From Nocardioides panzhihuensis (GTDB lineage Bacteria; Actinomycetota; Actinomycetes; Propionibacteriales; Nocardioidaceae): a stretch of 64,000 nt of DNA. The stretch is taken from positions 2,790,001-2,854,000 of the forward strand of contig NZ_JACBZR010000001.1 in assembly GCF_013408335.1 (NCBI RefSeq), written 5' to 3'. Each line of letters begins with the position of its first letter. The first letter of the stretch is position 1. The notes beneath the pieces were generated by a model. It searched no databases and was not told where the DNA came from. It saw nothing but the letters and a program-made list of their open reading frames with translations. Both the position numbers and the translations under genes were made by a program. Shown piece by piece: positions 1-64,000 of this stretch.

Positions 1-109
1 GCGTGGAAGGTAGAAGACGATGGGCGGTCTGCCCGAATCAGCACCGGCCGAACCACGTGACCCTAACGCGGCGTACGCACCCTTTGCGGGGATCTTCGAT
101 GAACGTCCG

Positions 110-122
110 GTAACGGAGTTAC
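110..122. promoter_or_regulatory. Inverted repeat GTAAC-GGA-GTTAC
   Basis: A perfect 5-bp inverted repeat with a 3-base spacer lies in the 154 bases beyond the 3' end of pgsA. It may be an operator for a gene that starts outside the window on the minus strand, but no gene can be supported in bases 1-154. The function is inference only. Confidence 0.3.
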
Positions 123-154
123 AACTACCCGAAACCGGAGATGTGCGCGATCGC

Positions 155-787
155 TCAGGAGCGGAGGGCTGCGCGCTGCTTCCACACGCCGTGGAAGAAC
201 TGGGCACCGGACCACATGGTCAGCGCGACCGCGACCGCGAGGCAGACCTGGAAGGCGTAGAAGACGATCTCCCAGACCAGGGCGTCACCGAAGGCGCCGC
301 CGTGCGCAGAGCCGTGCGGCAGCGGGAGCAGCAGGCCGCCGAGGGCAACGGCCTGCACGGTGGTCTTGATCTTGCCGAGCTCGTCGGCCGGGATCACGAT
401 CCTCTTCAGGACCGAGAGCCGCAGCAGGGTGACGCTCCACTCGCGCAGCAGCACGATGATGGTCACCCACCACCACACGTCGCCGACGATCGAGAGCCCG
501 ATGAGGGCCATGCCGGTGACCGCCTTGTCGGCGATCGGGTCGGCGATCTTGCCGAAGTCGGTGATCAGGTTGTGCTTGCGCGCCAGGTCGCCGTCGATCT
601 TGTCGGTAATCATCGCGAGCACGAAGATCACGAACGCCACCCAGCGCAGGGTCGGGTTGTCGCCGCCGTCGGCGAGCAGGGCCCACGCGAAGAACGGCAC
701 GGCGAGGATCCGCAGCGTGGTCAGCGCGTTGGGTACGTTCCAGTTGCTCGTCTTCACGGCAGCGTCATCGTTCGACTGGGCGTTCAC
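155..787 (-). CDS. pgsA: CDP-diacylglycerol--glycerol-3-phosphate 3-phosphatidyltransferase
   Basis: This integral membrane enzyme makes phosphatidylglycerophosphate from CDP-diacylglycerol and glycerol-3-phosphate, the committed step to phosphatidylglycerol and cardiolipin. The CDP-alcohol phosphatidyltransferase signature DG-x2-AR-x8-G-x3-D-x3-D is present as DGDLAR...FGKIADPIAD, with several hydrophobic segments around it. The length of 210 residues is normal. I choose the GTG start at 787 because GGAGG lies 7 bases upstream and the TGA of a 28-codon ORF overlaps it (GTGA); an upstream in-frame ATG at 808 would lie inside that repeated ORF. A neighbouring PGP-synthase-like paralogue function cannot be excluded, but rimO-pgsA adjacency is typical of Actinobacteria. 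Confidence 0.9.
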   Translation of the reverse strand: MNAQSNDDAAVKTSNWNVPNALTTLRILAVPFFAWALLADGGDNPTLRWVAFVIFVLAMITDKIDGDLARKHNLITDFGKIADPIADKAVTGMALIGLSIVGDVWWWVTIIVLLREWSVTLLRLSVLKRIVIPADELGKIKTTVQAVALGGLLLPLPHGSAHGGAFGDALVWEIVFYAFQVCLAVAVALTMWSGAQFFHGVWKQRAALRS

Positions 788-870
788 GCAGCCACCTCCG
801 TAGCGCAAGCGCCAGAATACGGACGCGGCTGCGTGATGACTTCATGGTTCGCTCGCTGACGCTCGTTCAC
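784..870 (-). CDS. 28-codon ORF in a dispersed repeat (copy A)
   Basis: A GTG-initiated ORF of 28 codons begins 10 bases after the rimO stop and ends with a TGA that overlaps the pgsA GTG start. Its product shares ERQRA, RPYSGAC and TEVAA blocks with a second 28-codon ORF at 23697-23783 (17 of 28 residues identical). The terminal GAGGTGGC codons also form the Shine-Dalgarno for pgsA. It could be a translated coupling or leader peptide, or simply a DNA repeat that happens to stay open. The shared core uses codons such as TAT, TCT and GCT that are uncommon here, which favours conservation at the DNA level. Confidence 0.4.
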   Translation of the reverse strand: MNERQRANHEVITQPRPYSGACATEVAA

Positions 871-880
871 GGGCTGCACC

Positions 881-2338
881 TTAACCGTTCACCGAAGCGA
901 CCAGGTCGACGCCTTCGGAGGCGATGACGGTCGCGGGCACGAGATCGCCCGGGCGTACGCGCTCGACGTCGCCCTGAAGGGACGTCATGCCGTCGACCTC
1001 GGGGCCCTGATGGAGGGCCCGGCCGAGGGTCTCGCCATCGGCGACCTCCTCGACGAGCACGACGACCTGCTCCCCGATCCGCTCCTCGGCACGCTGGGCG
1101 GTGAGCTCCTCGACGAGCTCGTTGACGTGCTCGACGCGGGCCCGGATCTCGTCCTCGTCCAGCTTGATCGAGTCGTCGAAGCCCGCGGCCTCGGTGCCGT
1201 CCTCGTCGGAGTAGCCGAAGACGCCGGTGACGTCCATGCGCGCGGCGACCAGGAAGTCGGTGAGGATCTCGAGGTCCTCCTCGGTCTCGCCGGGGAAGCC
1301 GACGATGACGTTGGACCGCACCCCGGCATCCGGGGCGTAGCCGCGGATCTGCTCGAGCAGCCCCAGGAAGCTCTCCGGGTCGCCGAACCGCTTCATCCGG
1401 CGCAGGACCGCGTTGGAGGCGTGCTGGAAGCTCAGGTCGAAGTAGGGCGCCACGCCCGGCGTGGTGGCGATGACCTTCAGGAGGTCGGGCCGGGTCTCGG
1501 CGGGCTGCAGGTAGGAGACACGGACGCGCTCGATGCCGTCGATGGCCCCGAGCTCCGGCAGGAGCGTCTCGAGCAGCCGGAGGTCGCCGAGGTCCTTGCC
1601 GTAGGAGGTGGAGTTCTCCGAGACCAGGAAGAGCTCCTTGACGCCCTGCTGGGCCAGCCACTGGCCCTCGTGGAGCACGTCGGAGGGACGCCGCGAGACG
1701 AACGAGCCGCGGAACTGCGGGATCGCGCAGAAGGTGCAGCGCCGGTCGCAGCCGCTGGCCAGCTTCAGCGGCGCCCAGGGGGCGTCGTCGAGCCGCGTAC
1801 GTCCGGCGAAGCCGGGCACCTGGTCCACGGCCGCCATGCCGGGGACCGAGATCGCGGAGGCGTCGCGCTCCACCGGCGAGATCGGCAGCAGCAGCCGACG
1901 GTCCTGAGGCGTGTGCGGGTGGTGGGCCTCGCCGCTCAGGATCGAGCGCAGCTTGGCGGCGATGTCGGGGTAGTCGTCGAACCCGAGCACCGCGTCGGCC
2001 TCGGGAAGCTCGGCGGCCAGGTCCTTGCCGTAGCGCTCGGCCATGCAGCCGACCGCGACGACGGCCTGCGCCTTGCCCGTCTCCTTGAGGTCGGCGGCCT
2101 CGAGCAGCGTGTCGACCGAGTCCTTCTTCGCCTGCTCGACGAAGCCGCAGGTGTTGACCACCACGGTGTCGGCCTGGTCCGGGTCAGCGACCAGCCGGAA
2201 GCCACCGGCCGTCAGCCGGCCGGCGAGCTCCTCGGAGTCCACCTCGTTGCGGGTGCACCCGAGGGTGATCATCGCGACCGAGACCAGCGGCTGGTCGGTC
2301 GGCGTGGTCTCGGCGGAGGGTTCGGTGACAGTGCTCAT
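881..2338 (-). CDS. rimO: Ribosomal protein S12 methylthiotransferase
   Basis: RimO is a radical SAM methylthiotransferase that modifies an aspartate of ribosomal protein S12. The N-terminal UPF0004 domain begins with [17 protein letters not shown]. The central radical SAM domain holds the cluster motif C-x3-C-x2-C in [13 protein letters not shown], near residue 200. The C-terminus is a TRAM-like RNA-binding segment. The length is 485 residues from the ATG at 2338; an in-frame ATG at 2404 would add a poorly composed N-terminus. It lies upstream of pgsA on the same strand, separated only by the 28-codon repeat ORF, so the three are probably cotranscribed. Confidence 0.93.
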
Positions 2339-2400
2339 CACCGTGAAGTATGACGCGCGCACACCCCGGAGGCCGAACCCTCGCGCCGGACCGACGTCGA

Positions 2401-2823
2401 TCACTCGGGTACGGACCCCGGCTTCACCGCGAGGACCGGGCAGGACGCACCGAGCAGGATCCGCTGGGCGACACTGCCCATCAGCAGCTTGCCGACCGGC
2501 GTACGCCGCCGCAGACCGACCACGACGAGCCGGGCATCGAGCTGCTCGGCGGCATCGAGGACCGCGCCGGCGACGTCCGGGTCGATCGACTGCCTGACCT
2601 CGTGCGGCCGGCCGGACTCGGCGAGCCGGCGCTCGAGCTCACCGAGCTGGTCGTCGAGGGCGTAGCGATCGTCGACCAGCGCATCGCCCCGGGAGGCGTT
2701 GACGACCACCACGCCGCGGTCGCTGCGCTCGGCGTCGGCGAGCGCCCAGTCCAGCGCCACCGAACCGTAGACGTCGGGCGCCCACGCCACGACCACCCAG
2801 CCACCTGCGGGATTCTCACTCAT
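2401..2823 (-). CDS. Universal stress protein (UspA family)
   Basis: This is a 140-residue cytoplasmic protein with a single Usp domain. The nucleotide-binding pattern G-x2-G/x-x9-G-S is seen as [26 protein letters not shown] followed by the terminal strand CPVLAV, split here across residues about 100-133. Its ATG overlaps the tctA stop by 4 bases (ATGA), so it is the last gene of the tctC-tctB-tctA-usp operon. UspA proteins bind ATP and act in stress or transporter regulation. Coupling to a tripartite transporter suggests a role linked to substrate or energy state, which is inference. Confidence 0.85.
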
Positions 2824-4346
2824 GAGTTCGCCAGCTCCTTCTCGTCTTCGGGGGTGGCCGACTCCTCGGCCCCTGCCCGGGCCCGGGCGATGAGCGGCCG
2901 GGCCAGGATGAACAGTGCGATCAGAACGTAGATGACCACCGCGAGCGGCTCGCTCAGCAGCGCCGCGTAGTCACCGCCCGAGATGGTCAGCGCCTCGCGC
3001 AGCTTGGTCTCCATCAGCGGGCCCAGGATGACGCCCAGGATCAGCGGGAGCACCGGCAGCCCGAAGCGGCGCATCATCAGCCCGAGCAGACCGAAGACGA
3101 GCAGCAGGGCGATGTCGAACGGGTCCAGGTTGGTGGCGTACGCCCCGAGGCAGGCGAAGAACAGGATGCCCGCGTAGAGCTGGGGTCGCGGGATCCGCAG
3201 CAGGCGCGCCCACAGCGGTGCCAGCGGCAGGTTGAGCACCAGCAGCAGCGTGTTGCCGATCAGCAGGCTTGCCAGCAGGGTCCACACCAGGTCGGCGTGG
3301 TCCGTCATCAGCTGCGGGCCGGGCGTGATCCCGTAGCCCTGCAGCGCCGAGAGCATCACCGCCGCCGTGGCCGTCACCGGCAGGCCGAGGGCGAGCATCG
3401 GCACGAACATCCCGGCTGCCGAGGCGTTGTTGGCCGCCTCGGGCCCGGCCACGCCCTCGATCGCGCCGCGACCGAAGTCGCCTCGCTTGGAGAGCTTCCG
3501 CTCGGTCAGGTAGGAGAGGAAGGTCGGGATCTCGGCGCCACCGGCCGGCAGCGCGCCGAACGGGAAGCCGAACGCGGTGCCGCGCAGCCACGGCTTCCAG
3601 GAGCGTCCCCAGTCGTCGCGGGAGAGCCAGGGACGGCCGACCGGGATCACGTGCGCCGGCTTCCGGCGCAGGTGGGCGGCCACCCACAGAGCCTCGCCGA
3701 GCGCGAAGATGCCGACCGCGACGACCACGATGTCGAGCCGGTCGACGAGCTGGGTGACACCGAAGGTCAGCCGGGGCTGGCCGGTGTTGAGGTCGAGACC
3801 GACCAGGCCGATGGTCAGGCCGAGGAACAGCGCGGCGAACCCGCGCAGGGCCGAGGCGCCGAGCACCGTCGTGGTCATGACCAGCGCCAGGACCATCAGT
3901 GCGAAGTACGACGGTGCGCCCAGGTCGACGGCCACGTCGGCCAGCGCCGGGGAGAAGAAGGCCACCAGGATGGTGCCGATGGTGCCGGCGACGAACGAGC
4001 CGACCGCGGCGGTGGCCAGCGCCTGCGCGCCACGCCCCGCTCTGGCCATCCGGTTGCCCTCCAGCGCCGTCATGACCGACGCGGACTCCCCCGGTGTGTT
4101 CAGCAGGATCGAGGTCGTGGAGCCGCCGTACATGCCTCCGTAGTAGAGGCCGGCGAACATGATGAACGCGCTGGTCGGCTCCAGCCGGTACGTCACGGGA
4201 AGCAGCAGAGCGATGGCCATCGCCGGCCCGATGCCGGGCAGCACGCCGACGAAGGTGCCCAGCAGCACGCCGACGGCGGCGTAGAGCAGGTTCATCGGGG
4301 TCAGGGCGGACTCGAGCCCACCCATGAGCAGTTGGAAGTTCTCCAT
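2820..4346 (-). CDS. tctA: Tripartite tricarboxylate transporter, large membrane subunit TctA
   Basis: TctA is the large permease subunit of a tripartite tricarboxylate transporter, which imports citrate-like carboxylates with a periplasmic-type binding protein. The 508 residues are almost wholly hydrophobic with about 12 predicted membrane segments. The conserved family features [17 protein letters not shown] near the N-terminus, [18 protein letters not shown] around residues 70-87 and the later [13 protein letters not shown] motif are all visible. It lies 10 bases after tctB and overlaps usp by 4 bases. The exact substrate cannot be read from sequence. Confidence 0.93.
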
Positions 4347-4356
4347 CAGTCAGTCC

Positions 4357-4899
4357 TCACAGGATCCCGTCGAGTACGCCAGGGGTGAGCGGGATGCCCA
4401 GACCGACGTAGAAGGCGTACCAGCTGGCGATCGCCAGGACGAGCCCGACGAGCACGTCGCGAACGAGCGTGCGGCTGCCGAGGGACCAGGCGGCGCCGGC
4501 GAACAGCACCGCGCCCGAGATCGCCCAGCCGAGCAGGTTCACGGTCGCGACCGTGAACAGCAGGACGGCGACCAGCTTGAGGACGGTCAGCCAGTCGGCG
4601 GACGAGCTCAGGTCGACGTCCTCGCCGTCCTCCGGCTCCGGCTGGGAGCCGCGGGCGGTGGCGACCGTCAGCAGGGCACCGACCAGGACGAGGCCGGAGC
4701 CGATGACGTACGGGAAGACACGAGGGCCGACCGGGTCGGCGAAGCCGACCTCGAGACCGGCGGCGTCGATGATCGTGTAGATCCCGATGACGACCAGGAG
4801 CACGGCCAGGCCGTACTGGCCCAGGTCGACCCGGCGCTGCGGGCTCTCCTCGGCCGGCTGCCCCTCTGGGTGGGCGGGTTGGGTGTCGTGGACGCTCAC
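4357..4899 (-). CDS. tctB: Tripartite tricarboxylate transporter, small membrane subunit TctB
   Basis: TctB is the small membrane subunit of the transporter, here 180 residues with four predicted membrane segments (for example YGLAVLLVVIGIYTII and LKLVAVLLFTVATVNLLG) and a cytoplasmic acidic loop between the second and third. The start chosen is GTG at 4899, which overlaps the tctC stop (GTGA); a longer upstream reading would run into tctC. Gene order C-B-A is the usual one for this transporter family. Confidence 0.88.
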   Translation of the reverse strand: MSVHDTQPAHPEGQPAEESPQRRVDLGQYGLAVLLVVIGIYTIIDAAGLEVGFADPVGPRVFPYVIGSGLVLVGALLTVATARGSQPEPEDGEDVDLSSSADWLTVLKLVAVLLFTVATVNLLGWAISGAVLFAGAAWSLGSRTLVRDVLVGLVLAIASWYAFYVGLGIPLTPGVLDGIL

Positions 4900-5945
4900 A
4901 GCAGATCCAGCTCCTTCAGGGTCGAGGCGACGCGCTGGTCCTGCTCGACCAGCAGGTCGTCGAAGTCGTCGCCGGTGACGAAGGCGTCGGTCCAGCCGTT
5001 GTCCTTCAGCGCCTGCTGCCACTGCTTCGAGTCGTGCATGCGGGTGAGCAGGGTGATCAGCTCCCGGCGGCGCTTGTCGCTGATCCCCGGCGGGGCGAGC
5101 ACACCACGCCAGTTGAGGAAGACCAGGTCGATGCCGCTCTCGGTCAGCGTGGGCGCGTCCGCGAAGACGCCGGTGGCGCGCTCGTCGCCGGAGGTGGCCA
5201 GGACCCGAAGCTCACCGGCCTCCACCTGGCCCTCGAACTCGGCGAGTCCGGAGAAGCCGACCTCGATCTTGTGGCCGAGGAGCGCGCTGGTGAGCGGGCC
5301 ACCGCCGTCGTAGGTGACGTACTTGACCTTCTTCGGCTCGATGCCGGCCGCCTCGGCCAGCTGCATCGGGAAGAGGTGGTCGGGACCACCCGGCGACGAG
5401 CCGCCGCCGACGACGACGGACTCGGGGTCCGCACGCCAGGCCTCGACGAGATCGTCGATGGTCTTGAACGGCGAGTCCGCCGGGACCAGCACGCCCTCCT
5501 GCTCCTCGATGAGCTGGGCGATGGGGGTGGCGTCCTGAGGGCGGGCGTCCACGCCGAAGGAGTAGGTGGAGCCGACCACGCCCAGACCGATCGTCATGAG
5601 CAGGTTGCCGTTGCCCTCCTCGCTCATCAGGCGGGACATCGCGACGGAGCCGCCGGCGCCGAGGATGTTGGTGACCTGGATGTCCCCGCCGGACAGGTTC
5701 TCCCGGTCGAGCACACCCACGGCCGCCCGGCCGGTCTGGTCATAGCCGCCGCCCGGGCTGTTCGGGATCCACATGTCGAGGTCTCGCGACTCCTCGCCGC
5801 GGGTCACGCCGCAGGCCGACGCGGCGGCCAGCAGACAGGTGACGAGCACGACGGCGAGGGCACGGGTGCGGCGTATGCTCGCTGCCCGGCGCCACTGCGT
5901 AGGCAGCGGCAACCGGGGCGGGGACGGCGATGTCGGCGTCGACAA
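4896..5945 (-). CDS. tctC: Tripartite tricarboxylate transporter substrate-binding lipoprotein TctC
   Basis: This is the extracytoplasmic solute receptor (Bug/TctC family, 349 residues). The N-terminus carries basic residues, a hydrophobic stretch and a lipobox ending in AAASAC, so it should be lipid-anchored at about Cys45. Family motifs PGGGYDQTGRA, NILGAGGSVA and the GSSPGGPDHL loop that contacts carboxylates are present. The start is TTG at 5945, supported by GGAGG 7 bases upstream. It heads the tctC-tctB-tctA-usp operon and is divergent from a CitA-like sensor, so it is probably induced by the ligand of that sensor. Confidence 0.9.
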   Translation of the reverse strand: MSTPTSPSPPRLPLPTQWRRAASIRRTRALAVVLVTCLLAAASACGVTRGEESRDLDMWIPNSPGGGYDQTGRAAVGVLDRENLSGGDIQVTNILGAGGSVAMSRLMSEEGNGNLLMTIGLGVVGSTYSFGVDARPQDATPIAQLIEEQEGVLVPADSPFKTIDDLVEAWRADPESVVVGGGSSPGGPDHLFPMQLAEAAGIEPKKVKYVTYDGGGPLTSALLGHKIEVGFSGLAEFEGQVEAGELRVLATSGDERATGVFADAPTLTESGIDLVFLNWRGVLAPPGISDKRRRELITLLTRMHDSKQWQQALKDNGWTDAFVTGDDFDDLLVEQDQRVASTLKELDLL

Positions 5946-6000
5946 CGGCTGGCCTCCAGACTCAGGGGATGAAACGGTCAGTGGCGATGGTCACAGTCAT

Positions 6001-6018
6001 CGGTGACCGCCGTCACCG
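6001..6018. promoter_or_regulatory. Palindromic operator CGGTGAC-N4-GTCACCG
   Basis: A perfect 7-bp inverted repeat with a 4-base spacer (CGCC) sits in the 100-bp gap between divergent tctC and the sensor kinase gene. A single site in a divergent gap beside a CitB-like response regulator is a natural binding site for that regulator. Binding itself is inferred. Confidence 0.5.
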
Positions 6019-6045
6019 TTGGGCAACCAAAGGAGGTTGTGGAAC

Positions 6046-7707
6046 TTGTGGTCACGAGGCGCACGCCGCCATCTGTCGCTGGCCGGCCAGGTGCTGGTGC
6101 TGCAGCTGACGGTGCTCCTGCTCGTCGTCGTGGCGACCAGCATCGTCTCGCTGCGGCAGAGCGACGCCGACTTCCGAGACTCCCGTGAGGACCGGCTGCG
6201 CGCGGCGGCGGAGAGCCTGGCCGGGATCGCGGCCGTGCAGGACGGGCTGACCAGCACACCCGACCGGCAGGCGCTGGCCTTCTACCTGCAGACGCGCGCA
6301 GCGGACGCGGGCGCCGACACCGCCTACCTCACCGACCTCGACGGCAAGGTCCTCGTCGCGACCGACCCCACCCGGGTCGGTGAGACGCTCGACCTCGGCG
6401 GGCGCGAGACGAGCCGGGCCTGGTCCGGCGACATCGACGACGCCGGGAGCCGCGCGATCGCCGCCCAGGTCCCGGTCTACGGCGGTGGCTCGACCGGTGC
6501 GGACGCCGAGGCACCGCGGCCGGTCGGCGTGGTCGTGGTGACCGAGGACTACCCGCCCCTGACCGAGCGGCTCGCCCGGACCTGGGCAGACGCCCTGACC
6601 GTGCTGCTGGCCGGTCTCGCGCTCGGCGTGCTGGGCTCGTGGCTGCTCGCCCGGCTGATCAAGCGGCGTACGCGGGGGCTGGAGCCGCGCGACATCGCCG
6701 CCCTGGCCGACCATCGCGAGGGCCTGCTGCGCTCGATCCGCGAGGGTGTGCTGGCCGTAGGGGCCGACGGCCGGGTCAGCCTGATGAGCGATAGTGCCCG
6801 AGACCTGCTCGGGCTGACCTCGGACCCGACCGGCCGCCGCCTCGACGAGCTCGACCTGCCCGCCGAGACCCTCGCCCTGCTCAGCGGGGCCGAGGAGGTG
6901 CACGACGCACCGCTGGTCGCCGGCGAGCGGGTGCTGGTGCTCAACCGCAACCGGGTCCACCACGACGGCCGCCCCGCCGGCACCGTCACCACCCTGCGCG
7001 ACCGGACCGAGCTGGTGGCGCTGCAGAGCGAGCTCAACGCGCGCGAGAGCGTCACTGAGACGCTGCGGGCGCAGACCCACGAGTTCAGCAACCAGCTGCA
7101 CACCATCACCGGGCTGCTGGAGCTGGAGGAGTACGCCGAGGTGGGCCGTTTCGTCACCGGCCTGACCGCCCGCCGGGCAGCGCTGAGCGACCACATCACC
7201 TCCCGGATCGACGACCCCGCGGTGGCCGCCCTGCTCATCGCCAAGGCCAGCCTCGCCGCCGAGCGGCGGGTGAGTATCGAGCTGGAGACGTCGAGCGCGC
7301 TGCCGCGGCTCACCCCCGACGGGTCCGCCGATGTGGTGACCGTCCTCGGCAACCTGGTCGACAACGCCGTCGACGCGGCGGCCATGGTGGGGCCCCTGGA
7401 CGGCCGGGTCGGCGTACGCCTGACCGCCGAGGGCGAGACCGTGACCGTCCGGGTCTCCGACACCGGCGGCGGGGTGCCGGCCGAGCGGCTGCCCGAGATC
7501 TTCCGGCGAGGCTTCAGCACGAAGCCACGCGACGCCAGCGGCCGCGGGGTGGGGCTCGCGCTGGTGCAGCTGGTGTGCCGCACGCGCGGCGGCGAGGTCG
7601 AGGTGGAGAATAGCGGGTCGGCGCAGCGTCCCGGAGCCGTCTTCATCGCGACCCTGCCGGGCGCCGTCCCGCTCGCACCACCCACCACCGCCCTGGAGGA
7701 GACCTGA
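6046..7707 (+). CDS. CitA/DcuS-type sensor histidine kinase
   Basis: This membrane sensor kinase (553 residues) senses an extracellular carboxylate and phosphorylates the partner regulator. Order: membrane segment about residues 10-35, extracytoplasmic PAS/CitA-like sensor with DTAYLTDLDGKVLVATDP, second membrane segment around 185-205 (LLAGLALGVLGSWLLARL), cytoplasmic PAS region, dimerisation box HEFSNQLHTI with phospho-acceptor His345, then an ATPase domain with DNAVDAA and DTGGGVP. The start is TTG at 6046 with AGGAGG 9 bases upstream; earlier in-frame TTG codons lie in or before that site. Its neighbour tctCBA strongly suggests control of tricarboxylate uptake. Confidence 0.88.
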   Translation: MWSRGARRHLSLAGQVLVLQLTVLLLVVVATSIVSLRQSDADFRDSREDRLRAAAESLAGIAAVQDGLTSTPDRQALAFYLQTRAADAGADTAYLTDLDGKVLVATDPTRVGETLDLGGRETSRAWSGDIDDAGSRAIAAQVPVYGGGSTGADAEAPRPVGVVVVTEDYPPLTERLARTWADALTVLLAGLALGVLGSWLLARLIKRRTRGLEPRDIAALADHREGLLRSIREGVLAVGADGRVSLMSDSARDLLGLTSDPTGRRLDELDLPAETLALLSGAEEVHDAPLVAGERVLVLNRNRVHHDGRPAGTVTTLRDRTELVALQSELNARESVTETLRAQTHEFSNQLHTITGLLELEEYAEVGRFVTGLTARRAALSDHITSRIDDPAVAALLIAKASLAAERRVSIELETSSALPRLTPDGSADVVTVLGNLVDNAVDAAAMVGPLDGRVGVRLTAEGETVTVRVSDTGGGVPAERLPEIFRRGFSTKPRDASGRGVGLALVQLVCRTRGGEVEVENSGSAQRPGAVFIATLPGAVPLAPPTTALEET

Positions 7708-8432
7708 TGCCGTCCACACCTGAGCTCACCGTGCTCGTGGTCGAGGACGACTTCATGGTGGCCTCGATCCACACCCGTTTCGTCGAGCGCGTGGAGGGGT
7801 TCCGGGTCGTCGGCGTGGCCGCCACCGGCTCCCAGGCGCTGGCGGAGACCGCCCGCCTCTCCCCCGACGTGCTGCTGCTCGACGTGCACCTCCCCGACTT
7901 CAGCGGCATCGAGCTGCTACGCCGGCTGCGCGGACGCGGAGACGACGCCGACGTCATCGTCATCACCGCCGCCCGCGAGGCGGACACGGTGCGGGCGGCC
8001 GCTGCCGGCGGAGCAGCGCACTACGTGGTGAAGCCGTTCCCCTTCGAGGACCTGGCCGCCCGGCTCGACGACGTACGCCGCTCCCGCGAGGCGCTCGCCC
8101 GGATCGGGCAGCGCGCCGAGAGGACCGACAGGACCGAGCACCGTGACGAGGTCCAAGCCGGCATCGACGAGGTCTTCAACCACCAGGGCGCACGGGAGAC
8201 TCGGGAACGGCTGCCGAAGGGGCTCAGCGCCGAGACCGCCCAGGCCGTCCTGGCCGCGCTGCAGGCCGCCGGCGAGCTCAGCGCCACCGAGTGCGCCGAC
8301 GCGATCGGCGTCTCTCGGGTGAGCGCCCGCCGCTACCTCGAGCACTTCGCGAGCACGGGCCGGATCGGCGTACGGCTCAACTACGGCACCGCCGGGCGGC
8401 CAGAGCGCCGCTACCGCACGGGTGACGCGTGA
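7707..8432 (+). CDS. CitB/DcuR-type response regulator
   Basis: This 241-residue regulator has an N-terminal receiver domain with the acidic pocket VVEDD and phospho-acceptor Asp59 in VLLLDVHLPD, and a Lys in VVKPFPFEDL. The C-terminal winged-helix region (LSATECADAIGVSRVSARRYLEHF) matches the CitB/DcuR branch of response regulators. Its ATG overlaps the kinase stop by one base (TGATG), so the pair is cotranscribed and translationally coupled. The likely targets are the divergent tctCBA-usp operon and its own promoter. Confidence 0.9.
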   Translation: MPSTPELTVLVVEDDFMVASIHTRFVERVEGFRVVGVAATGSQALAETARLSPDVLLLDVHLPDFSGIELLRRLRGRGDDADVIVITAAREADTVRAAAAGGAAHYVVKPFPFEDLAARLDDVRRSREALARIGQRAERTDRTEHRDEVQAGIDEVFNHQGARETRERLPKGLSAETAQAVLAALQAAGELSATECADAIGVSRVSARRYLEHFASTGRIGVRLNYGTAGRPERRYRTGDA

Positions 8433-8445
8433 GGCTCCTGCCTCA
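8430..8445. terminator. Short shared hairpin between convergent genes
   Basis: TGAGGC-TCCT-GCCTCA forms a 6-bp stem across the 10-bp gap between the response regulator and the convergent lacI-type gene. It has no T-run and is weak, so a terminator role is tentative. Confidence 0.3.
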
Positions 8446-9459
8446 GGCGGACTCGCGGATCACCAGCCTCGTCGGGAGCACGACCGAGGCCTCGACCTCC
8501 TCCCCCGCCACCAGGCGGAGGATCTGTTCGGCGAGTCGGGTGCCGATCTCGTGGATCGGCTGGTGCACCGTCGTCAGCGGCGGGTCGGTGAACCGGGCCG
8601 CCTCGACGTCGTCGAACCCGATCACCGCCACGTCGTCGGGCACTCGGCGGCCGAGCCTGCGCAGCGTACGCAGGGCGCCGTCGGCCATCAGGTCGGAGGC
8701 CGCGAAGACGGCGTCGATGCCGGGATCGCGCTCCAGCAGCCGTTCCATCGCGTCGATGCCGGACTGGCGCATGAAGTCGCCCTCCTCGACCAGCGACACC
8801 GCACCCGGCAACGCTTGGAGACCGGTGAGGTAGCCTGCCAAGCGCTCGCGCCCGGCGACCATGTCCCGCGGCCCGGCGATGGTCGCGATCCGGCGCCGGC
8901 CGAGACCGACGAGGTGCTTCATCGCCGCCTCCACACCGCTGGCGTGCTCGACGTCGATGTACGGCACGGTGGCCTCGCCCAGCGGCCGCCCGCTGGTGAC
9001 GACCGGGACGCCCGCTGCCCGCAGTTCGTCGGGCAGGGTGTCGGCCCCGTGCATCGATGCCAGCACGACACCGTCGACGGTTCGCCCGTGCACGTAGCGC
9101 AGGATCCGGTCGTGGCTCGACTGCGTCGAAGCGAGCAGCAGCACCAGCTGCTTGTCCGCATTCTCCAGCGCCTCCCCGACACCCCGGATCACGCCAGGGA
9201 AGAAGGCGTCGTCGGAGAAGACCCGGGTTGCGGACTCCGGCAGGATCAGGGCGATGGAGTCCGTACGCTGCGTCACCAGGCTCCGCGCCGCCGGGTTCGG
9301 CACGTAGCCGAGGTCGGCGATGGCCCGGCGGATGCTCTCGGCGACGTCTGGGCGCACGGTCGTGGAGCCGTTGACGACGCGCGAGACCGTCGCTCGCGAG
9401 GCCCCGGCCGCCCGCGCCACCGTCTCCAGCGTCGGTCGGCCGGCCGGGGTCTCGTTCAT
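8443..9459 (-). CDS. LacI-family transcriptional regulator
   Basis: This 338-residue protein has the LacI helix-turn-helix at residues about 9-31 (PTLETVARAAGASRATVSRV) with hinge-helix PNPAARSL, followed by a periplasmic-binding-protein-like sugar-sensing core ending in IGFDDVEAARFTDPPLTTV. It lies directly downstream of the secreted GH16 glycanase gene on the same strand, so it is the probable local regulator of glucan or galactan use. A LacI-type palindrome at 10898-10909 lies upstream of the glycanase. The gene seems to have its own leaderless promoter (TAGGTT at 9466-9471, 6 bases before ATG). Confidence 0.92.
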   Translation of the reverse strand: MNETPAGRPTLETVARAAGASRATVSRVVNGSTTVRPDVAESIRRAIADLGYVPNPAARSLVTQRTDSIALILPESATRVFSDDAFFPGVIRGVGEALENADKQLVLLLASTQSSHDRILRYVHGRTVDGVVLASMHGADTLPDELRAAGVPVVTSGRPLGEATVPYIDVEHASGVEAAMKHLVGLGRRRIATIAGPRDMVAGRERLAGYLTGLQALPGAVSLVEEGDFMRQSGIDAMERLLERDPGIDAVFAASDLMADGALRTLRRLGRRVPDDVAVIGFDDVEAARFTDPPLTTVHQPIHEIGTRLAEQILRLVAGEEVEASVVLPTRLVIRESA

Positions 9460-9465
9460 GAGTGG

Positions 9466-9471
9466 AACCTA
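9466..9471 (-). promoter_or_regulatory. -10 element of the lacI-type gene (leaderless)
   Basis: On the minus strand TAGGTT ends 6 bases before the ATG at 9459, placing transcription start at or next to the start codon. No Shine-Dalgarno sequence is seen. Confidence 0.45.
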
Positions 9472-9481
9472 TCGCCCCCGC

Positions 9482-10852
9482 TCACCGGGTGAACGTGAAC
9501 CAGTTGAGGTTGACGAAGTCGGCCGGCTGGCCGCTCGTGAACCGCAGGAACACCGTGTGCGTGCCGGTCACCCCGCTGATGCTGCCCGGGACCGTACGCC
9601 AGCTCTGCCAGCCTCCCGTGTTCGCCACCGAGAAGCTGCCGATCGGGGCGTTGTTCACGTTGTCGAGGCGTACCTCTACCACGCCGCTGACCCCCGCGGG
9701 CGCACCGGAGGCGACCCGGGCGGAGAACGTACGGGCGGCGCTCGAGCCGAAGTTCACGCCGTCGTAGCGGAGCCAGTCGCCGTTGCTGAGGTAGCCGACG
9801 TTCTGACCGCCACCGGTGTCGGCGGTCGCCTCGGTCCGCGTGCCGCTCTGGGCGTTGTAGGACTCCGCCTGGATGGTCGAGTAGGCGTCCCGGTTGCCCG
9901 GGGCGGGCGGGTCGGTCGGCTCGGTGCTGCCGCCGCCCTTGGAGTAGACCGCGACGTAGTCGACCAGCATCGGCACGCCGGAGGCGGTCGCCGAGGTCGG
10001 GTTGCCGGGCCACCCGCCACCGATCGCGACGTTGAGGATGATGAAGAAGCCGTGGTTGGTCGCGTTGTTCCAGGTCGTCGCGTCGACCTGGTCCGAGCGG
10101 ACCGTGTGGTAGAGCGTGTTGTCGACGTAGAGTCGGATCTGCTGCGGGCTGGTGCTGCGGTCCCACTCCATCGCGTAGGTGTGGAACGACGACTGGCAGG
10201 TCGAGCCCGGGCAGCCCTGGAGGGTCCCGCCGAGGCCGGTGGTCTCGTTGCACGGGCCGCCGGGCGAGGTGCCGCAGTGCAGCGTTCCCCAGACCTGGTT
10301 GGCACCGTTGACGTTCTCCATGATGTCGATCTCGCCGATGCCCGGCCAGTTCCAGTAGTTGCCGCGGAAGGGCTCTCCCAGCATCCAGAACGCCGGCCAG
10401 ATGCCCTGGGCCGCCGCGCCGGTGACGTTCGGCATCTGGATGCGGCCCTCGACTCGGAGCACGCCGCCGGAGGGCGGCTGGAAGTCGGTACGGGTGGTCT
10501 CGATGCGCCCGGAGGTCCAGTTGCCGGCGCCGTCGCGGATCGGCTTGATGACGAGGTTGCCGTTGCCGTCCTGGTAGACGTTCTGGGTGCTGTCGCTGTG
10601 GTAGGCGATCTCCCCTGTGCCCCAGTTGGGGGCACCGCCGGGGTAGGAGTGGCCGATGTCGTACATCCAGTTGTTGGTGTTGATCCGCGACCCGGCCGCA
10701 CCGGTGAAGTCGTCGCTCCACACCTTCGTCCAGCCAGCCGGGGTGCCCGGCTCCGACGCCTCTGACGCCTGCCCGAACGATGTCAGCGGGATCGCCACCG
10801 CGACCACGCCGGCCGCGATCACAGCAGCTCCTAATGCCTTGAGACTTCTCAT
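9482..10852 (-). CDS. Secreted GH16 glycoside hydrolase with C-terminal CBM6-like module
   Basis: This 456-residue extracellular enzyme probably cleaves beta-1,3/1,4-glucan or a related polysaccharide. A signal peptide covers residues 1-30. The GH16 catalytic domain spans about 38-305 and contains the family nucleophile/acid motif GEIDIMENVNG (two catalytic Glu about 173 and 178) and the preceding WPAFWML. After a Thr/Pro linker, a CBM6-like beta-sandwich (IQAESYNAQSG...NGDWLRYDGVNFGSSAARTF) fills the C-terminus. An operator-like palindrome is 45-55 bases upstream and a LacI-type gene follows. Substrate specificity within GH16 is not certain. Confidence 0.9.
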   Translation of the reverse strand: MRSLKALGAAVIAAGVVAVAIPLTSFGQASEASEPGTPAGWTKVWSDDFTGAAGSRINTNNWMYDIGHSYPGGAPNWGTGEIAYHSDSTQNVYQDGNGNLVIKPIRDGAGNWTSGRIETTRTDFQPPSGGVLRVEGRIQMPNVTGAAAQGIWPAFWMLGEPFRGNYWNWPGIGEIDIMENVNGANQVWGTLHCGTSPGGPCNETTGLGGTLQGCPGSTCQSSFHTYAMEWDRSTSPQQIRLYVDNTLYHTVRSDQVDATTWNNATNHGFFIILNVAIGGGWPGNPTSATASGVPMLVDYVAVYSKGGGSTEPTDPPAPGNRDAYSTIQAESYNAQSGTRTEATADTGGGQNVGYLSNGDWLRYDGVNFGSSAARTFSARVASGAPAGVSGVVEVRLDNVNNAPIGSFSVANTGGWQSWRTVPGSISGVTGTHTVFLRFTSGQPADFVNLNWFTFTR

Positions 10853-10897
10853 GATGACTCGCTTCCCGATGAATGAGCGATGAGCCTGGCGACTCGT

Positions 10898-10909
10898 GAG
10901 AGCGCTCTC
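10898..10909. promoter_or_regulatory. LacI-type operator GAGAGCGCTCTC
   Basis: A perfect 12-bp palindrome with the central GCGC typical of actinobacterial LacI/CelR-type operators lies 46 bases upstream of the glycanase start. The adjacent LacI-family protein is the likely ligand. Confidence 0.6.
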
Positions 10910-11005
10910 TCGGGTTTAATGGTCCCAAAGCCGATGTGACCTGCGTCACCAAATCTCAATCTCTTTAACAACCCGCCGAGACGGCGCGTTCTGACCGAAA
11001 ACAGC

Positions 11006-11039
11006 GCCGAGTCGGCTCGTCATGACGAGCCGACTCGGC
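11006..11039. terminator. Perfect 34-bp palindrome, probable terminator of the ftsK-rodZ-like operon
   Basis: A 17-bp perfect inverted repeat (one arm GCCGAGTCGGCTCGTCA) with no spacer lies 53 bases beyond the RodZ-like stop codon. A partial third arm (GCCGACTCGGC) follows around 11060. There is no T-run, so it is either an intrinsic terminator of the high-GC type or a cruciform-forming site. Confidence 0.5.
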
Positions 11040-11091
11040 GGGGACTGTGGTCAGGACGCGCCGACTCGGCACTCCAGGGGCGGGGAGCGTG

Positions 11092-13062
11092 CTAGCCGGC
11101 CGTGTAGGTCCGCTGGGCCGCTTCGCCGGTCTTGCCGAGCTCGTTGGCCTTGCCGTCGCCGATGGCGACCTTGAGAGAACCGTCGGAGGTCTGGACCCGA
11201 AGCGGCGGGGTGACCTGGAGCTCCTTGGACTCACCGAAGGCGAGGTCTCCGCTGAAGACGACCTTGCCGCGCGAGTCGCGCACGACCACGTGGGCGCCGC
11301 CGCCGGCGGCGGAGATGGTCACCGGAACGGGCGAGGACTTGCCGTAGGGGCTGTCAGTGCCGGCTGAGCCGTCGAGCTGGATCGCCCCGGCCTCGGGCTG
11401 GCCCTGGGTGCCGTCCACGACCAGACGGGCGACCGACCAGACCAGGATGACCGCCATCACCGCCGCGACGAGAACCGACCAGGACGGACCGCCCCGCATC
11501 CGCCGGGACGGGCGGATCGCGGCGCTGTGGGCGAGCTCGGCCTCGAAGACGGCGCGCGCGCTCACCGGGCCGGAAGCGTGCTTCTCGTCGTAGGTGCGCA
11601 GCAGCGGCGCCACCTCGATCCCGAGGACACGCGCCAGCGTGCGAAGGTGGCCACGGGCGTAGAAGTCGCCGCCGCAGGGGCCGAAGTCGTCGACCTCGAT
11701 CGCCTCGATCACGTGGGGCCGGATCCGGGTCCACTCAGCCAGGCCGTCGATGTCCAGTGCGAGCCGGCGGCGGGCCGCGGCGATCTCGGCACCGATCTCG
11801 GGGACCTGGTTCGACATCTGCTCGGTGGGCTGGTCGTCCACGCCGTCGATGGAGAGCCCTTCGACCTGCTCGTCGGGCTCGGCGAGCGGACGTACGCCCT
11901 CGAGCTCGGAGTCATCGTCGTGAAGATCGACCGCGAACGCCTCGTCCTCGACGTCTGCGTCGACATCGGCACGGGACTGCGAAGGGTTCGACTGGAACGC
12001 GTTCGCGCCGTGGACGGCGACCGCCTCCTGCGGCTCCGGCGGCACGTAGCGGACGTCCACCCGGACCGCGGTCGAGGGCTCACGCAGCGGCACCGCCGCC
12101 TCGGACTTCACCTCGGGCTCGGGGTCGGTCTTCGGCGTCGTCTCGTCCTGTGTGTCCCGATCCACCTGATCCTGTCCCGCCTCGTCCACCACGTCCGCGG
12201 CATTGATATCAGGCTCGTCCAAGACCCGGAGCAGCCGGGGGTTGGTGTCGCCGGCCTGCGCGGAGAGGGGCGGCCGGACCGCGGTGTCGCCGTCGTCCAC
12301 GACCAGCTCGTCATCGGCCTCGCGACCGGCCTCTACGGCGGTCTCGTCGGTATCCGACTCCGGTCCCGTCGCCTCGAGCGCGGGGTCGATCTCGACGACC
12401 TCGACACCGTCGGCGGCCACGATCGCGATGGCCTCGGTGACGTCGTCGCCGGCACCGAGGACACGAGTGGAGAGGCCGAGCGGGAGCGAGAACGGCAGGC
12501 CGTAGAGACGCTGGGTCAGCATCGCCTGGCGCCGGGCGGTCGCGGAGAGCTCATCGAGCACCTCGTCCTCGTCGTGCAGCAGCACGCCGATGCGACCGTC
12601 CTTCCAGAACCGCTCGATCCCCTCGGGACGCGGGGTGTGCTCGACGGCCTCGATCTTCGACCACGGGATTCCCTGCCAGGTCTGGCCGAAGCGGAGGCGA
12701 ACGCCCTGCTCGTCCACGAGCAGCAGCGGCATCCGGGAGTCCCATGCCGTCCAGCCCTGCACCGCCGCGACGGCAAGCAGGATCAGGCCGACCAGATAGC
12801 CCTCGATGCCGCCGCGCAGCACGAAGGCCAGGCCGACCAGGAGGGAGGCGAGCGCCACGACCAGTGCGAGGCGGCCGTTGCGGCGTACCTCGACGACATC
12901 GACGTCGACATCAGTGTCGACATCGGCGTCAGGAGCCTCGCCGCTCGGAGCCGTCTCGGCTGCCTCGGTTGGTTCGGCCGGCTCGGTTGTCTCGGTTGTC
13001 TCGGTTGTCTCGACTGCTTCAGCAGGGTCGACGGTCTCGGCCGCCGGTGAATTCTCGCTCAC
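11092..13062 (-). CDS. RodZ-like membrane protein with N-terminal PH-like extension
   Basis: This 656-residue protein combines two parts. An acidic repetitive N-terminus ([14 protein letters not shown]) is followed by two membrane segments (about 64-84 and 88-106) and a PH-like region to about 190. After a long disordered acidic linker comes a RodZ-type helix-turn-helix (about 418-490: [21 protein letters not shown]), a membrane segment (about 525-545) and a DUF4115-like extracytoplasmic domain. RodZ proteins link MreB or cell-wall machinery; actinobacterial ones lacking MreB are of unknown role. Its ATG overlaps the ftsK stop by 4 bases, so it is coupled to a DNA translocase gene. Confidence 0.75.
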
Positions 13063-15728
13063 ATCTCCCCCTGGATCGTTGCGATCACGCTGTCGATCTC
13101 GTCAGGCTTGACGAGTACGTCGCGTGCTTTGGAGCCCTCGGAGGCACCGACCACCCCGCGCGACTCGAGGATGTCCATGAGACGGCCGGCCTTGGCGAAC
13201 CCGACGCGGAGCTTGCGCTGCAGCATCGAGGTCGACCCGAACTGGGTGGAGACGATCAGCTCGATCGCCTGCACGACCAGGTCGATGTCGTCGCCGATGT
13301 CGTCTTCCAGCACCCGCTTGGTCTCGGCAGGGGCGGTGACATCGTCGCGGTAGGACGGCTCAAGCTGCCCCTTCACCGACTTCACGACTGCGTTGACCTC
13401 GGCCTCGGAGACCCAGGAGCCCTGCACACGGATCGGCTTGGAGGAGCCCATCGGCAGGAACAGCCCGTCACCCTGGCCGACCAGCTTCTCGGCGCCCGGC
13501 TGGTCGAGAATGACGCGCGAGTCTGCCAGCGACGAGGTCGCGAAGGCCAGCCGCGAGGGCACGTTGGCCTTGATCAGACCGGTCACCACGTCCACGGAGG
13601 GCCGCTGTGTGGCCAGCACCAGGTGGATGCCGGCTGCACGGGCGAGCTGGGTGATGCGGACGACGGCGTCCTCGACGTCGCGCGGGGCGACCATCATCAG
13701 GTCGGCGAGCTCGTCGACGATGACCAGCAGATACGGGTAGGGAGACAGGACCCGCTCGGAGTCGGGCGGCAGCTGCACCTTCCCGGCCCGTACGGCCTTG
13801 TTGAAGTCGTCGACGTGGCGGAAGCCGAAGTTGGCCAGGTCGTCGTAGCGCATGTCCATCTCGCGTACGACCCAGGCCAGTGCCTCGGCGGCCTTCTTCG
13901 GGTTGGTGATGATCGGCGTGATCAGGTGCGGCACGCCCTCGTAGGAGTTGAGCTCGACCCGCTTGGGGTCGACCATGATCATCCGCACCTCGTCGGGGGT
14001 GGCACGCATCAGCACCGAGGTGATCATCGAGTTGATGAAGGACGACTTACCCGAGCCGGTGGCACCCGCGACCAGCAGGTGGGGCATCTTGGCGAGGTTG
14101 GCGACCACGAAGCCGCCCTCGACGTCCTTGCCGACACCGGTGATCATCGGGTGGTGGTCGTTGCGCGCCGCGTTGGAGCGCAACACGTCCCCGAGGGTGA
14201 CGATCTCCTTGTCGATGTTGGGGATCTCCACACCGACGGCCGACTTGCCGGGGATCGGCGAGAGGATGCGCACGTCCGCGGAGGCCACCGCGTAGGCGAT
14301 GTTCTTCTGGATGCCGGTGATCTTCTCGACCTTCACACCGGCACCGAGCTCGACGATGTAGCGGGTGACCGTCGGGCCCCGGGTGTAGCCGGTGACCGCG
14401 GCGTCGATGTTGAACTCCTCCAGCACCGACTGGAGCCGGCTGACGATGTCGTCGGAGGCCTTGGAACGGGCCTTGTGCGGCGAGCCGGGCTTGAGCAGGT
14501 CGCTGGCCGGGAGCGTGTAGGCGACGTCTCCGGCGAGCATCAGCTGCTCGACACGCTGCGGCAGCTCGGTGTGGGGCGGCGGCTCCAGCTCGCGCTTCTT
14601 GCCGGCCCGCGGCGCGGTCTCGCCGACGGCGGGCAGGAGACCTGCGGCGTCGCTCGGGGCGGCCTCGTTCGGCTGGGTGTCGGCGTCGGAGTCCTCGTCG
14701 AGCGCGAGCGCGATGTCGAGCCCGTCCTTCTTGCGCTTCTTCTTCGGCTTCTCCTCCTCGAGGAGCGGCGTCTCGTAGGGCTCGAAGCCCTCGGGGTCGA
14801 AGGTGTCGTCGTCGGCGAAGAGCTTCCCGCCCTTGCGCACCCGGCGCATGTTGGTGCCGCTCTCGCCCGGCTCCTCGACCGGCGTCAGGCCGAGCGCACG
14901 GTTGCGCAGGTCCACCAGCCGGCTCGGCACCTGGTAGAGCGGCGTCCCGGTGATGACCAGGATGCCGAAGACGACGAGCAACGAGAGGAGTACGACGACC
15001 ACAGCCGTCGAGCGCAGGACGTCGAGCAGCAGGCTGGCCACGACGTAGCCGATCGCGCCCCCGGCCCACTGCAGCTCGCTGCTGTCGCCGGAGGTGGGCT
15101 GCGGGTTGCCGTTGGCGATCTGGATGATGCCGAGCGTGGCCATCAGGAACGCCGACCAGCCGATCACGATCCGCCCGACCGGGGCGGCGTCGACCGGGTC
15201 GCGCATCAGCCGGACACCGGCGACGACGAGGCCGACCGGCACCAGCCAGCCGACCTTGCCGACGACGCCGGCCACGGCGATGCGGACGACATCGAAGAAC
15301 TGCCCACCGAGCTGGAACCAGACGCCGGCGGCGACGAGGACGGAGAGGCCGATCAGGAACAGGCCGGCACCATCACGCCGGTGCTCCGGCTCGAGGTCGC
15401 TGGCGGCCTGGCCACCGACTCGGAAGAGGGCCGCCACTCCCCCGGCGATCGCCAGCCACAGGCTGGCGATGGTCGAGAAGATGGCGTCGAAGAGGACTGC
15501 GATCGGGCTCGGCCCGTTGCGTACGGCACGCGGTGGCGTACGGTTCGTCTTCCGGTTGGCTGTCTTTGCTGCGGGACGGCGCTTGGTCTGTCCTTTTTGA
15601 GGCGCTGCCTTTGAGCGGGCCCGGCTCGTGGCCGTTGCTCGCTTTGTCGTGGTCGTACTCCGGGGACGGGTGCTCTTGGCTGTGGACGAGCTCCGCGAAC
15701 CCGGCGGGGAAGACGTACGGGTCGCCAT
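13059..15728 (-). CDS. ftsK: DNA translocase FtsK/SpoIIIE
   Basis: FtsK pumps chromosomal DNA through the closing septum. From the ATG at 15728 the protein has 889 residues: a basic Ser/Thr-rich N-terminus, several membrane segments (about 75-250), an acidic linker, the ATPase with Walker [13 protein letters not shown] (near residue 550) and Walker [13 protein letters not shown], and a C-terminal gamma winged-helix domain ([20 protein letters not shown]). The start at 15728 is favoured over one at 15815 because TACCCT lies exactly 6 bases upstream, giving a leaderless start, and the longer form would overlap the divergent gene. Confidence 0.93.
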
Positions 15729-15734
15729 ACAAAC

Positions 15735-15740
15735 AGGGTA
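15735..15740 (-). promoter_or_regulatory. -10 element of ftsK (leaderless)
   Basis: TACCCT on the minus strand ends 6 bases before the ftsK ATG. It lies only about 55 bases from the divergent -10 of the lysoplasmalogenase gene. Confidence 0.5.
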
Positions 15741-15792
15741 TTTGACCAGGTGGTCTGGCTCCGGGACCCCATGGGGGTGTGTTGCATCGGTG

Positions 15793-15798
15793 TAGTTT
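15793..15798 (+). promoter_or_regulatory. -10 element of the lysoplasmalogenase gene (leaderless)
   Basis: TAGTTT ends 6 bases before the ATG at 15805 and no Shine-Dalgarno is present. Confidence 0.45.
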
Positions 15799-15804
15799 GC
15801 CGAC

Positions 15805-16464
15805 ATGCAGAGCATCGCGGTCCTGGTCGCACTCCTGACCGTCGCCGACGCCGTGACGGACTGGACGTGCGTGTGGTCCGGACGGCGAAGGCTCCACTAT
15901 CTCACCAAGCCGCTGGTGATGGTGGGGCTGATGGTGTTGGTGGTGCTCCTCGACGACGGCGAGACGGCGGCCCGGTGGCTCCTCGTCGCGCTCTTCTTCG
16001 GGATGCTCGGTGACATCTCGTTGATCGGCTCCTCGACCCGGCGCTTCCTCGGCGGCGTGGCGCTCTTCTTCGTCGGCCATCTGGCATACGCCGCAGCCTT
16101 CCTCGCCCTCGGCCTGGACGCACCCGGGTGGTCCTGGGCGGGCGTCGCGGTCGCGTTGGTGCTCGCGATCCCGATGGGCCGGGTCCTGCGTGGCGCGCGC
16201 CTGATGGGCGGTCGGCCGATGATGGCGGCGCTGGCCGTGTACTCCCTGGTCATCGCCACCATGCTGGTGCTCGGCTGGCTGACCGGGAGCGTGTGGATCG
16301 CCGCCGGTGCGCTGGTCTTCGTGGTCAGCGACACCCTGATCGGGCTCAATCTGGCCGAGCACGGCAACGAGACGCCTCGCCTGGCCAACGTGGCGGTCAT
16401 GGTGACCTATCACGTCGGCCAGGCGCTGATCACGGCTGGCGTGCTGCTCGCTATGCCTCGATGA
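15805..16464 (+). CDS. YhhN/TMEM86-family lysoplasmalogenase-like membrane protein
   Basis: This is a 219-residue membrane protein with about eight short hydrophobic helices. The YhhN family features are the early LTKPLVM motif (Lys-Pro in the second helix), [11 protein letters not shown] and [13 protein letters not shown], whose Asp residues are conserved in the family. Characterised relatives hydrolyse the vinyl-ether bond of lysoplasmalogens; whether this protein does is not known. It is divergent from ftsK and its 3' end overlaps the convergent RNase J gene by 14 bases. Confidence 0.82.
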
Positions 16465-18142
16465 CGACCGGGACGATCATCGGGCGACGGCGATGGGTGC
16501 TGGAGACCCAGCGTCCGAACGTACGCCGGATGGCCTGCTGCAGCTGGTAGGTGTCGGTCGCGCCCTCGGAGATGGCACGGTTGACCGCCTTGATGATCGG
16601 CTGCTTGACCGGCTCGAAGGCGTTGTCGGGCCACACGTGGCCGCGGGCGTGGATCTCCGGGCCACTGGCGACGACGCCCTTGACAGAGTCGACCACGATG
16701 ACGATCGAGACGAAGCCCTCCTCGCTGAGGATCCGGCGGTCCTTGAGCTCGGACTCGGTGACGTCACCGACGGTGGTGCCGTCGACGAAGACGTACCCGC
16801 ACTCGACCTTGCCCGCGATCTCGGCCTTGCCGTCGATGAGGTCGACGACCACGCCGTCCTCGGCGTAGACGACGCTCTCGACCCCGGTCTGGCGGGCCAG
16901 GTCACCGTTGGCGAGCAGGTGGCGCACCTCGCCGTGGACAGGCATCACGTTGCGTGGGCGGACGATGTTGTAGCAGTAGAGCAGCTCCCCGGCGCTCGCG
17001 TGGCCGGAGACGTGCACCAGCGCGTTGCCCTTGTGGACCACGTTGGCGCCCAGGCGGGCGAGCCCGTTGATCACCCGGTAGATCGAGTTCTCGTTGCCCG
17101 GGATCAGGCTGCTGGCCAGCAGGACGGTGTCGCCCGGCTCGATGTGCACGAAGTTGTGGGTGCCGTTGGCGATCCGCGACAGCGCCGACATCGGCTCGCC
17201 CTGCGAGCCGGTCGAGACCATGACGACCTTCTCCGGCGGCAGGTCGGCGAGCTCCTTGGCATCGACGATGACGTTGTCGGGCACGTGCAGATAGCCCAGG
17301 TCGGAGGCGATCTGCATGTTGCGGACCATCGAACGACCGACGTACGCCACCTTGCGGCCATGCGCGACCGCACTGTCGAGGACCTGCTGGACGCGGTGCA
17401 CGTGTGAGGCGAAGCAGGCCACGATGATGCGCTGGTCCGACTCCCGGAAGACCTGCTCGATCGCGGGCGCGATCTTCTTCTCCCCGGTCGTGAAGCCGGG
17501 CATCTCGGCGTTGGTGGAGTCGACCAGGAAGAGATCGACGCCTTCCTCCCCCAGGCGCGCGAACGCCCGCAGGTCGGTGATCCGGCCGTCCAGCGGGAGC
17601 TGGTCCATCTTGAAGTCACCGGTGTGCAGGACGAGGCCCGCCGGGGTGCGGATCGCGACCGCGAACGCGTCCGGGATGGAGTGGTTGACCGCCACGAACT
17701 CGAGCTCGAACGGCCCGAAGGAGATCGTGTCGCCCTCGCGTACCTTGTGCTGGACGGTCTCGCGCAGGCGGTGCTCGCGCAGCTTGGAGCCCAGCAGGGC
17801 AAGAGTCAGCTCGGAGCCGACCAGTGGGATGTTCTGCCGCTCCCTGAGGAGATATGGCGTTGCCCCGATGTGGTCCTCGTGACCATGGGTCAGGACCAGC
17901 GCCTCGATGTCCCCGAGCCGGTCACGGATCGGGCCGAAGTCGGGCAGGATCAGGTCGACGCCCGGCTGGTGCTCTTCAGGGAAGAGCACGCCGCAGTCGA
18001 CGATGAGCAGTCGGCCGTCGTACTCGAAGACGGTCATGTTGCGGCCGATTTCGCCGAGGCCGCCGAGAGGGGTGACTCGCAGGCCGCCCTTGGGGAGCTT
18101 GCCAGGTTCGGTCAGCTCCGGGTGTGGGTGAGACAAAGGCAT
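16451..18142 (-). CDS. rnj: Ribonuclease J
   Basis: RNase J is a metallo-beta-lactamase/beta-CASP ribonuclease with endonuclease and 5' exonuclease activity that matures rRNA and degrades mRNA. The zinc-binding motif HGHEDHIG lies at residues 86-93, followed by VAVNHSIPDAF, the HTGDFKMD motif, and the beta-CASP HVSGHASAGE region. The length of 563 residues is typical. It starts 5 bases downstream of dapA on the same strand; dapA-rnj is a common actinobacterial gene pair. Confidence 0.94.
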   Translation of the reverse strand: MPLSHPHPELTEPGKLPKGGLRVTPLGGLGEIGRNMTVFEYDGRLLIVDCGVLFPEEHQPGVDLILPDFGPIRDRLGDIEALVLTHGHEDHIGATPYLLRERQNIPLVGSELTLALLGSKLREHRLRETVQHKVREGDTISFGPFELEFVAVNHSIPDAFAVAIRTPAGLVLHTGDFKMDQLPLDGRITDLRAFARLGEEGVDLFLVDSTNAEMPGFTTGEKKIAPAIEQVFRESDQRIIVACFASHVHRVQQVLDSAVAHGRKVAYVGRSMVRNMQIASDLGYLHVPDNVIVDAKELADLPPEKVVMVSTGSQGEPMSALSRIANGTHNFVHIEPGDTVLLASSLIPGNENSIYRVINGLARLGANVVHKGNALVHVSGHASAGELLYCYNIVRPRNVMPVHGEVRHLLANGDLARQTGVESVVYAEDGVVVDLIDGKAEIAGKVECGYVFVDGTTVGDVTESELKDRRILSEEGFVSIVIVVDSVKGVVASGPEIHARGHVWPDNAFEPVKQPIIKAVNRAISEGATDTYQLQQAIRRTFGRWVSSTHRRRPMIVPVVIEA

Positions 18143-18147
18143 TCCTT

Positions 18148-19035
18148 CTAAAGAAGGCCAGAGGCCTCCAACCCGGCTCGCAGCGCTTCGACCTCGTCGT
18201 CGTCGAGCGCCACCAGGGGCCCTCGTACGTGACGGTTGTCGATGACGCCGGTCAGCTCGAGTGCGGCCTTGGCAGTGGTGGCTCCGTAGTTCGGGACGCC
18301 CATGATGGCGTCGATCGCGGGGAGCATCCGCGCATAAGTCTTGCGGGCGGTCTCGATGTCGCTCGCCGCGAAGGCGTCGACCATCGTCCGGGTCTGGTCA
18401 CCGAGCACGTGGGCGGCGACGCTGATCACACCGACGGCGCCGTGCGCCAGCCAGGCGAGGGTGAGCGCATCGTCGCCGGAGTAGATGTTGTAGCCGAGGT
18501 CGAGCAGCCGGGCGCCGCGCGGGAAGTCGCCCGCGGCCTCCTTGACCGCGACGACCGTGTCCCAGCTGATCGCCTCACGGTAGGTGTCGAGGGTGATCGG
18601 GGACCCGGTGCGGCCGGGGACGTCGTAGAGGATGACCGGGGTGTCGGTGGCGGAGACGACGGTGCGGAAGTGCTCGCGGATGCCGCGCTCGCCTGGCTTG
18701 TTGTAGTAGGGCGTCACCAGCAGCAGGCCGTCGGCGCCGACCTTGGCTGCCTGCTTGGCGAGCTCGACCGTGGTGCGGGTGTCGTTGGTGCCGATGCCGG
18801 CCACGATCTTGGCACGGTCGCCGACAGCGTCCTTGACCGCCGCCAGGATCTCGCCGTCCTCGGCCGGCGTGGTGGTCGGCGACTCGCCGGTGGTGCCGGA
18901 GACGACGATGCCATCGTGTCCGTGCTCGACCAGGTGCTTGGCGACTTTCTGGGTCTGCTCCAGGTCGACCGAGCCATCGTCGTTGAAGATCGTGACGAGT
19001 GCGGAGAGCACGGTGCCGAACGGAGCATCAGTCAT
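18148..19035 (-). CDS. dapA: 4-hydroxy-tetrahydrodipicolinate synthase
   Basis: DapA condenses pyruvate with aspartate semialdehyde, the first committed step to diaminopimelate and lysine. The 295-residue TIM barrel shows the family motifs VSGTTGESPTT, the catalytic Tyr in LLVTPYYNKP, and the Schiff-base lysine in VVAVKEAAGD (about residue 164). The start is ATG at 19035 with the -10-like TAGTCT 7 bases upstream and no Shine-Dalgarno, consistent with a leaderless transcript. It is cotranscribed with rnj. Confidence 0.95.
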   Translation of the reverse strand: MTDAPFGTVLSALVTIFNDDGSVDLEQTQKVAKHLVEHGHDGIVVSGTTGESPTTTPAEDGEILAAVKDAVGDRAKIVAGIGTNDTRTTVELAKQAAKVGADGLLLVTPYYNKPGERGIREHFRTVVSATDTPVILYDVPGRTGSPITLDTYREAISWDTVVAVKEAAGDFPRGARLLDLGYNIYSGDDALTLAWLAHGAVGVISVAAHVLGDQTRTMVDAFAASDIETARKTYARMLPAIDAIMGVPNYGATTAKAALELTGVIDNRHVRGPLVALDDDEVEALRAGLEASGLL

Positions 19036-19042
19036 GACATAC

Positions 19043-19048
19043 AGACTA
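19043..19048 (-). promoter_or_regulatory. -10 element of dapA (leaderless)
   Basis: TAGTCT on the minus strand ends 7 bases before the dapA ATG. Confidence 0.45.
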
Positions 19049-19051
19049 TCG

Positions 19052-19999
19052 TCAGACGCGCGGAAGGACCTCGTCGGCTACGAGTCCGAGATGGTCGAGA
19101 TCGCTCAGGTCGAGCACCTGGAGGTAGATCCGGCTGGCGCCGGCGTCCTCGAAGCGCTTGATCTTGGCGACCACCTCGTCCGGAGTCCCGGCGAGGCCGT
19201 TCTCACGCAGCTCGGCGGGCTCGCGGCCGATCGCCTGCGCACGACGGGCGATCTCGTCCTCGTCGCGACCGACGCAGAGCACCTGGGCCGCCGAGTAGAT
19301 GATCGAGTCGTCGCGTCCGGCCGCCTCGAGAAAGCGTCCGACGTTCTCGAAGAGCGCCTGAGAGTCCGCGACGGAGACGAAGGCGGCGTTGAACTCGTCG
19401 GCGAAGGCGGCGGCCAGCGTCGGCGTACGCTTCTTGCCGCCGCCGCCCACGATCACCGGGATCGAGCCGGCGTGGCCGCGGGTCTGGACCGGCTTCGGCA
19501 GGCCCGGGCTGTTCTTGATGGTGTAGTGCTTGCCCTCGAAGTCGAAGGTCGCCCCCGGCTCGGTCGCCCACAGCCCGGTGATGATCTCGAGCTGCTCCTC
19601 GAGCCTGTCGAACCTCTCCCCCAGGGCGGGGAACGGGATGCCGTACGCCTCGTGCTCCTCCTCGAACCAGCCCGCCCCCAGGCCGAGCTCGACCCGACCG
19701 TCGGACATGTCGTCCACGTTGGCGGCCTGGATGGCCAGGACGCCCGGGAGGCGGAAGGTCGCGGAGGTGACCAGCGTGCCGAGGCGGATGGTGCTCGTGT
19801 CGCGGGCCAGGCCGGCGAGCGTCGTCCACGCGTCGCTCGGCCCGGGCAGCCCGTCCACCGATCCCATCTTCAGGTAGTGGTCGGAGCGGAAGAACGCCCC
19901 GAACCCGAGCTCCTCGGCCTTCTGTGCGACGGCCAGGATGTCGGCGTAGGAAGCCCCCTGCTGAGGCTCGGTGAAGATGCGCAGCTCCATGCCGCTCAC
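19052..19999 (-). CDS. LLM-class F420-dependent oxidoreductase
   Basis: This 315-residue protein belongs to the luciferase-like monooxygenase superfamily in its F420-binding branch. The N-terminus ELRIFTEPQQGASYADILAVA, the FFRSDHYLKM motif and GLGAGWFEEEHEAYGIPFP are typical of that branch. Such enzymes use reduced F420 on varied substrates and the substrate here cannot be named. The start is either GTG at 19999 or ATG at 19990. A luciferase-like protein using FMNH2 is the alternative. Confidence 0.85.
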   Translation of the reverse strand: MSGMELRIFTEPQQGASYADILAVAQKAEELGFGAFFRSDHYLKMGSVDGLPGPSDAWTTLAGLARDTSTIRLGTLVTSATFRLPGVLAIQAANVDDMSDGRVELGLGAGWFEEEHEAYGIPFPALGERFDRLEEQLEIITGLWATEPGATFDFEGKHYTIKNSPGLPKPVQTRGHAGSIPVIVGGGGKKRTPTLAAAFADEFNAAFVSVADSQALFENVGRFLEAAGRDDSIIYSAAQVLCVGRDEDEIARRAQAIGREPAELRENGLAGTPDEVVAKIKRFEDAGASRIYLQVLDLSDLDHLGLVADEVLPRV

Positions 20000-20080
20000 C
20001 CTAGACGTTAGGCAAAGAGATCGCGCGCGAGGGACCGGTGTCGAGCCGTGGAACTTCCGGCGATCCCGCCCCGGACGTCG

Positions 20081-20602
20081 TCAGCGGCGCTCACCCCTAG
20101 GGGTCTCGGCGGCCTCGACGCGGCTGAGGAAGACACGGTCGTACGCCGCGTGGGGCTCGTGCTTCGTCTCGACCCACTCGGTCGCGTCGAAGGGCGGGTA
20201 GACGACGTCGCCGACCGGTTCGAGGTGGACGCGGGTGATGACCTGCTCGGTGGCGTACGGGAGAGCTGCCTCGTAGACCTGCGCTCCCCCGGCGACGACC
20301 GTGTCGCCCTGCTCCCCCGCGGCCAGGGCGAGGGCGGAGTCGATGTCGTGGGCGACCAGGACTCCGTCGTGGGCCCAGCTCTCGTCTCGGGTCAGGACGA
20401 CGGTCGTGCGACCGGGCAGCGGACGGCCGATCGACTCGAAGGTCGTGCGCCCCATGACGAGGGTGTGGCCCATCGTGATCGCCTTGAACTCGGCCTGTTC
20501 GCCGGGGATCTTCCACGGGATGTCCGGGCCGTTGCCGATGACGCCGTTCTCCGCCACCGCAGCCACCATGACGATGCGCCCGGAACCGGCCTCAGACGGC
20601 AA
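20081..20602 (-). CDS. folA: Dihydrofolate reductase
   Basis: FolA reduces dihydrofolate to tetrahydrofolate with NADPH. The 173 residues show the family pattern: [29 protein letters not shown] with the catalytic acidic residue, then the NADPH-binding [24 protein letters not shown]. It overlaps thyA by 11 bases and follows it, the usual functional pair since thymidylate synthase makes the dihydrofolate that FolA recycles. The start may be ATG at 20602, inside the 3' end of thyA. Confidence 0.93.
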
Positions 20603-21386
20603 TGGGAGCCTTGATGACGGGGTGCGGGTCGTAGCCCTCCACCGTGATGTCCTCGAGCTCGAAGGCGTCGATGTCCTTGACCTCCGGGTTGAGCCGAAGC
20701 CTCGGCAGCGGCCGCGGCTCGCGGGTGAGCTGGAGACGGGCCTGGTCCAGGTGGTTGCTGTAGAGGTGGGCGTCGCCGAGGGTGTGCACGAACTCGCCCG
20801 GCTCGAGGCCGGTCACGTGGGCGACCATGTGGGTAAGCAGGGCGTAGGAGGCGATGTTGAACGGCACCCCCAGGAACACGTCCGCGGAGCGCTGGTAGAG
20901 CTGCAGGCTCAGCTTGCCGTCGGCGACGTAGAACTGGCACAGCGTGTGGCACGGCGGCAGCGCCATGTCGTCGATGTCGGCCGGGTTCCAGGCGGAGATG
21001 ACGTGGCGGCGGCTGTCCGGGTCCTGCTTGATCTGGTCGATGATCCGGGCGATCTGGTCGACGTGACGGCCGTCGGGTGTGGGCCAGGAGCGCCACTGAT
21101 AGCCGTAGACCGGGCCCAGATCGCCGTTCTCGTCGGCCCACTCGTCCCAGATGGTGATGCCGCGCTCCTGGAGCCAACGCACGTTGGTGTCGCCGCGCAG
21201 GAACCACAGCAGCTCACCGAAGACCGACCGCGTGTGGACCTTCTTCGTGGTCAGCAGGGGAAAGCCCTCGGCCAGGTCGTAGCGAGTCTGGTGACCGAAG
21301 ACGCTGAGCGTGCCCGTCCCGGTGCGGTCGGACTTCTCCACACCCTCGTCGAGGATGCGGGTCAACAGATCGAGGTAGGGCTGCAC
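20592..21386 (-). CDS. thyA: Thymidylate synthase
   Basis: ThyA methylates dUMP to dTMP using methylenetetrahydrofolate. The 264-residue protein has the conserved active-site stretch [12 protein letters not shown] (nucleophile about Cys146), the [10 protein letters not shown] phosphate-binding loop and the [11 protein letters not shown] helix. The GTG start at 21386 is preceded by TAGGCT 6 bases upstream, so the transcript is probably leaderless. It is coupled to folA. Confidence 0.95.
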
Positions 21387-21392
21387 GGCCCC

Positions 21393-21398
21393 AGCCTA
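21393..21398 (-). promoter_or_regulatory. -10 element of thyA (leaderless)
   Basis: TAGGCT on the minus strand ends 6 bases before the GTG start at 21386. Confidence 0.45.
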
Positions 21399-21400
21399 GG

Positions 21401-22243
21401 TCAGAGCTCGAGCGTCCCGCGGATGGTGGTCAGTGTGTCTCCGCCCACCCACACCGACCTCCCGGTGGTCGAGCCTGTCGAGACCACGTGCACGCGTCCC
21501 CTCCGCTTCAGCATGGTCCCCTGAGAGGCGACGTACGCCTCCGGAAGCTGTGACCCCGCCAGCCACTGTCCCAGTGCGGCGTTGAGCGAGCCGGTGACCG
21601 GGTCCTCGAAGGCGACACCATCTGCCGGGAAGAAGGCCCGGACCTCGACCGCGCACTCGCTGCCCTCGGGGTAGCGTCCGACGAGACCGACCTTGTGGTC
21701 CCCCAGAGCGGCATGGTCGGGCGTCACGGCGAGCACGGCATCCGCGTCGGCCAGCATCACCCCGACCCACCCCGGACCGTTGTCGCACCACTGCGCGCCT
21801 TGGATGTCGTCCCGCGCGATCCGCAGCCCCTTCGCGATGGCCACCAGGGTCTCCTCGTCGACCTCGCCGCCCCGGATCAGCTCGGGCGCCGCGAAGGCGA
21901 TCCGCTCGTCGCGGCGAAGCTCGACCAGCCCGACGCCGCATTCCTGCACCAGGCTCGCCCCCTTGGGCTTCCCACCCGCCTCCAGCCAGGCGTGCGCCGA
22001 CCCGAGCGTCGGGTGGCCCGCGAAGGGCAGCTCACCGCTGACCGTGAAGATCCGCAGCCGGTAGTCCGCGGCCGGGTCCGTGGGCGTCAGCAGGAATGTG
22101 GTCTCGGAGAGGTTGGTCCACCGAGCGAAGGCAGCCATCTGCTCGTCGGTGAGGCCATCGGCCCCGTGCACGACGGCCACCGGGTTGCCCAGCAGCGGCT
22201 CGTTGGTGAAGACGTCGACCTGGCGGAACTCGTACCTGCTCAC
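21401..22243 (-). CDS. PhzF-family isomerase-like protein
   Basis: This 280-residue protein is a PhzF-like member of the diaminopimelate epimerase fold. The N-terminus YEFRQVDVFTNEPLLGNPVAVVHGADGL and FAGHPTLGSAHAWLE are family hallmarks, with the catalytic Glu in LSETTFLL. PhzF itself isomerises a phenazine precursor, but most genomic homologues are of unknown substrate and no phenazine genes are near. The C-terminus contains an extra VVSTGSTTG stretch encoded by a dispersed palindromic repeat. The GTG start has TAGCCT 6 bases upstream. Confidence 0.85.
   Translation of the reverse strand: MSRYEFRQVDVFTNEPLLGNPVAVVHGADGLTDEQMAAFARWTNLSETTFLLTPTDPAADYRLRIFTVSGELPFAGHPTLGSAHAWLEAGGKPKGASLVQECGVGLVELRRDERIAFAAPELIRGGEVDEETLVAIAKGLRIARDDIQGAQWCDNGPGWVGVMLADADAVLAVTPDHAALGDHKVGLVGRYPEGSECAVEVRAFFPADGVAFEDPVTGSLNAALGQWLAGSQLPEAYVASQGTMLKRRGRVHVVSTGSTTGRSVWVGGDTLTTIRGTLEL
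21464..21487. repeat. Dispersed palindromic repeat inside phzF
   Basis: The 24-bp segment starts GGTGGTCGAGCC and ends TGTCGAGACCAC. It is an imperfect inverted repeat that I recognise as a motif scattered in many Propionibacteriales and Microbacteriaceae genomes (read as VVEPVETT or STGSTT in translation). Here it lies in frame near the 3' end of the PhzF-like gene. Confidence 0.5.
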
Positions 22244-22249
22244 GGGCCG

Positions 22250-22255
22250 AGGCTA
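22250..22255 (-). promoter_or_regulatory. -10 element of the phzF-like gene (leaderless)
   Basis: TAGCCT on the minus strand ends 6 bases before the GTG start at 22243. Confidence 0.4.
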
Positions 22256-22281
22256 CTGGGGCGCGCCTCGATGCTGAGCGC

Positions 22282-22370
22282 ACCACCACGATCTCGACCC
22301 TTGAGGGGCGGACTGGTGCCGTCCGACGCCTCCAAGACCACCACGGTGACCCTTGAGGGGCGAACTCGTG
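22282..22370. repeat. Two tandem copies of a repeat around CCCTTGAGGGG
   Basis: Two related units of about 35 bp (22282-22318 and 22337-22370) each run from ACCACCACG to ACCCTTGAGGGGCG followed by GACTGGTG or AACTCGTG. The CCCTTGAGGGG core is itself palindromic. They fill the gap after the DUF559 stop codon and may act as a transcription terminator or represent a mobile intergenic repeat. Confidence 0.5.
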
Positions 22371-22371
22371 A

Positions 22372-23379
22372 TCAATTCGGCCGGGAATCAGGGCGGCCCG
22401 GGAAGTGGAGCTGCCATTGAGGAGACAGCTGTGCCGGTACGCCGCGAAGACGCCTCGCCACCAGTTGGCGATGGATTCGATCCAGAGTTCTGCCCGGCGT
22501 GTTGTAGATGTCCTTGGCGATGAAGACGAGGATGCGCCAGCCGTCGTCGTCGATCTTCTCCCGGCGACCGATGTCCGACTCCCACTGTTCCTCGCGTTCA
22601 ACGTGCTGGCGGCCGTCGTACTCGACGATCAGCTTGATCGACGGCCAGCACATGTCGTACTTACGGAAGTCGAGCTCGCTCTCCTCTCCCACCAGCTGAT
22701 TGACCATCGGCTCGGGGAGTCCGGCGAGGACGATCAACATTCGCAAGCGGGTCTCCATCGGCGAGTCGACGCCGGTACGCACGTAGGCCAGCGCGCGACG
22801 AGCTGCCGCGGCTCCGGGGCCCGCGGCTTTGGCGCAGTACCGCTGGAGGCGGGCGAGCCCGTTGGGGTTCTTCCGCAGCAGATAGTCACCGACCACGACG
22901 AGATCGACCAACGAGAGCAGCGTGGCGAGCTCGACGAAGTTCTGCTCGATCATCGAGACCCGGACACCGCCCACGGTCTTGACCTGCCCTTTTGGTGCGC
23001 AGTGGCAGACGACCCCTGTGATCCGGTGCCGGTCCTTCTGGGCCATCACGGTGACATGCTCGCCGGGCAGCGCCGGCAGCGGAAGCCCCGCAATCCGGGC
23101 AGCTGTCGCATGGCTGGCGAACGCGGTGTCAGCGTAGGTCGTCAGCGCCGCCTCGGCGCGAATCAGCGGCGTCAGCTCGACGTCTGCCGCCACGTAGACA
23201 CCGGTGTGCAGACGTACGAAGCCCGGCCCGCGTAGCCGGTTCGGGGTGATGCCCGATGCCAGCGCCCGCTTTCGGGTGAACGGGCGGGACGGGTCGAACG
23301 GTGCCTCGTCAAGCTCCAGGTCAACGGCCGGGGCCGCATCGGAAGATGGTGATGAGTTCACGCCGACAGCATCGGACAA
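22372..23379 (-). CDS. DUF559-type protein with Vsr-like endonuclease fold and N-terminal AbiEi-like region
   Basis: This 335-residue protein is of a type common in Nocardioidaceae. The N-terminal half (SRPFTRKRALASGITPNRLRGPGFVRLHTGVYV) resembles the winged-helix start of AbiEi-like antitoxins. The C-terminal region (KLIVEYDGRQHVEREEQWESDIGRREKI then WRILVF) matches DUF559, a compact Vsr/PD-(D/E)xK-like endonuclease fold with conserved E-x-DG-x-QH. No experimental role is known to me for this architecture. It stands alone between phzF and a small gene. Confidence 0.7.
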   Translation of the reverse strand: MSDAVGVNSSPSSDAAPAVDLELDEAPFDPSRPFTRKRALASGITPNRLRGPGFVRLHTGVYVAADVELTPLIRAEAALTTYADTAFASHATAARIAGLPLPALPGEHVTVMAQKDRHRITGVVCHCAPKGQVKTVGGVRVSMIEQNFVELATLLSLVDLVVVGDYLLRKNPNGLARLQRYCAKAAGPGAAAARRALAYVRTGVDSPMETRLRMLIVLAGLPEPMVNQLVGEESELDFRKYDMCWPSIKLIVEYDGRQHVEREEQWESDIGRREKIDDDGWRILVFIAKDIYNTPGRTLDRIHRQLVARRLRGVPAQLSPQWQLHFPGRPDSRPN

Positions 23380-23442
23380 TCCCGAAAAAGCTGCAGAAGT
23401 TATCCACAGGCGTCGTTCAGCCTGAGATTCCTTCGATGTGCC

Positions 23443-23700
23443 TCAGGCGGAGAGCTTCATCGGGCCGTAGACCTGGCGGTCGTGCTCGAACAGCACCACC
23501 GCGGCCACACCCGCGTCGAGGAGCTCCTGCCAGACCTCGCCCACCCACGACTCGGCGTCGCTCTGGTTGGCGAAGCGCTGGCCGGCGAGCTCTCCCTCGA
23601 TCGAGACCTCGGCACCCGAGGCGTCGACGAGCTGCCACCACCAGGGTCGCTCGGCGGCGGTGGGCTGCTTGAACACGGACGGCACGTCAGGGATGCTCAT
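23443..23700 (-). CDS. Small conserved hypothetical protein (85 aa)
   Basis: I do not recognise a family. The protein is 85 residues, soluble and rich in aromatic residues (PWWWQLVDASG), with an alternating strand/helix pattern (SDAESWVGEVWQELLDAGVAAVVLFEHDRQVYGPMKL) that looks like a real fold. The ATG at 23700 has GGAGG 7 bases upstream and overlaps the TGA of the 28-codon repeat ORF, so it is translationally coupled to it and, through it, to gcvT. Confidence 0.6.
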   Translation of the reverse strand: MSIPDVPSVFKQPTAAERPWWWQLVDASGAEVSIEGELAGQRFANQSDAESWVGEVWQELLDAGVAAVVLFEHDRQVYGPMKLSA

Positions 23701-23783
23701 GCCGCCACCTCCGTCACGCAAGCGCCAGAATACGGACGCTGCGAAATGAAGGACTGAATGGTCGCTCGCTGGCGCTCGCTCAT
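23697..23783 (-). CDS. 28-codon ORF in a dispersed repeat (copy B)
   Basis: The ATG of this ORF overlaps the gcvT stop (ATGA) and its TGA overlaps the ATG of the next gene (ATGA). The length (28 codons) and the ERQRA, RPYSGAC and TEVAA blocks match the ORF at 784-870. The last codons carry GGAGGTGG, the Shine-Dalgarno for the following gene. The double overlap makes translation likely if the mRNA is made, but the product may serve only for coupling. Confidence 0.45.
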   Translation of the reverse strand: MSERQRATIQSFISQRPYSGACVTEVAA

Positions 23784-24925
23784 CAGCTCTCCCGCACGTG
23801 CGAAGGGACGAAGGGCGGCTTGGTGAGCTGGAAGATCTCGCGGCGGCCGCGGACGTCGATGCCGATCTCTGCCTCCGGGTTGACGGTGGTCGAGACGAGC
23901 ACCAGTCCGATGCCCTTCTTCAACGTGGGCGAGAAGGTGCCGGAGGTGACCTCGCCGACCGGCACGTCGGCGGTCAGGGACGCGGTCATGTGTGGGCGTG
24001 GGATGCCCCGGCCCACCGCGACGATGCCGCGCAGGGCACGCTTCGGGCCCGCCTCCTTCTCGGCGACGAGCTTGTCGCGGCCCCAGAACGCATCCTTCTT
24101 CCAGCCGACCGCCCAGCCGAGGCCGGCCTCGTTGGGAGTGACGTCCAGGGCGATGTCCTGGCCGTGGAGCGGGTAGCCCATCTCCGTACGCAGGGTGTCG
24201 CGGGAGCCGAGGCCGCACGGCACCGCCCCGAGCTCCTCGCCGCGGGAGAGCAGCGCGTCCCAGAGTGCGCCAGCGGCCTCGTTGGCGACGATCAGCTCAT
24301 AGCCACGCTCGCCCGAGTAACCCGACCGGCACACGACGACGCCGATCTCGTCACCGAGCACGTCGGAAGCGGCGGCCTCCACGAAGGACATGTACTCGTG
24401 ACCGGCCCGCAGGCCGACCGCCTCCAGCAGCTCGTCGGACTTCGGCCCCTGCACGGCGAGCACCGCGTAGTCGCGGTGGTGGTCGGCGAGGTTGATCCCC
24501 TCGGGCGCGGCGGCCTCGAGCCGGCGCACGACCTCCGGGGTGTTGGCCGCGTTGGGAACGATCAGGACGTGCTCGTCGTCGCGGTAGTAGGCGATCAGGT
24601 CGTCGACGATGCCGCCGGTCTCCTCGTCGCAGCACAGCGTGTACTGCGCCTTGCCGGGCTTGATCCGGTTGAGGTCGTTGGTGAACGAGGCGTTGACGAA
24701 CTCGGCCGTACCCGGCCCGCTGATCATGACCTTGCCCAGGTGGCTGACGTCGAACACCCCGACCGTCTCACGGACCGCGGTGTGCTCCTTGACGACGCCG
24801 GCGTACTCCAGCGGCATCGACCAGCCGCCGAACTCACCGAACTTCGCGCCGAGCTCGACGTGGTTTTTGTGCAGAGGGGACTGGAGCAGCTCCGACCCGC
24901 CCCCCATGGAGGTCTCTTCAGCCAT
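23783..24925 (-). CDS. gcvT: Glycine cleavage system T protein (aminomethyltransferase)
   Basis: GcvT releases ammonia from the aminomethyl-lipoyl H protein and transfers the methylene group to tetrahydrofolate. The 380 residues show the N-terminal PLHKNHVELGAKFGEFGGWSMPLEY and the VGVFDVSHLGKV motif, and the folate-binding AQYTLCCDEETGGIVDDL region. The start at 24925 has TAAGTT 6 bases upstream, consistent with a leaderless transcript; no glycine riboswitch is seen in the short upstream gap. The other glycine cleavage genes are not in the window. Confidence 0.93.
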   Translation of the reverse strand: MAEETSMGGGSELLQSPLHKNHVELGAKFGEFGGWSMPLEYAGVVKEHTAVRETVGVFDVSHLGKVMISGPGTAEFVNASFTNDLNRIKPGKAQYTLCCDEETGGIVDDLIAYYRDDEHVLIVPNAANTPEVVRRLEAAAPEGINLADHHRDYAVLAVQGPKSDELLEAVGLRAGHEYMSFVEAAASDVLGDEIGVVVCRSGYSGERGYELIVANEAAGALWDALLSRGEELGAVPCGLGSRDTLRTEMGYPLHGQDIALDVTPNEAGLGWAVGWKKDAFWGRDKLVAEKEAGPKRALRGIVAVGRGIPRPHMTASLTADVPVGEVTSGTFSPTLKKGIGLVLVSTTVNPEAEIGIDVRGRREIFQLTKPPFVPSHVRES

Positions 24926-24931
24926 ACTGCG

Positions 24932-24937
24932 AACTTA
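24932..24937 (-). promoter_or_regulatory. -10 element of gcvT (leaderless)
   Basis: TAAGTT on the minus strand ends 6 bases before the gcvT ATG. Confidence 0.4.
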
Positions 24938-25044
24938 TCGCACCTCAGCGACACAACCCGGTCCGCGCCCCCCTCCCGGCGTGCCCACATCGGAGACTGC
25001 TGAGGATCCCGCCCGCTGCGCACCGCGATCGTCAGCCGGTCTCC

Positions 25045-25050
25045 TACACT
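25045..25050 (+). promoter_or_regulatory. -10 element of pepA (leaderless)
   Basis: TACACT ends 7 bases before the GTG start at 25058. No Shine-Dalgarno is present. Confidence 0.45.
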
Positions 25051-25057
25051 GCAATGC

Positions 25058-26641
25058 GTGACCCTGCCTGACATCACCTACACGCTCCGTACCGCATCTC
25101 CTGCCAAGACCCGGGCCGAGGCGGTGGTCGTCGGTATCGGCCAGGGCGCGAAGGGTGTCGAGGTGGTCGCGGGCGCGGAGGACGTCAAGGCCGCCTACGG
25201 TCGCCGGTGGCAGGGGCTGCTCGCCACTCTCGGCGTCAGCGGCAAGGCCGGCGAGGTCACTCGCCTGCCCGCGGGCGACGAGATCGGCGCCCAGCTCCTG
25301 GTGCTGGTCGGGCTCGGGCCCCGCTCGACTTCCGGGCTTTCGGACGGGAGCCACTCGGCCGATGCCGTACGCCGCGCCGCCGGCGCCGCCGCCCGTTCGG
25401 TGCCCAACGCGACCTCCGTCGCCGTGGCTCTTCCGGCCGACACCCCCGAGCTGGTCCGTGCCGTCACGGAGGGCTATCTCCTCGGCAGCTACACCTACAC
25501 CTCCTACAAGTCGGGCTCAGCCAAGTCGAGCGGGGGCAAGTCGACCGCGGGCAAGTCGGACAAGGCCGGGTCGAAGCAGGAGGGCAACGGTCCGAGCGAC
25601 GTCGCGATCCTGAGCGCGATCGCGCGGCGTAGCGACGCGGTCACCGCCTTCGAGGAGGCGCAGATCGTCGCTCAGGCGATCGCCGGCACCCGCGAATGGG
25701 TCAACGTCCCGCCCGCCGATCTGACTCCCCCGGCGTTCGCCGACGCCGTCGTCCACGTGGCCGGCCTGGTCGAGGGCGTGGAGACGACCGTCTACGACGA
25801 GAAGCAGCTGGCCGATCTCGGCTGTGGCGGCATCCTCGCCGTCGGCATGGGGTCGGCGGCGATGCCACGCCTGGTCGAGCTGACCTACTCCCCCGACGAC
25901 GCCCGCGGCCACATCGCGCTGGTCGGCAAGGGCATCACCTTCGACTCCGGCGGCCTGACCATCAAGCCGGGCAACTCGATGTCCACGATGAAGTCGGACA
26001 TGGCCGGGGCCGCTGCCGTCGCCCAGGCGACCTTCGCGATCGCCCGCCTCGGGCTGCCGGTGAAGATCTCCGCGTTCATCCCGATGGCGGAGAACATGGT
26101 CTCCGGCTCGTCCTACCGTCCCGGCGACGTGGTCACCCATTACGGCGGCAAGACCGTCGAGGTCTCCAACATGGACGCCGAGGGACGGATGATCCTCGCC
26201 GACGCCCTGGTGCGAGCGACCGAGGTCTCGCCGGACGCGATCATCGACGTAGCCACGCTCACCGGCCACATGGTGATGGCGCTCGGTGACCGGGTCAGCG
26301 GCGTGCTCGGCTCGACGGAGATCGTCGACCGCGTCCTCGCTGCCGCCGACGTGGCCGACGAGCAGATGTGGCCGATGCCCATCCCGGAATGGATGGACGA
26401 GCGGATCCGTTCCTCCAAGGTGGCCGATCTCAACCAGCACGACTGGATCCGCTGGGGTGGCGGGCTGTACGCCGCCGCGTTCCTGCGCGAGTTCACCGAC
26501 GGCCTGCCGTGGGCCCACCTCGACATCGCCGGACCATCCTTCAACAGCGGCGGCGCGTCGGGCCATCTCACTCCGGGAGGCACGGGTGTGGCGGTGGCGA
26601 CACTGGTGGACTACGTACGCGAGATGGCTACCGCTCAGTAG
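25058..26641 (+). CDS. pepA: Leucyl aminopeptidase (M17)
   Basis: This cytosolic two-metal aminopeptidase removes N-terminal residues from peptides. The N-terminal macro-like domain carries a low-complexity Ser/Lys/Gly insertion around residues 150-170 (SAKSSGGKSTAGKSDKAGSK), which is unusual. The catalytic domain has GKGITFDSGGLTIKPG, KSDMAGAAAV and the signature NMDAEGRMILADAL with the metal ligands. The length of 527 residues fits the family. The GTG start is supported by the leaderless promoter just upstream. In many relatives an lpd gene follows, but here sucB comes next. Confidence 0.94.
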   Translation: MTLPDITYTLRTASPAKTRAEAVVVGIGQGAKGVEVVAGAEDVKAAYGRRWQGLLATLGVSGKAGEVTRLPAGDEIGAQLLVLVGLGPRSTSGLSDGSHSADAVRRAAGAAARSVPNATSVAVALPADTPELVRAVTEGYLLGSYTYTSYKSGSAKSSGGKSTAGKSDKAGSKQEGNGPSDVAILSAIARRSDAVTAFEEAQIVAQAIAGTREWVNVPPADLTPPAFADAVVHVAGLVEGVETTVYDEKQLADLGCGGILAVGMGSAAMPRLVELTYSPDDARGHIALVGKGITFDSGGLTIKPGNSMSTMKSDMAGAAAVAQATFAIARLGLPVKISAFIPMAENMVSGSSYRPGDVVTHYGGKTVEVSNMDAEGRMILADALVRATEVSPDAIIDVATLTGHMVMALGDRVSGVLGSTEIVDRVLAAADVADEQMWPMPIPEWMDERIRSSKVADLNQHDWIRWGGGLYAAAFLREFTDGLPWAHLDIAGPSFNSGGASGHLTPGGTGVAVATLVDYVREMATAQ

Positions 26642-26856
26642 TGGTCCGGTTGACACAGCGCTGCAAGGGTAGTGACAAGATGGGGCCGTGATCGACGCCC
26701 TCGGCCGCCCTTCTGGCGGCATCATGCGTGCGTCGGGCAGGTGTCGGCCCAGACCGATGCGACCTTCTCCGCACCGAGCCCTCGAGCTCGGTCCTGGCGG
26801 CGCGCGTGTCCGGACATACAAGTAGAGCAACGAACAGACGTAGAACGAAGGAACCC

Positions 26857-28719
26857 ATGGCCACCGAAGTAACTCTCCCGGCACTCGGCGAGTCCGTCAC
26901 CGAGGGCACCGTCACCCGCTGGCTCAAGCAGGTCGGCGACACCGTGGCGGTCGACGAGGCCCTGCTGGAGGTCTCCACCGACAAGGTCGACACCGAGATC
27001 CCCTCGCCCGTCGCCGGCACCCTGCTCGAGATCAAGGCTGCCGAGGACGACACCGTCGAGGTCGGTGGCCTGCTCGCCGTCGTCGGCGCGGCCGACGAGG
27101 CCGACTCTGCTGACGCTCCGGCCGAGCCGGACGCGCCTGCGGAGGAGCCCGCCGAGGCGTCCGCTCCCGCTCCTGCCGCCGAGCCCGAGGCTCCGGCCGA
27201 GCCCGAGGCTCCGGCCGAGCCGGAGACTCCCGCCGAGCCCGAGACCCCCGCCGCGCCCAAGGCGGAGACCAAGCCCGCCGGCGGCAACGCCACCGAGGTC
27301 ACCCTCCCCGCGCTGGGTGAGTCGGTCACCGAGGGCACCGTCACCCGCTGGCTCAAGCAGGTCGGCGACGAGGTCGCTGTCGACGAGGCGCTCCTCGAGG
27401 TCTCCACCGACAAGGTCGACACCGAGATCCCCTCGCCGGTCGCCGGCACCCTGCTCGAGATCAAGGTCGCCGAGGACGAGACCGTCGAGGTCGGCGCCGC
27501 GCTCGCGCTCGTCGGTGAGGCCGGCGCCGCGCCGGCTGAGGAGCCCGAGTCCGCCGCTCCGGCCCCCGAGCCCACTCCCGAGCCCACGCCCGAGCCCGCC
27601 CCGGCGCCCGCGGCTGAGCCCGCCCCGGCGCCCGCGGCTGAGCCCACCCCGGAGCCCACCCAGGAGCCGGCTCCCGAGCCGACTCCCGAGCCGACTCCTG
27701 CCCCGGCCGCTGCCAAGCCCGCTCCGGCAGCTCCCGCCGCCCCGACTCACGCCAAGCCGACCACCGAGAGCTCCCCGGCGATCCAGTCCGGCGGCTACGT
27801 GACCCCGCTGGTGCGCAAGCTCGCGGCCCAGCACAACGTCGACCTCGACAGCGTGCAGGGTTCCGGCGTCGGCGGCCGGATCCGCAAGGAGGACATCCTC
27901 CAGGCGGCCGCCGCCAAGTCGGCTCCCGCCGCTGCCCCGGCAGCCGCGGCTCCGGCGGCCTCGACCGCTCCGGCCGCGTCGTCCGGTGCCCCCGCGTCCC
28001 CGTCGCCGCTGCGTGGCACCACCGAGAAGATCTCGCGCCTGCGCAAGGTGATCGCCGAGCGGATGACCGAGTCGCTGCACACCGCAGCCCAGCTGACCCA
28101 GGTCATGGAGGTCGATGTCACCAACATCGCCCGCCTCCGTGAGGCCAACAAGGCCGGGTTCCTGCAGCGTGAGGGCGTCAAGCTGACGTACCTGCCGTTC
28201 TTCGCCAAGGCTGCGATCGACGCGCTCAAGGTGCACCCGAAGCTCAACGCCGGGATCGACGTGGAGGCCGGCACGGTCACCTACTACGACCGCGAGAACA
28301 TCGCCTTCGCTGTCGACACCCCGAAGGGCCTGCTGACCCCGGTCGTCAAGGACGCCGGCGACCTGTCGATCGCGGGCATCGCGAAGAAGATCGCCGATGT
28401 GGCCGACCGGACCCGCAACAACAAGATCACCCCGGACGAGCTCTCCGGCGGCACCTTCACGATCACCAACCTGGGTTCGTTCGGTGCGCTGTTCGACACC
28501 CCGATCATCAACCAGCCGCAGGTCGCCATCCTCGGCCCGGGTGCGGTCGTGAAGCGCCCGGTCGTCATCGACGACCCGGACCTCGGCGAGACGATCGCGG
28601 TGCGCTACATGGTCAACGTCGCGCTCACCTACGACCACCGCCTGGTCGACGGTGCCGACGCCGGCCGCTTCCTCCAGGACGTCAAGAAGCGCCTCGAGGC
28701 GGCTCAGTTCGAGCTCTGA
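26857..28719 (+). CDS. sucB: 2-oxoglutarate dehydrogenase E2 component, dihydrolipoyl succinyltransferase
   Basis: This is the lipoylated acyltransferase core of a 2-oxo acid dehydrogenase complex (620 residues). Two nearly identical lipoyl domains carry the modified lysines Lys43 and Lys186 in [14 protein letters not shown]. Ala/Pro/Glu-rich linkers separate them from an E3-binding domain ([23 protein letters not shown]). The catalytic domain ends with the active-site H-x3-DG at His594-Asp598 (YDHRLVDG). The start ATG at 26857 has AAGGA upstream within a 215-bp leader. In Actinobacteria this protein may serve both pyruvate and 2-oxoglutarate dehydrogenases. LipB and LipA, which lipoylate it, are encoded just downstream. 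Confidence 0.93.
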
Positions 28720-28732
28720 GCCCGTAAGCAAC

Positions 28733-28766
28733 GAGCGGCGCGGTCCTCAAGGACCGCGCCGCTCGT
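28733..28766. terminator. Bidirectional terminator hairpin after sucB
   Basis: CGAGCGGCGCGGTCCT pairs with AGGACCGCGCCGCTCG around a one-to-two-base turn, between the convergent sucB and a lipoprotein gene. A short T-rich stretch (TGTCTCTT) follows on the plus strand. Confidence 0.8.
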
Positions 28767-28785
28767 GTCTCTTGGGGCCCTGGAA

Positions 28786-29529
28786 TCAGCCCATGTCCAT
28801 GAGGTCGGCAGCAGGCGGCTCGGCAATGGTGAGCTTCTCCCCGTGGTTGCTGAAGTCCACGGAGATCTCGTTGTTCTCACCCATGGCCAGGAGAACACGG
28901 ACCAGCTTGCCGTCGCTGTCGACCCAGCCGTCGAGCGTGCCCTCACCCTCGCCGGTCACCGCCTGGCCGACGGCGATCGAGTAACGAGCGGCGTCCGTGC
29001 CCGCGATCTCTTCCTGGCCGACGTACGTCGTGGAGTCGTCCGAGACCTCGCCCTCGATGCTCTCGATCAGTGCGAACGGGCTCGGCATCATCGCGGTGAC
29101 CATGCCGCTGAGCATCCCGTCGTCCTTCATCCACTGCTTCTCGTCGTCGACCCTCATGTAGGTCGACTCGCCGACCGAGATGAGCTCGACGGTCGAGGTG
29201 GTACCGGCCTCGTCGACCGTCATCTTCGACTGAAAGGCGGCGGGCTCGCTCTGGAAGTCGCCCTCGGAGTCCGCGGTGACGTTCTTGCCGCCCTCGACGG
29301 CCTTGATGTCCATCGTGACGTGGACGGTGGGCATCGCGTCGACCGCCGTTTCCAGGAGCTTCTTGGCATCCGCCTCGGACAGCTTGCTCCCGGCCTCGAG
29401 ACCGGGGGCGGCCTCGGCTGCGGCCTCCGGCTTCTCGGCTGACCCGCTGCCACAGGCAGCGAGCGTGGACGTCGCGGCGAACGCGAGGACTGCAGCCGCC
29501 AGACGGCGCCGATTCTGCGTGGGTTGCAC
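28786..29529 (-). CDS. LppX/LprG-like lipoprotein
   Basis: This 247-residue secreted lipoprotein has a signal peptide and a lipobox ending STLAAC (Cys about 25). The rest alternates amphipathic strands with repeated features such as VTADSEGDFQSEPAAFQSKM and WVDSDGKLVRVLLAMG. These match the LppX/LprAFG fold, which in mycobacteria carries lipids across the envelope. A second member of the same family is encoded at 32294-33082. The ligand is unknown. The start is GTG at 29529. Confidence 0.7.
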   Translation of the reverse strand: MQPTQNRRRLAAAVLAFAATSTLAACGSGSAEKPEAAAEAAPGLEAGSKLSEADAKKLLETAVDAMPTVHVTMDIKAVEGGKNVTADSEGDFQSEPAAFQSKMTVDEAGTTSTVELISVGESTYMRVDDEKQWMKDDGMLSGMVTAMMPSPFALIESIEGEVSDDSTTYVGQEEIAGTDAARYSIAVGQAVTGEGEGTLDGWVDSDGKLVRVLLAMGENNEISVDFSNHGEKLTIAEPPAADLMDMG

Positions 29530-29680
29530 GTGTATTGCCTCTCGAAAATGATCTGGTGGCGGATCACTCCCGAGCAGGACCAGCCGAAAACAGACGGAGT
29601 CTGTCAGCGCGCTGCGTGCCGCTGTGGGCCTATCGGTCTTCCGTCACACAACCGAGACCTGACCCCGATTTCCAGGGGCG

Positions 29681-29686
29681 TACGAT
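29681..29686 (+). promoter_or_regulatory. -10 element of lipB (leaderless)
   Basis: TACGAT ends 6 bases before the GTG start at 29693. Confidence 0.5.
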
Positions 29687-29692
29687 CGACGC

Positions 29693-30430
29693 GTGAGTGA
29701 GCTGCGCTTCGTCGATGCCGGGACGATCGACTACCTGGACGCCTGGGAGCTGCAGAAGCAGATCCACCAGCGCGTCGTCGACCGCGAAGAGCCCGACACG
29801 GTGCTGCTGCTCGAGCACCCGCCGACCTACACCGCCGGGAAGCGTACGAAGCCGGAGGACCGGCCCGCGGATCCCGGCGGCGCGCCGGTGATCGATGTCG
29901 ACCGCGGCGGCGAGGTGACCTTCCACGGCCCCGGCCAGATCGTCGCCTACCCGATCGTGCGGCTGCCCGAGAAGGTCAAGGTCGTCGACTTCGTACGTCG
30001 CCTGGAGCAGGCGATGATCCTGACCTGCGCCGAGTTCGGAGTCACCGTCTACCGGGTGCCCGGCCGCAGCGGCGTGTGGCTGCCCGCGGGCGAGACCCCG
30101 GACGGCGTACGCCGCCTGGAGCGCAAGGTCGGAGCGATCGGGCTGCGGGTCAGCCAGCACGTGACCATGCACGGCATCGCGCTCAACTGCGACGTCGACC
30201 TGGGGTGGTACGAGCGGTTCGTGCCGTGCGGGATCTCCGACGCTGGGGTGACGACGCTCTCGATCGAGGCCGGGCGGCAGATCGGCAACGCCGAGGCGAT
30301 GCCGGTGCTCCACGAGAAGATCGCCGAGATGCTCTCCTGGCGCGACTACGAGCCGGGCCCGAGCCTGGACCCCAAGCCGGACCCGGCGAAGACCCCTCGG
30401 GTGCCCCTGCTCTCCCCCAGCCTGGGCTGA
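29693..30430 (+). CDS. lipB: Octanoyl-[acyl carrier protein]:protein octanoyltransferase
   Basis: LipB transfers octanoate from acyl carrier protein to lipoyl domains such as those of SucB. The protein has 245 residues with the family signature RGGEVTFHGPGQIVAYPI, the catalytic lysine region ERKVGAIGLRV and the catalytic cysteine in FVPCGISDAGVTTL. The GTG start at 29693 is leaderless-like. It lies 81 bases upstream of lipA, which has its own -10 element. Confidence 0.95.
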   Translation: MSELRFVDAGTIDYLDAWELQKQIHQRVVDREEPDTVLLLEHPPTYTAGKRTKPEDRPADPGGAPVIDVDRGGEVTFHGPGQIVAYPIVRLPEKVKVVDFVRRLEQAMILTCAEFGVTVYRVPGRSGVWLPAGETPDGVRRLERKVGAIGLRVSQHVTMHGIALNCDVDLGWYERFVPCGISDAGVTTLSIEAGRQIGNAEAMPVLHEKIAEMLSWRDYEPGPSLDPKPDPAKTPRVPLLSPSLG

Positions 30431-30499
30431 GCGGAGCCGGTCGAGCCGGTGTGACCGACCAGTAGCCGCCTGGCTTCGGGGTTCCATCACCCGGCGGCG

Positions 30500-30505
30500 T
30501 ACCCT
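30500..30505 (+). promoter_or_regulatory. -10 element of lipA (leaderless)
   Basis: TACCCT ends 6 bases before the GTG start at 30512. Confidence 0.5.
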
Positions 30506-30511
30506 TGTCGG

Positions 30512-31459
30512 GTGACTCAAGCTCCTGCCCCAGAAGGTCGCAAGCTCCTCCGTCTCGAGGTCCGCAACGCGCAGACCCCGATCGAACGCAAACCCGAGTG
30601 GATCAAGACCAAAGCGAAGATGGGGCCTGAATACAAGGAGCTCACCGCGCTGGTGAAGTCCGAGGGCCTCCACACGGTGTGCCAGGAGGCCGGCTGCCCC
30701 AACATCTTCGAGTGCTGGGAGGACCGCGAGGCCACCTTCCTCATCGGTGGCGACCAGTGCACCCGCCGCTGCGACTTCTGCCAGATCGACACCGGCAAGC
30801 CGCAGGCGCTCGACCGTGACGAGCCCCGCCGCGTGGCCGAGTCGGTGCAGACCATGGGTCTGAAGTACGCCACGATCACCGGTGTCGCCCGCGACGACCT
30901 CGCCGACGGCGGCGCCTGGCTCTACGCCGAGACGGTCAAGCAGATCCACGAGCTCAACCCCGAGACCGGCGTCGAGAACCTCATCCCCGACTTCAACGGC
31001 ATCCCGGAGCTCCTCACCGAGGTCTTCGAGTCCCGTCCCGAGGTGCTCGCCCACAACGTCGAGACCGTTCCGCGGATCTTCAAGCGGATCCGCCCGGCGT
31101 TCCGCTACGAGCGCTCGCTGGACGTGATCACCCAGGCCCGTGACTTCGGCCTGGTCACCAAGTCCAACCTGATCCTCGGCATGGGCGAGACCCGCGAAGA
31201 GGTCTCCGAGGCGCTCCGTGACCTGCACGCTGCCGGCTGCGAGCTGATCACGATCACGCAGTACCTGCGCCCGAGCGTGCGTCACCACCCGGTCGAGCGC
31301 TGGGTCAAGCCCGAGGAGTTCGTCGAGCTCCAGACCGAGGCCGAGGAGATCGGTTTCTCCGGCGTCATGTCCGGACCGCTCGTTCGTTCGTCCTACCGCG
31401 CCGGTCGGCTGTACCGTCAGGCGATCGAAGCGCGTGACACCGCTGCTGCCAGCGCCTGA
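30512..31459 (+). CDS. lipA: Lipoyl synthase
   Basis: LipA is a radical SAM enzyme that inserts two sulfurs into protein-bound octanoate. Both iron-sulfur clusters are visible: the auxiliary cluster cysteines Cys57, Cys62 and Cys68 ([12 protein letters not shown]) and the radical SAM cysteines Cys83, Cys87 and Cys90 (CTRRCDFC). The C-terminal RSSYRAG motif provides the serine ligand of the auxiliary cluster. The length of 315 residues is typical. DUF4191 follows after 35 bases. Confidence 0.96.
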
Positions 31460-31494
31460 CGCAGCGTACGAAATCTGAAGACTGAAAGAGGAAG

Positions 31495-32205
31495 ATGTCC
31501 CAGACCGACCCGAGCACCATGAGTCGTCGCCAGCAGATGGTGGAGACCTACAAGCTCACCAAGCAGTCAGACCCGAAGATCGGTCTCATCCTCGGCGCGA
31601 TCTTCGTGGTCGTCGCCGCGGTCGCCGGCGTGATCTTCTGGCTCCTGCCCGGCGAGGGCATCTTCTCCTGGATCTTCACGATCGTCGGCGCCCTCCTGGC
31701 CGGCCTCCTGGCCGCCATGGTGGTGTTCTCGCGGCGTGCCCAGAAGGTGATGTACGCCCGCCTCGAGGGCCAGGTCGGCGGCGGGTACGCAGCCCTGACC
31801 ATGCTCCGCAGGGGCTGGACGGTCACCCAGGCCGTGGGCGTCGAGCCGCGCAGCCAGACGCTGGTCCACCGGGTGGTCGGCCCTCCGGGGGTCGTCCTCG
31901 TGGGTGAGGGCAACAGCCCGAGCAAGGTTCGCTCGCTGCTGGCCAGCACCAAGCGCAACCACGCCCGGGTCCTGGGCGAGGTCCCGATCACGACCATCGT
32001 CGCCGGCAACGGTGAGGACGAGATCCCGCTCCCGCGGCTGACCAAGCACGTCACCAAGATCGGCCGCAAGGTCGCCGGTCCCGAGATCACCGACATCATC
32101 AACCGCCTCAAGGCGGTCGACGCCACGCGTGGCGCCGTGCCGATCCCGAAGGGCCCCGTCCCGACCTCGATGAAGGGCATGCGCGGCAACCTGCGCGGTC
32201 GCTGA
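31495..32205 (+). CDS. DUF4191 membrane protein
   Basis: This 236-residue protein has two adjacent membrane helices (about residues 27-50 and 55-78), then a basic cytoplasmic domain with GGGYAALTMLRRGWTVTQAVGVEPRSQTLVHRVVGPPGVVLVGEG. It belongs to the actinobacterial DUF4191 family, which is regularly found after lipA and before an RDD protein and glnA, as here. No function is established. A good Shine-Dalgarno (AAGAGGAAG) precedes the ATG. Confidence 0.85.
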   Translation: MSQTDPSTMSRRQQMVETYKLTKQSDPKIGLILGAIFVVVAAVAGVIFWLLPGEGIFSWIFTIVGALLAGLLAAMVVFSRRAQKVMYARLEGQVGGGYAALTMLRRGWTVTQAVGVEPRSQTLVHRVVGPPGVVLVGEGNSPSKVRSLLASTKRNHARVLGEVPITTIVAGNGEDEIPLPRLTKHVTKIGRKVAGPEITDIINRLKAVDATRGAVPIPKGPVPTSMKGMRGNLRGR

Positions 32206-32228
32206 TCCCGCTCAGTCGCTGAACGGCA

Positions 32229-32258
32229 AGGGCCGGTCCCCGAACGGGGACCGGCCCT
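32229..32258. terminator. Bidirectional terminator hairpin after DUF4191
   Basis: AGGGCCGGTCCCC pairs with GGGGACCGGCCCT around a GAAC loop, between convergent DUF4191 and lipoprotein genes. Confidence 0.8.
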
Positions 32259-32293
32259 GCTGCGTACTGGACGCTGCGTCCTGAGCGGACTTC

Positions 32294-33082
32294 TCAGCCG
32301 GCCATGCTCGGCATGTCGGTGACCTGGTCGGCGGGCGGCGCCTTGATGGAGACGTCCTCGCCGAGCTTGGTGAGCACCATCTCGACGGTGCCCATGTCGC
32401 CCATGGCGACCTCGGCCTTGCGGAGCAGGCCGTCACCGTCGACCCAGATGTCCTGCTCGATCGTCTCGGGCATGCCCTTGTTGCTGTCGGCGCCGAGGCT
32501 CTTGGCGAGACCGGCGGAGTCGACGGTGAAGCTGTAGTGCTCGGTGGCGGTGCCGTCGAGCTTCTCCTCGCCCTCGAACTTGGCGGACTTGATCGACTCC
32601 TCCATGCCGTCGAAGAAGGCGAGCGGGTTGCTCATCGACTCCAGGCTGGTGCCGCCCATCTGCTCGAGCTGGTCGGCGCTCGCGGTCATCCACGAGTCGC
32701 CCATCATGCCCTTGATGTAGATCTTGTCGTCTACGAGGATCGTCTCGAGATCCATGTCCATCGAGCCACCGCTCATCTTCATGGTGGAGTGATGGGCGGA
32801 CGGCTCCATCTGGAGGTCGCCCTCACCCGTCATCGAGACGGCCTGGCCCGAGACCTTCGCGTCCATCTTCGTGGTGAAGTGGGCGGTGTCGAGGTCGGTC
32901 GACTTCTTCATGACCTCGGTCATCTCCTCGGCGGAGACCGTCTCCCCCTCGCTGGCGCCGCCGGCACCATCCCCACCCCCACCGCCGCAGGCGACCAGGC
33001 CCGAGAGCGATACGGCCAGCACGCCCGCTGCAGCAGCGCGGCGCCAGAGGCCACGTGGCCCGAGAGTACGGTTGTGCGTCAT
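32294..33082 (-). CDS. LppX/LprG-like lipoprotein (second paralogue)
   Basis: This 262-residue lipoprotein has a signal peptide with lipobox SGLVAC (Cys about 32), a Gly-rich linker and a mature domain similar in layout to the lipoprotein at 28786-29529 (VSMTGEGDLQMEP, HYSFTVDSAGLAKSL, WVDGDGLLRKAEVAMGDMG). It is Met- and Asp-rich. Both paralogues flank the lipB-lipA-DUF4191 block in the same orientation. A role in envelope lipid trafficking is plausible only by family. Confidence 0.7.
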   Translation of the reverse strand: MTHNRTLGPRGLWRRAAAAGVLAVSLSGLVACGGGGGDGAGGASEGETVSAEEMTEVMKKSTDLDTAHFTTKMDAKVSGQAVSMTGEGDLQMEPSAHHSTMKMSGGSMDMDLETILVDDKIYIKGMMGDSWMTASADQLEQMGGTSLESMSNPLAFFDGMEESIKSAKFEGEEKLDGTATEHYSFTVDSAGLAKSLGADSNKGMPETIEQDIWVDGDGLLRKAEVAMGDMGTVEMVLTKLGEDVSIKAPPADQVTDMPSMAG

Positions 33083-33147
33083 TGAGCTTCCCCTTCGTGT
33101 GTGCCGCTGCCTGCGGCGTACCGCTCCAACCTACCCGGGTGGGGTGC

Positions 33148-33630
33148 TCAACCCACCCGGCGAAACACGTGTCGGTAGGTCTGGAGCGTGACCGTCGCGG
33201 TGCCTGCCACCAGATCGTGCAGCCCGCGCCGGTCGCCACGAAAGACCAAGGGCGGAACCACGAGGACGACCAGGATCTGGCGCGCGATGCTCCGCAGCGG
33301 ATCCGGCGGGCGTACGTCCGGAGCGCCCGGCGACACGCGCACCGTACGCAGCCGGGTGACGAGCTTGCCGAACGAGCCGCCGCCGATCGCGGTGAAGACC
33401 GCGGTCTGGACGATGAAGACCGCCAGGATCCACAGGTTGTCGACCGGCCGCGGGTCGACACCGGCGAGCAGCGACCCGAAGGGCAGCGCACGTACGCCGA
33501 GGAAGACCGACGCAACCAGCGACGAGGCGAGCCAGTCGATGAAGAGCGCGAGGACGCGCCTACCCCAGCTCGCGGTCGGGTAAGGCAGAGTGGGCGTCAC
33601 AGGGGTGGCGGAACCGGTCACATCGGCCAA
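33148..33630 (-). CDS. RDD-family membrane protein
   Basis: This 160-residue protein has the RDD signature (SWGRRVLALFIDWLASSL) and three to four membrane segments, with VPPLVFRGDRRGLHDLVAGTATV at the C-terminus, a common end of the family. Some RDD proteins have been linked to sodium/proton antiport; the role here is unknown. The start is TTG at 33630 or GTG at 33621. It is divergent from glnA, as in many Actinobacteria. Confidence 0.8.
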   Translation of the reverse strand: MADVTGSATPVTPTLPYPTASWGRRVLALFIDWLASSLVASVFLGVRALPFGSLLAGVDPRPVDNLWILAVFIVQTAVFTAIGGGSFGKLVTRLRTVRVSPGAPDVRPPDPLRSIARQILVVLVVPPLVFRGDRRGLHDLVAGTATVTLQTYRHVFRRVG

Positions 33631-33692
33631 GCGTAGGCGGCGACGTCTTGAGGGGTGAGATCGGGATGGGTGCCGATCAAATCACACAACCT

Positions 33693-33730
33693 GTTACACG
33701 CCCGAAACATTTGCGACACTCCTGTGCAAC
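33693..33730 (+). promoter_or_regulatory. GlnR-type operator upstream of glnA
   Basis: GTTAC-N6-GAAAC-N6-GACAC-N6-GCAAC matches the four-part actinobacterial GlnR consensus (GTnAC-N6-GAAAC repeated) with correct spacing. It lies about 105-140 bases upstream of the glnA start and just upstream of the presumed promoter (TAGTTT near 33740). GlnR activation under nitrogen limitation is expected from family knowledge. Confidence 0.75.
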
Positions 33731-33834
33731 CGTCCCTTCATAGTTTGCGTGGCACGGTCGAGTCCACGAGGGCCCGGCCTCGATCGCGAGAGACCTATCT
33801 GGCTCTGCCCGCACGGGTGAGCCAAGGAGGATTG

Positions 33835-35256
33835 ATGTTCAGCACTGACGACGAACTCTTGAAGTTCATCTCTGACGAGGGAGTCGAGTTCGTCGACATC
33901 CGCTTCGTCGACCTGCCCGGCGTTCAGCAGCACTTCACGGTGCCGGTGTCGTCGTTCACCCTGGAGCCCCAGGCCTTTGACGGCTCGTCGATCCGTGGCT
34001 TCCAGACGATCCACGAGTCCGACATGGCGCTGTACCCGGACGTCACGACTGCGTACATCGACCCGTTCCGCACCGCGAAGACGCTCGCGCTGATGTACTT
34101 CGTGCACGACCCGATCACGGGCGAGGCCTACTCGCGCGACCCGCGCAACATCGCGCGCAAGGCGCTGGCCTACCTGGCTTCGACCGGCATCGGCGACACC
34201 GCCTTCTTCGCCCCCGAGGCCGAGTTCTTCATCTTCGACAAGGTTGCCTACAGCACCTCCGAGGGCGAGTCGTTCTACAAGATCGACTCCGTCGAGGCCT
34301 GGTGGAACTCGGGCGCCGACAAGAACCCCGACGGCTCGAACAACCTGGGCTACAAGACGCGCTACAAGGGCGGCTACTTCCCGGTCTCCCCCACCGACCA
34401 CTTCACGGATCTGCGCGACGTGATGGTCAAGAACCTCGAGGCCTCCGGCCTGCTCGTCGAGCGCGCCCACCACGAGGTCGGCACCGCCGGCCAGGCGGAG
34501 ATCAACTACAGGTTCGACACGCTGCTCAAGGCTGCCGACGATGTCATGAAGTTCAAGTACATCGTCAAGAACACCGCCTGGGAGGCCGGCAAGACCGTCA
34601 CCTTCATGCCGAAGCCCGTCTTCGGCGACAACGGCTCGGGCATGCACGTCCACCAGTCGATCTGGAACGCCGGCGAGCCGCTGTTCTACGACGAGACCGG
34701 CTACGGCGGCCTCTCCGACATGGCCCGTTGGTACATCGGCGGTGTCCTCAAGCACGCCCCCGCGGTGCTCGCGTTCACCAACCCGACGGTGAACTCCTAC
34801 CACCGCCTGGTGCCGGGTTTCGAGGCTCCGATCTCGCTGGTCTACTCCTCGCGCAACCGCTCCGCCGCGGTCCGCATCCCGATCACGGGCACCAACCCGA
34901 AGGCCAAGCGTGTCGAGACCCGGTTCCCGGACCCGTCCTCGAACCCCTACCTCGCCTTCTCCGCCCTGCTGCTCGCCGGCATCGACGGTATCCAGAACAA
35001 GATCGAGCCGCCCGCTCCGATCGACAAGGACATCTACGAGCTTCCGCCCGACGAGATGGCCGAGATCAACCAGGTCCCGACCTCCCTCGGGGCCGTCCTG
35101 TCGGCGCTGGAGAACGACCACGACTTCCTCACCGTGGGCGACGTCTTCACCCCCGACCTGATCGAGACCTGGATCGACTACAAGACCAACGACGAGATCC
35201 TCCCGATCCAGCTCCGCCCGCACCCGCACGAGTTCGAGCTCTACTACGACATCTGA
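33835..35256 (+). CDS. glnA: Glutamine synthetase type I
   Basis: GlnA makes glutamine from glutamate, ammonia and ATP. From the ATG at 33835 (AAGGAGG upstream) the protein is 473 residues, normal for the dodecameric type I-beta enzyme. Visible motifs are the N-terminal [22 protein letters not shown], metal-binding [17 protein letters not shown] and the ATP site NRSAAVRIP. The adenylylation site is Tyr401 in [11 protein letters not shown], so post-translational control by GlnE is expected. A GlnR-type operator precedes it. Confidence 0.97.
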
Positions 35257-35264
35257 TCCGGCAC

Positions 35265-35294
35265 TTTTCAGCGCCTGTCAGCGTCTGCTGAAAA
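35265..35294. terminator. Inverted repeat TTTTCAGC-N14-GCTGAAAA after glnA
   Basis: An 8-bp perfect inverted repeat starts 9 bases after the glnA stop. It may terminate glnA or mark the left border of the accessory region. The T-run is at the start of the first arm, so on the minus strand it would also serve as a terminator end. Confidence 0.4.
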
Positions 35295-35460
35295 CGGTGG
35301 CTGACCTGGGAGAACGTCTGTCGGCGTCTTTCGGTGTCAGTCACCGTTTTGCGTTGTTCTGTGGCCCCAGTGTGGCCCCAGCACAAGAGGTGCTCTCATA
35401 CGTGTACCGGGTATGAGTATGCCCGGTATCCGACGGACATGCCGCGCACACCTCAACAGC

Positions 35461-35940
35461 ATGTGGACCACTTGGGACGAATCCAGCGCCTCGGCGGCGG
35501 CCGGCACCCTCCGAATGTACGTTTGGCACGTTGGCGGCGTGAAGGACGAGGACGGCGGCGTGCGCAAGCGATACGGCTACCGACTCAACGACGACAACCT
35601 CAACAACATCGGCTGCGAGGCATACGACCTCTACTCGGGTGTCGGTGCCGACGTCGACCCACACCACGCCCTCACGACGCTGGTCGCCTTCCTCACCGCA
35701 GCCGGCGAGGCGTACCGCTCCATGATGGGTGACACGCACGGCGCATCGCAGAACCAGACCGTCTTCCCTGGCTGGGTCAATGAGGCCGCGTACATCAACG
35801 ACACTGAACTGGCAGAGCTCGCGCTGGACATGGAGCGCGGAATTCCAGCAACTCGCGCGCAGGCCAGGTCGATCGTCGCTCCCGAGCCTGCGCACCGCGA
35901 TCATCGCCCGCCGGAGCCGCCGGAGGTCCCTCAGATGTAG
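35461..35940 (+). CDS. Hypothetical protein of the accessory region (159 aa)
   Basis: I do not recognise a family. The 159-residue product looks like a genuine soluble protein: LRMYVWHVGGVKDEDGG, then NLNNIGCEAYDLYSGVGADVDPHHALTTLVAFLTAAGEAYRSMM and a helical ELAELALDMERGIPATRAQA end. Its codon usage is less GC3-biased than the core genes around it, consistent with acquisition. The ATG at 35461 is the best start; an upstream ATG at 35413 gives a less natural N-terminus. Confidence 0.5.
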   Translation: MWTTWDESSASAAAGTLRMYVWHVGGVKDEDGGVRKRYGYRLNDDNLNNIGCEAYDLYSGVGADVDPHHALTTLVAFLTAAGEAYRSMMGDTHGASQNQTVFPGWVNEAAYINDTELAELALDMERGIPATRAQARSIVAPEPAHRDHRPPEPPEVPQM

Positions 35941-36188
35941 CAAGCACGAAAGGCAACGGCCGATCCGATGCCCATCTGCCTACGTGATCGCCTCCTCGGC
36001 TGGGCTACTCGCGCATCTTCGCGGCCAACCTGCGCAACTGCTCGCCTTCGACCTGTGTCGCCGACAACCTGGTCGAACGCCCATTGCAACTTCACTGCGT
36101 CTGCGCCGGAGCCGTTGAGCAGTTCACGTTCAATCAGGTCACGGCCGACGGCCAACGTGCCGTCACTCAGGCTGGCGTAGCTGCTCAT
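35931..36188 (-). CDS. Possible remnant ORF (85 aa)
   Basis: The first 45 residues (SSYASLSDGTLAVGRDLIEREL and onward) look protein-like and have a GAG-rich Shine-Dalgarno-like leader, but the remainder is Arg/Gln-rich and resembles frame-shifted sequence. It could be the 5' end of a decayed gene. No family recognised. Confidence 0.25.
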   Translation of the reverse strand: MSSYASLSDGTLAVGRDLIERELLNGSGADAVKLQWAFDQVVGDTGRRRAVAQVGREDARVAQPRRRSRRQMGIGSAVAFRACYI

Positions 36189-36260
36189 CGACTTCTCACA
36201 CCTCGATCACAGACTACGGGCGCCAGTCGACCTGCGCGACGGCGCAGGGCATCAACGTGG

Positions 36261-37692
36261 CTCTTCACAGATGGGGGTGTAGTTGCGGTCTGAATCCTCC
36301 GGACTCGAGCAGGCTTCGGGCGATGTAGTTGGTCAGGTTGCGGAACCCGAGTGCGGAGCCGCGCAGGTGTTCGAGCCGTCCGTTGAGCGCCTCGGTCGGC
36401 CCGTTGCTGGTGCCGGGTCGTTCGAAGTAGGCGAGCACGTCAGCGGCTCGCTTCTTCAGGGTCCGGCCCAGGGTGGTGAGCTCGGTGAGCACCTTGGGGA
36501 CGCCGGCGCTGAGGTCGGTGATCAGCTTCTCCATGAGCTCGCGGCCACGTTGCCGGTCCTCGTGGCGATAGGCGGCGATCATGCGCTGGTAGACACCCCA
36601 GGTCGCCTCGACCTCGACGTGAGCGTCATCAACGAACAGCGCGCGTAGCCTGTCGCTCTGCTTGTCGGTGAGCAGGTCCGCGGCGGTGTGCAGCGTGCGC
36701 CGCGACTTGTAGAGCGGGTCGTCCCTGAACCCACGGTGCCCGTGGATCGCGAGTTGGACCCGGCGCCGGCACCTGTCGAGGGCGTCACCGGCCAGGCGCA
36801 CGACGTGGAAGGGATCCATCACCGTGACCGCGTCCGGGATCTCCTCTGCAGCGGCGGTCTTGAACCCGGTGAAGCCGTCCATCGCGACCACCTCGACCGC
36901 GTCACGGAAGGCGTCGTCGCGGTCGGCGAGCCAGGTCTTGAACGCCGCCTTCGACCGGCCCTCGACCATGTCCAGCAGCCTTGCTGGGCCGGCGCCATCA
37001 CGGACCGGGGTGAGGTCGATGATCACGGTGACGTACTTGTCGCCACGCCTGGTGTGGCGCCAGACGTGCTCATCGACGCCAATGACCTTCACGCCCTCAA
37101 ACCGCGTGGGGTCGTTGATCAGCAGCCGCTTGCCTTCAGCCAGGACCGCGTTGTTGGCGGTGTCCCACGCGACCCCGAGTCCCTCGGCGACACGGGCGAC
37201 GGTGAGGTGTGCGACCACGATCCCTTCCAGCGCCCACCGCAGCCCGGTGCGCGAGAGCTTCGCGCGTGGCTCCGCCGCGGCGCTGGTGTCTTGGCGCCAC
37301 ACGTGTCCGCAGTCGGCACAGCGGTAGCGGCGCACTACAACTTCCAGCACGGTCGGTCGCCAGCCCAGCGGCTCGTGGGCCAACCGCCGGATCACGGTGT
37401 CACGAGCAGCGCCTTCGCTGCCGCACCGTCGGCACCACTGATCTGGTTCCACCACGCGGCACGCGAGGACCGCACGATCCGGTTCAAGTCGTTGTCCGGT
37501 CACGCTCAGACCGAGGCCGTCGAGTCGAGCGAAGGCGGTCAGGTCAGGGCGGCCGAAGCCGGCCGGCGGGGTAGCGTCGGACACGTCGAGGTCTTTCGGA
37601 TGGACGGCGTAGGAACCTCCGTCGTCGGGAGACCTCGACGTCTATCTGCGGACCGACGCGCCCGGCCGACCTACACCGTCATCTGAGAAGAC
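36261..37692 (-). mobile_element. ISL3-family insertion sequence, apparently complete
   Basis: The element is about 1.43 kb with imperfect 22-bp terminal inverted repeats: CTCTTCACAGATGGGGGTGTAG at 36261-36282 is too long to compare here in full, but its outer CTCTTC and inner GGTGTAG halves are matched by the reverse complement of 37671-37692. It encodes one transposase that ends inside the left repeat. I cannot see an unambiguous 8-bp target duplication. Confidence 0.75.
36265..37584 (-). CDS. ISL3-family transposase
   Basis: This 439-residue DDE transposase has an N-terminal zinc finger (CRRCGSEG and YRCADCGHVW), a helix-turn-helix region (VARVAEGLGVAWDTANNAV) and the catalytic core with IGVDEHVWRH (first Asp), VAMDGFTGFKTA (second Asp) and GPTEALNGRLEHLRG (Glu). 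The D-E-H and final motifs are diagnostic of the ISL3 family. The reading frame is complete with no stop, so the element may still be active. Confidence 0.92.
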   Translation of the reverse strand: MSDATPPAGFGRPDLTAFARLDGLGLSVTGQRLEPDRAVLACRVVEPDQWCRRCGSEGAARDTVIRRLAHEPLGWRPTVLEVVVRRYRCADCGHVWRQDTSAAAEPRAKLSRTGLRWALEGIVVAHLTVARVAEGLGVAWDTANNAVLAEGKRLLINDPTRFEGVKVIGVDEHVWRHTRRGDKYVTVIIDLTPVRDGAGPARLLDMVEGRSKAAFKTWLADRDDAFRDAVEVVAMDGFTGFKTAAAEEIPDAVTVMDPFHVVRLAGDALDRCRRRVQLAIHGHRGFRDDPLYKSRRTLHTAADLLTDKQSDRLRALFVDDAHVEVEATWGVYQRMIAAYRHEDRQRGRELMEKLITDLSAGVPKVLTELTTLGRTLKKRAADVLAYFERPGTSNGPTEALNGRLEHLRGSALGFRNLTNYIARSLLESGGFRPQLHPHL

Positions 37693-37856
37693 CCCTGAAA
37701 CGTCTTCGACGACGACGGGACCGGCGAGGAGGAGGGCGCGGTGAGCTAAAGGAATGGAGCTTGCCCGGCTTCGACGCCGCCGCAAGCTCCGGTGAAACGG
37801 TCGGTACTGGTCGGTCGTCGTCGGTCACCCCGGATGGCGGCGTCCCCCACGCTCGG

Positions 37857-37986
37857 CGTTTGCGCAGGTCAGCGGCTCGTTCGCCCAGTGGGCGCATCAA
37901 GCGATAGACGCAAAGCCGACGTGATTAGGTCGTCGGTTCGATTCCGACAGGCGGCTCCGGCGAACAGCCCCTGACCTGCGCAAACG
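37857..37986. repeat. Inverted repeat next to a tRNA 3' fragment
   Basis: Arms at 37857-37885 and 37959-37986 are inverted copies of each other. The outer 16 bases (CGTTTGCGCAGGTCAG and its complement) match perfectly, and the inner part matches with one mismatch and one indel. The right arm begins immediately after the tRNA-like 3' end. Confidence 0.7.
37926..37958 (+). pseudogene. 3' fragment of a tRNA gene, probable attachment site
   Basis: The segment has a T-arm GTCGG-TTCGATT-CCGAC and a 3' acceptor strand AGGCGGC followed by the discriminator region. No matching 5' half (GCCGCCT acceptor, D-arm, anticodon arm) is found in front of it. By memory the acceptor resembles actinobacterial tRNA-Thr. 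Such 3' fragments are left by integrases that use tRNA genes as attachment sites. Confidence 0.55.
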
Positions 37987-37997
37987 CAGGACAGGGG
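37968..37997. terminator. Hairpin downstream of the tRNA fragment
   Basis: CCCCTG-A-CCTGCG and CGCAGG-A-CAGGGG pair around a CAAA loop with one A-A mismatch. It is likely the former tRNA terminator. Confidence 0.5.
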
Positions 37998-38215
37998 CGG
38001 TTCGGTTCTGGTGGTCGCGCAATGCGCTGGCCTCACGGCTCTGCCCGACACCGACGTCGCTCTCCTCTGCGACGGACCCCTCGCCGGCTGAGCGCTCGCG
38101 GCCGGCATCCTGTCCGTGTGCCGATAGGCCTCGCACCGCTCGGCAACGCAGCGTGGCGTTGCGTCGCGACCTGGCGACGGCTCGGCGGGGCGCGATCGTC
38201 TCGTGCGTTGGCGGA

Positions 38216-38527
38216 CTACGGGAGCTTGGACGCGAGGACGTCGGCCGCCAGGATCTCGGGTGCTGCGCCGAGGAGGTGCTGGTTGGCCATCAGGGCTGCG
38301 ACGATGGCGCCGTTGGCGTGGGCGTCGCGAGCGGCCTCGTCGGGGAATGCATCGAAAATCCAGAACGTGTCGGCGTGGGTCCTGACCGCGAACCAGACAA
38401 TCGTTCCTACTTCTTCGTTGGCGAGCGCGACAGCGCCGGCGAGCAGATCGGCGAGCGCGTCGTGCTGTCCATCGGCCGCGACGATCTTGGCGACGAAGGC
38501 ATACGGAAGTGATGCGGGTGTGGACAT
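38216..38527 (-). CDS. Antibiotic biosynthesis monooxygenase-like (YgiN/ABM) protein
   Basis: This 103-residue protein has the dimeric ferredoxin-like ABM fold: an N-terminal strand YAFVAKIVAADGQHDALADLLAG, GTIVWFAVRTHADTFWIFDAFPDEAARDAH and a C-terminal helix. Such proteins act as quinol monooxygenases or heme-degrading enzymes. It is divergent from a GlxA-type regulator, its likely controller. The substrate is unknown. Confidence 0.8.
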   Translation of the reverse strand: MSTPASLPYAFVAKIVAADGQHDALADLLAGAVALANEEVGTIVWFAVRTHADTFWIFDAFPDEAARDAHANGAIVAALMANQHLLGAAPEILAADVLASKLP

Positions 38528-38622
38528 GAGGGGTTCTCCTAGGTGTCGAGGTTTCTTGGTGAAGCGAGTTCAGCGTATGACGAGCAAGGGCATGTGAGAA
38601 GTGGCGTATACGGCAGTATTGC

Positions 38623-38628
38623 TATTGT
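38623..38628 (+). promoter_or_regulatory. -10 element of the GlxA-type gene (leaderless)
   Basis: TATTGT ends 7 bases before the ATG at 38636, in an AT-richer stretch. Confidence 0.4.
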
Positions 38629-38635
38629 TCGCGCC

Positions 38636-39577
38636 ATGCGTATCGGACTGATCGCGATCGACGGCTGCTTCGGTTCGGCTGTCGCGTCGGTCATCGACAT
38701 CGTGCGGGTGGCCGACGGAGCCCGCGGCGATGTCGACCCGCGGATCGACCCGATCGAACTCGCCATCCTCGGACCGAAACGGCGAGTGACCACGACAACA
38801 TCGATGACCCTGTCGGTGGACCACCCGCTGTCGGAGTCTGCAGAGTTCGACGTTGTCGTCGTCCCTGCGCTTGGAACCCTCACGGCCGCCGCTACCAACG
38901 ACGCCCTCCAGAGCCGAGATGCTCGTTCGGTCATCGCCTCGCTCGGGCGCCTCGACGACGCGACCACCCGGATCGCCGCGGCGTGCACCGGCGTGTTCGC
39001 TGTCGCCGAGACCGGACGGATGCATCATCGGCGGGCGACGACCAGCTGGTTCCTGGGGCCGGAGTTCCTGAAGCGCTATCCGACCGTCGCACTCGATCTC
39101 GACACCATGGTCGTGGTCGACGGAAACCTCGTCACCGCCGGCGCCGCCTTCGCCCACATCGACCTCGCGCTCTCACTCGTGCGATCGATCAGCCCCGACC
39201 TGGCCCAACATGTCGCCAAGCTCCTCATCATCGACGAGCGTCCGTCGCAGGCGGCCTTCGTCGCCTACGAACATCTCCGGCACGAGGACCCGATCGTCGT
39301 CGAGTTCGAACGCTTCGTGCGCGCCCGCCTGGACGAACCGTTCAACGTCGCCTTCGTCGCGCAGTCGCTCGGCACCAGCCGGCGCACCCTCGAACGACGA
39401 GTCCGTGCGGCGCTCAACCTCACTCCGCTCGGCTTCGTCCAACGGCTTCGCATCGAACGAGCTCGGCACCTCTCAGCAACCACGGACCTCACCTCCGCCG
39501 AGATCGCGCTACGGGTCGGCTACGCGAACGCCGAGACTCTGCGCTCCCTCCTGCGCAGGGAGCGACGCCGTTCCTGA
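38636..39577 (+). CDS. GlxA-family transcriptional regulator (DJ-1/PfpI + AraC)
   Basis: This 313-residue regulator has an N-terminal DJ-1/PfpI domain (about 1-170) with a cysteine at 117 in AAACTGVFAVAETG, and a C-terminal AraC-type double helix-turn-helix (about 210-313) with FVAQSLGTSRRTLERRV and EIALRVGYANAETLRSLLRRE. It is divergent from the ABM monooxygenase gene, the classic layout for a regulator and its target. The ATG at 38636 is leaderless-like; an upstream in-frame start at 38543 would overlap the divergent gene's promoter. Confidence 0.88.
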   Translation: MRIGLIAIDGCFGSAVASVIDIVRVADGARGDVDPRIDPIELAILGPKRRVTTTTSMTLSVDHPLSESAEFDVVVVPALGTLTAAATNDALQSRDARSVIASLGRLDDATTRIAAACTGVFAVAETGRMHHRRATTSWFLGPEFLKRYPTVALDLDTMVVVDGNLVTAGAAFAHIDLALSLVRSISPDLAQHVAKLLIIDERPSQAAFVAYEHLRHEDPIVVEFERFVRARLDEPFNVAFVAQSLGTSRRTLERRVRAALNLTPLGFVQRLRIERARHLSATTDLTSAEIALRVGYANAETLRSLLRRERRRS

Positions 39578-39807
39578 CCTATCGCCATGCCTGTAGCCGG
39601 TGTCCCCTAGCGCTCGACTGGAACCACCTCTCAGCACGTCGCGTCGACGCCCCTGCGTCGCCCCTGGACGACCCACTCGACACGCCCGCAGCACAGGCCA
39701 TGTGACGTGTCCCGGCATCCCGGACGGTCGGGGTCGGGTGGCTGTGATGTCGCTGCGTTCTCGTCGAGGGGGTCAGCAGACCCGATCAGGGTCGATTGGG
39801 ATGAGAC

Positions 39808-39942
39808 GCGAAGGCGGTCAGGTCAGGGCGGCCGAAGCCGGCCGGCGGGGTAGCGTCGGTCACGTCGAGGTCTTTCGGATGGATGGCGTAGGAACCTCCG
39901 TCGTCGGGAGACCTCGACATCTACACCCTCATCTGGGAAGAG
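39808..39942 (-). mobile_element. Solo right end of a related ISL3-type element
   Basis: About 135 bp match 37528-37692 of the complete element with few substitutions, covering the first codons of the transposase, its leader and the terminal repeat at 39921-39942. It lacks a stretch of about 26 bases present in the intact copy. The rest of this element is gone, so it is a remnant. Confidence 0.75.
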
Positions 39943-40682
39943 CCGTTTTAGATCCGATCGAAGGTGCAGGTCCGATCGGATATCCTGAAGCGATCGAGGG
40001 AACCAGACTTCTTCAGGCGGCCCGACGAGTCGCTGGCCTCACCCAGACCGAGCTCGCCGAGGGGGCAGGCACGTCCCAAGCCACGCTGTCGACGTACGAA
40101 CGAGGGGTGAAGTCTCCGGCTCTCGAGGTCGCCGAACGGATCCTTCACGCCACCGGCCTCGAGCTCTCACTCCGCGCGCATATCGACTTCACCCAACGCG
40201 CGATGCCCGGTGTCGAAGCGTTCTGGGTCCCGAACATGCTGTGGAACGTGGGACCGCCCACCTGTTTCGTGATCCTGCACGTGCCAGACATGGTCAACCA
40301 CACCAGCCAGACCGACTGGGACCTGAGCGACCGCACCGACCGCGCCCGGGCGTACGAGATCCTGATCCGCTGGGGACTCCCGCATTCGATGCTCCGCTGG
40401 CTCGACGGCGCCCTGCTCGTCGACCTCTGGGACGAGCTCGACCTGCCTGACGAGATCCGGGTGAGCTGGACGCCGGCGATCGTCCGCGCCACTCCCACCA
40501 AGACTGTCGACATCTTCGACCTCGGCTTCACTCGCGGTCTCGGTCCCGACGGCACCGAGACCGCTCAGATCCGTGGATACGAGCCGCTGCCTCCAACGGT
40601 CTCGCCGACCGATTCCCCGACAGAGCCGCCGTCACACGCCAAACGCCGGGTCGATCCCGTCAATGGCCACCCCTGGGGCTGA
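39879..40682 (+). CDS. XRE-type helix-turn-helix protein, N-terminus altered by an IS remnant
   Basis: A helix-turn-helix (LLQAARRVAGLTQTELAEGAGTSQATLSTYERG) is followed by a domain of about 180 residues that I do not recognise (EAFWVPNMLWNVGPPTCFVILHVP...SMLRWLDGALLVDLWDEL). The only in-frame ATG before the domain is at 39879, inside the IS remnant, so the first 20 or so residues are IS-derived and the native start may be lost. The conserved part begins near 39960. It precedes the AbiE-type pair and may regulate it or be a third part of the module. Confidence 0.55.
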   Translation: MDGVGTSVVGRPRHLHPHLGRAVLDPIEGAGPIGYPEAIEGTRLLQAARRVAGLTQTELAEGAGTSQATLSTYERGVKSPALEVAERILHATGLELSLRAHIDFTQRAMPGVEAFWVPNMLWNVGPPTCFVILHVPDMVNHTSQTDWDLSDRTDRARAYEILIRWGLPHSMLRWLDGALLVDLWDELDLPDEIRVSWTPAIVRATPTKTVDIFDLGFTRGLGPDGTETAQIRGYEPLPPTVSPTDSPTEPPSHAKRRVDPVNGHPWG

Positions 40683-40759
40683 CGCGCAGACCTCGACGAT
40701 GTAGCGACATACGGTGGCGCCGCCTGGACCCGCATCCCATACACCAGCAAGCATCTTTC

Positions 40760-40788
40760 TTGGAAAGTGTCACACTGAGAGATACAAT
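40760..40788 (+). promoter_or_regulatory. Promoter of the abiE-type operon
   Basis: TTGGAA and TACAAT are separated by exactly 17 bases. The -10 ends 6 bases before the ATG at 40795, so the mRNA should be leaderless. This is the best sigma-70-like promoter in the window. Confidence 0.75.
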
Positions 40789-40794
40789 TCAAGC

Positions 40795-41529
40795 ATGAAG
40801 AGTCCTGAGGCTGGAGTGGAGCTTGTTGAGGGAACCGCCTCCCAGTGGGGCATGGTCACCTCTGGGCAGGCCCGGGCACTTGGAGTCACCCGGCTCGAGA
40901 TGTCTCGCCTCGCAGCCGCCGGTCACCTCTTACGGCTGGCCCATGGTGTCTACCGGAACGCTGGCGCGCCGAGCGACGAGTTCGAGGACCTGCGCGCCGC
41001 ATGGCTGAGCACTGAACCTGCACGATTCGCAAGCGATCGCCTCAGGGACGGCGCTGCTGGAGTGATCGTCTCCGGCACGTCGGCTGCTCGCCTCCACGGG
41101 CTGGGCGACATTCCTGCCGACCGGCACGAGTTCACCACCAGACAGCGTCGGCAGACCCAACGGCTCGAGATCCACTACCGGCAACGATCCCTGACGGAAA
41201 GAGAGGTCACCATCGCCCAAGGACTGCCGGTGACCACTGTCGAGCGGACAGTCGCGGACCTCGTCGAGGCGCGGACCGACCTCAGCCTGGTCGCCGACGT
41301 CCTGCGGGACGCCGTCGACAAGGCGGCGCTCGACACCACGGTGCTCGCCGACATGCTCGCGCCGCTGGCAGCCCGCAACGGCATCCGGAGCGGTGACGGC
41401 AACGGCCTCCTCAAACGCCTTCTGACGAGCGCCGGACTGGATCCCGAATCACTCGCTCGCCGGCTCGCAAAGTCCCCGACGTACGCGACCCTGGCAGAGG
41501 TCGCGAGGAAGGTCGAGAACGTTGGCTGA
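40795..41529 (+). CDS. AbiEi-type antitoxin / transcriptional regulator
   Basis: This 244-residue protein has an N-terminal winged helix (ASQWGMVTSGQARALGVTRLEMSRLAAAGHLLRLAHGVYRNAG) and a middle region (VIVSGTSAARLHGLGDIP, then QGLPVTTVERTVADLVE) typical of AbiEi antitoxins of type IV toxin-antitoxin systems. Its stop overlaps the start of the nucleotidyltransferase gene by 8 bases, the usual arrangement. AbiEi proteins repress their own promoter and counter the toxin. It sits in an accessory region with relaxase remains. Confidence 0.82.
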   Translation: MKSPEAGVELVEGTASQWGMVTSGQARALGVTRLEMSRLAAAGHLLRLAHGVYRNAGAPSDEFEDLRAAWLSTEPARFASDRLRDGAAGVIVSGTSAARLHGLGDIPADRHEFTTRQRRQTQRLEIHYRQRSLTEREVTIAQGLPVTTVERTVADLVEARTDLSLVADVLRDAVDKAALDTTVLADMLAPLAARNGIRSGDGNGLLKRLLTSAGLDPESLARRLAKSPTYATLAEVARKVENVG

Positions 41530-42442
41530 CCCCAAGCCGTACGCCGCACCCGCCGGCGTCGAAGCAGCGATCAAGGACGCCGCGCGTGCAGCCTCGGCTG
41601 CCGATCCTTCGTTGACCATCAACGAGCGGATTCGGATCGAACACTTCCGTCGCTTCCTCAGCCGGGTCTTCTCCGAAGGAGAGGAGTCCGAATGGATCCT
41701 CAAGGGTGGAACCGGGATGCTCGCTCGCGTGCCGTCCACCCGCTCGACGCTGGACATCGATCTCTACCGTGAGGGCTTCACCCTCGACCAGGCTCTCGAC
41801 GACCTTCGCCGACTCGCCAGCGTCGACCTGGGTGACCACTTCCGCTTCGTCTACACCGGCCACCAAGCCTCGATCGGCGGCGAGGAGCAGCCCTACACCG
41901 ACGGTTACCGCGTCTCCTTCGACGTCTACGTCGGAGCTCAGAAGAAGACGCAGGTCAACATCGACCTCGCCGTCGGGGTGGGTGTCACTGCACCCGTGAC
42001 CTCCGCGACCCCCGCCAGCGGGCTCGCGCTGCCGCGGCTGACCAGCCATCCCTATCGGCTCTATCCGGTCGTCGACCAGATCGCCGACAAGGTCTGCGCC
42101 ACGATGGCCGACCACCACGGTCGACCGTCCAGTCGGGAGAAGGACCTCGTCGATCTCGTCGTCCTCGCGACCACCCAAGACGTCTCCGGCCGCGCCTTGC
42201 AGACCGCCATCGCCCACGAGACACGACTGCGCCAGATGGAACCGATCAACAGGTTCGTCGTCCCGAGCAGCTGGGGACCTGCCTATGCCAAGATGGCCAA
42301 GAACGTGCCCTACTGCGCCGCCTATCGGACCGTTGACCACGCGATCGGACTGGTCGGGGCGTTCGTCGATCCAGCGTTGACCGGCTCGGTGTCGGAGTCC
42401 ACGTGGCACGCAGGCACCCGCGCTTGGACTCACGTCGACTGA
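41522..42442 (+). CDS. AbiEii/AbiGii-type nucleotidyltransferase toxin
   Basis: This 306-residue protein is the toxin partner. The nucleotidyltransferase core is seen as WILKGGTGMLARVPSTRSTLDIDLYREG, with the G-G/S and D-x-D metal motif, followed by a helical region EKDLVDLVVLATTQDV that often carries a conserved Lys-Asp in this family. AbiEii toxins act as nucleotidyltransferases, in mycobacterial relatives on tRNA. The start is TTG at 41522, overlapping the antitoxin stop. It appears intact. Confidence 0.82.
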   Translation: MADPKPYAAPAGVEAAIKDAARAASAADPSLTINERIRIEHFRRFLSRVFSEGEESEWILKGGTGMLARVPSTRSTLDIDLYREGFTLDQALDDLRRLASVDLGDHFRFVYTGHQASIGGEEQPYTDGYRVSFDVYVGAQKKTQVNIDLAVGVGVTAPVTSATPASGLALPRLTSHPYRLYPVVDQIADKVCATMADHHGRPSSREKDLVDLVVLATTQDVSGRALQTAIAHETRLRQMEPINRFVVPSSWGPAYAKMAKNVPYCAAYRTVDHAIGLVGAFVDPALTGSVSESTWHAGTRAWTHVD

Positions 42443-42467
42443 GCCTCACGTGCGGCGCTGCAGCTGC

Positions 42468-45000
42468 TCAGAAGCCGATGCTCGGCCCATGGGACGGCGT
42501 CGACGACGTAGGCCGGTCGAGCCCTGCCTCTCCTCGGCCGCGGTCCTGCCGAACTAGATGGCGCCCGGCCCTTCGCGGTGGACCAACGGATCCGTAGCGC
42601 TCGATGTCCTCAGCGGCACGCTGAGCAGCGTGCGCGGGTCCGAGGTCGGCGCGGTCGCGGTCAAAGACCTCGACCCATTGTCGTCGTGCGTCATCGATCG
42701 AGTCGGCGACGAGGTGGGCGACGTTGCGATCGCGGCCGCGGGTCATCCCGACGTACGCCGAGGACGCACTGGTGTGGGTGCCGACCGCGACGTGGGCGAC
42801 CGACACGGTCTCGCCCTGGACGCCATAGGCCGTGGTCGCGCACGCGAGGTCGAGATGCTCTCGGGCGTAGTCCCACGACACCCGGCGACGCCCGGCCCGG
42901 CCGTCGAGGACGACGCCGTCGCGGTCGGTTTGGCGTACGGTCCAGGTCTCTCGGTTGGCAACATCGGCATCGGGATCGTTGCGGCGGGTCGCGACCCGGT
43001 CACCGACCTCGATCCGCTCCCCCGACCTGGTCATGAACCTGCCACTCGGGTCAAGCACTGCGGCGCGTGATCGGTGGGCCAGGCCATTGATCCTGGCGAC
43101 CTGGTCGCGGGTGTCAGCCACGACCGCAACCCCTTCGTCCGTACTGGCGGCAGCCTCAGCGAGCGCGGCGACCTGTTCGACCTCGGAGGCGTGCACGACG
43201 ATCTCACCGCGGGCCAACAGCCGGTCGAAGACCGCTTCGGATCGCCTTCCTGCCCGCATAGCCAGGCTGATCCTGGCGTACTCGGGGTCGGCGAATCGCC
43301 GCACCCCATCCAAGTCGACATGACCACCGGCGTAGCGACAGGCAAGATCGAGTACGCCACCCCGACCCACCGCAGGCAACTGATGCCGGTCCCCGACCAA
43401 CGCCAGACGAGCCCCGGTGACGTCGGCGATCTTGACCAGCGCGACCGCAGCGTCCTGGTCGAGCATCCCAGCCTCATCGACCACGAGCAGGTTCCCACGC
43501 CGCAACCGGGCAACCCGGTGCGGGGAGGGCTCGACCCGCTCCCAATGCCCATGGTCATCCCACCGGAACCCATACTGCCGCAGCAGCCAGGCCACCGAAT
43601 ACGCCGAGGCGCCGACCTGACCGGCAGCTACCCTGGCGCCCTTCAAGGTCGGTGAGACCACCACCATCTCCCGCCCCTGCAACCGCTGGACCCTCTGGGC
43701 GGCCGCAAGCGCGGCCGTCTTCCCCGCCCCAGCAGCACCCTCGATCACCACCAACTGCTCACTACCCGCCAGATGCTCCACTGCGGCGATCTGGTCCCGG
43801 CCAAGTCCGACGATCGCGCGCCGAGCCCGTCGAAGATCCACACGCCGTCCGGGCTCATCGGCTCGGCAGGCGAAGCGCCGCACCAGATGCCGCTCGACCG
43901 CGACCACCCAAGGCGACGTCAAGGAACGTACGTCGACCGGGACGTCGTCGCGCTCGACCAACGGCACCGAGCCGGCAACGATCCGAGCAGTCAAATCCTC
44001 GGCCAACTCGGTGCGGACACCGACGTCGACGACGAGCCCGCTCTCCGCGATCAGCTGCTCGGCCTCGCCACGAGCATCGGCCCGACTCCACGCCGACCGA
44101 CGAGCACCCAACCGGCACAACCCCTCCGCCGCCAGCGCGTCACGGTCGAGCATCCCCGGCCACGGCCTCAACAGTTCGACCCGGTGACGCGGCGGCCGGA
44201 AACCGAGCTCCGCCAGCTCGTTGCACCAGTGCTCCTCCAACGCTGCCCCCGAGGTAGGGACCACTTTGTCCGGCCGCTCATCGGCCCACGCCCTCCGATC
44301 CCACGACCGCCGCAACCGCGGACCCGGCTCCTCCCCCGGATGCTCGCTCCTCCACTGGGCCTCATACCGATCGATGTTGTGCCCGATCTGCTTCGACCGC
44401 GCCGAGAACGCCTCCCCATACGCCTCCAGCTCGACGATCTCCCCGGAGACCGGATCGACGTGATAGCCGTGCCCAGCGAGTGCAGACCGGAACCCCGGGT
44501 CGGTCATCACCGCCGCATGGCCGATCCCGTTGATCGCCGCGATGCTCTCCCGGAACCCGACCGTGTGCAGCCCCCGCCACCTGCACCTGCCGCCCCATCG
44601 GACCCACCCTGGTGGTCGCATGCTCCCCCACCCACGACAAGATCTGCTCTGCCGCGCCGCGCTGAGCAGCGTCGTACGCCACCGACACATCCGGATGCAT
44701 CGCGGCCGCCAACGACCATGACTTCGGCCCGTTCACCGTCACCTCGACGAACTTCACACCCTCCTTGCGTAGGCGACCCTTCGGCCGTCCGGTCTCGATG
44801 TCGAGGCCGCCCACCCATCGCTCGTATGTCTCGGCATCCATCGCCGGCGACCGCTCGACTGTGCTGTTGGTGACGGCGTAGCTGTCGGCCACCCCCGTCC
44901 CCTCAGCCAGGTAGTAGTCATCAGCCCCGAAACTGTCGGCCTCGACATAGCGACGCGCGTCGACCGCCCGGCCGGTGTAGAACTTCACCCCACCATGCAC
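42468..45000 (-). pseudogene. MobF-type conjugative relaxase-helicase, inactivated by deletion and frameshift
   Basis: The gene starts at GTG 45000 (HGGVKFYTGRAVDARRYVE) and keeps the relaxase N-terminus including VNGPKSWSLAAAMHPD. At about 44572-44595 the frame shifts: GPMGRQVQV is joined directly to a different frame reading RWRGLHTVGFRESIAAINGIGHAAV. In the intact family about 35-40 residues with the HRTSRAGDPHRHLHLQ histidine triad lie between these segments, so the metal-binding site is gone. The downstream frame retains the RecD-like helicase with Walker A VIEGAAGAGKTAAL and Walker B LLVVDEAGML. A CAGGTG-CAGGTG duplication at the junction suggests slippage or microhomology. Confidence 0.8.
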
Positions 45001-45419
45001 GCCCGACACACCTCCGTCAACAACCGTCGATAACCACATACCCGCAGGTGATCACCTGTTTTCCTACTGATCTGTGTAGCATGCGTGCCGACCGTCTTAG
45101 AAGTGATGTATCCAAGTCAGCGCCCGATTTCTGGAGTACGTCAACCTCCGTCAGGAACCGTCGAGACACGCAGGCCAGGTTTGACGACCTAGTGCGATGG
45201 CCGACTCTCCAATACCTGCAGTGGAGATCGACGGATGCCCTCAGGCCAGCCCCGCTTTGTCGGAGCCAGGCCGTGAGATCTGGACCCGAGAGCATCGATC
45301 GCCGGACCGGGTGCGCCCGAACGCGAGCAGCCGACCAGCGAGCGGCCCGTGCGGCCTACTGGACGAAAGGGCGTTGGCGTGCCAGATCGAGCAGGTCGTC
45401 AGGTCGCCAGCACCAAGGC
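45001..45419. other. Intergenic stretch without a supported gene
   Basis: About 420 bases between the relaxase remnant and adk. It is AT-richer near 45050-45130. A minus-strand reading of about 90 codons exists but has no family resemblance. A possible minus-strand -10 (TACACA, near 45075) could have served the relaxase gene. This is probably the right edge of the accessory region. Confidence 0.4.
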
Positions 45420-46007
45420 TTAGCGGTTCTCGAGCGCCGCCGAGACGGCCACCAGCGCAGACAGGATGCGCTCGGCGACCTCGTCGACCGACCCCAGACC
45501 GTCCACGGATGCGAGCAGTCCGCGGCCGGCGTATTCGGCGGCGAGCGGAGCGGTCTCGGCCGCGTACAGGTCGAGTCGGCGCCGGACCACCGACTCGGTG
45601 TCGTCGTCACGGCCCTGCTCCTGCGCCCTCAGCAGGAGGCGGCGTACGAGTTCTTCGGTCTCGGCCTCGAGCAGCACGACCGCATCGATTCCGACGCTGG
45701 CGAAGCCGAGGAGCGCATCGAGCTCGTCGACCTGCTGTGGCGTGCGCGGGTACCCATCGAGCAAGAAGCCGTGGGCACAGTCCGGCCTGGAGAGCCGATC
45801 GGCGACCATCGCGTTGGTGACGTCGTCCGGGACGTACTCGCCCGCGGCCATGTACGTGTCGGTTAGGACACCCAGGGTGGTTCGCTGAGCGACGTTTGCC
45901 CGGAAGATGTCGCCGGTCGAGATCGCCGGGATGCCGAAGCGTGCCGCGATCGTGGCGGCCTGGGTGCCCTTGCCCGCGCCGGGTGGGCCCATCAGAAGGA
46001 GTCGCAT
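45420..46007 (-). CDS. adk: Adenylate kinase, short form
   Basis: This 195-residue enzyme interconverts AMP, ATP and ADP. The P-loop is GPPGAGKGT at residues 7-15, with AMP-binding ISTGDIFRA and GFLLDGYPRT. The LID insertion with zinc-binding cysteines is absent; LLLRAQEQGRDDDTESVVRRRL is the short-LID type, as in mycobacterial Adk. The main adk of Actinobacteria sits in the ribosomal-protein cluster, so this is probably a second copy associated with the alcohol-oxidation island, where acetate or acyl-CoA activation would produce AMP. That link is inference. Confidence 0.88.
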   Translation of the reverse strand: MRLLLMGPPGAGKGTQAATIAARFGIPAISTGDIFRANVAQRTTLGVLTDTYMAAGEYVPDDVTNAMVADRLSRPDCAHGFLLDGYPRTPQQVDELDALLGFASVGIDAVVLLEAETEELVRRLLLRAQEQGRDDDTESVVRRRLDLYAAETAPLAAEYAGRGLLASVDGLGSVDEVAERILSALVAVSAALENR

Positions 46008-46233
46008 GCGGATACGGACCTTTCGTTGTCAGAGCGCGCCGGTCACCCGACGATCACGCCTGGTCGGAGGCTAGGTGTCGCACCGCTGCAGTCACGTTGC
46101 GAACGCGCGGGCCTCGCCTTCGGGCGGGCCAATACCCTCCGATCAGGCAGTAAGAACTGCGACCTGCTCGCAGGGTGTGGAGCGGGCCCGGGGATCGACA
46201 CAGTGACAAGGACAACAACCCTTGGAGGTACTC

Positions 46234-46827
46234 GTGTCCACTGAAACCACCGTCCCCGACGGCAATCCCGCCCTGATCGGAGTCCCGACGTTCCTGGTCG
46301 GCTCCGTGGCACTCGGTCTGGTGCTGACCGGCTTCGTCCCCGCGACCGCCGTCGCGGCGTCGATCCCGATCATCGCCACGGCGACCGCGTTCGGGCAGGC
46401 GGTCGCGGCGATCTGGGCCACCCGCCTCAACCAGAACGCGGTGGCCGCGATCTTCGGCATCTTCACCGGCTTCTGGTCGAGCTACGCCGCCCTCGTGCTC
46501 GGTCTGACCCACGGCTGGCTCGGCATCCAGCCCGCAGACGCGGTCAGGACCCAGGAGCTGTTCCTCGGATCCTGGCTCGCCGTGATCGTGCTGCTCACCC
46601 TCGCCACCCTGCGCCTGCCGCGCGCCTTCACGGTCCTCTTCGGGCTGATCGACCTGGCGCTGCTGCTGGTCCTGCTCGGCACGGCGCAGGCCAGCACGCT
46701 CCTCACCCAGCTCGGCGGCTACACCGTGTTCGCGTTCGTCATCGTCGGTGCGTACCTGTTCCTCGACGCCATGTCCCAGGCCACCGGCGGCCGCGCTCTT
46801 CCGCTGGGCGCCCCGGTCCGCGCCTGA
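46234..46827 (+). CDS. GPR1/FUN34/YaaH-family acetate transporter
   Basis: This 197-residue membrane protein has six hydrophobic helices and the family motif NPALIGVP near the N-terminus (NPA-x-x-G), plus FTGFWSSYAALVLG. Relatives take up acetate or succinate. The start is GTG at 46234, with TTGGAGG 5 bases upstream; an in-frame TTG at 46222 overlaps that site. It is convergent with mftF and overlaps its 3' end by 89 bases. Its place beside an alcohol-oxidation island fits handling of acetate formed from ethanol. Confidence 0.88.
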   Translation: MSTETTVPDGNPALIGVPTFLVGSVALGLVLTGFVPATAVAASIPIIATATAFGQAVAAIWATRLNQNAVAAIFGIFTGFWSSYAALVLGLTHGWLGIQPADAVRTQELFLGSWLAVIVLLTLATLRLPRAFTVLFGLIDLALLLVLLGTAQASTLLTQLGGYTVFAFVIVGAYLFLDAMSQATGGRALPLGAPVRA

Positions 46828-48232
46828 GTCGGCCGGGCCCGAGTCCACCGGGCAGGGCCGGCCGTAGCGGGGCTGTGGTGGAGTGCTGGACGGCACCCCA
46901 CCACAGGCCCGCTCCGTAGGCGAGGTCGTCGAGACGGCGCAGGGCGGTGTAGGTGAGCGGATCAAGCTCGGGCCGAGTCCGCGACCAGTCGACCAAGCCG
47001 TCGACCAGGGCCGCGGCGGCCCAGGCGCGGCGCACCCGCCGCGACACCAGGGCGGCCGGGATCATCAGCGGCCACCAATGCCTGTTCATGGCCGCGGCAC
47101 ACTGCTGGGCCGAGGCGGCCAGCCCGTACGGCACGAGCTGGACGGCGACCGCCCAGGGCCGGTCGCTCCGGCGCATCGTGCGGGCCGTCCTGGCGAGGAC
47201 CGCCGCACCGATCCCGACGCCGACGCCGAGCGCCCACGGCCGTTGCACCAGCAGGACGAGACCGACCGCGAGCGTGAGCGGGCCGACGACGACGGGCGCC
47301 ACCGCGTCCTGGTGACGCATCGCGAGCGGAGCGGCGCTCGTGCCGTAGAACGCCTTGCGTCCCAGCCAGCCCGCCGTCGCGACCCGGTGCTCGTGCGCCA
47401 CCTGCGCGTCGGGCACGTAGCGGACCAGCCACCCACGCTGGACGGTGCGCCAGATCAGGTCGACGTCCTCACCGACCCGCATCGTCTCGTCGAAGCCGCC
47501 CTCGAACGCGACGGCACGGCCGACCAGGCAGGCTGACGGGACGTACGGAACCTTCCCGCCGGGCACGACCACAGCGGCGGCCGCGCCAAGGTCCAGGGAC
47601 GACCGCACCGCCTCGTAGCGCTCGACCCGGCCCCGCCGCTCCCGGTGGTCGAGCGCGACGATGCGCGGTGCCGCGATCCCGACCGCCGGGTCGCCGAGCT
47701 GGACGAGCAGGGGGTCGAGCCAGCCCTGGTGCGGGACGACGTCGGAGTCGACGAACGCCACCAGCTCGGTCCTCACCGCGCGCAGGCCGGTGTTGCGCGC
47801 CGCTGCCGGGCCTCGGGACTCCTCGTGGCGCAGCAGGTCGGTTCCGAACCGGGCGGCGATCTCCTTGGTCGCGACGGGATCGACGGAGCCGTCGTCGACC
47901 ACGATCACGCGCAGTCCCGACAGCACTCCGAGCAGGCGGGCCAGAGCCTCGGGACGGTCCTTGACGGGGATGACGACCGTGACGTCCTCGCGCGTCGACC
48001 GGGGAGGTGCCCAGGCGATCTCGGCGAGGCCGCGGTCGAGGAGCATCCGGGCGAGTCGTGAGCTGCGTGGGGAGTCGACGACGAGCTCGCCGTCGTCGAG
48101 GATCTCCACGGCCGCCGTACGCAGGAACAGCATCCGGTTGGGCGAGCCGCCGTACAACGCCCGGCCCTCCTCACCCCGCCAGGTGGTCGCGAGCAGCCGG
48201 ACGACCGTGCCGTGGGCCAGGTCCCGGTTCAT
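46739..48232 (-). CDS. mftF: Mycofactocin glycosyltransferase MftF
   Basis: MftF adds the oligoglucose chain to premycofactocin. The 497-residue protein starts at ATG 48232, overlapping the SDR stop (ATGA). It contains a family 2 glycosyltransferase core (DVTVVIPVKDRPEALARLLG, VIVVDDGSVDP, VAFVDSDVVPHQGWL with the DxD motif, FDETMRVGEDVDLIWR) and C-terminal hydrophobic segments. The last 35 or so residues are Arg/Gly-rich, seem unrelated to the family end, and lie over the convergent transporter gene, suggesting loss of the original stop codon. It is the final gene of the mft operon. Confidence 0.88.
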   Translation of the reverse strand: MNRDLAHGTVVRLLATTWRGEEGRALYGGSPNRMLFLRTAAVEILDDGELVVDSPRSSRLARMLLDRGLAEIAWAPPRSTREDVTVVIPVKDRPEALARLLGVLSGLRVIVVDDGSVDPVATKEIAARFGTDLLRHEESRGPAAARNTGLRAVRTELVAFVDSDVVPHQGWLDPLLVQLGDPAVGIAAPRIVALDHRERRGRVERYEAVRSSLDLGAAAAVVVPGGKVPYVPSACLVGRAVAFEGGFDETMRVGEDVDLIWRTVQRGWLVRYVPDAQVAHEHRVATAGWLGRKAFYGTSAAPLAMRHQDAVAPVVVGPLTLAVGLVLLVQRPWALGVGVGIGAAVLARTARTMRRSDRPWAVAVQLVPYGLAASAQQCAAAMNRHWWPLMIPAALVSRRVRRAWAAAALVDGLVDWSRTRPELDPLTYTALRRLDDLAYGAGLWWGAVQHSTTAPLRPALPGGLGPGRLRRGPGRPAEERGRRWPGTWRRGTGTHRR

Positions 48233-49017
48233 GCCGTGAATCCTCCGTCGGCGTGGATCACCGAGCCGGTGACCGCACGCGAGCGCGGAGAGCTGAGCCA
48301 GCGCACGGCGTCGGCGATCTCCTCGGGCTCGAGCACCCGCTCGACGAGGTGGCGTTCGGCAAGCGGCTCGACGGTGTCGAGGCCGTAGAGGGCCGCGGTC
48401 GCGTGGAGCATCTCGGTCCGGGTGCTGCCCGGCGACACCGCGGTGGCGGTGATCCCGGTGCCGCGCAGGTCGGCGGCGAGGCCGCGGACCAGTCCCACCA
48501 CGGCGTGCTTGCTGGCGACGTACGCCGTGAGCTGCTGCAGACCTCGATGGCCCGCCGCGGAGGCGATCGCGATGAAGCGCCCCGAGCGCGGGGGCTCCGC
48601 CCGCAGCATCAGCGGCACCGCGGCCGCGGCGAGGTTCCAGACCCCGCGCAGGTTGACGTCGAGCAGCACGTCGAGCTCGCCGTCGGGCGCTTCCCACATC
48701 GGATGGCCCCCGGCCACGGCCCCCGCGGCAGCGACGACCACGTCCAACCGCTCACGTGCGGAGTCGATGGACTCGACCAGGCGAGCCACGGCCGCGCGGT
48801 GACGTACGTCGATGATCGCCGTGTCGACCCGGCCGGGCCACCGGGACTCCAGATCGCGGAGGGCCTGCTCGCGGCCCGGTGGCGACGCGGCGCCCGGCAT
48901 CGGCGCGCACGCGTCGACCGCGACGACGTGGAACCCGTCCTCGACGAGGCCGGCGACGATCGCGGCACCCATGCCTCCCGCGGCACCGGTGACGAGCGCG
49001 ACCGGACCCTCCGTCAT
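48229..49017 (-). CDS. Mycofactocin-associated SDR oxidoreductase
   Basis: This 262-residue short-chain dehydrogenase has the nucleotide motif TGAAGGMGAAI, an extended loop after VVAVDACAPMPGAA that is typical of mycofactocin-coupled SDRs with a non-exchangeable nicotinamide cofactor, and the catalytic Ser-Tyr-Lys set with YVASK. It is inserted between mftE and mftF and overlaps both by 4 bases. It probably oxidises an alcohol substrate with mycofactocin as electron acceptor. The substrate is unknown; action on the cofactor itself is another possibility. Confidence 0.82.
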   Translation of the reverse strand: MTEGPVALVTGAAGGMGAAIVAGLVEDGFHVVAVDACAPMPGAASPPGREQALRDLESRWPGRVDTAIIDVRHRAAVARLVESIDSARERLDVVVAAAGAVAGGHPMWEAPDGELDVLLDVNLRGVWNLAAAAVPLMLRAEPPRSGRFIAIASAAGHRGLQQLTAYVASKHAVVGLVRGLAADLRGTGITATAVSPGSTRTEMLHATAALYGLDTVEPLAERHLVERVLEPEEIADAVRWLSSPRSRAVTGSVIHADGGFTA

Positions 49018-49742
49018 GCCGACGCCGCCACCCGCAGCCGCCCGGCGCCGTCGGCGCGGCCGAGCAGGACGGCCTCGACCGCCGCGTCGACCAGCCCGGC
49101 CAGCAGCTGATCGCCCTCCGGCGCCGATGCTCCCGCCGGGTCGCCGAGCACGCCGTTGGGCGACACGGCCCGGACACCGCCGGCACGCATCATCGGCATG
49201 AGCAGCTCGACCGGCCCGGTCGCTCCCGCCTCTGCTCGCTCATGACGTACGTCCCCGGGCGCGAGCGCCGACATCAGCGAGGTCTCGGTGCGGCCGGCAT
49301 GAGCGTCCCCGGAGGCGATCTCGCACGGGATCCAGGCAGCATCGCGACCCTCGTACAGCAGCCGCCGGACGGCGCTGGCGATCGCCGGCGCGTTGCCGCC
49401 ATGGCCGTTGACGAAGACGACCCGGTCCGCCCAGCGCGAGATCGACCGGCCGAGCTCGAGCAGCACCGAGTGCAGGGCGTCGTGACCGATGTCGACGGTG
49501 CCCGGGAAGTGCTCGTGCTCGCCGCTGGCCCCATAGGGCATGAGCGGCGCGAGCACCGCGTTGATCCCCGCGTCCAGCAGGCGGGTCACCGTGCGCTCGG
49601 CGACGGCGGTGGCGATGGCGGCATCGGTCGCGAACGGGAGGTGCGGTCCGTGCTGCTCGCACGAGCCGGTGGGGAGGATGACGACCTCCACGGTCTCACC
49701 GACCTCGGGCCAGGTGGAGTGCGCGAGATCCATCTCAGGCAC
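49014..49742 (-). CDS. mftE: Mycofactocin precursor peptidase MftE
   Basis: MftE is a creatininase-family metallopeptidase that releases the C-terminal Val-Tyr-derived dipeptide (AHDP) from modified MftA. The 242 residues show the metal-binding pattern GSCEQHGPHLPFATDAAIA, then EHEHFPGTVDIG, and FVNGHGGNAPAI. It overlaps mftD by 8 bases and the following SDR by 4. All family metal ligands visible to me are present. Confidence 0.92.
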   Translation of the reverse strand: MPEMDLAHSTWPEVGETVEVVILPTGSCEQHGPHLPFATDAAIATAVAERTVTRLLDAGINAVLAPLMPYGASGEHEHFPGTVDIGHDALHSVLLELGRSISRWADRVVFVNGHGGNAPAIASAVRRLLYEGRDAAWIPCEIASGDAHAGRTETSLMSALAPGDVRHERAEAGATGPVELLMPMMRAGGVRAVSPNGVLGDPAGASAPEGDQLLAGLVDAAVEAVLLGRADGAGRLRVAASA

Positions 49743-50907
49743 CCAGGGTGCGGGTGAAGCCGGGTGGGATCACGATGTCCTCGGCACTGAGCTCGTCCAG
49801 GGCGGACTTGCCCATCCCCAGCAGCGCCGAGTCGGCGCCGCTGCGCAAGATGTCGAGGACGTTCTCCACCCCGGCCTGACCGTTCGCGGCCAGGCCCCAC
49901 AGGTAGGCACGGCCGATCATCACGGCACGGGCGCCGAGCGCCACCGCCTTGATCACGTCGCTCCCCCGGCGTACGCCGCCGTCGAGCACGACCTCGATCT
50001 CGTGACCGACGGCGTCGGCGATCGAGGGCAGCACCCGGATCGGCGCCGGCGTGCTGTCGAGGTTGTTGCCGCCGTGGTTGGAGACCGAGATCGCCGTCAT
50101 ACCGGCATCGACCGCGCGCTTGGCATCGTCGACGCGGCAGATCCCCTTGAGCATGACCGGGCCGTCCCACTGCGACTGGAGCCAGGCCAGGTCGTCCCAG
50201 GTCGGGAGCGGCGTCTGCATCCACTCGTAGTAGGCACCGAAGAAGGTCGGTGCGGTCTCCCCCGGCTGGACCAGGTTGGGCACGGTCAGGTCGGGGATGT
50301 AGCCGGCGCGCGCGAAGCGCGACAGCCACCGCGGCCGGGCGAGGGTCTCGGGCGCGAACTGCACCATCGCCTTCAGATCGAGCTTCTCCGGGATCGACGG
50401 GCTGCCCCAGTCCCGACCCATCGAGAAGGACCAGTCGGTGGTGACGATCAGACCGCGGGCACCGGCCGCCTTGGCCCGGCCGATCCGCTGCAGGATCGCG
50501 TCGCGACTGCCCAGCCAGTAGATCTGGAAGAACGTCTGGGGATTGGCCTCGACCACCTCCTCGACCGGCTTGCTCGCGAACGAGCTGAGACCGGTGATGG
50601 TGCCTCGGGCAGCGGCGGCGCGGGCGATGGCGACCTCGCCGTCGGGATGCACGGCCTGTACGCCGGTCGGCGAGCAGATCACCGGCATCGAGATCTGCTC
50701 GCCCATGACGGTGGTGGCCAGGTCCCGCTTGCCCGACAGGCCGGCGCAGTGTGGCGCGAAGCCGAGCTCGGCGAACGCGGCGGTGTTGTCGTCATAGCTG
50801 ACCCCGCGCTCCGAGCCCGCGAGCAGCGCGCTGTAGACGGACTTCGGGAGGCCTTTCTTCGCCCGCCGCTGGGCCTCGGCGACGGTCTCGAACCAGATCT
50901 TCGACAT
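49735..50907 (-). CDS. mftD: Premycofactocin synthase MftD
   Basis: MftD is an FMN-dependent member of the alpha-hydroxy acid dehydrogenase family that oxidatively deaminates AHDP to the redox-active premycofactocin. The 390-residue TIM barrel has the FMN-binding features GLSSFASKPVEEV, the catalytic histidine in SVSNHGGNNLDSTPA, and VLDGGVRRGSDVIKAVALGA. It starts 12 bases after mftC. The length is normal. Confidence 0.94.
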   Translation of the reverse strand: MSKIWFETVAEAQRRAKKGLPKSVYSALLAGSERGVSYDDNTAAFAELGFAPHCAGLSGKRDLATTVMGEQISMPVICSPTGVQAVHPDGEVAIARAAAARGTITGLSSFASKPVEEVVEANPQTFFQIYWLGSRDAILQRIGRAKAAGARGLIVTTDWSFSMGRDWGSPSIPEKLDLKAMVQFAPETLARPRWLSRFARAGYIPDLTVPNLVQPGETAPTFFGAYYEWMQTPLPTWDDLAWLQSQWDGPVMLKGICRVDDAKRAVDAGMTAISVSNHGGNNLDSTPAPIRVLPSIADAVGHEIEVVLDGGVRRGSDVIKAVALGARAVMIGRAYLWGLAANGQAGVENVLDILRSGADSALLGMGKSALDELSAEDIVIPPGFTRTLGA

Positions 50908-50919
50908 GACAATTGACTC

Positions 50920-52116
50920 CTAGACGGGGCTCTCGTTGCAGAGGCGGTCGGGCAGCTTGGTCGGCCGGCCGGGCATGCCCAGCAGGACGGCGTCGGACCG
51001 CGAGTGGTCCTGGGAGGGTTGCGGCAGGCCAGAACCGTCCCGGTTGGCGAGGGCGGTCTGGCTGTTGCCCTTGACGCACTCCGGGTCCGGTCCGTCCAGC
51101 GGCAGACCGGTGAAGAACTTGGCGGCCATACAGCCACCCCGACAGGCGTCGAACGCCGAGCAGGACGTGCAGGCTCCGCCCGAGGTCGGCTCACGCAGCT
51201 CGCGGAAGAGCGTGGACTCCTGCCACACCTTCTTGAAGCCGCCGTCGGCGAGCAGGTTGCCGGCGAGGAACTGGTCGTGGATCGCGAACGGGCACGCGTA
51301 GACGTCCCCGACGGGATCGATCAGGCACACCACGCGACCGGCACCGCACAGGTTGAGGCCCGGGAGGGCGTCGCCGAAGGCGGCCAGGTGGAAGAAGGAG
51401 TCGCCGGTGAGGACGCGCTCGCCCTTCTCGACCAGCCAGTCGTAGAGGTAGCGCTGGTCCTCGGCGGTCGGGTGGAGGTCGTCCCAGACATCGGCACCAC
51501 GGCCGCTGGGGCGCAGCCGGGTGAGACGCAGGGTGGCGCCGTACGTCTCGGCCAACGCCTGGAACTCGTCGAGCTGGCGTACGTTCTCGCGGGTCACGAC
51601 GACCGAGATCTTGGAGTCGGTGAAGCCGGCCTCCTGCAGGTTCGCGAGCGCCCGGACCGCCATGTCGAACGAGCCGCGGCCACGTACGGCGTCGTTCACC
51701 TCGGCGGTCGCGCCGTCCAGCGAGATCTGTACGTCGACGTAGTCCGAGGAAGCGAGCTGAGCCGCCCGCTCCTTGGTGATGCGGACACCGTTGGTCGAGA
51801 ACTTCACGCCGACGTCGTGAGCGACCGCGTAGTCGAGCAGCTCCCAGAAGTCGGGTCGGACCGTCGGCTCACCGCCGCCGATGTTGACGTAGAAGACCTG
51901 CATCCGCTGCAGCTCGTCGATGACGGCCTTGGCCTGGTCGGTGGAGAGCTCGTTCGGGTCGCGACGGCCGGAGGAGGACAGGCAGTGCACGCACGCCAGG
52001 TTGCAGGCGTAGGTGAGTTCCCAGGTCAGGCAGATCGGGGCGTCGAGACCGTGCTCGAACTGGTCGATCAGTCGTGGAACCGGTTGCCTCTCGGTGTGCT
52101 GGTCCATCAGGGTCAT
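50920..52116 (-). CDS. mftC: Mycofactocin radical SAM maturase MftC
   Basis: MftC decarboxylates the C-terminal tyrosine of MftA and then forms a Val-Tyr crosslink. The radical SAM cysteines are Cys38, Cys42 and Cys45 (CNLACVHC). The C-terminal SPASM domain carries auxiliary-cluster cysteines in CGAGRVVCLIDPVGDVYACPF and CTSCSAFDACRGGC. The length is 398 residues. Its ATG overlaps the mftB stop by 4 bases. Confidence 0.95.
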   Translation of the reverse strand: MTLMDQHTERQPVPRLIDQFEHGLDAPICLTWELTYACNLACVHCLSSSGRRDPNELSTDQAKAVIDELQRMQVFYVNIGGGEPTVRPDFWELLDYAVAHDVGVKFSTNGVRITKERAAQLASSDYVDVQISLDGATAEVNDAVRGRGSFDMAVRALANLQEAGFTDSKISVVVTRENVRQLDEFQALAETYGATLRLTRLRPSGRGADVWDDLHPTAEDQRYLYDWLVEKGERVLTGDSFFHLAAFGDALPGLNLCGAGRVVCLIDPVGDVYACPFAIHDQFLAGNLLADGGFKKVWQESTLFRELREPTSGGACTSCSAFDACRGGCMAAKFFTGLPLDGPDPECVKGNSQTALANRDGSGLPQPSQDHSRSDAVLLGMPGRPTKLPDRLCNESPV

Positions 52117-52400
52117 GACGCGATCGCCTCCTGGCGTGGGCTGATCATTCCGGAGCGGGCAAGGGCGGCGAGGGCCGCGAGGTGGTGGGGGCGATCGGCC
52201 TCGGCGACGCCGACGGTGTCGAGGGCGGCGAGGGCCGAGGCCGATCCGTCCAGCGCCTCCACGACCCGCACGAGAGCGAGGTCCTTGAGGAACGAGAGCC
52301 GCCGCGAGCCGAAGTCGTAGACGAGGGCGCCGAAGGGCTCGGGCCGGATCACGACGCTGGGGTTGCGGCGCCAGGCGCCCTGCGGGTCGAAGGAGGTCAT
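52113..52400 (-). CDS. mftB: Mycofactocin peptide chaperone MftB
   Basis: MftB is the PqqD-like recognition protein that binds MftA and delivers it to MftC. From the ATG at 52400 it has 95 residues, with ALVYDFGSRRLSFLKDLALVRVVEAL typical of the PqqD winged helix. The start is supported by AAAGGACG upstream. A longer in-frame extension to 52571 is rejected because it would run through mftA. It lies 16 bases after mftA. Confidence 0.93.
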   Translation of the reverse strand: MTSFDPQGAWRRNPSVVIRPEPFGALVYDFGSRRLSFLKDLALVRVVEALDGSASALAALDTVGVAEADRPHHLAALAALARSGMISPRQEAIAS

Positions 52401-52416
52401 GGTGTCTCGTCCTTTC

Positions 52417-52536
52417 TCAGTAGACGCCGCACATGCCGTCGATCGAGACCTCCTCGACGAGGAGGTCCTCCTCGACGAGGTCGGTGTCGACCAGATCGGT
52501 GTCGACGTCTGCGGAGCTGGTGATGTGAGCGGACAT
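52417..52536 (-). CDS. mftA: Mycofactocin precursor peptide MftA
   Basis: This 39-residue ribosomal peptide ends in IDGMCGVY, the conserved MftA C-terminus whose last Val-Tyr is converted to the redox cofactor. The leader is acidic and repetitive (DVDTDLVDTDLVEEDLL), suited to recognition by MftB. GAAGGAG lies 6-7 bases before the ATG. It is the first gene of the operon mftA-B-C-D-E-SDR-F. No mftR regulator gene lies upstream; the mno gene is there instead, in divergent orientation. Confidence 0.97.
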   Translation of the reverse strand: MSAHITSSADVDTDLVDTDLVEEDLLVEEVSIDGMCGVY

Positions 52537-52626
52537 GTCCGGACTCCTTCGTGTGGTTGATGCACTGGCAAAACCGACGTTAGAGACCGACGGCCACGCT
52601 CAGCGCCGTCCGGAAGTGCACATCGG

Positions 52627-52696
52627 CCTATCCGTTCGGAGAGGTTCGGCGAGGCGTCGGAAGGCGCGGCCCGCGGCTCCTCTCCGAACGGGTAGG
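52627..52696. promoter_or_regulatory. Inverted repeat pair in the mftA-mno divergent region
   Basis: CCTATCCGTTCGGAGAGG (52627-52644) and CCTCTCCGAACGGGTAGG (52679-52696) are inverted copies with one mismatch, centred 52 bp apart (five helical turns). Each is built on a TCCG-N2-CGGA-like core. They are likely operators for the divergent mft and mno promoters, perhaps for the MnoR-like regulator. Confidence 0.6.
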
Positions 52697-52822
52697 TACG
52701 CGCCGGGCCGACCGATCAGGACCCCCTGCTCGCAGCGGATGGTTTGCGCTTCAGGGCCTCCCGCTGGGGGTGTGACGCGGCTTACGTTCGAGCACGTCAT
52801 CAGTCCAAACAGGAGGTTCCCC

Positions 52823-54115
52823 ATGCAGGTTGACGAGCTGCTCAAGCCTTTCCCGATCAAGGAGTTCCACCCGTTCCCGCGGGCTCTGCTCGGGCCGGGT
52901 GCTCACGAGCTCATCGGCCCCGAGGCCATCAAGCTCGGGTTCACCAAGCCGCTGGTCATGACGTCCGGCCTTCGGGGCACGAACATCGTCCAGAAGATCG
53001 TGGACTCGCTGAAGTACCACGGCCTCGACGCGGTCGTCTACGACCAGGTCGAGTCCAACCCCAAGGACTACAACTCCATGGACGCCGTGGCGTTGTACCA
53101 GCAGAACAAGTGCGACTCGTTCATCTCCATCGGCGGCGGGTCCTCGCATGATGCCTGCAAGGGCGCCCGGGTCTCGGTGGCCCACGACGGCCGAAACGTC
53201 AACGAGTTCGAGGGCTTCAACAAGTCGGAGAACCCCAACAACCCGCCGCACATCGCCGTGTCCACCACGGCCGGCACCGGGTCGGAGACCTCGTGGGCGT
53301 ACGTCATCACCGACACGACCACGGACCCCGACAACCCGCACAAGTACGTCGCGTTCGACGACGCCTCGGTGGCGACCCTCGCCATCGATGACCCGGTGCT
53401 CTACTTCGACTGCCCGATCGACTACACCGCCCAGTGCGGCTTCGACGTGCTCGCGCACGCCTCCGAGCCGTACGTCTCCCGCCTGAACTTCGAGCCCTCG
53501 CTCGGCAACGCGATCCGGGCCATCAAGCTGACCTCGGAGAACCTGCGCGAGGCGGTCTGGAACGGTCAGGACCTCAAGGGTCGCGAGGGCATGATGTACG
53601 CCCAGTACATCGCCGCCCAGGCGTTCAACTCCGGCGGGCTCGGGATCATCCACTCGATCTCGCACGCGGTGAGCGCGTTCTACGACACCCACCACGGCCT
53701 GAACAACGCCATCGCGCTGCCCCGCGTGTGGGCGTTCAACATGCCGGCGCAGTACGGACGGTTCGCGGACATCGCCGAGGCGATGGGCGTCGACACCCGT
53801 GGCATGACCAAGCCGCAGGCTGCCGACGCCGCGCTCGCAGCCGCGATCCGGCTGCTGCGCGACGTGGGCATCCCGGAGCGCTTCGTCGACGTCACGAAGG
53901 ACAGCTACTCCAAGAACCGGCTGGGCGAGGGCCCGACCAAGTACTACGAGAACGCGAAGGTCATCAAGGGTGACGCGGCGGACGTCGACCGCATCACCAA
54001 CCACGTCCTCGGCGACGCCTGCACCCCGGGCAACGCCAAGGAGTGCACCTTCGAGACGGTCCGGCCCGTCGTCGACCACGCCCTGAACGGCGACCTCGAC
54101 GACCTGCTGACCTGA
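52823..54115 (+). CDS. mno: NDMA-dependent methanol (alcohol) dehydrogenase
   Basis: This 430-residue iron-type (family III) alcohol dehydrogenase belongs to the nicotinoprotein group that keeps its NAD(P) bound and passes electrons to mycofactocin in vivo or NDMA in vitro. Seen are the nucleotide motif SIGGGSSHDACKG, STTAGTGSE, metal ligands in CGFDVLAHASEP (Asp and His) and IIHSISHAVSAFYDTHHGLNNA. AGGAGG precedes the ATG at 52823. Divergent mftA, a downstream MoxR/VWA pair and a methyltransferase match the actinobacterial mno locus. Preference for methanol over other short alcohols is not certain. Confidence 0.9.
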   Translation: MQVDELLKPFPIKEFHPFPRALLGPGAHELIGPEAIKLGFTKPLVMTSGLRGTNIVQKIVDSLKYHGLDAVVYDQVESNPKDYNSMDAVALYQQNKCDSFISIGGGSSHDACKGARVSVAHDGRNVNEFEGFNKSENPNNPPHIAVSTTAGTGSETSWAYVITDTTTDPDNPHKYVAFDDASVATLAIDDPVLYFDCPIDYTAQCGFDVLAHASEPYVSRLNFEPSLGNAIRAIKLTSENLREAVWNGQDLKGREGMMYAQYIAAQAFNSGGLGIIHSISHAVSAFYDTHHGLNNAIALPRVWAFNMPAQYGRFADIAEAMGVDTRGMTKPQAADAALAAAIRLLRDVGIPERFVDVTKDSYSKNRLGEGPTKYYENAKVIKGDAADVDRITNHVLGDACTPGNAKECTFETVRPVVDHALNGDLDDLLT

Positions 54116-54257
54116 TCCCACCGGCTCGGTCCGGCCTGGGGGCCGGGGCATGCGCCCCCGGGTCGGACCGACTCCACGATCTCCCGCGAACGCCCACAGA
54201 CATGCCCACTCACATGCCCACTCGTTGCCCGCTGCCCCGTCGCCCCAGGAGGCACCC

Positions 54258-55478
54258 ATGAACGCACAGCCCGTCGAACCCATCGAGCCCGCCGCACACA
54301 CCGGCTTCGAGAGCGTCGCGGACGTCATCGACCAGTTCACCGACCAGGGCTATCTGGCCGACGAGCGACTCGCCACGACCGTCTTCCTCCAGGCCCATCT
54401 GGACAAGCCGGTCCTGCTGGAGGGCCCCGCCGGCGTCGGGAAGACGCAGCTCGCCAAGTCCCTGGCCGCCGTCACGGGTCGCAAGCTGTTGCGCCTGCAG
54501 TGCTACGAGGGTCAGGACGAGACCACCGCGCTCTACGAGTGGGACTACGGCCGCCAGCTCCTCTACACCCAGCTCATGCGCGAGAAGATCGGCTCGCTGG
54601 TCGCCGACACCCCCGACCTCGCCTCGGCCGTGGACGCGATCGCCGCCGAGGAGAGCGCCTTCTTCTCCGAGCGGTTCCTCGCCCCGCGCCCGCTGCTGGA
54701 GGCGATCCGCTCGGAGGAGCCTGTCGTGCTGCTGATCGACGAGGTCGACCGTGCCGACGAGGCACTCGAGGCGGTCCTGCTCGAGCTGCTCGCGGAGTAT
54801 CAGGTCTCGGTCCCCGAGCTCGGCACGTTCACGGCCGTCCACCTGCCGTACGTCATCCTGACCTCGAACAACAGCCGCGATCTCTCCGCTGCCCTCAAGC
54901 GCCGTTGCCTGCATCTGTTCCTCGACTACCCCGACGCCGAACGTGAGCTGGAGATCATCCGGTCCAAGAAGACCGGGCTCGCCGACGAGCTCGCGCGCCA
55001 GCTGGTCGACATCGTGCGCGGCCTGCGCGAGCTCGATCTGCGCAAGGCCCCGAGCATCTCCGAGACCGTCGACTGGGCACGCACGCTCGCTGTCCTGGGT
55101 GCAGAGGAGCTGACCGCCGAGACGCTGTCGGCGACCGCGAACGTCGTCGTGAAGTACGACCGCGACCTCAAGCGCACTCTCGAGGCGCTGCCGCGGCTGG
55201 TCGACCCGAACGCCGATCTCGACCAGGACCACGAACATGGGCACGGTCACGGTCACAGCCACGGCGACCACAGCCACGAGAACGGCAAGCAGAACGGCCA
55301 TGCGAACGGCCAGGAGATCGGCCAGGGCGAGCCCGACGGAGCCGCCGTACGACGGTCGAAGGACCTGCCTGGACGCCACGACGAGGCCTACTACGGGACC
55401 GGCTCCATGGGCCCGGCCCGCAAGGTGTCCGCAGACCAGGGCGCGCGCGCATTCGCGAGCCGGCGCCGGCCGTTCTGA
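54258..55478 (+). CDS. MoxR-family AAA ATPase with His-rich tail
   Basis: This 406-residue ATPase has Walker A EGPAGVGKTQLAKSLA (about residues 55-70), Walker B VLLIDEVDRADEALEA and the sensor motif LTSNNSRDLSAALKRRC. The C-terminal tail is unusual: DHEHGHGHGHSHGDHSHENG-type sequence from about residue 327, followed by a Gly-rich end. MoxR ATPases work with VWA proteins to mature metalloenzymes, as in MoxR for methanol dehydrogenase and CoxD for CO dehydrogenase. It lies between mno and a VWA gene. Metal delivery to Mno is the inferred role. Confidence 0.85.
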   Translation: MNAQPVEPIEPAAHTGFESVADVIDQFTDQGYLADERLATTVFLQAHLDKPVLLEGPAGVGKTQLAKSLAAVTGRKLLRLQCYEGQDETTALYEWDYGRQLLYTQLMREKIGSLVADTPDLASAVDAIAAEESAFFSERFLAPRPLLEAIRSEEPVVLLIDEVDRADEALEAVLLELLAEYQVSVPELGTFTAVHLPYVILTSNNSRDLSAALKRRCLHLFLDYPDAERELEIIRSKKTGLADELARQLVDIVRGLRELDLRKAPSISETVDWARTLAVLGAEELTAETLSATANVVVKYDRDLKRTLEALPRLVDPNADLDQDHEHGHGHGHSHGDHSHENGKQNGHANGQEIGQGEPDGAAVRRSKDLPGRHDEAYYGTGSMGPARKVSADQGARAFASRRRPF

Positions 55479-55496
55479 TCCGTGGAGGGTTGAGTC

Positions 55497-57032
55497 ATGG
55501 ACGGCGCACTCCATCGCTTCGTACGCCTGCTTCGAGTGCAGGGCGTCCGGATCGGCATCTCCGAGGTCGTCGACGCCTCGCGCGCAGCGGGCGCTCCCGG
55601 CGTACTCGACAACCGGTCGCTGCTGCGCAGCGCGCTGCGGGTGACGCTGATCAAGGACCAGCGAGACGCAGCGACCTTCGAGCGGACCTTCGACCGCTTC
55701 TTCAGCCTGCGGCCGGTGCTCGACGCTCCCGATGAGCACGGCCACTCCCATGCCCACGACGACCTGGAGGACGAGGGCGAGCTCGAGGAGTTCGTCCTCT
55801 CCGAGGAGCCGGGCAAGACACCGAGCCAGGGACACAGCCACGGCAAGCCCGACGACATCCGCGACTACTTCGATCCCGAGGACCTCTCTCAGCAGTACAA
55901 CCTGCACCAGGAGGCCAACAAGCTCGACATGGCCGCGATGACCGACGAGATCGTCCTCTCCAACGACGGTGCCGGGGCACGGACCGAGGCGGCCCGTGTC
56001 CAGCTCGACACCACGCGCCTGCACAATCCGGGTCGTCCCGGCAGGATCGCGGACAAGGCGGGCACCCGGATGGATGTCGAGCTCACCGTGGCCGAGGAGA
56101 TGGCGCTGCTGGCCTGGCTCGACGACGCCGATGCCGATACGCCCGGCGCGAGCCTCGAACCCGACGAGATCGACGCACTCCGCGCCAGCCTTTCCGGCCT
56201 GCTCGACGGTCTGCCTGCCGCGTTGCAGGCGCACCTCGAGGAGCTGATGGCGTCGGATGCCGCCATCGAGTCGCGCGAGGCCAGCGCCCGGGAGATCGAC
56301 CGCATCGGCGAGCTCGAGCGCGCCACTCTCGAGGACTCGCTCCGCAGGCTGATCCGCAGCCTGCACGGGGCTCCTCGAGCCCGACGCCGCGTAGCGGCAC
56401 GTGGCAGCATCGACGGGTCCCGCACGATGCGGCGCAACATGCGCAGCGACGGCGTGCCGTTCCGGCCGGTGACGATAGCCAAGGTGACCGACCGCCCGCG
56501 CCTGCTGGTGCTCGCCGACGTCTCCCTGTCCGTACGTGCCGCCGCCCGGTTCACCCTGCAGCTCGTCCACGGCCTGCAGGGGATGGCCTCGCAGGTGCGT
56601 ACGTTCGCGTTCGTCTCCGACCTGGTCGAGGTGACCGATCTCTTCGCCGAGCACCAGATGGAGGAGGCGCTGTCGCTGACCCTGTCCGGACTGCCGGCCG
56701 GCGGCATCCTCGACGTCGACACCGACTCCGACTACGGCTCCGCGTTCAGCCAGTTCCTCGACGAGTTCGGGGGTGGCATCAATCGGCGTACGACCGTGAT
56801 CGTGCTCGGCGACGGACGCGGCAACGGCAACGATCCCGGCACCACGGCGTTCGAGGAGATCACCCGGCGGGCTCGCGAGACGATCTGGATCACCCCCGAG
56901 CCCCGCTACTCCTGGACGCTCGGCAGCTGCGACCTGCCGGCGTACGCCACCCACTGCGATCGCGTGCACATCGTGCGCGACCTCGCCGGGCTCGACCTGG
57001 TCACCTCCCACATGACCGAGGTGGGGCGATGA
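55497..57032 (+). CDS. VWA domain protein (CoxE-like) with His-rich insertions
   Basis: This 511-residue protein is the partner of the MoxR ATPase. The N-terminal region (HRFVRLLRVQGVRIGISEVVDA) and the C-terminal VWA domain with metal-site LLVLADVSLSVRAA (about residue 340, DxSxS) and LGDGRGN match CoxE-type proteins. Two inserts, DEHGHSHAHDD (about residue 80) and QGHSHGKPDD (about 110), echo the His-rich tail of the neighbouring ATPase. It overlaps the methyltransferase gene by 4 bases. The pair likely remodels or loads Mno. Confidence 0.85.
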   Translation: MDGALHRFVRLLRVQGVRIGISEVVDASRAAGAPGVLDNRSLLRSALRVTLIKDQRDAATFERTFDRFFSLRPVLDAPDEHGHSHAHDDLEDEGELEEFVLSEEPGKTPSQGHSHGKPDDIRDYFDPEDLSQQYNLHQEANKLDMAAMTDEIVLSNDGAGARTEAARVQLDTTRLHNPGRPGRIADKAGTRMDVELTVAEEMALLAWLDDADADTPGASLEPDEIDALRASLSGLLDGLPAALQAHLEELMASDAAIESREASAREIDRIGELERATLEDSLRRLIRSLHGAPRARRRVAARGSIDGSRTMRRNMRSDGVPFRPVTIAKVTDRPRLLVLADVSLSVRAAARFTLQLVHGLQGMASQVRTFAFVSDLVEVTDLFAEHQMEEALSLTLSGLPAGGILDVDTDSDYGSAFSQFLDEFGGGINRRTTVIVLGDGRGNGNDPGTTAFEEITRRARETIWITPEPRYSWTLGSCDLPAYATHCDRVHIVRDLAGLDLVTSHMTEVGR

Positions 57033-57931
57033 GCCTGGCCGCGCCGCCGCCGATCGACCCGCTGGTCGGCACCGCCTCCGGCGCCTACCGGGACGAGCTG
57101 GTCGAGGTCGTGCGCGGACGCCCCGGCCCGGCCGCGGCGCACCGGACCCGATCGTTCGAGTTCTGGGCCGACCGCGATCGTGTCCACCTGGTGCACGACC
57201 TGCCCGCCGACCAGATCGACAACGACCTCGCGGGCCTGCTCGCCACCGAGCTGTTCGCACCTGGGTGGCTGGAAGGCAGCGAGCTCTTCGAGCGGCTGCT
57301 GACCGGGATCGTGATCAGCTCCGCGGTCGACCCGCTGACCGCGTGGACGCTGTTCTACGCCAACACCCTCGACCGGCTGACCGCGCCAGTCACCGGCGAC
57401 GTGCCGGAGCCCCACAGCGGCCTGGCCGAAGGATCGCTGGCCGGCTACGCACCGGTCTACGCCCACGCCCGGTCGCTGATCGATCCCGGGTCGATGCTCG
57501 AGCTGGGCAGCTGCTTCGGGTTCTTCAGCCTCCTCTGCGCAGCCGACCGCGACGTGACGGCAAGCGACCTCACGCCGAACACGGTGCGGCTGCTGGCGCA
57601 GGTCGCCCCGCGTCTCGGCCTGAGCCTGGGCACGCTGATCTGCGACGCAGCGCGCGTGCCGCGACCCGCGGCTTCCTTCGACACCGTGGTGGCCCTTCAT
57701 CTGCTCGAGCACCTGCCGCCCGAGCACGGTCTGGCGGTGGTGCGGGAGATGCAGCGGCTGGCCCGGCGCCGGGTGATCGTCGCTGTGCCCTACGAGGACG
57801 AGCCGACCGCTGCGTACGGTCATGTCCGGACGTTCAGCGCGGACGACCTCGCCGACCTGGCGACCGACAGCGGCTGGCGGTGGCAGGTCCACGACCACCA
57901 CGGTGGCTGGCTGGTCCTCGACCGTCCCTAG
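57029..57931 (+). CDS. mftM: SAM-dependent methyltransferase, probable mycofactocin methyltransferase MftM
   Basis: This 300-residue protein has a class I methyltransferase domain in its C-terminal half: MLELGSCFGFFSLLCA (motif I), VTASDLTPNTVRLLAQ and DTVVALHLLEHLPPEHG. The N-terminal 130 residues are of unknown fold. The known MftM methylates the glucose chain of mycofactocin, and its gene lies near mno in mycobacteria as I recall it. Translational coupling to the VWA gene and nearness to mft genes support this, but the assignment rests on context. The symbol is tentative. Confidence 0.6.
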   Translation: MSLAAPPPIDPLVGTASGAYRDELVEVVRGRPGPAAAHRTRSFEFWADRDRVHLVHDLPADQIDNDLAGLLATELFAPGWLEGSELFERLLTGIVISSAVDPLTAWTLFYANTLDRLTAPVTGDVPEPHSGLAEGSLAGYAPVYAHARSLIDPGSMLELGSCFGFFSLLCAADRDVTASDLTPNTVRLLAQVAPRLGLSLGTLICDAARVPRPAASFDTVVALHLLEHLPPEHGLAVVREMQRLARRRVIVAVPYEDEPTAAYGHVRTFSADDLADLATDSGWRWQVHDHHGGWLVLDRP

Positions 57932-57960
57932 GGCCGACCCAGGACCGTGCAGCGGGCGGC

Positions 57961-58647
57961 TCAGATGAAGCCTTCCTTGCTCGCCACGTAGACGGCCTCC
58001 GCCCTCCGGCTGACCTGCAGCTTGCGCAGGATGTTGCCGACGTGGAACTTGGCGGTCGTCTCGGAGATGAAGAGCTGCTTGCCGATGTCGCGGTTCGACA
58101 GGCCGCGCGCGAGCAGGCGGAGGACGTCCTGCTCGCGTTCGGTCAGCTGCCGGTTCTCCGCGGCCGACTCGGCGTTGATCCCCCGCACCATCGCCGCGGC
58201 GCTGCGGGAGTCGAAGGCGCTCTCACCGCGGTTGACGGCCCGGATCGCTCGCACCAGCTCGGAGGTGTCGACCTCCTTCACCACATAGCCACGCGCGCCC
58301 CGATGGATGGCCTCGAGGACGAGCTGGTCGTCGATCACGGTCGTCAGCACGAGCAGGGCGACCTCGGGATGGGCCTGGTGCAGGCGCGCGCACAGGTCGA
58401 TCCCCTCGTTGTCGGTCGACGGCGAGAGTCGCAGGTCCAGCAGCACGACGTCGGGCGCGGTGGAGGCGACGACGGCCAGCGCCTGCGCCGAGGAGCCCGC
58501 CTCCCCCACGACCCGCAGGTCGGCCTCGCGCTCGAGCACCGAGCGCAGGCCCTGGCGCACCATCGCATGGTCGTCGACCAGGACGACGCCGATGGTGCCC
58601 GCTCCTTGCTGACCTCGGGCGGGGACGATGGCCGGAGCACTCATCAC
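57961..58647 (-). CDS. mnoR: LuxR/NarL-type response regulator, MnoR-like
   Basis: This 228-residue regulator has a receiver domain with the phospho-acceptor Asp71 in DVVLLDLRL and Lys in YVVKEVDT, and a LuxR-type helix-turn-helix (LTEREQDVLRLLARGLSNRDIGKQLFISETTAKFHVGNIL). Its start overlaps the sensor kinase stop by 4 bases. By context it controls the mno and second alcohol dehydrogenase operons in response to alcohols or diols. The name follows the MnoSR system described in mycobacteria and is tentative. Confidence 0.85.
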   Translation of the reverse strand: MMSAPAIVPARGQQGAGTIGVVLVDDHAMVRQGLRSVLEREADLRVVGEAGSSAQALAVVASTAPDVVLLDLRLSPSTDNEGIDLCARLHQAHPEVALLVLTTVIDDQLVLEAIHRGARGYVVKEVDTSELVRAIRAVNRGESAFDSRSAAAMVRGINAESAAENRQLTEREQDVLRLLARGLSNRDIGKQLFISETTAKFHVGNILRKLQVSRRAEAVYVASKEGFI

Positions 58648-60062
58648 GCATCACTCTCCTCGGGCGTACGGGTGGGGCCGGGCGTGACTCCCGACAGGGG
58701 AACCCGCGACTCGATGGCGACGCCACCGGCCCGGGAGCGGCGGATCGAGAGGGTGCCGCCCAGCCCCTCGGCTCGCAGGGCCATCCCGAGCAGCCCCCGA
58801 TGGCGCCCGTCGGCGGCGCCACGGCGGGCCAGACGTACGGTGCGACGCATCGCGGCGGGGTCGCCGTTGCCGTCATCACCGATCCTGAGGACGACGCAGT
58901 CCTCGAGGTAGCACAGCCGCACCAGCGCCTTGCCGGCATCGGAGTGCATCGCCACGTTGAACAACGCCTCGCCGGCAGTCCTTGCCAACGCGTGCTCGGC
59001 GGCGGTACCCATCGGCACCGGGCTTCCCTCGACGCGCAGCCGCACGTTGAGGTGAGGACGGTGCTGGGCGGCCATCTCGGCCAGCAGCTCGGGCAGGCTC
59101 GCCACGTTCTCGGCGCCACGCTCGTGGTTCAGCGCGTAGATCACCGATCGGAGCTGCTCGGTCGCGGTCGACATCAGGTCGCGCGCCCGATCCAGCTCAG
59201 GACGTACGTCACGCCGACCTGCACCGCTCGCATCCCCGATGAAGTCGCCCCGGAGCATCTCCACCACCAGACCCGCGCTGAGCACCGTCTGGGCGACACT
59301 GTCGTGGAGCTCGAGCGCGATCCGCCGACGCTCGTTCTCGAGCAGCTCGCGCTGGTCGGCCACACGGAGCCGCTGCTCGGCCGCCCGCAGCTCCTCGTCG
59401 CGCACCGAGAGCAGCCGCGCCTGCTCGGAGACCTCCTCGAAGAGCTGGTGCGCACGTCGCTGCTGGGCCAGACCGGTGCGATAGAGGTCGCCGGTGTGCA
59501 ACGAGACCGCGGCCAGGTTGGCGAGGATGTGGAGCACCGACAGGTCCGGGGTCTCGAGCGGAAGGTCGTCCCGCGGGGCGGCGACCAGACCGCCGATCGC
59601 GTGCCCGTCAAGCAGCATCGGGACCACGACCACGCCGTCGGCGTTCTGGGTCGCCCGAGCCGGCAGGTCGCCCGTCTCGACGCGCTGGATGGCACGGGTC
59701 ACCTCCTCGGCCAGATCGGCGGCGGCGTCGATCATGGCTCCCTCGGAGTCGATCGCCAGGAAACGCGGACGGGTCGACGGCAGGGCCTGGGAGGTCAGCG
59801 CCAGCGCGGCCCAGCGGGCGTCGAGGTGGTGCGAGGCGACCCGCACGATCTTCTCCAGCAGCGCCCGCGGACCTTCGACGGAGTGGACCAGCGCACCGGA
59901 GATGGAGTCCATCGCGGCGACCGTGAGCTGCAGACGCTCGTTGGAGCGTTGGTAGGCCGAGTAGTAGGTCTGCTTGCCCGAGCGCACCCCGGTGAGCGCG
60001 GCGAGGTCCGGCAGGCGCCGGGCGATGTCGGCGGCCGAGAACGGGCGCGGCTGAGTGGTCAC
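58644..60062 (-). CDS. mnoS: GAF-domain sensor histidine kinase, MnoS-like
   Basis: This 472-residue soluble kinase has an N-terminal helical region, a GAF domain (about 50-200: LEKIVRVASHHLDARWAALALT), a coiled-coil (LLSVRDEELRAAEQRLRVADQRELLENE), the HisKA_3 phospho-acceptor helix with RRIALELHDSVAQTVLSAG (about residue 252) and a C-terminal ATPase with RIGDDGNGDP. There is no membrane segment, so it should sense an intracellular ligand or redox state. It overlaps the upstream alcohol dehydrogenase and downstream regulator genes by 4 bases each. Confidence 0.85.
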   Translation of the reverse strand: MTTQPRPFSAADIARRLPDLAALTGVRSGKQTYYSAYQRSNERLQLTVAAMDSISGALVHSVEGPRALLEKIVRVASHHLDARWAALALTSQALPSTRPRFLAIDSEGAMIDAAADLAEEVTRAIQRVETGDLPARATQNADGVVVVPMLLDGHAIGGLVAAPRDDLPLETPDLSVLHILANLAAVSLHTGDLYRTGLAQQRRAHQLFEEVSEQARLLSVRDEELRAAEQRLRVADQRELLENERRRIALELHDSVAQTVLSAGLVVEMLRGDFIGDASGAGRRDVRPELDRARDLMSTATEQLRSVIYALNHERGAENVASLPELLAEMAAQHRPHLNVRLRVEGSPVPMGTAAEHALARTAGEALFNVAMHSDAGKALVRLCYLEDCVVLRIGDDGNGDPAAMRRTVRLARRGAADGRHRGLLGMALRAEGLGGTLSIRRSRAGGVAIESRVPLSGVTPGPTRTPEESDA

Positions 60063-61255
60063 AGCGAGTCTCGGAAGATGCCGGCGATGTCTTCCTTCGC
60101 GGCGGCGCGTGGGTTGGTGGCCAGGCAGGCGTCGCGGGTGGCGGTCAGCGCCATCCGGTCGATGTCGGCGGCGGTCACGCCGAGGGCACCGAGCCGTCGC
60201 GGCGCTCCGACCGAGGCCGCGAGGTCCTGGACGTAGTGGGCCAGCAGCTCGGCCGCCTCACGGTCGGGCACACCCTCGACACGGAGCCCCATCGCATCGG
60301 CCAGCATCGCGAACCGCTCCGGGACCACTTCGGCGTTGAACCGGATGACGTGCGGGAGCAGGACACCGTTGACCACTCCGTGCGGCAGGTCGTACAGGCC
60401 ACCGACCTGGTGGCTCATCGCGTGGGTCGCCCCGAGGATCGCGTTCGAGAACGCAAGGCCAGCCTCGAGGCTTGCCTGCGCCATCCACATCCGGGCCCGC
60501 TCGTCGCCGGGCTCCTCGACGTTGCGGAGCAGTGCCTTGGCGACCAGACGAGCGGCGGACAGCGCATGCCCGTCGGCCAACGGGTTATGGCCCAGCGAGA
60601 CGAACGACTCGATCGCGTGCGTGAGGGCGTCGAGCCCGGTGGCAGCGGCGAGATCCTGAGGCATCGTGCTCAGCAGGCGCGGGTCGGTCACGGAGATGTC
60701 CGGAACGAGCGACCGCCCCATGATGGTCATCTTCACGGCGTTGGCGGTGTCGGTGACGATGCAGAACTGGGAGACGTCGGACCCGGTCCCGGCAGTGGTC
60801 GGGATCATCAGCTGAGGTGGGATCGGCTGTTCGACACGATCGACGCCTGCGTAGTCGTGGATCGATCCGCCGTTCCCGCTCACGATCGCGACGCCCTTGG
60901 CAGCGTCGAGCGCCGAGCCTCCGCCGATCCCGATGATGACGTCGCCGCCGTAATCCACATAGGCGCGGTAAGCGGCTTCGATCTCGTGATCCTTAGGGTT
61001 GGGGGTCACGCCCGCCCAGACCCGTGGCTCCAGGCCTACCTCGGCGAGATGAGCGAGCAGCTCATCGACCCAGCCCGCGTCGATGATGCCGGGGTCGGTC
61101 ACCACGAAGGGCCGGCGGGCCCCGAGCCGGCCCGCACAGAATCCGGCCTCCGCGAGCGAGCCCAGTCCGAACACCATCTCCGGCACATGGAACTTCAACA
61201 GCCGCCGATCACCTCGGGACGAGGGAAACGTCGACGGCGCGTCGAGCGTGAGCAT
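60059..61255 (-). CDS. Iron-containing alcohol dehydrogenase (1,3-propanediol dehydrogenase-like)
   Basis: This 398-residue family III dehydrogenase has the nucleotide motif GIGGGSALDAAKG, PTTAGTGSDVS, and metal ligands in TGLDALTHAIESF (Asp, His), GATHAMSHQVGGLYDLPHG (two His). It is distinct from Mno and closer to DhaT/MedH types, which act on methanol or 1,3-propanediol. It heads the operon with the MnoSR-like pair, all with 4-base overlaps, so its product or substrate is likely the signal sensed. The start is ATG at 61255. Confidence 0.88.
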   Translation of the reverse strand: MLTLDAPSTFPSSRGDRRLLKFHVPEMVFGLGSLAEAGFCAGRLGARRPFVVTDPGIIDAGWVDELLAHLAEVGLEPRVWAGVTPNPKDHEIEAAYRAYVDYGGDVIIGIGGGSALDAAKGVAIVSGNGGSIHDYAGVDRVEQPIPPQLMIPTTAGTGSDVSQFCIVTDTANAVKMTIMGRSLVPDISVTDPRLLSTMPQDLAAATGLDALTHAIESFVSLGHNPLADGHALSAARLVAKALLRNVEEPGDERARMWMAQASLEAGLAFSNAILGATHAMSHQVGGLYDLPHGVVNGVLLPHVIRFNAEVVPERFAMLADAMGLRVEGVPDREAAELLAHYVQDLAASVGAPRRLGALGVTAADIDRMALTATRDACLATNPRAAAKEDIAGIFRDSL

Positions 61256-61331
61256 TGGGGAACCGACCTCCTCGAGGCGCCACAGAAATCAGTGCCGTTA
61301 GTGACGCACGCCACACCGTAAGCCCGTTCAG

Positions 61332-61419
61332 GTTGCAACTCGGTTGCAGGCTTTGCCTTCGTCCGGCTGACCAACCGACGGAAACGTTGCAACCTCGTTG
61401 CAACGTGAACGGTGTCACA
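61332..61419. promoter_or_regulatory. Paired GTTGCAAC boxes and GTGAACGGTGTCACA element
   Basis: GTTGCAAC occurs at 61332, 61386 and 61397, with a near copy GTTGCAGG at 61343. Each pair is spaced 11 bp and the pairs are 54 bp apart, so all face the same side of the helix. GTGAACGGTGTCACA follows at 61405-61419, just before the GAF regulator start. The array lies between the divergent alcohol dehydrogenase and regulator genes. Confidence 0.65.
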
Positions 61420-61427
61420 CTGGAGAG

Positions 61428-62633
61428 ATGGACAAGGGCATGCGCGCGGAGGTCGCCGACTCCTGGCACCGTTCTGCCGCGGCAGGGGTCCCCGCCGACG
61501 AGCTCACGGCGCCGATCACCCTCGACGGCGGAGCGCTGCACTCAGCACGCGCCGAGCACCAGCTCGCCCGTGTCTTCCCGCTCCTCGACGACGTCCTCGG
61601 ACAAGCCGCCCGCGACTGCGACGCCGTGATGGCGGTCGCGGACGAAGCAGGTCAGTTGCTGTGGGTCTGCGGCTCGGGCGCGGCACTGCGCCGGGCCGAG
61701 TCGATCGGCTTCGTCGAGGGCAGTAATTGGGACGAACGCCTCGCCGGCACCAACGCACCGGGGCTCGCCCTACGTCTCGACCAGCCCAGCAGCGTCGTAC
61801 GCAGCGAGCACTTCCGTCACTCCGTGCGCCGCTGGAGCTGCGCCGCGGCGCCCATCCACGACCCCGCGAGCTCGCAGCTTCTCGGCGTGCTAGACGTCAC
61901 CGGCGGCGACGAGATCGTCGTGCCCCAGACGATGGCGCTCATCCGAGCCACGGTGCGGCTCGCGGAGACCGAGCTCGCTAGGGACCGGCTCGTCGCGGAG
62001 ACCCCGCAGGCGCCCGGACGTGCCACGATCACGATCGAGGCGCTCGGTCGCAACGACGCGTTGCTCACGGTCGACGACGACCTCGGGCACACCGGTCGGA
62101 TGCGTCTCTCGCCACGTCACAGCGAACTCATCCTGCTCCTCGCCAGCACTCCGCGCGGTCTCTCCGGCGACGAGCTCAGCGTGCTGCTCTACGAGGACGA
62201 AGGCGGATCCTCGACGCTGCGCGCAGAGCTCAACCGGTTGCGCCACCTGCTCGGTGACACGTTCTTCGCCTCGCGACCCTACCGGCTCGTGTCGGACGTC
62301 GGAGGCGACTGGCTCGCGGTCGAGGCGCTGCTCGCATCCGGGGACGTCGCCGGTGCGCTTCGCGCCTTCCGAGGCCCCCTGCTCCCACGGTCCACGGCTC
62401 CCGGGGTCGTACGCCTGCGCCAGGCACTCACCGAACAGATGCGTGCCGCCATCATGCACGCCGGCCAGCCCGACCTGATGTCGGCCTGGACTCGCTCGGC
62501 CTGGGGTTCGGACGACTACGAGATGTGGGCTCAGCAACGCGATCTGCTGCCACCGGGGTCACCCATGTGGGCCCTTGCCACCGGGCAGCTGGCCCGGCTG
62601 GACCACGAGTTGACGGGCGCTCCTACCCGTTAG
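61428..62633 (+). CDS. GAF-domain transcriptional regulator of the aldehyde dehydrogenase
   Basis: This 401-residue regulator begins with an AcoR-like N-terminus (EVADSWHRSAAAGVPADEL) and a GAF domain (about 60-190: AVADEAGQLLWVCGSG, WDERLAGTNAPGLAL, VRSEHFRHSVRRWSCAAAPIHDP). The sigma-54 AAA domain of AcoR is absent. The C-terminal part (LSPRHSELILLLASTPRGLSGDELSVLLY, TLRAELNRLRHLLGD) is a winged-helix DNA-binding domain. It lies 114 bp before an aldehyde dehydrogenase gene on the same strand and probably activates it. The ATG at 61428 has GGAGAG upstream. Confidence 0.8.
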   Translation: MDKGMRAEVADSWHRSAAAGVPADELTAPITLDGGALHSARAEHQLARVFPLLDDVLGQAARDCDAVMAVADEAGQLLWVCGSGAALRRAESIGFVEGSNWDERLAGTNAPGLALRLDQPSSVVRSEHFRHSVRRWSCAAAPIHDPASSQLLGVLDVTGGDEIVVPQTMALIRATVRLAETELARDRLVAETPQAPGRATITIEALGRNDALLTVDDDLGHTGRMRLSPRHSELILLLASTPRGLSGDELSVLLYEDEGGSSTLRAELNRLRHLLGDTFFASRPYRLVSDVGGDWLAVEALLASGDVAGALRAFRGPLLPRSTAPGVVRLRQALTEQMRAAIMHAGQPDLMSAWTRSAWGSDDYEMWAQQRDLLPPGSPMWALATGQLARLDHELTGAPTR

Positions 62634-62661
62634 GACAGGATCCGGAAGCGGGCCGGACAAC

Positions 62662-62713
62662 GGCAACGTGTCTGCAACGTCACGGCTCCTACGGTGCTGT
62701 GAACGGCGTCACA
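62662..62713. promoter_or_regulatory. Half-sites and GTGAACGGCGTCACA element before the aldehyde dehydrogenase
   Basis: GGCAAC (62662) and TGCAAC (62673) repeat with the same 11-bp spacing as the boxes upstream of the regulator, and GTGAACGGCGTCACA (62699-62713) matches the 61405 element at 14 of 15 positions. A common regulator is likely. Confidence 0.55.
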
Positions 62714-62747
62714 GAGGACGCCGAGTCCCGACATCAGGAGCATTCAG

Positions 62748-64000
62748 ATGACCATCTACGCAGCCCCCGGCCAGCCGGACTCGCTCGTCTCCGTCAACAG
62801 CCGTTACGGCCACTACATCGGCGGCGAGTGGGTGGAGCCGGTCAAGGGCCAGTACTTCGAGAACATCTCCCCCGTCAACGGAAAGCCCTTCACCGAGGTC
62901 GGCCGTGGCACCGAGGAGGACATCGAGGCAGCCCTCGACGCCGCCCACGCCGCCAAGGACGCGTGGGGTCGCACCACCGGCACCGAGCGCGCGATCCTGC
63001 TCAACAAGATCGCCGACCGCATGGAGGAGCACCTCACCGAGCTCGCCGTCGCCGAGTCGTGGGACAACGGCAAGCCCGTCCGCGAGACCCTGGCGGCCGA
63101 CCTGCCGCTGGCCGTGGACCACTTCCGCTACTTCGCCGCCGCGATCCGCGCCCAGGAGGGCGGCGCCGGTGAGCTGGACGAGTCCACCGTGGCGTACCAC
63201 TTCCACGAGCCGCTGGGCGTCGTCGGCCAGATCATCCCCTGGAACTTCCCGATCCTGATGGCGGTCTGGAAGCTCGCCCCGGCCCTCGCCGCCGGCAACG
63301 CCGTCGTGCTCAAGCCCGCCGAGCAGACCCCGTGGTCGATCCTCAAGGTGGTCGAGATCATCGGCGACCTGCTCCCGGCCGGCGTGCTCAACGTCGTCAA
63401 CGGGTTCGGTGTCGAGGCCGGCAAGCCGCTCGCCTCGTCGTCGCGGATCGCCAAGATCGCCTTCACCGGTGAGACCACGACCGGCCGGCTCATCATGCAG
63501 TACGCCAGCCAGAACATCATCCCGGTCACCCTCGAGCTGGGCGGCAAGAGCCCGAACGTCTTCTTCGAGTCGGTCTCCCAGCAGAAGGACGCCTTCTACG
63601 ACAAGGCGCAGGAGGGCTTCGCGCTCTTCGCCCTCAACCAGGGCGAGGTCTGCACCTGCCCCTCGCGGGCGCTGATCCAGGAGTCGATCTACGACGAGTT
63701 CCTCGCTGACGCCGTCGTACGCGTGGAGAAGATCGTCCAGGGCAACCCGCTCGACGACGCCACCATGATCGGTGCGCAGGCCTCGCAGGACCAGCTGGAG
63801 AAGATCCTCTCCTACATCGAGATCGGCAAGGCCGAGGGCGCCAAGGTGCTCACCGGCGGCGAGCGCAACATCCTCGACGGCGACCTCGCCGAGGGCTACT
63901 ACGTGAAGCCGACCATCTTCGAGGGCGACAACTCGATGCGTATCTTCCAGGAGGAGATCTTCGGGCCGGTCGTCTCGGTCGCCAAGTTCACCGACGAGGC
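62748..64000 (+). CDS. NAD-dependent aldehyde dehydrogenase (acetaldehyde/ExaC type), 3' end outside the window
   Basis: The visible 417 codons form most of an aldehyde dehydrogenase of the AldA/ExaC group, normally about 505 residues. Motifs are [13 protein letters not shown] (cofactor loop), [18 protein letters not shown], catalytic base Glu268 in [11 protein letters not shown] and nucleophile Cys302 in [12 protein letters not shown]. It would oxidise the aldehyde made by the neighbouring alcohol dehydrogenases to the acid. AGGAG lies upstream of ATG 62748. The gene continues past 64000 with no break seen. Confidence 0.93.

Follow-up and report, generated by a model that had tools for sequence, protein, structure and literature searches.

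MoxR/VWA pairs mature metalloenzymes, and two of them, NorQD and CoxDE, are known metal-insertion chaperones, so the first-pass annotation of the locus described here started from a sound premise. In nickel chaperones of the HypB and UreE type, a His-rich segment is carried on the NTPase or the chaperone. According to PMC13036017, nitric oxide reductase lacked FeB when parts of the NorD linker were deleted, and the model proposed there for NorQD is one of twisting with stretching of the linker. Mutants of coxE produced CO dehydrogenase without copper, as described in the available portion of PMC4240915.

The names MadA and EgaA were reportedly introduced by Roccor 2024 and Shimizu 2024. In R. 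jostii RHA1, the ethylene glycol dehydrogenase that depends on mycofactocin is called MadA (PMC13210347), and we infer that the names MadB and MadC come from the same work. MoxR/VWA pairs of the kind examined here are already named MadB/MadC in NCBIfam, and the His-bearing type II form is a variant of these. The first-pass annotation had called the proposed machine uncharacterised, a word that needs qualifying because the families are named; a literature search, whose scope excluded most subscription papers, found no account of MadB/MadC function or of the His segments.

The mno locus and its MoxR/VWA pair

The window (the whole stretch of 64,000 nucleotides of Nocardioides panzhihuensis DNA that was analysed) contains mno (madA) at 52823..54115 on the plus strand, which encodes an NDMA-dependent methanol dehydrogenase, a group III alcohol dehydrogenase (TIGR04266, 681.3 bits against a cut-off of 625). 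Its metal ligands within this frame, D208, H212, H277 and H291, were located by alignment to solved group III enzymes and from ligands named in the accessible part of PMC3602061. All four are unvarying in 157/157 loci, which agrees with the first-pass description of Mno as metal-dependent. Among the matches listed, the nearest named records to the window's Mno and MadC are from Nocardioides and Pimelobacter.

The madB gene (54258..55478, plus strand) starts 142 bases past the mno stop codon and encodes a MoxR-type AAA+ ATPase of the type II subfamily, with the P-loop GPAGVGKT and an AAA_5 score of 57.9 bits (gathering cut-off 22). It is followed, 18 bases past its stop codon, by madC (55497..57032, plus strand), which encodes a CoxE-type VWA protein (VWA_CoxE, PF05762, 107.7 bits; gathering cut-off 26.4) whose MIDAS DxSxS motif is formed by D341, S343 and S345. 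Since both proteins score under the curated NCBIfam cut-offs (MadB, 379 bits against 475 for NF047784; MadC, 289.8 bits against 600 for NF047783), by these sequence scores they are a sister subfamily of NCBIfam MadB/MadC.

Both proteins carry His-rich segments, and the genes and all quoted peptides of the first-pass annotation were recovered at their places. The MadB segment, HEHGHGHGHSHGDHSH (residues 325-340, 8 His; 55230..55277, plus strand), lies in the C-terminal tail, which has low confidence in the predicted model; it had been said to end the ATPase, but 66 residues lie beyond the His run, which is not terminal. MadC contains cluster 1, EHGHSHAHDD (residues 80-89; 55734..55763, plus strand), cluster 2, QGHSHGK (residues 111-117; 55827..55847, plus strand), and a single linker His, H137 (codon at 55905..55907, plus strand). 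Another His-rich frame of the window, at 15376-16476 on the minus strand, was rejected as a His-rich gene because it looks like a non-coding GC-rich frame.

The mycofactocin genes lie on both sides of this set. Downstream, mftM (57029..57931, plus strand; NF041255, 315.6 bits, cut-off 200), encoding the mycofactocin oligosaccharide methyltransferase, overlaps madC by 4 bases. Upstream, on the minus strand, are the biosynthesis genes mftB, mftC, mftD and mftE (49014..52391; TIGR03967, TIGR03962, TIGR03966 and TIGR03964, all above cut-off) and, identified by eye from its translation beside mftB, mftA (52417..52536), whose precursor peptide ends in SIDGMCGVY. A mycofactocin-coupled dehydrogenase gene is also found upstream of mno, on the opposite strand, alongside mftB-mftE. 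The divergent mftA-mno gap contains an inverted repeat (52627-52656 / 52667-52696) with 30-base arms that are 80% complementary, a putative operator at which the MnoR-like regulator might act. A promoter scan gave no site; the terminator scan found one terminator-like site against 0.9 in shuffles.

Beyond mftM, three genes are on the minus strand: a response regulator with a LuxR-type end, mnoR-like by position (57961..58647), a sensor kinase, mnoS-like by position (58644..60062), both named by reading the sequence and found as the same neighbours in many relatives, and an ErcA-like group III alcohol dehydrogenase (60059..61255; NF041833, 460 bits, under the cut-off of 550), which is perhaps regulatory. 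The mno-madB gap (54116..54257, plus strand) folds into a GC-rich stem-loop (fold of 54113-54255) with a z score of only -0.8; a GC-rich stem-loop was also obtained in the gaps of 6 other type II loci folded, with z from -0.8 to -7.8. The stem-loop is a possible attenuator or mRNA 3'-end hairpin, and it may set mno expression high and madBC expression low.

Structure prediction gave models of low overall confidence (mean pLDDT 62 for MadC and 69 for MadB). The MadC model contains a confident helical N-terminal domain (about residues 1-70), both His clusters within a low-confidence stretch (76-118), mostly low confidence beyond 118, and a VWA domain at about 335-495, with strands and helices in 336-493. 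The stretch holding both clusters is probably flexible, as judged from this model. In the MadB model, the tail that comes after the AAA+ core is mostly of low confidence. Because the models are modest, fold matches serve only to rank kin. NorQ chains were the top matches in a structural search with MadB, and a search with MadC returned many VWA domains, with that of NorD at rank 18. In sequence searches of solved structures, MadC had no match at E 1, and MadB matched Midasin chains above NorQ, which makes the kinship of MadB to NorQ in particular weak.

The pair resembles NorQ/NorD in combining a MoxR AAA+ ATPase with a VWA partner that, in the MadC model, would likewise consist of an N-terminal domain, a flexible linker and a VWA domain. 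However, the target of NorQ/NorD is another enzyme, nitric oxide reductase, and identity is about 20% in the structural alignment; NorD was compared by its description, and the accessible part of PMC13036017 mentions no His clusters. Likeness to CoxD/CoxE lies in the membership of MadC in PF05762, whereas the CoxD-like controls end soon past the core, with a tail containing more than 2 His in 8 residues in 0/15 loci. Unlike HypB and UreE, MadB and MadC are AAA+ and VWA proteins, and a Pfam search at E 0.001 found no HypB GTPase or UreE domain in either.

Distribution of the His segments among mno loci

The tie of madB and madC to mno is well supported. Among 394 class genomes, 16 mno genes scored above the cut-off and 16 madB genes scored at least 364 bits, a threshold chosen once the scores were known, where they drop from 364 to 333 bits. 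The two sets came from the same 15 genomes, and every mno and madB of the 16 pairs, the window's own included, were adjacent. The pair, reported by the first-pass annotation to sit directly after mno, is thus one-to-one with mno in this class sample. Of 164 mno loci gathered, 157 contained closed madB and madC frames; among the other seven, five run off the contig end, L092 has madB only, and L144 is without these neighbours. The L144 gene is a second copy: its strain, Pseudonocardia acidicola, carries a full set at L119.

Three His features were scored: a MadB tail with at least three His in 8 residues, MadC cluster 1 with at least three His in 8 aligned to residues 70-95, and MadC cluster 2 with HxH aligned to residues 104-126. 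All three were found in 112 of the 157 mno-madB-madC loci and none in 43, so that they were jointly present or absent in 155/157; the two mixed loci were L266, which is borderline, and L093, which is very divergent. Each locus was assigned to a class from its score with the window's Mno and its His state, giving 99 type II-His loci, 39 type I, four type II without His, three type IIIa, 11 type IIIb, and L093 by itself.

The samples were drawn as follows. The named loci are the best 80 of 415 relatives, all of which are therefore near the window, and 77/77 of those with both frames closed had all three features; phylum, class and family samples were added for balance. From the phylum list 18 higher-scoring Mno-like genes were taken in all, and within each genome of the genome samples scoring covered the top 4 to 8 candidates. 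Three genomes appear twice, as named and as sampled loci (L045/L109, L046/L172 and L047/L097), and two pairs of named loci encode identical MadC proteins (L101/L102 and L112/L113). L165 and L246 were kept in the counts despite shortened or broken frames; in L165 (Nocardioides sp. B-3) both madB and madC look broken.

The first-pass annotation suggested checking whether His segments co-occur in mno-linked MoxR and VWA genes. They do in type II, where 99/103 loci had all three features and the other four none, but not as a general rule, as no feature was found in the 39/39 type I loci examined. All 39 belong to family f5 (the family of genome G129), which from its gene content is probably Mycobacteriaceae. 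In the sample of this family, 67/85 mno genes were type I by score and 18/85 type II; all 18 of the latter were examined, and 14 had the His features and four did not. Of the 39 type I loci, six come from the class sample and the other 33 were picked out of the 67, at most 38 of which were thus covered. Genome G139 has type I and type II mno-madB-madC sets together (L037 and L049).

Type I MadB/MadC shares with the window pair the gene order after mno, the domains and the VWA metal-site residues, and its loci often have the same ErcA, kinase and regulator neighbours, but it is without His clusters and lies on another branch than the window's type II pair. A requirement for His segments in every Mno was rejected because all 39 type I loci examined are without them and 67/85 of the f5 mno genes are type I by score. 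In 11/39 type I loci there are frames that hold 5 or 6 His within 10 residues, and a separate His-rich gene may stand in for the His segments there, the frames being candidates only.

The type IIIb loci (L084, L085, L087-L091, L094, L266, L267 and L269), all from a single family (f58) of the phylum, branch deeply. Their Mno-like enzyme scores under the TIGR04266 cut-off, their MadC has His clusters, and their MadB mostly ends in HKHAH or similar. The MadC clusters lie at corresponding places, but they do not align residue by residue to those of type II-His.

Conservation and history of the His residues

In shuffles of MadB, 8 His in 20 residues was reached in 0/20,000 and 5 in 10 in 26/20,000. 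For MadC, 4 His in 10 residues was reached in 458/20,000 shuffles and 4 in 20 in 3617/20,000, so the MadC clusters alone are only mildly unusual, and for MadC it is conservation that decides. Among the 120 of 1522 MadC homologues listed, the first being the window's own, 116/120 had at least three His in 8 around cluster 1 and 120/120 had HxH around cluster 2.

H83, H85, H87 and D89 of cluster 1, H113 and H115 of cluster 2, D92 and H137 were unvarying in 99/99 type II-His loci. These 99 loci encode 94 distinct MadC proteins, and the eight residues also hold in 44 sequences of less than 85% identity; among the ten remaining His of the window's MadC, H358 alone shows no variation in this set. 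In type II-His, conservation of the cluster His is as strict as that of the residues at the VWA metal site. The MIDAS DxSxS was present in 98/99 type II-His, 4/4 type II without His, 38/39 type I and 14/14 type III loci, and the two loci without a call (one type II-His, one type I) represent alignment gaps. Chance was rejected as an explanation of the His segments on the MadB shuffles and on conservation in the non-redundant MadC set. Drifting low-complexity sequence without function is likewise very improbable, for although the MadB tail varies in length and sequence, with 4 to 19 His past the core in type II-His, the linker His are unvarying in 44 non-redundant sequences, MadB shuffles gave 0/20,000, and the segments are kept across records named Nocardioides, Pseudonocardia, Streptomyces, Amycolatopsis, Janibacter and others.

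The idea that the segments are common to MoxR/CoxE pairs in general was rejected on the CoxD-like and own-genome controls, of which the partner control is partial. Downstream partner frames in 11/15 CoxD-like loci had 3 or 4 His in 8 residues; of five inspected, three had His just before the VWA domain, off the MadC cluster places, and two were out-of-frame. The three other CoxE-family frames of the window's own genome had 2, 3 and 3 His in 8, and no MadC-like linker clusters were seen in these three.

H137 is kept in 152/156 classed loci, including 39/39 type I, 3/3 type IIIa and 11/11 type IIIb, and is absent from the four type II loci without His (L217, L218, L220 and L225). These have neither His clusters nor H137, and those placed in the tree are on long branches, which raises the question of a relaxed or changed function of their MadBC.

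On an Mno tree of 64 rows, the MadB tail required 4 changes and the MadC clusters 3 each; the His-less type II rows had no resolved placement in it. A second tree used concatenated Mno, MadB and MadC sequences from which the His stretches had been removed (67 rows, including three of the four His-less type II loci and leaving out L093). It again gave 4 changes for the tail and 3 and 3 for the clusters, and 3 for the joint His state, the fourth tail change being the borderline L266. The window's type II proteins form a well supported branch apart from type I. The three joint-state changes are the type I split, the L217/L220 branch within a supported type II group, and L225 on a long, uncertain branch, so that joint His absence and H137 loss occur together at two places within type II. 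So small a number of changes does not allow significance to be tested, and the independent-pairs sign test of joint change, with few independent pairs, was not significant (p 0.5).

Possible roles of the MadBC pair and its His segments

On balance, MadB and MadC are probably a dedicated MoxR-AAA+/VWA maturation pair for Mno, of which the type II form has its own likely metal-binding sites. Linkage and co-occurrence were observed directly, and from them we infer the function. A role of the type II linker and tail in metal supply, and the opening and loading of Mno by MadBC, would follow by analogy with NorQD and CoxDE. In type II, the MadB His tails, presumably six per ring, would gather or buffer metal; MadC, driven by ATP, would move against the MadB ring in the manner proposed for NorQD, a motion that would stretch the linker and open Mno; and the ion would be handed to the D208/H212/H277/H291 site. 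Type I pairs may open Mno in the same way but draw the metal from the cellular pool. Judged from the enzyme family, zinc and iron are the likely candidates; the related group III methanol dehydrogenase of Bacillus has zinc and magnesium, according to the accessible part of PMC3602061.

The position of the clusters between the N-terminal and VWA domains counts for this maturation reading, because it is there that the NorD linker is essential for iron insertion (PMC13036017, accessible part). Against it count the 39/39 type I and four type II loci that are without His features yet have the same Mno metal ligands, the small number of tree changes and the low overall confidence of the models. Also against it, no general need for an ATPase in metal loading is known for related group III alcohol dehydrogenases.

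An extension of this reading, which we put forward tentatively, is that type II MadBC is a self-supplied metal-insertion motor, in which the His tails store metal, the force-bearing linker carries it, and the ion arrives with the same stroke that opens the enzyme. On this view the onboard carrier would have been lost in type I and in the His-less type II pairs, although type I perhaps never had one.

Rather unlikely, but the strongest alternative, is that MadBC remodel Mno in some other way (oligomer assembly, loading or freeing of the tightly bound nicotinamide cofactor, or mycofactocin docking), the His segments being an accessory metal buffer. The type I pairs without His clusters, which adjoin an Mno with the same metal site, are in its favour. 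Mno is described as a nicotinoprotein, and the related CbbQO pair, to our knowledge, inserts no metal. CbbQO is named Rubisco activase (PMC13036017, accessible part), and NAD(H) is tightly bound in the related Bacillus methanol dehydrogenase (PMC3602061, available portion). The MadB tail taken alone, with its variable length and sequence, does look like a buffer; however, the site-like conservation of the linker clusters and their joint absence with H137 are more in keeping with a working site than with loose buffering.

Less likely again is that the His clusters form a metal- or pH-sensing switch of the ATPase, for example with zinc bridging the MadB tail to the MadC linker. The joint presence or absence of the clusters in the two proteins would be expected if tail and linker bind one metal, but regulation of the ATPase alone would hardly call for eight unvarying linker residues.

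The maturation reading bears on how MoxR/VWA machines obtain the metal that they insert, a question that a comparison of His-bearing with His-less pairs could address. This natural contrast, together with the unvarying linker residues, makes the role of the pair and its metal supply directly testable. The reading is also relevant to engineering other hosts to use methanol or ethylene glycol, in which Mno may not work unless these helpers are supplied.
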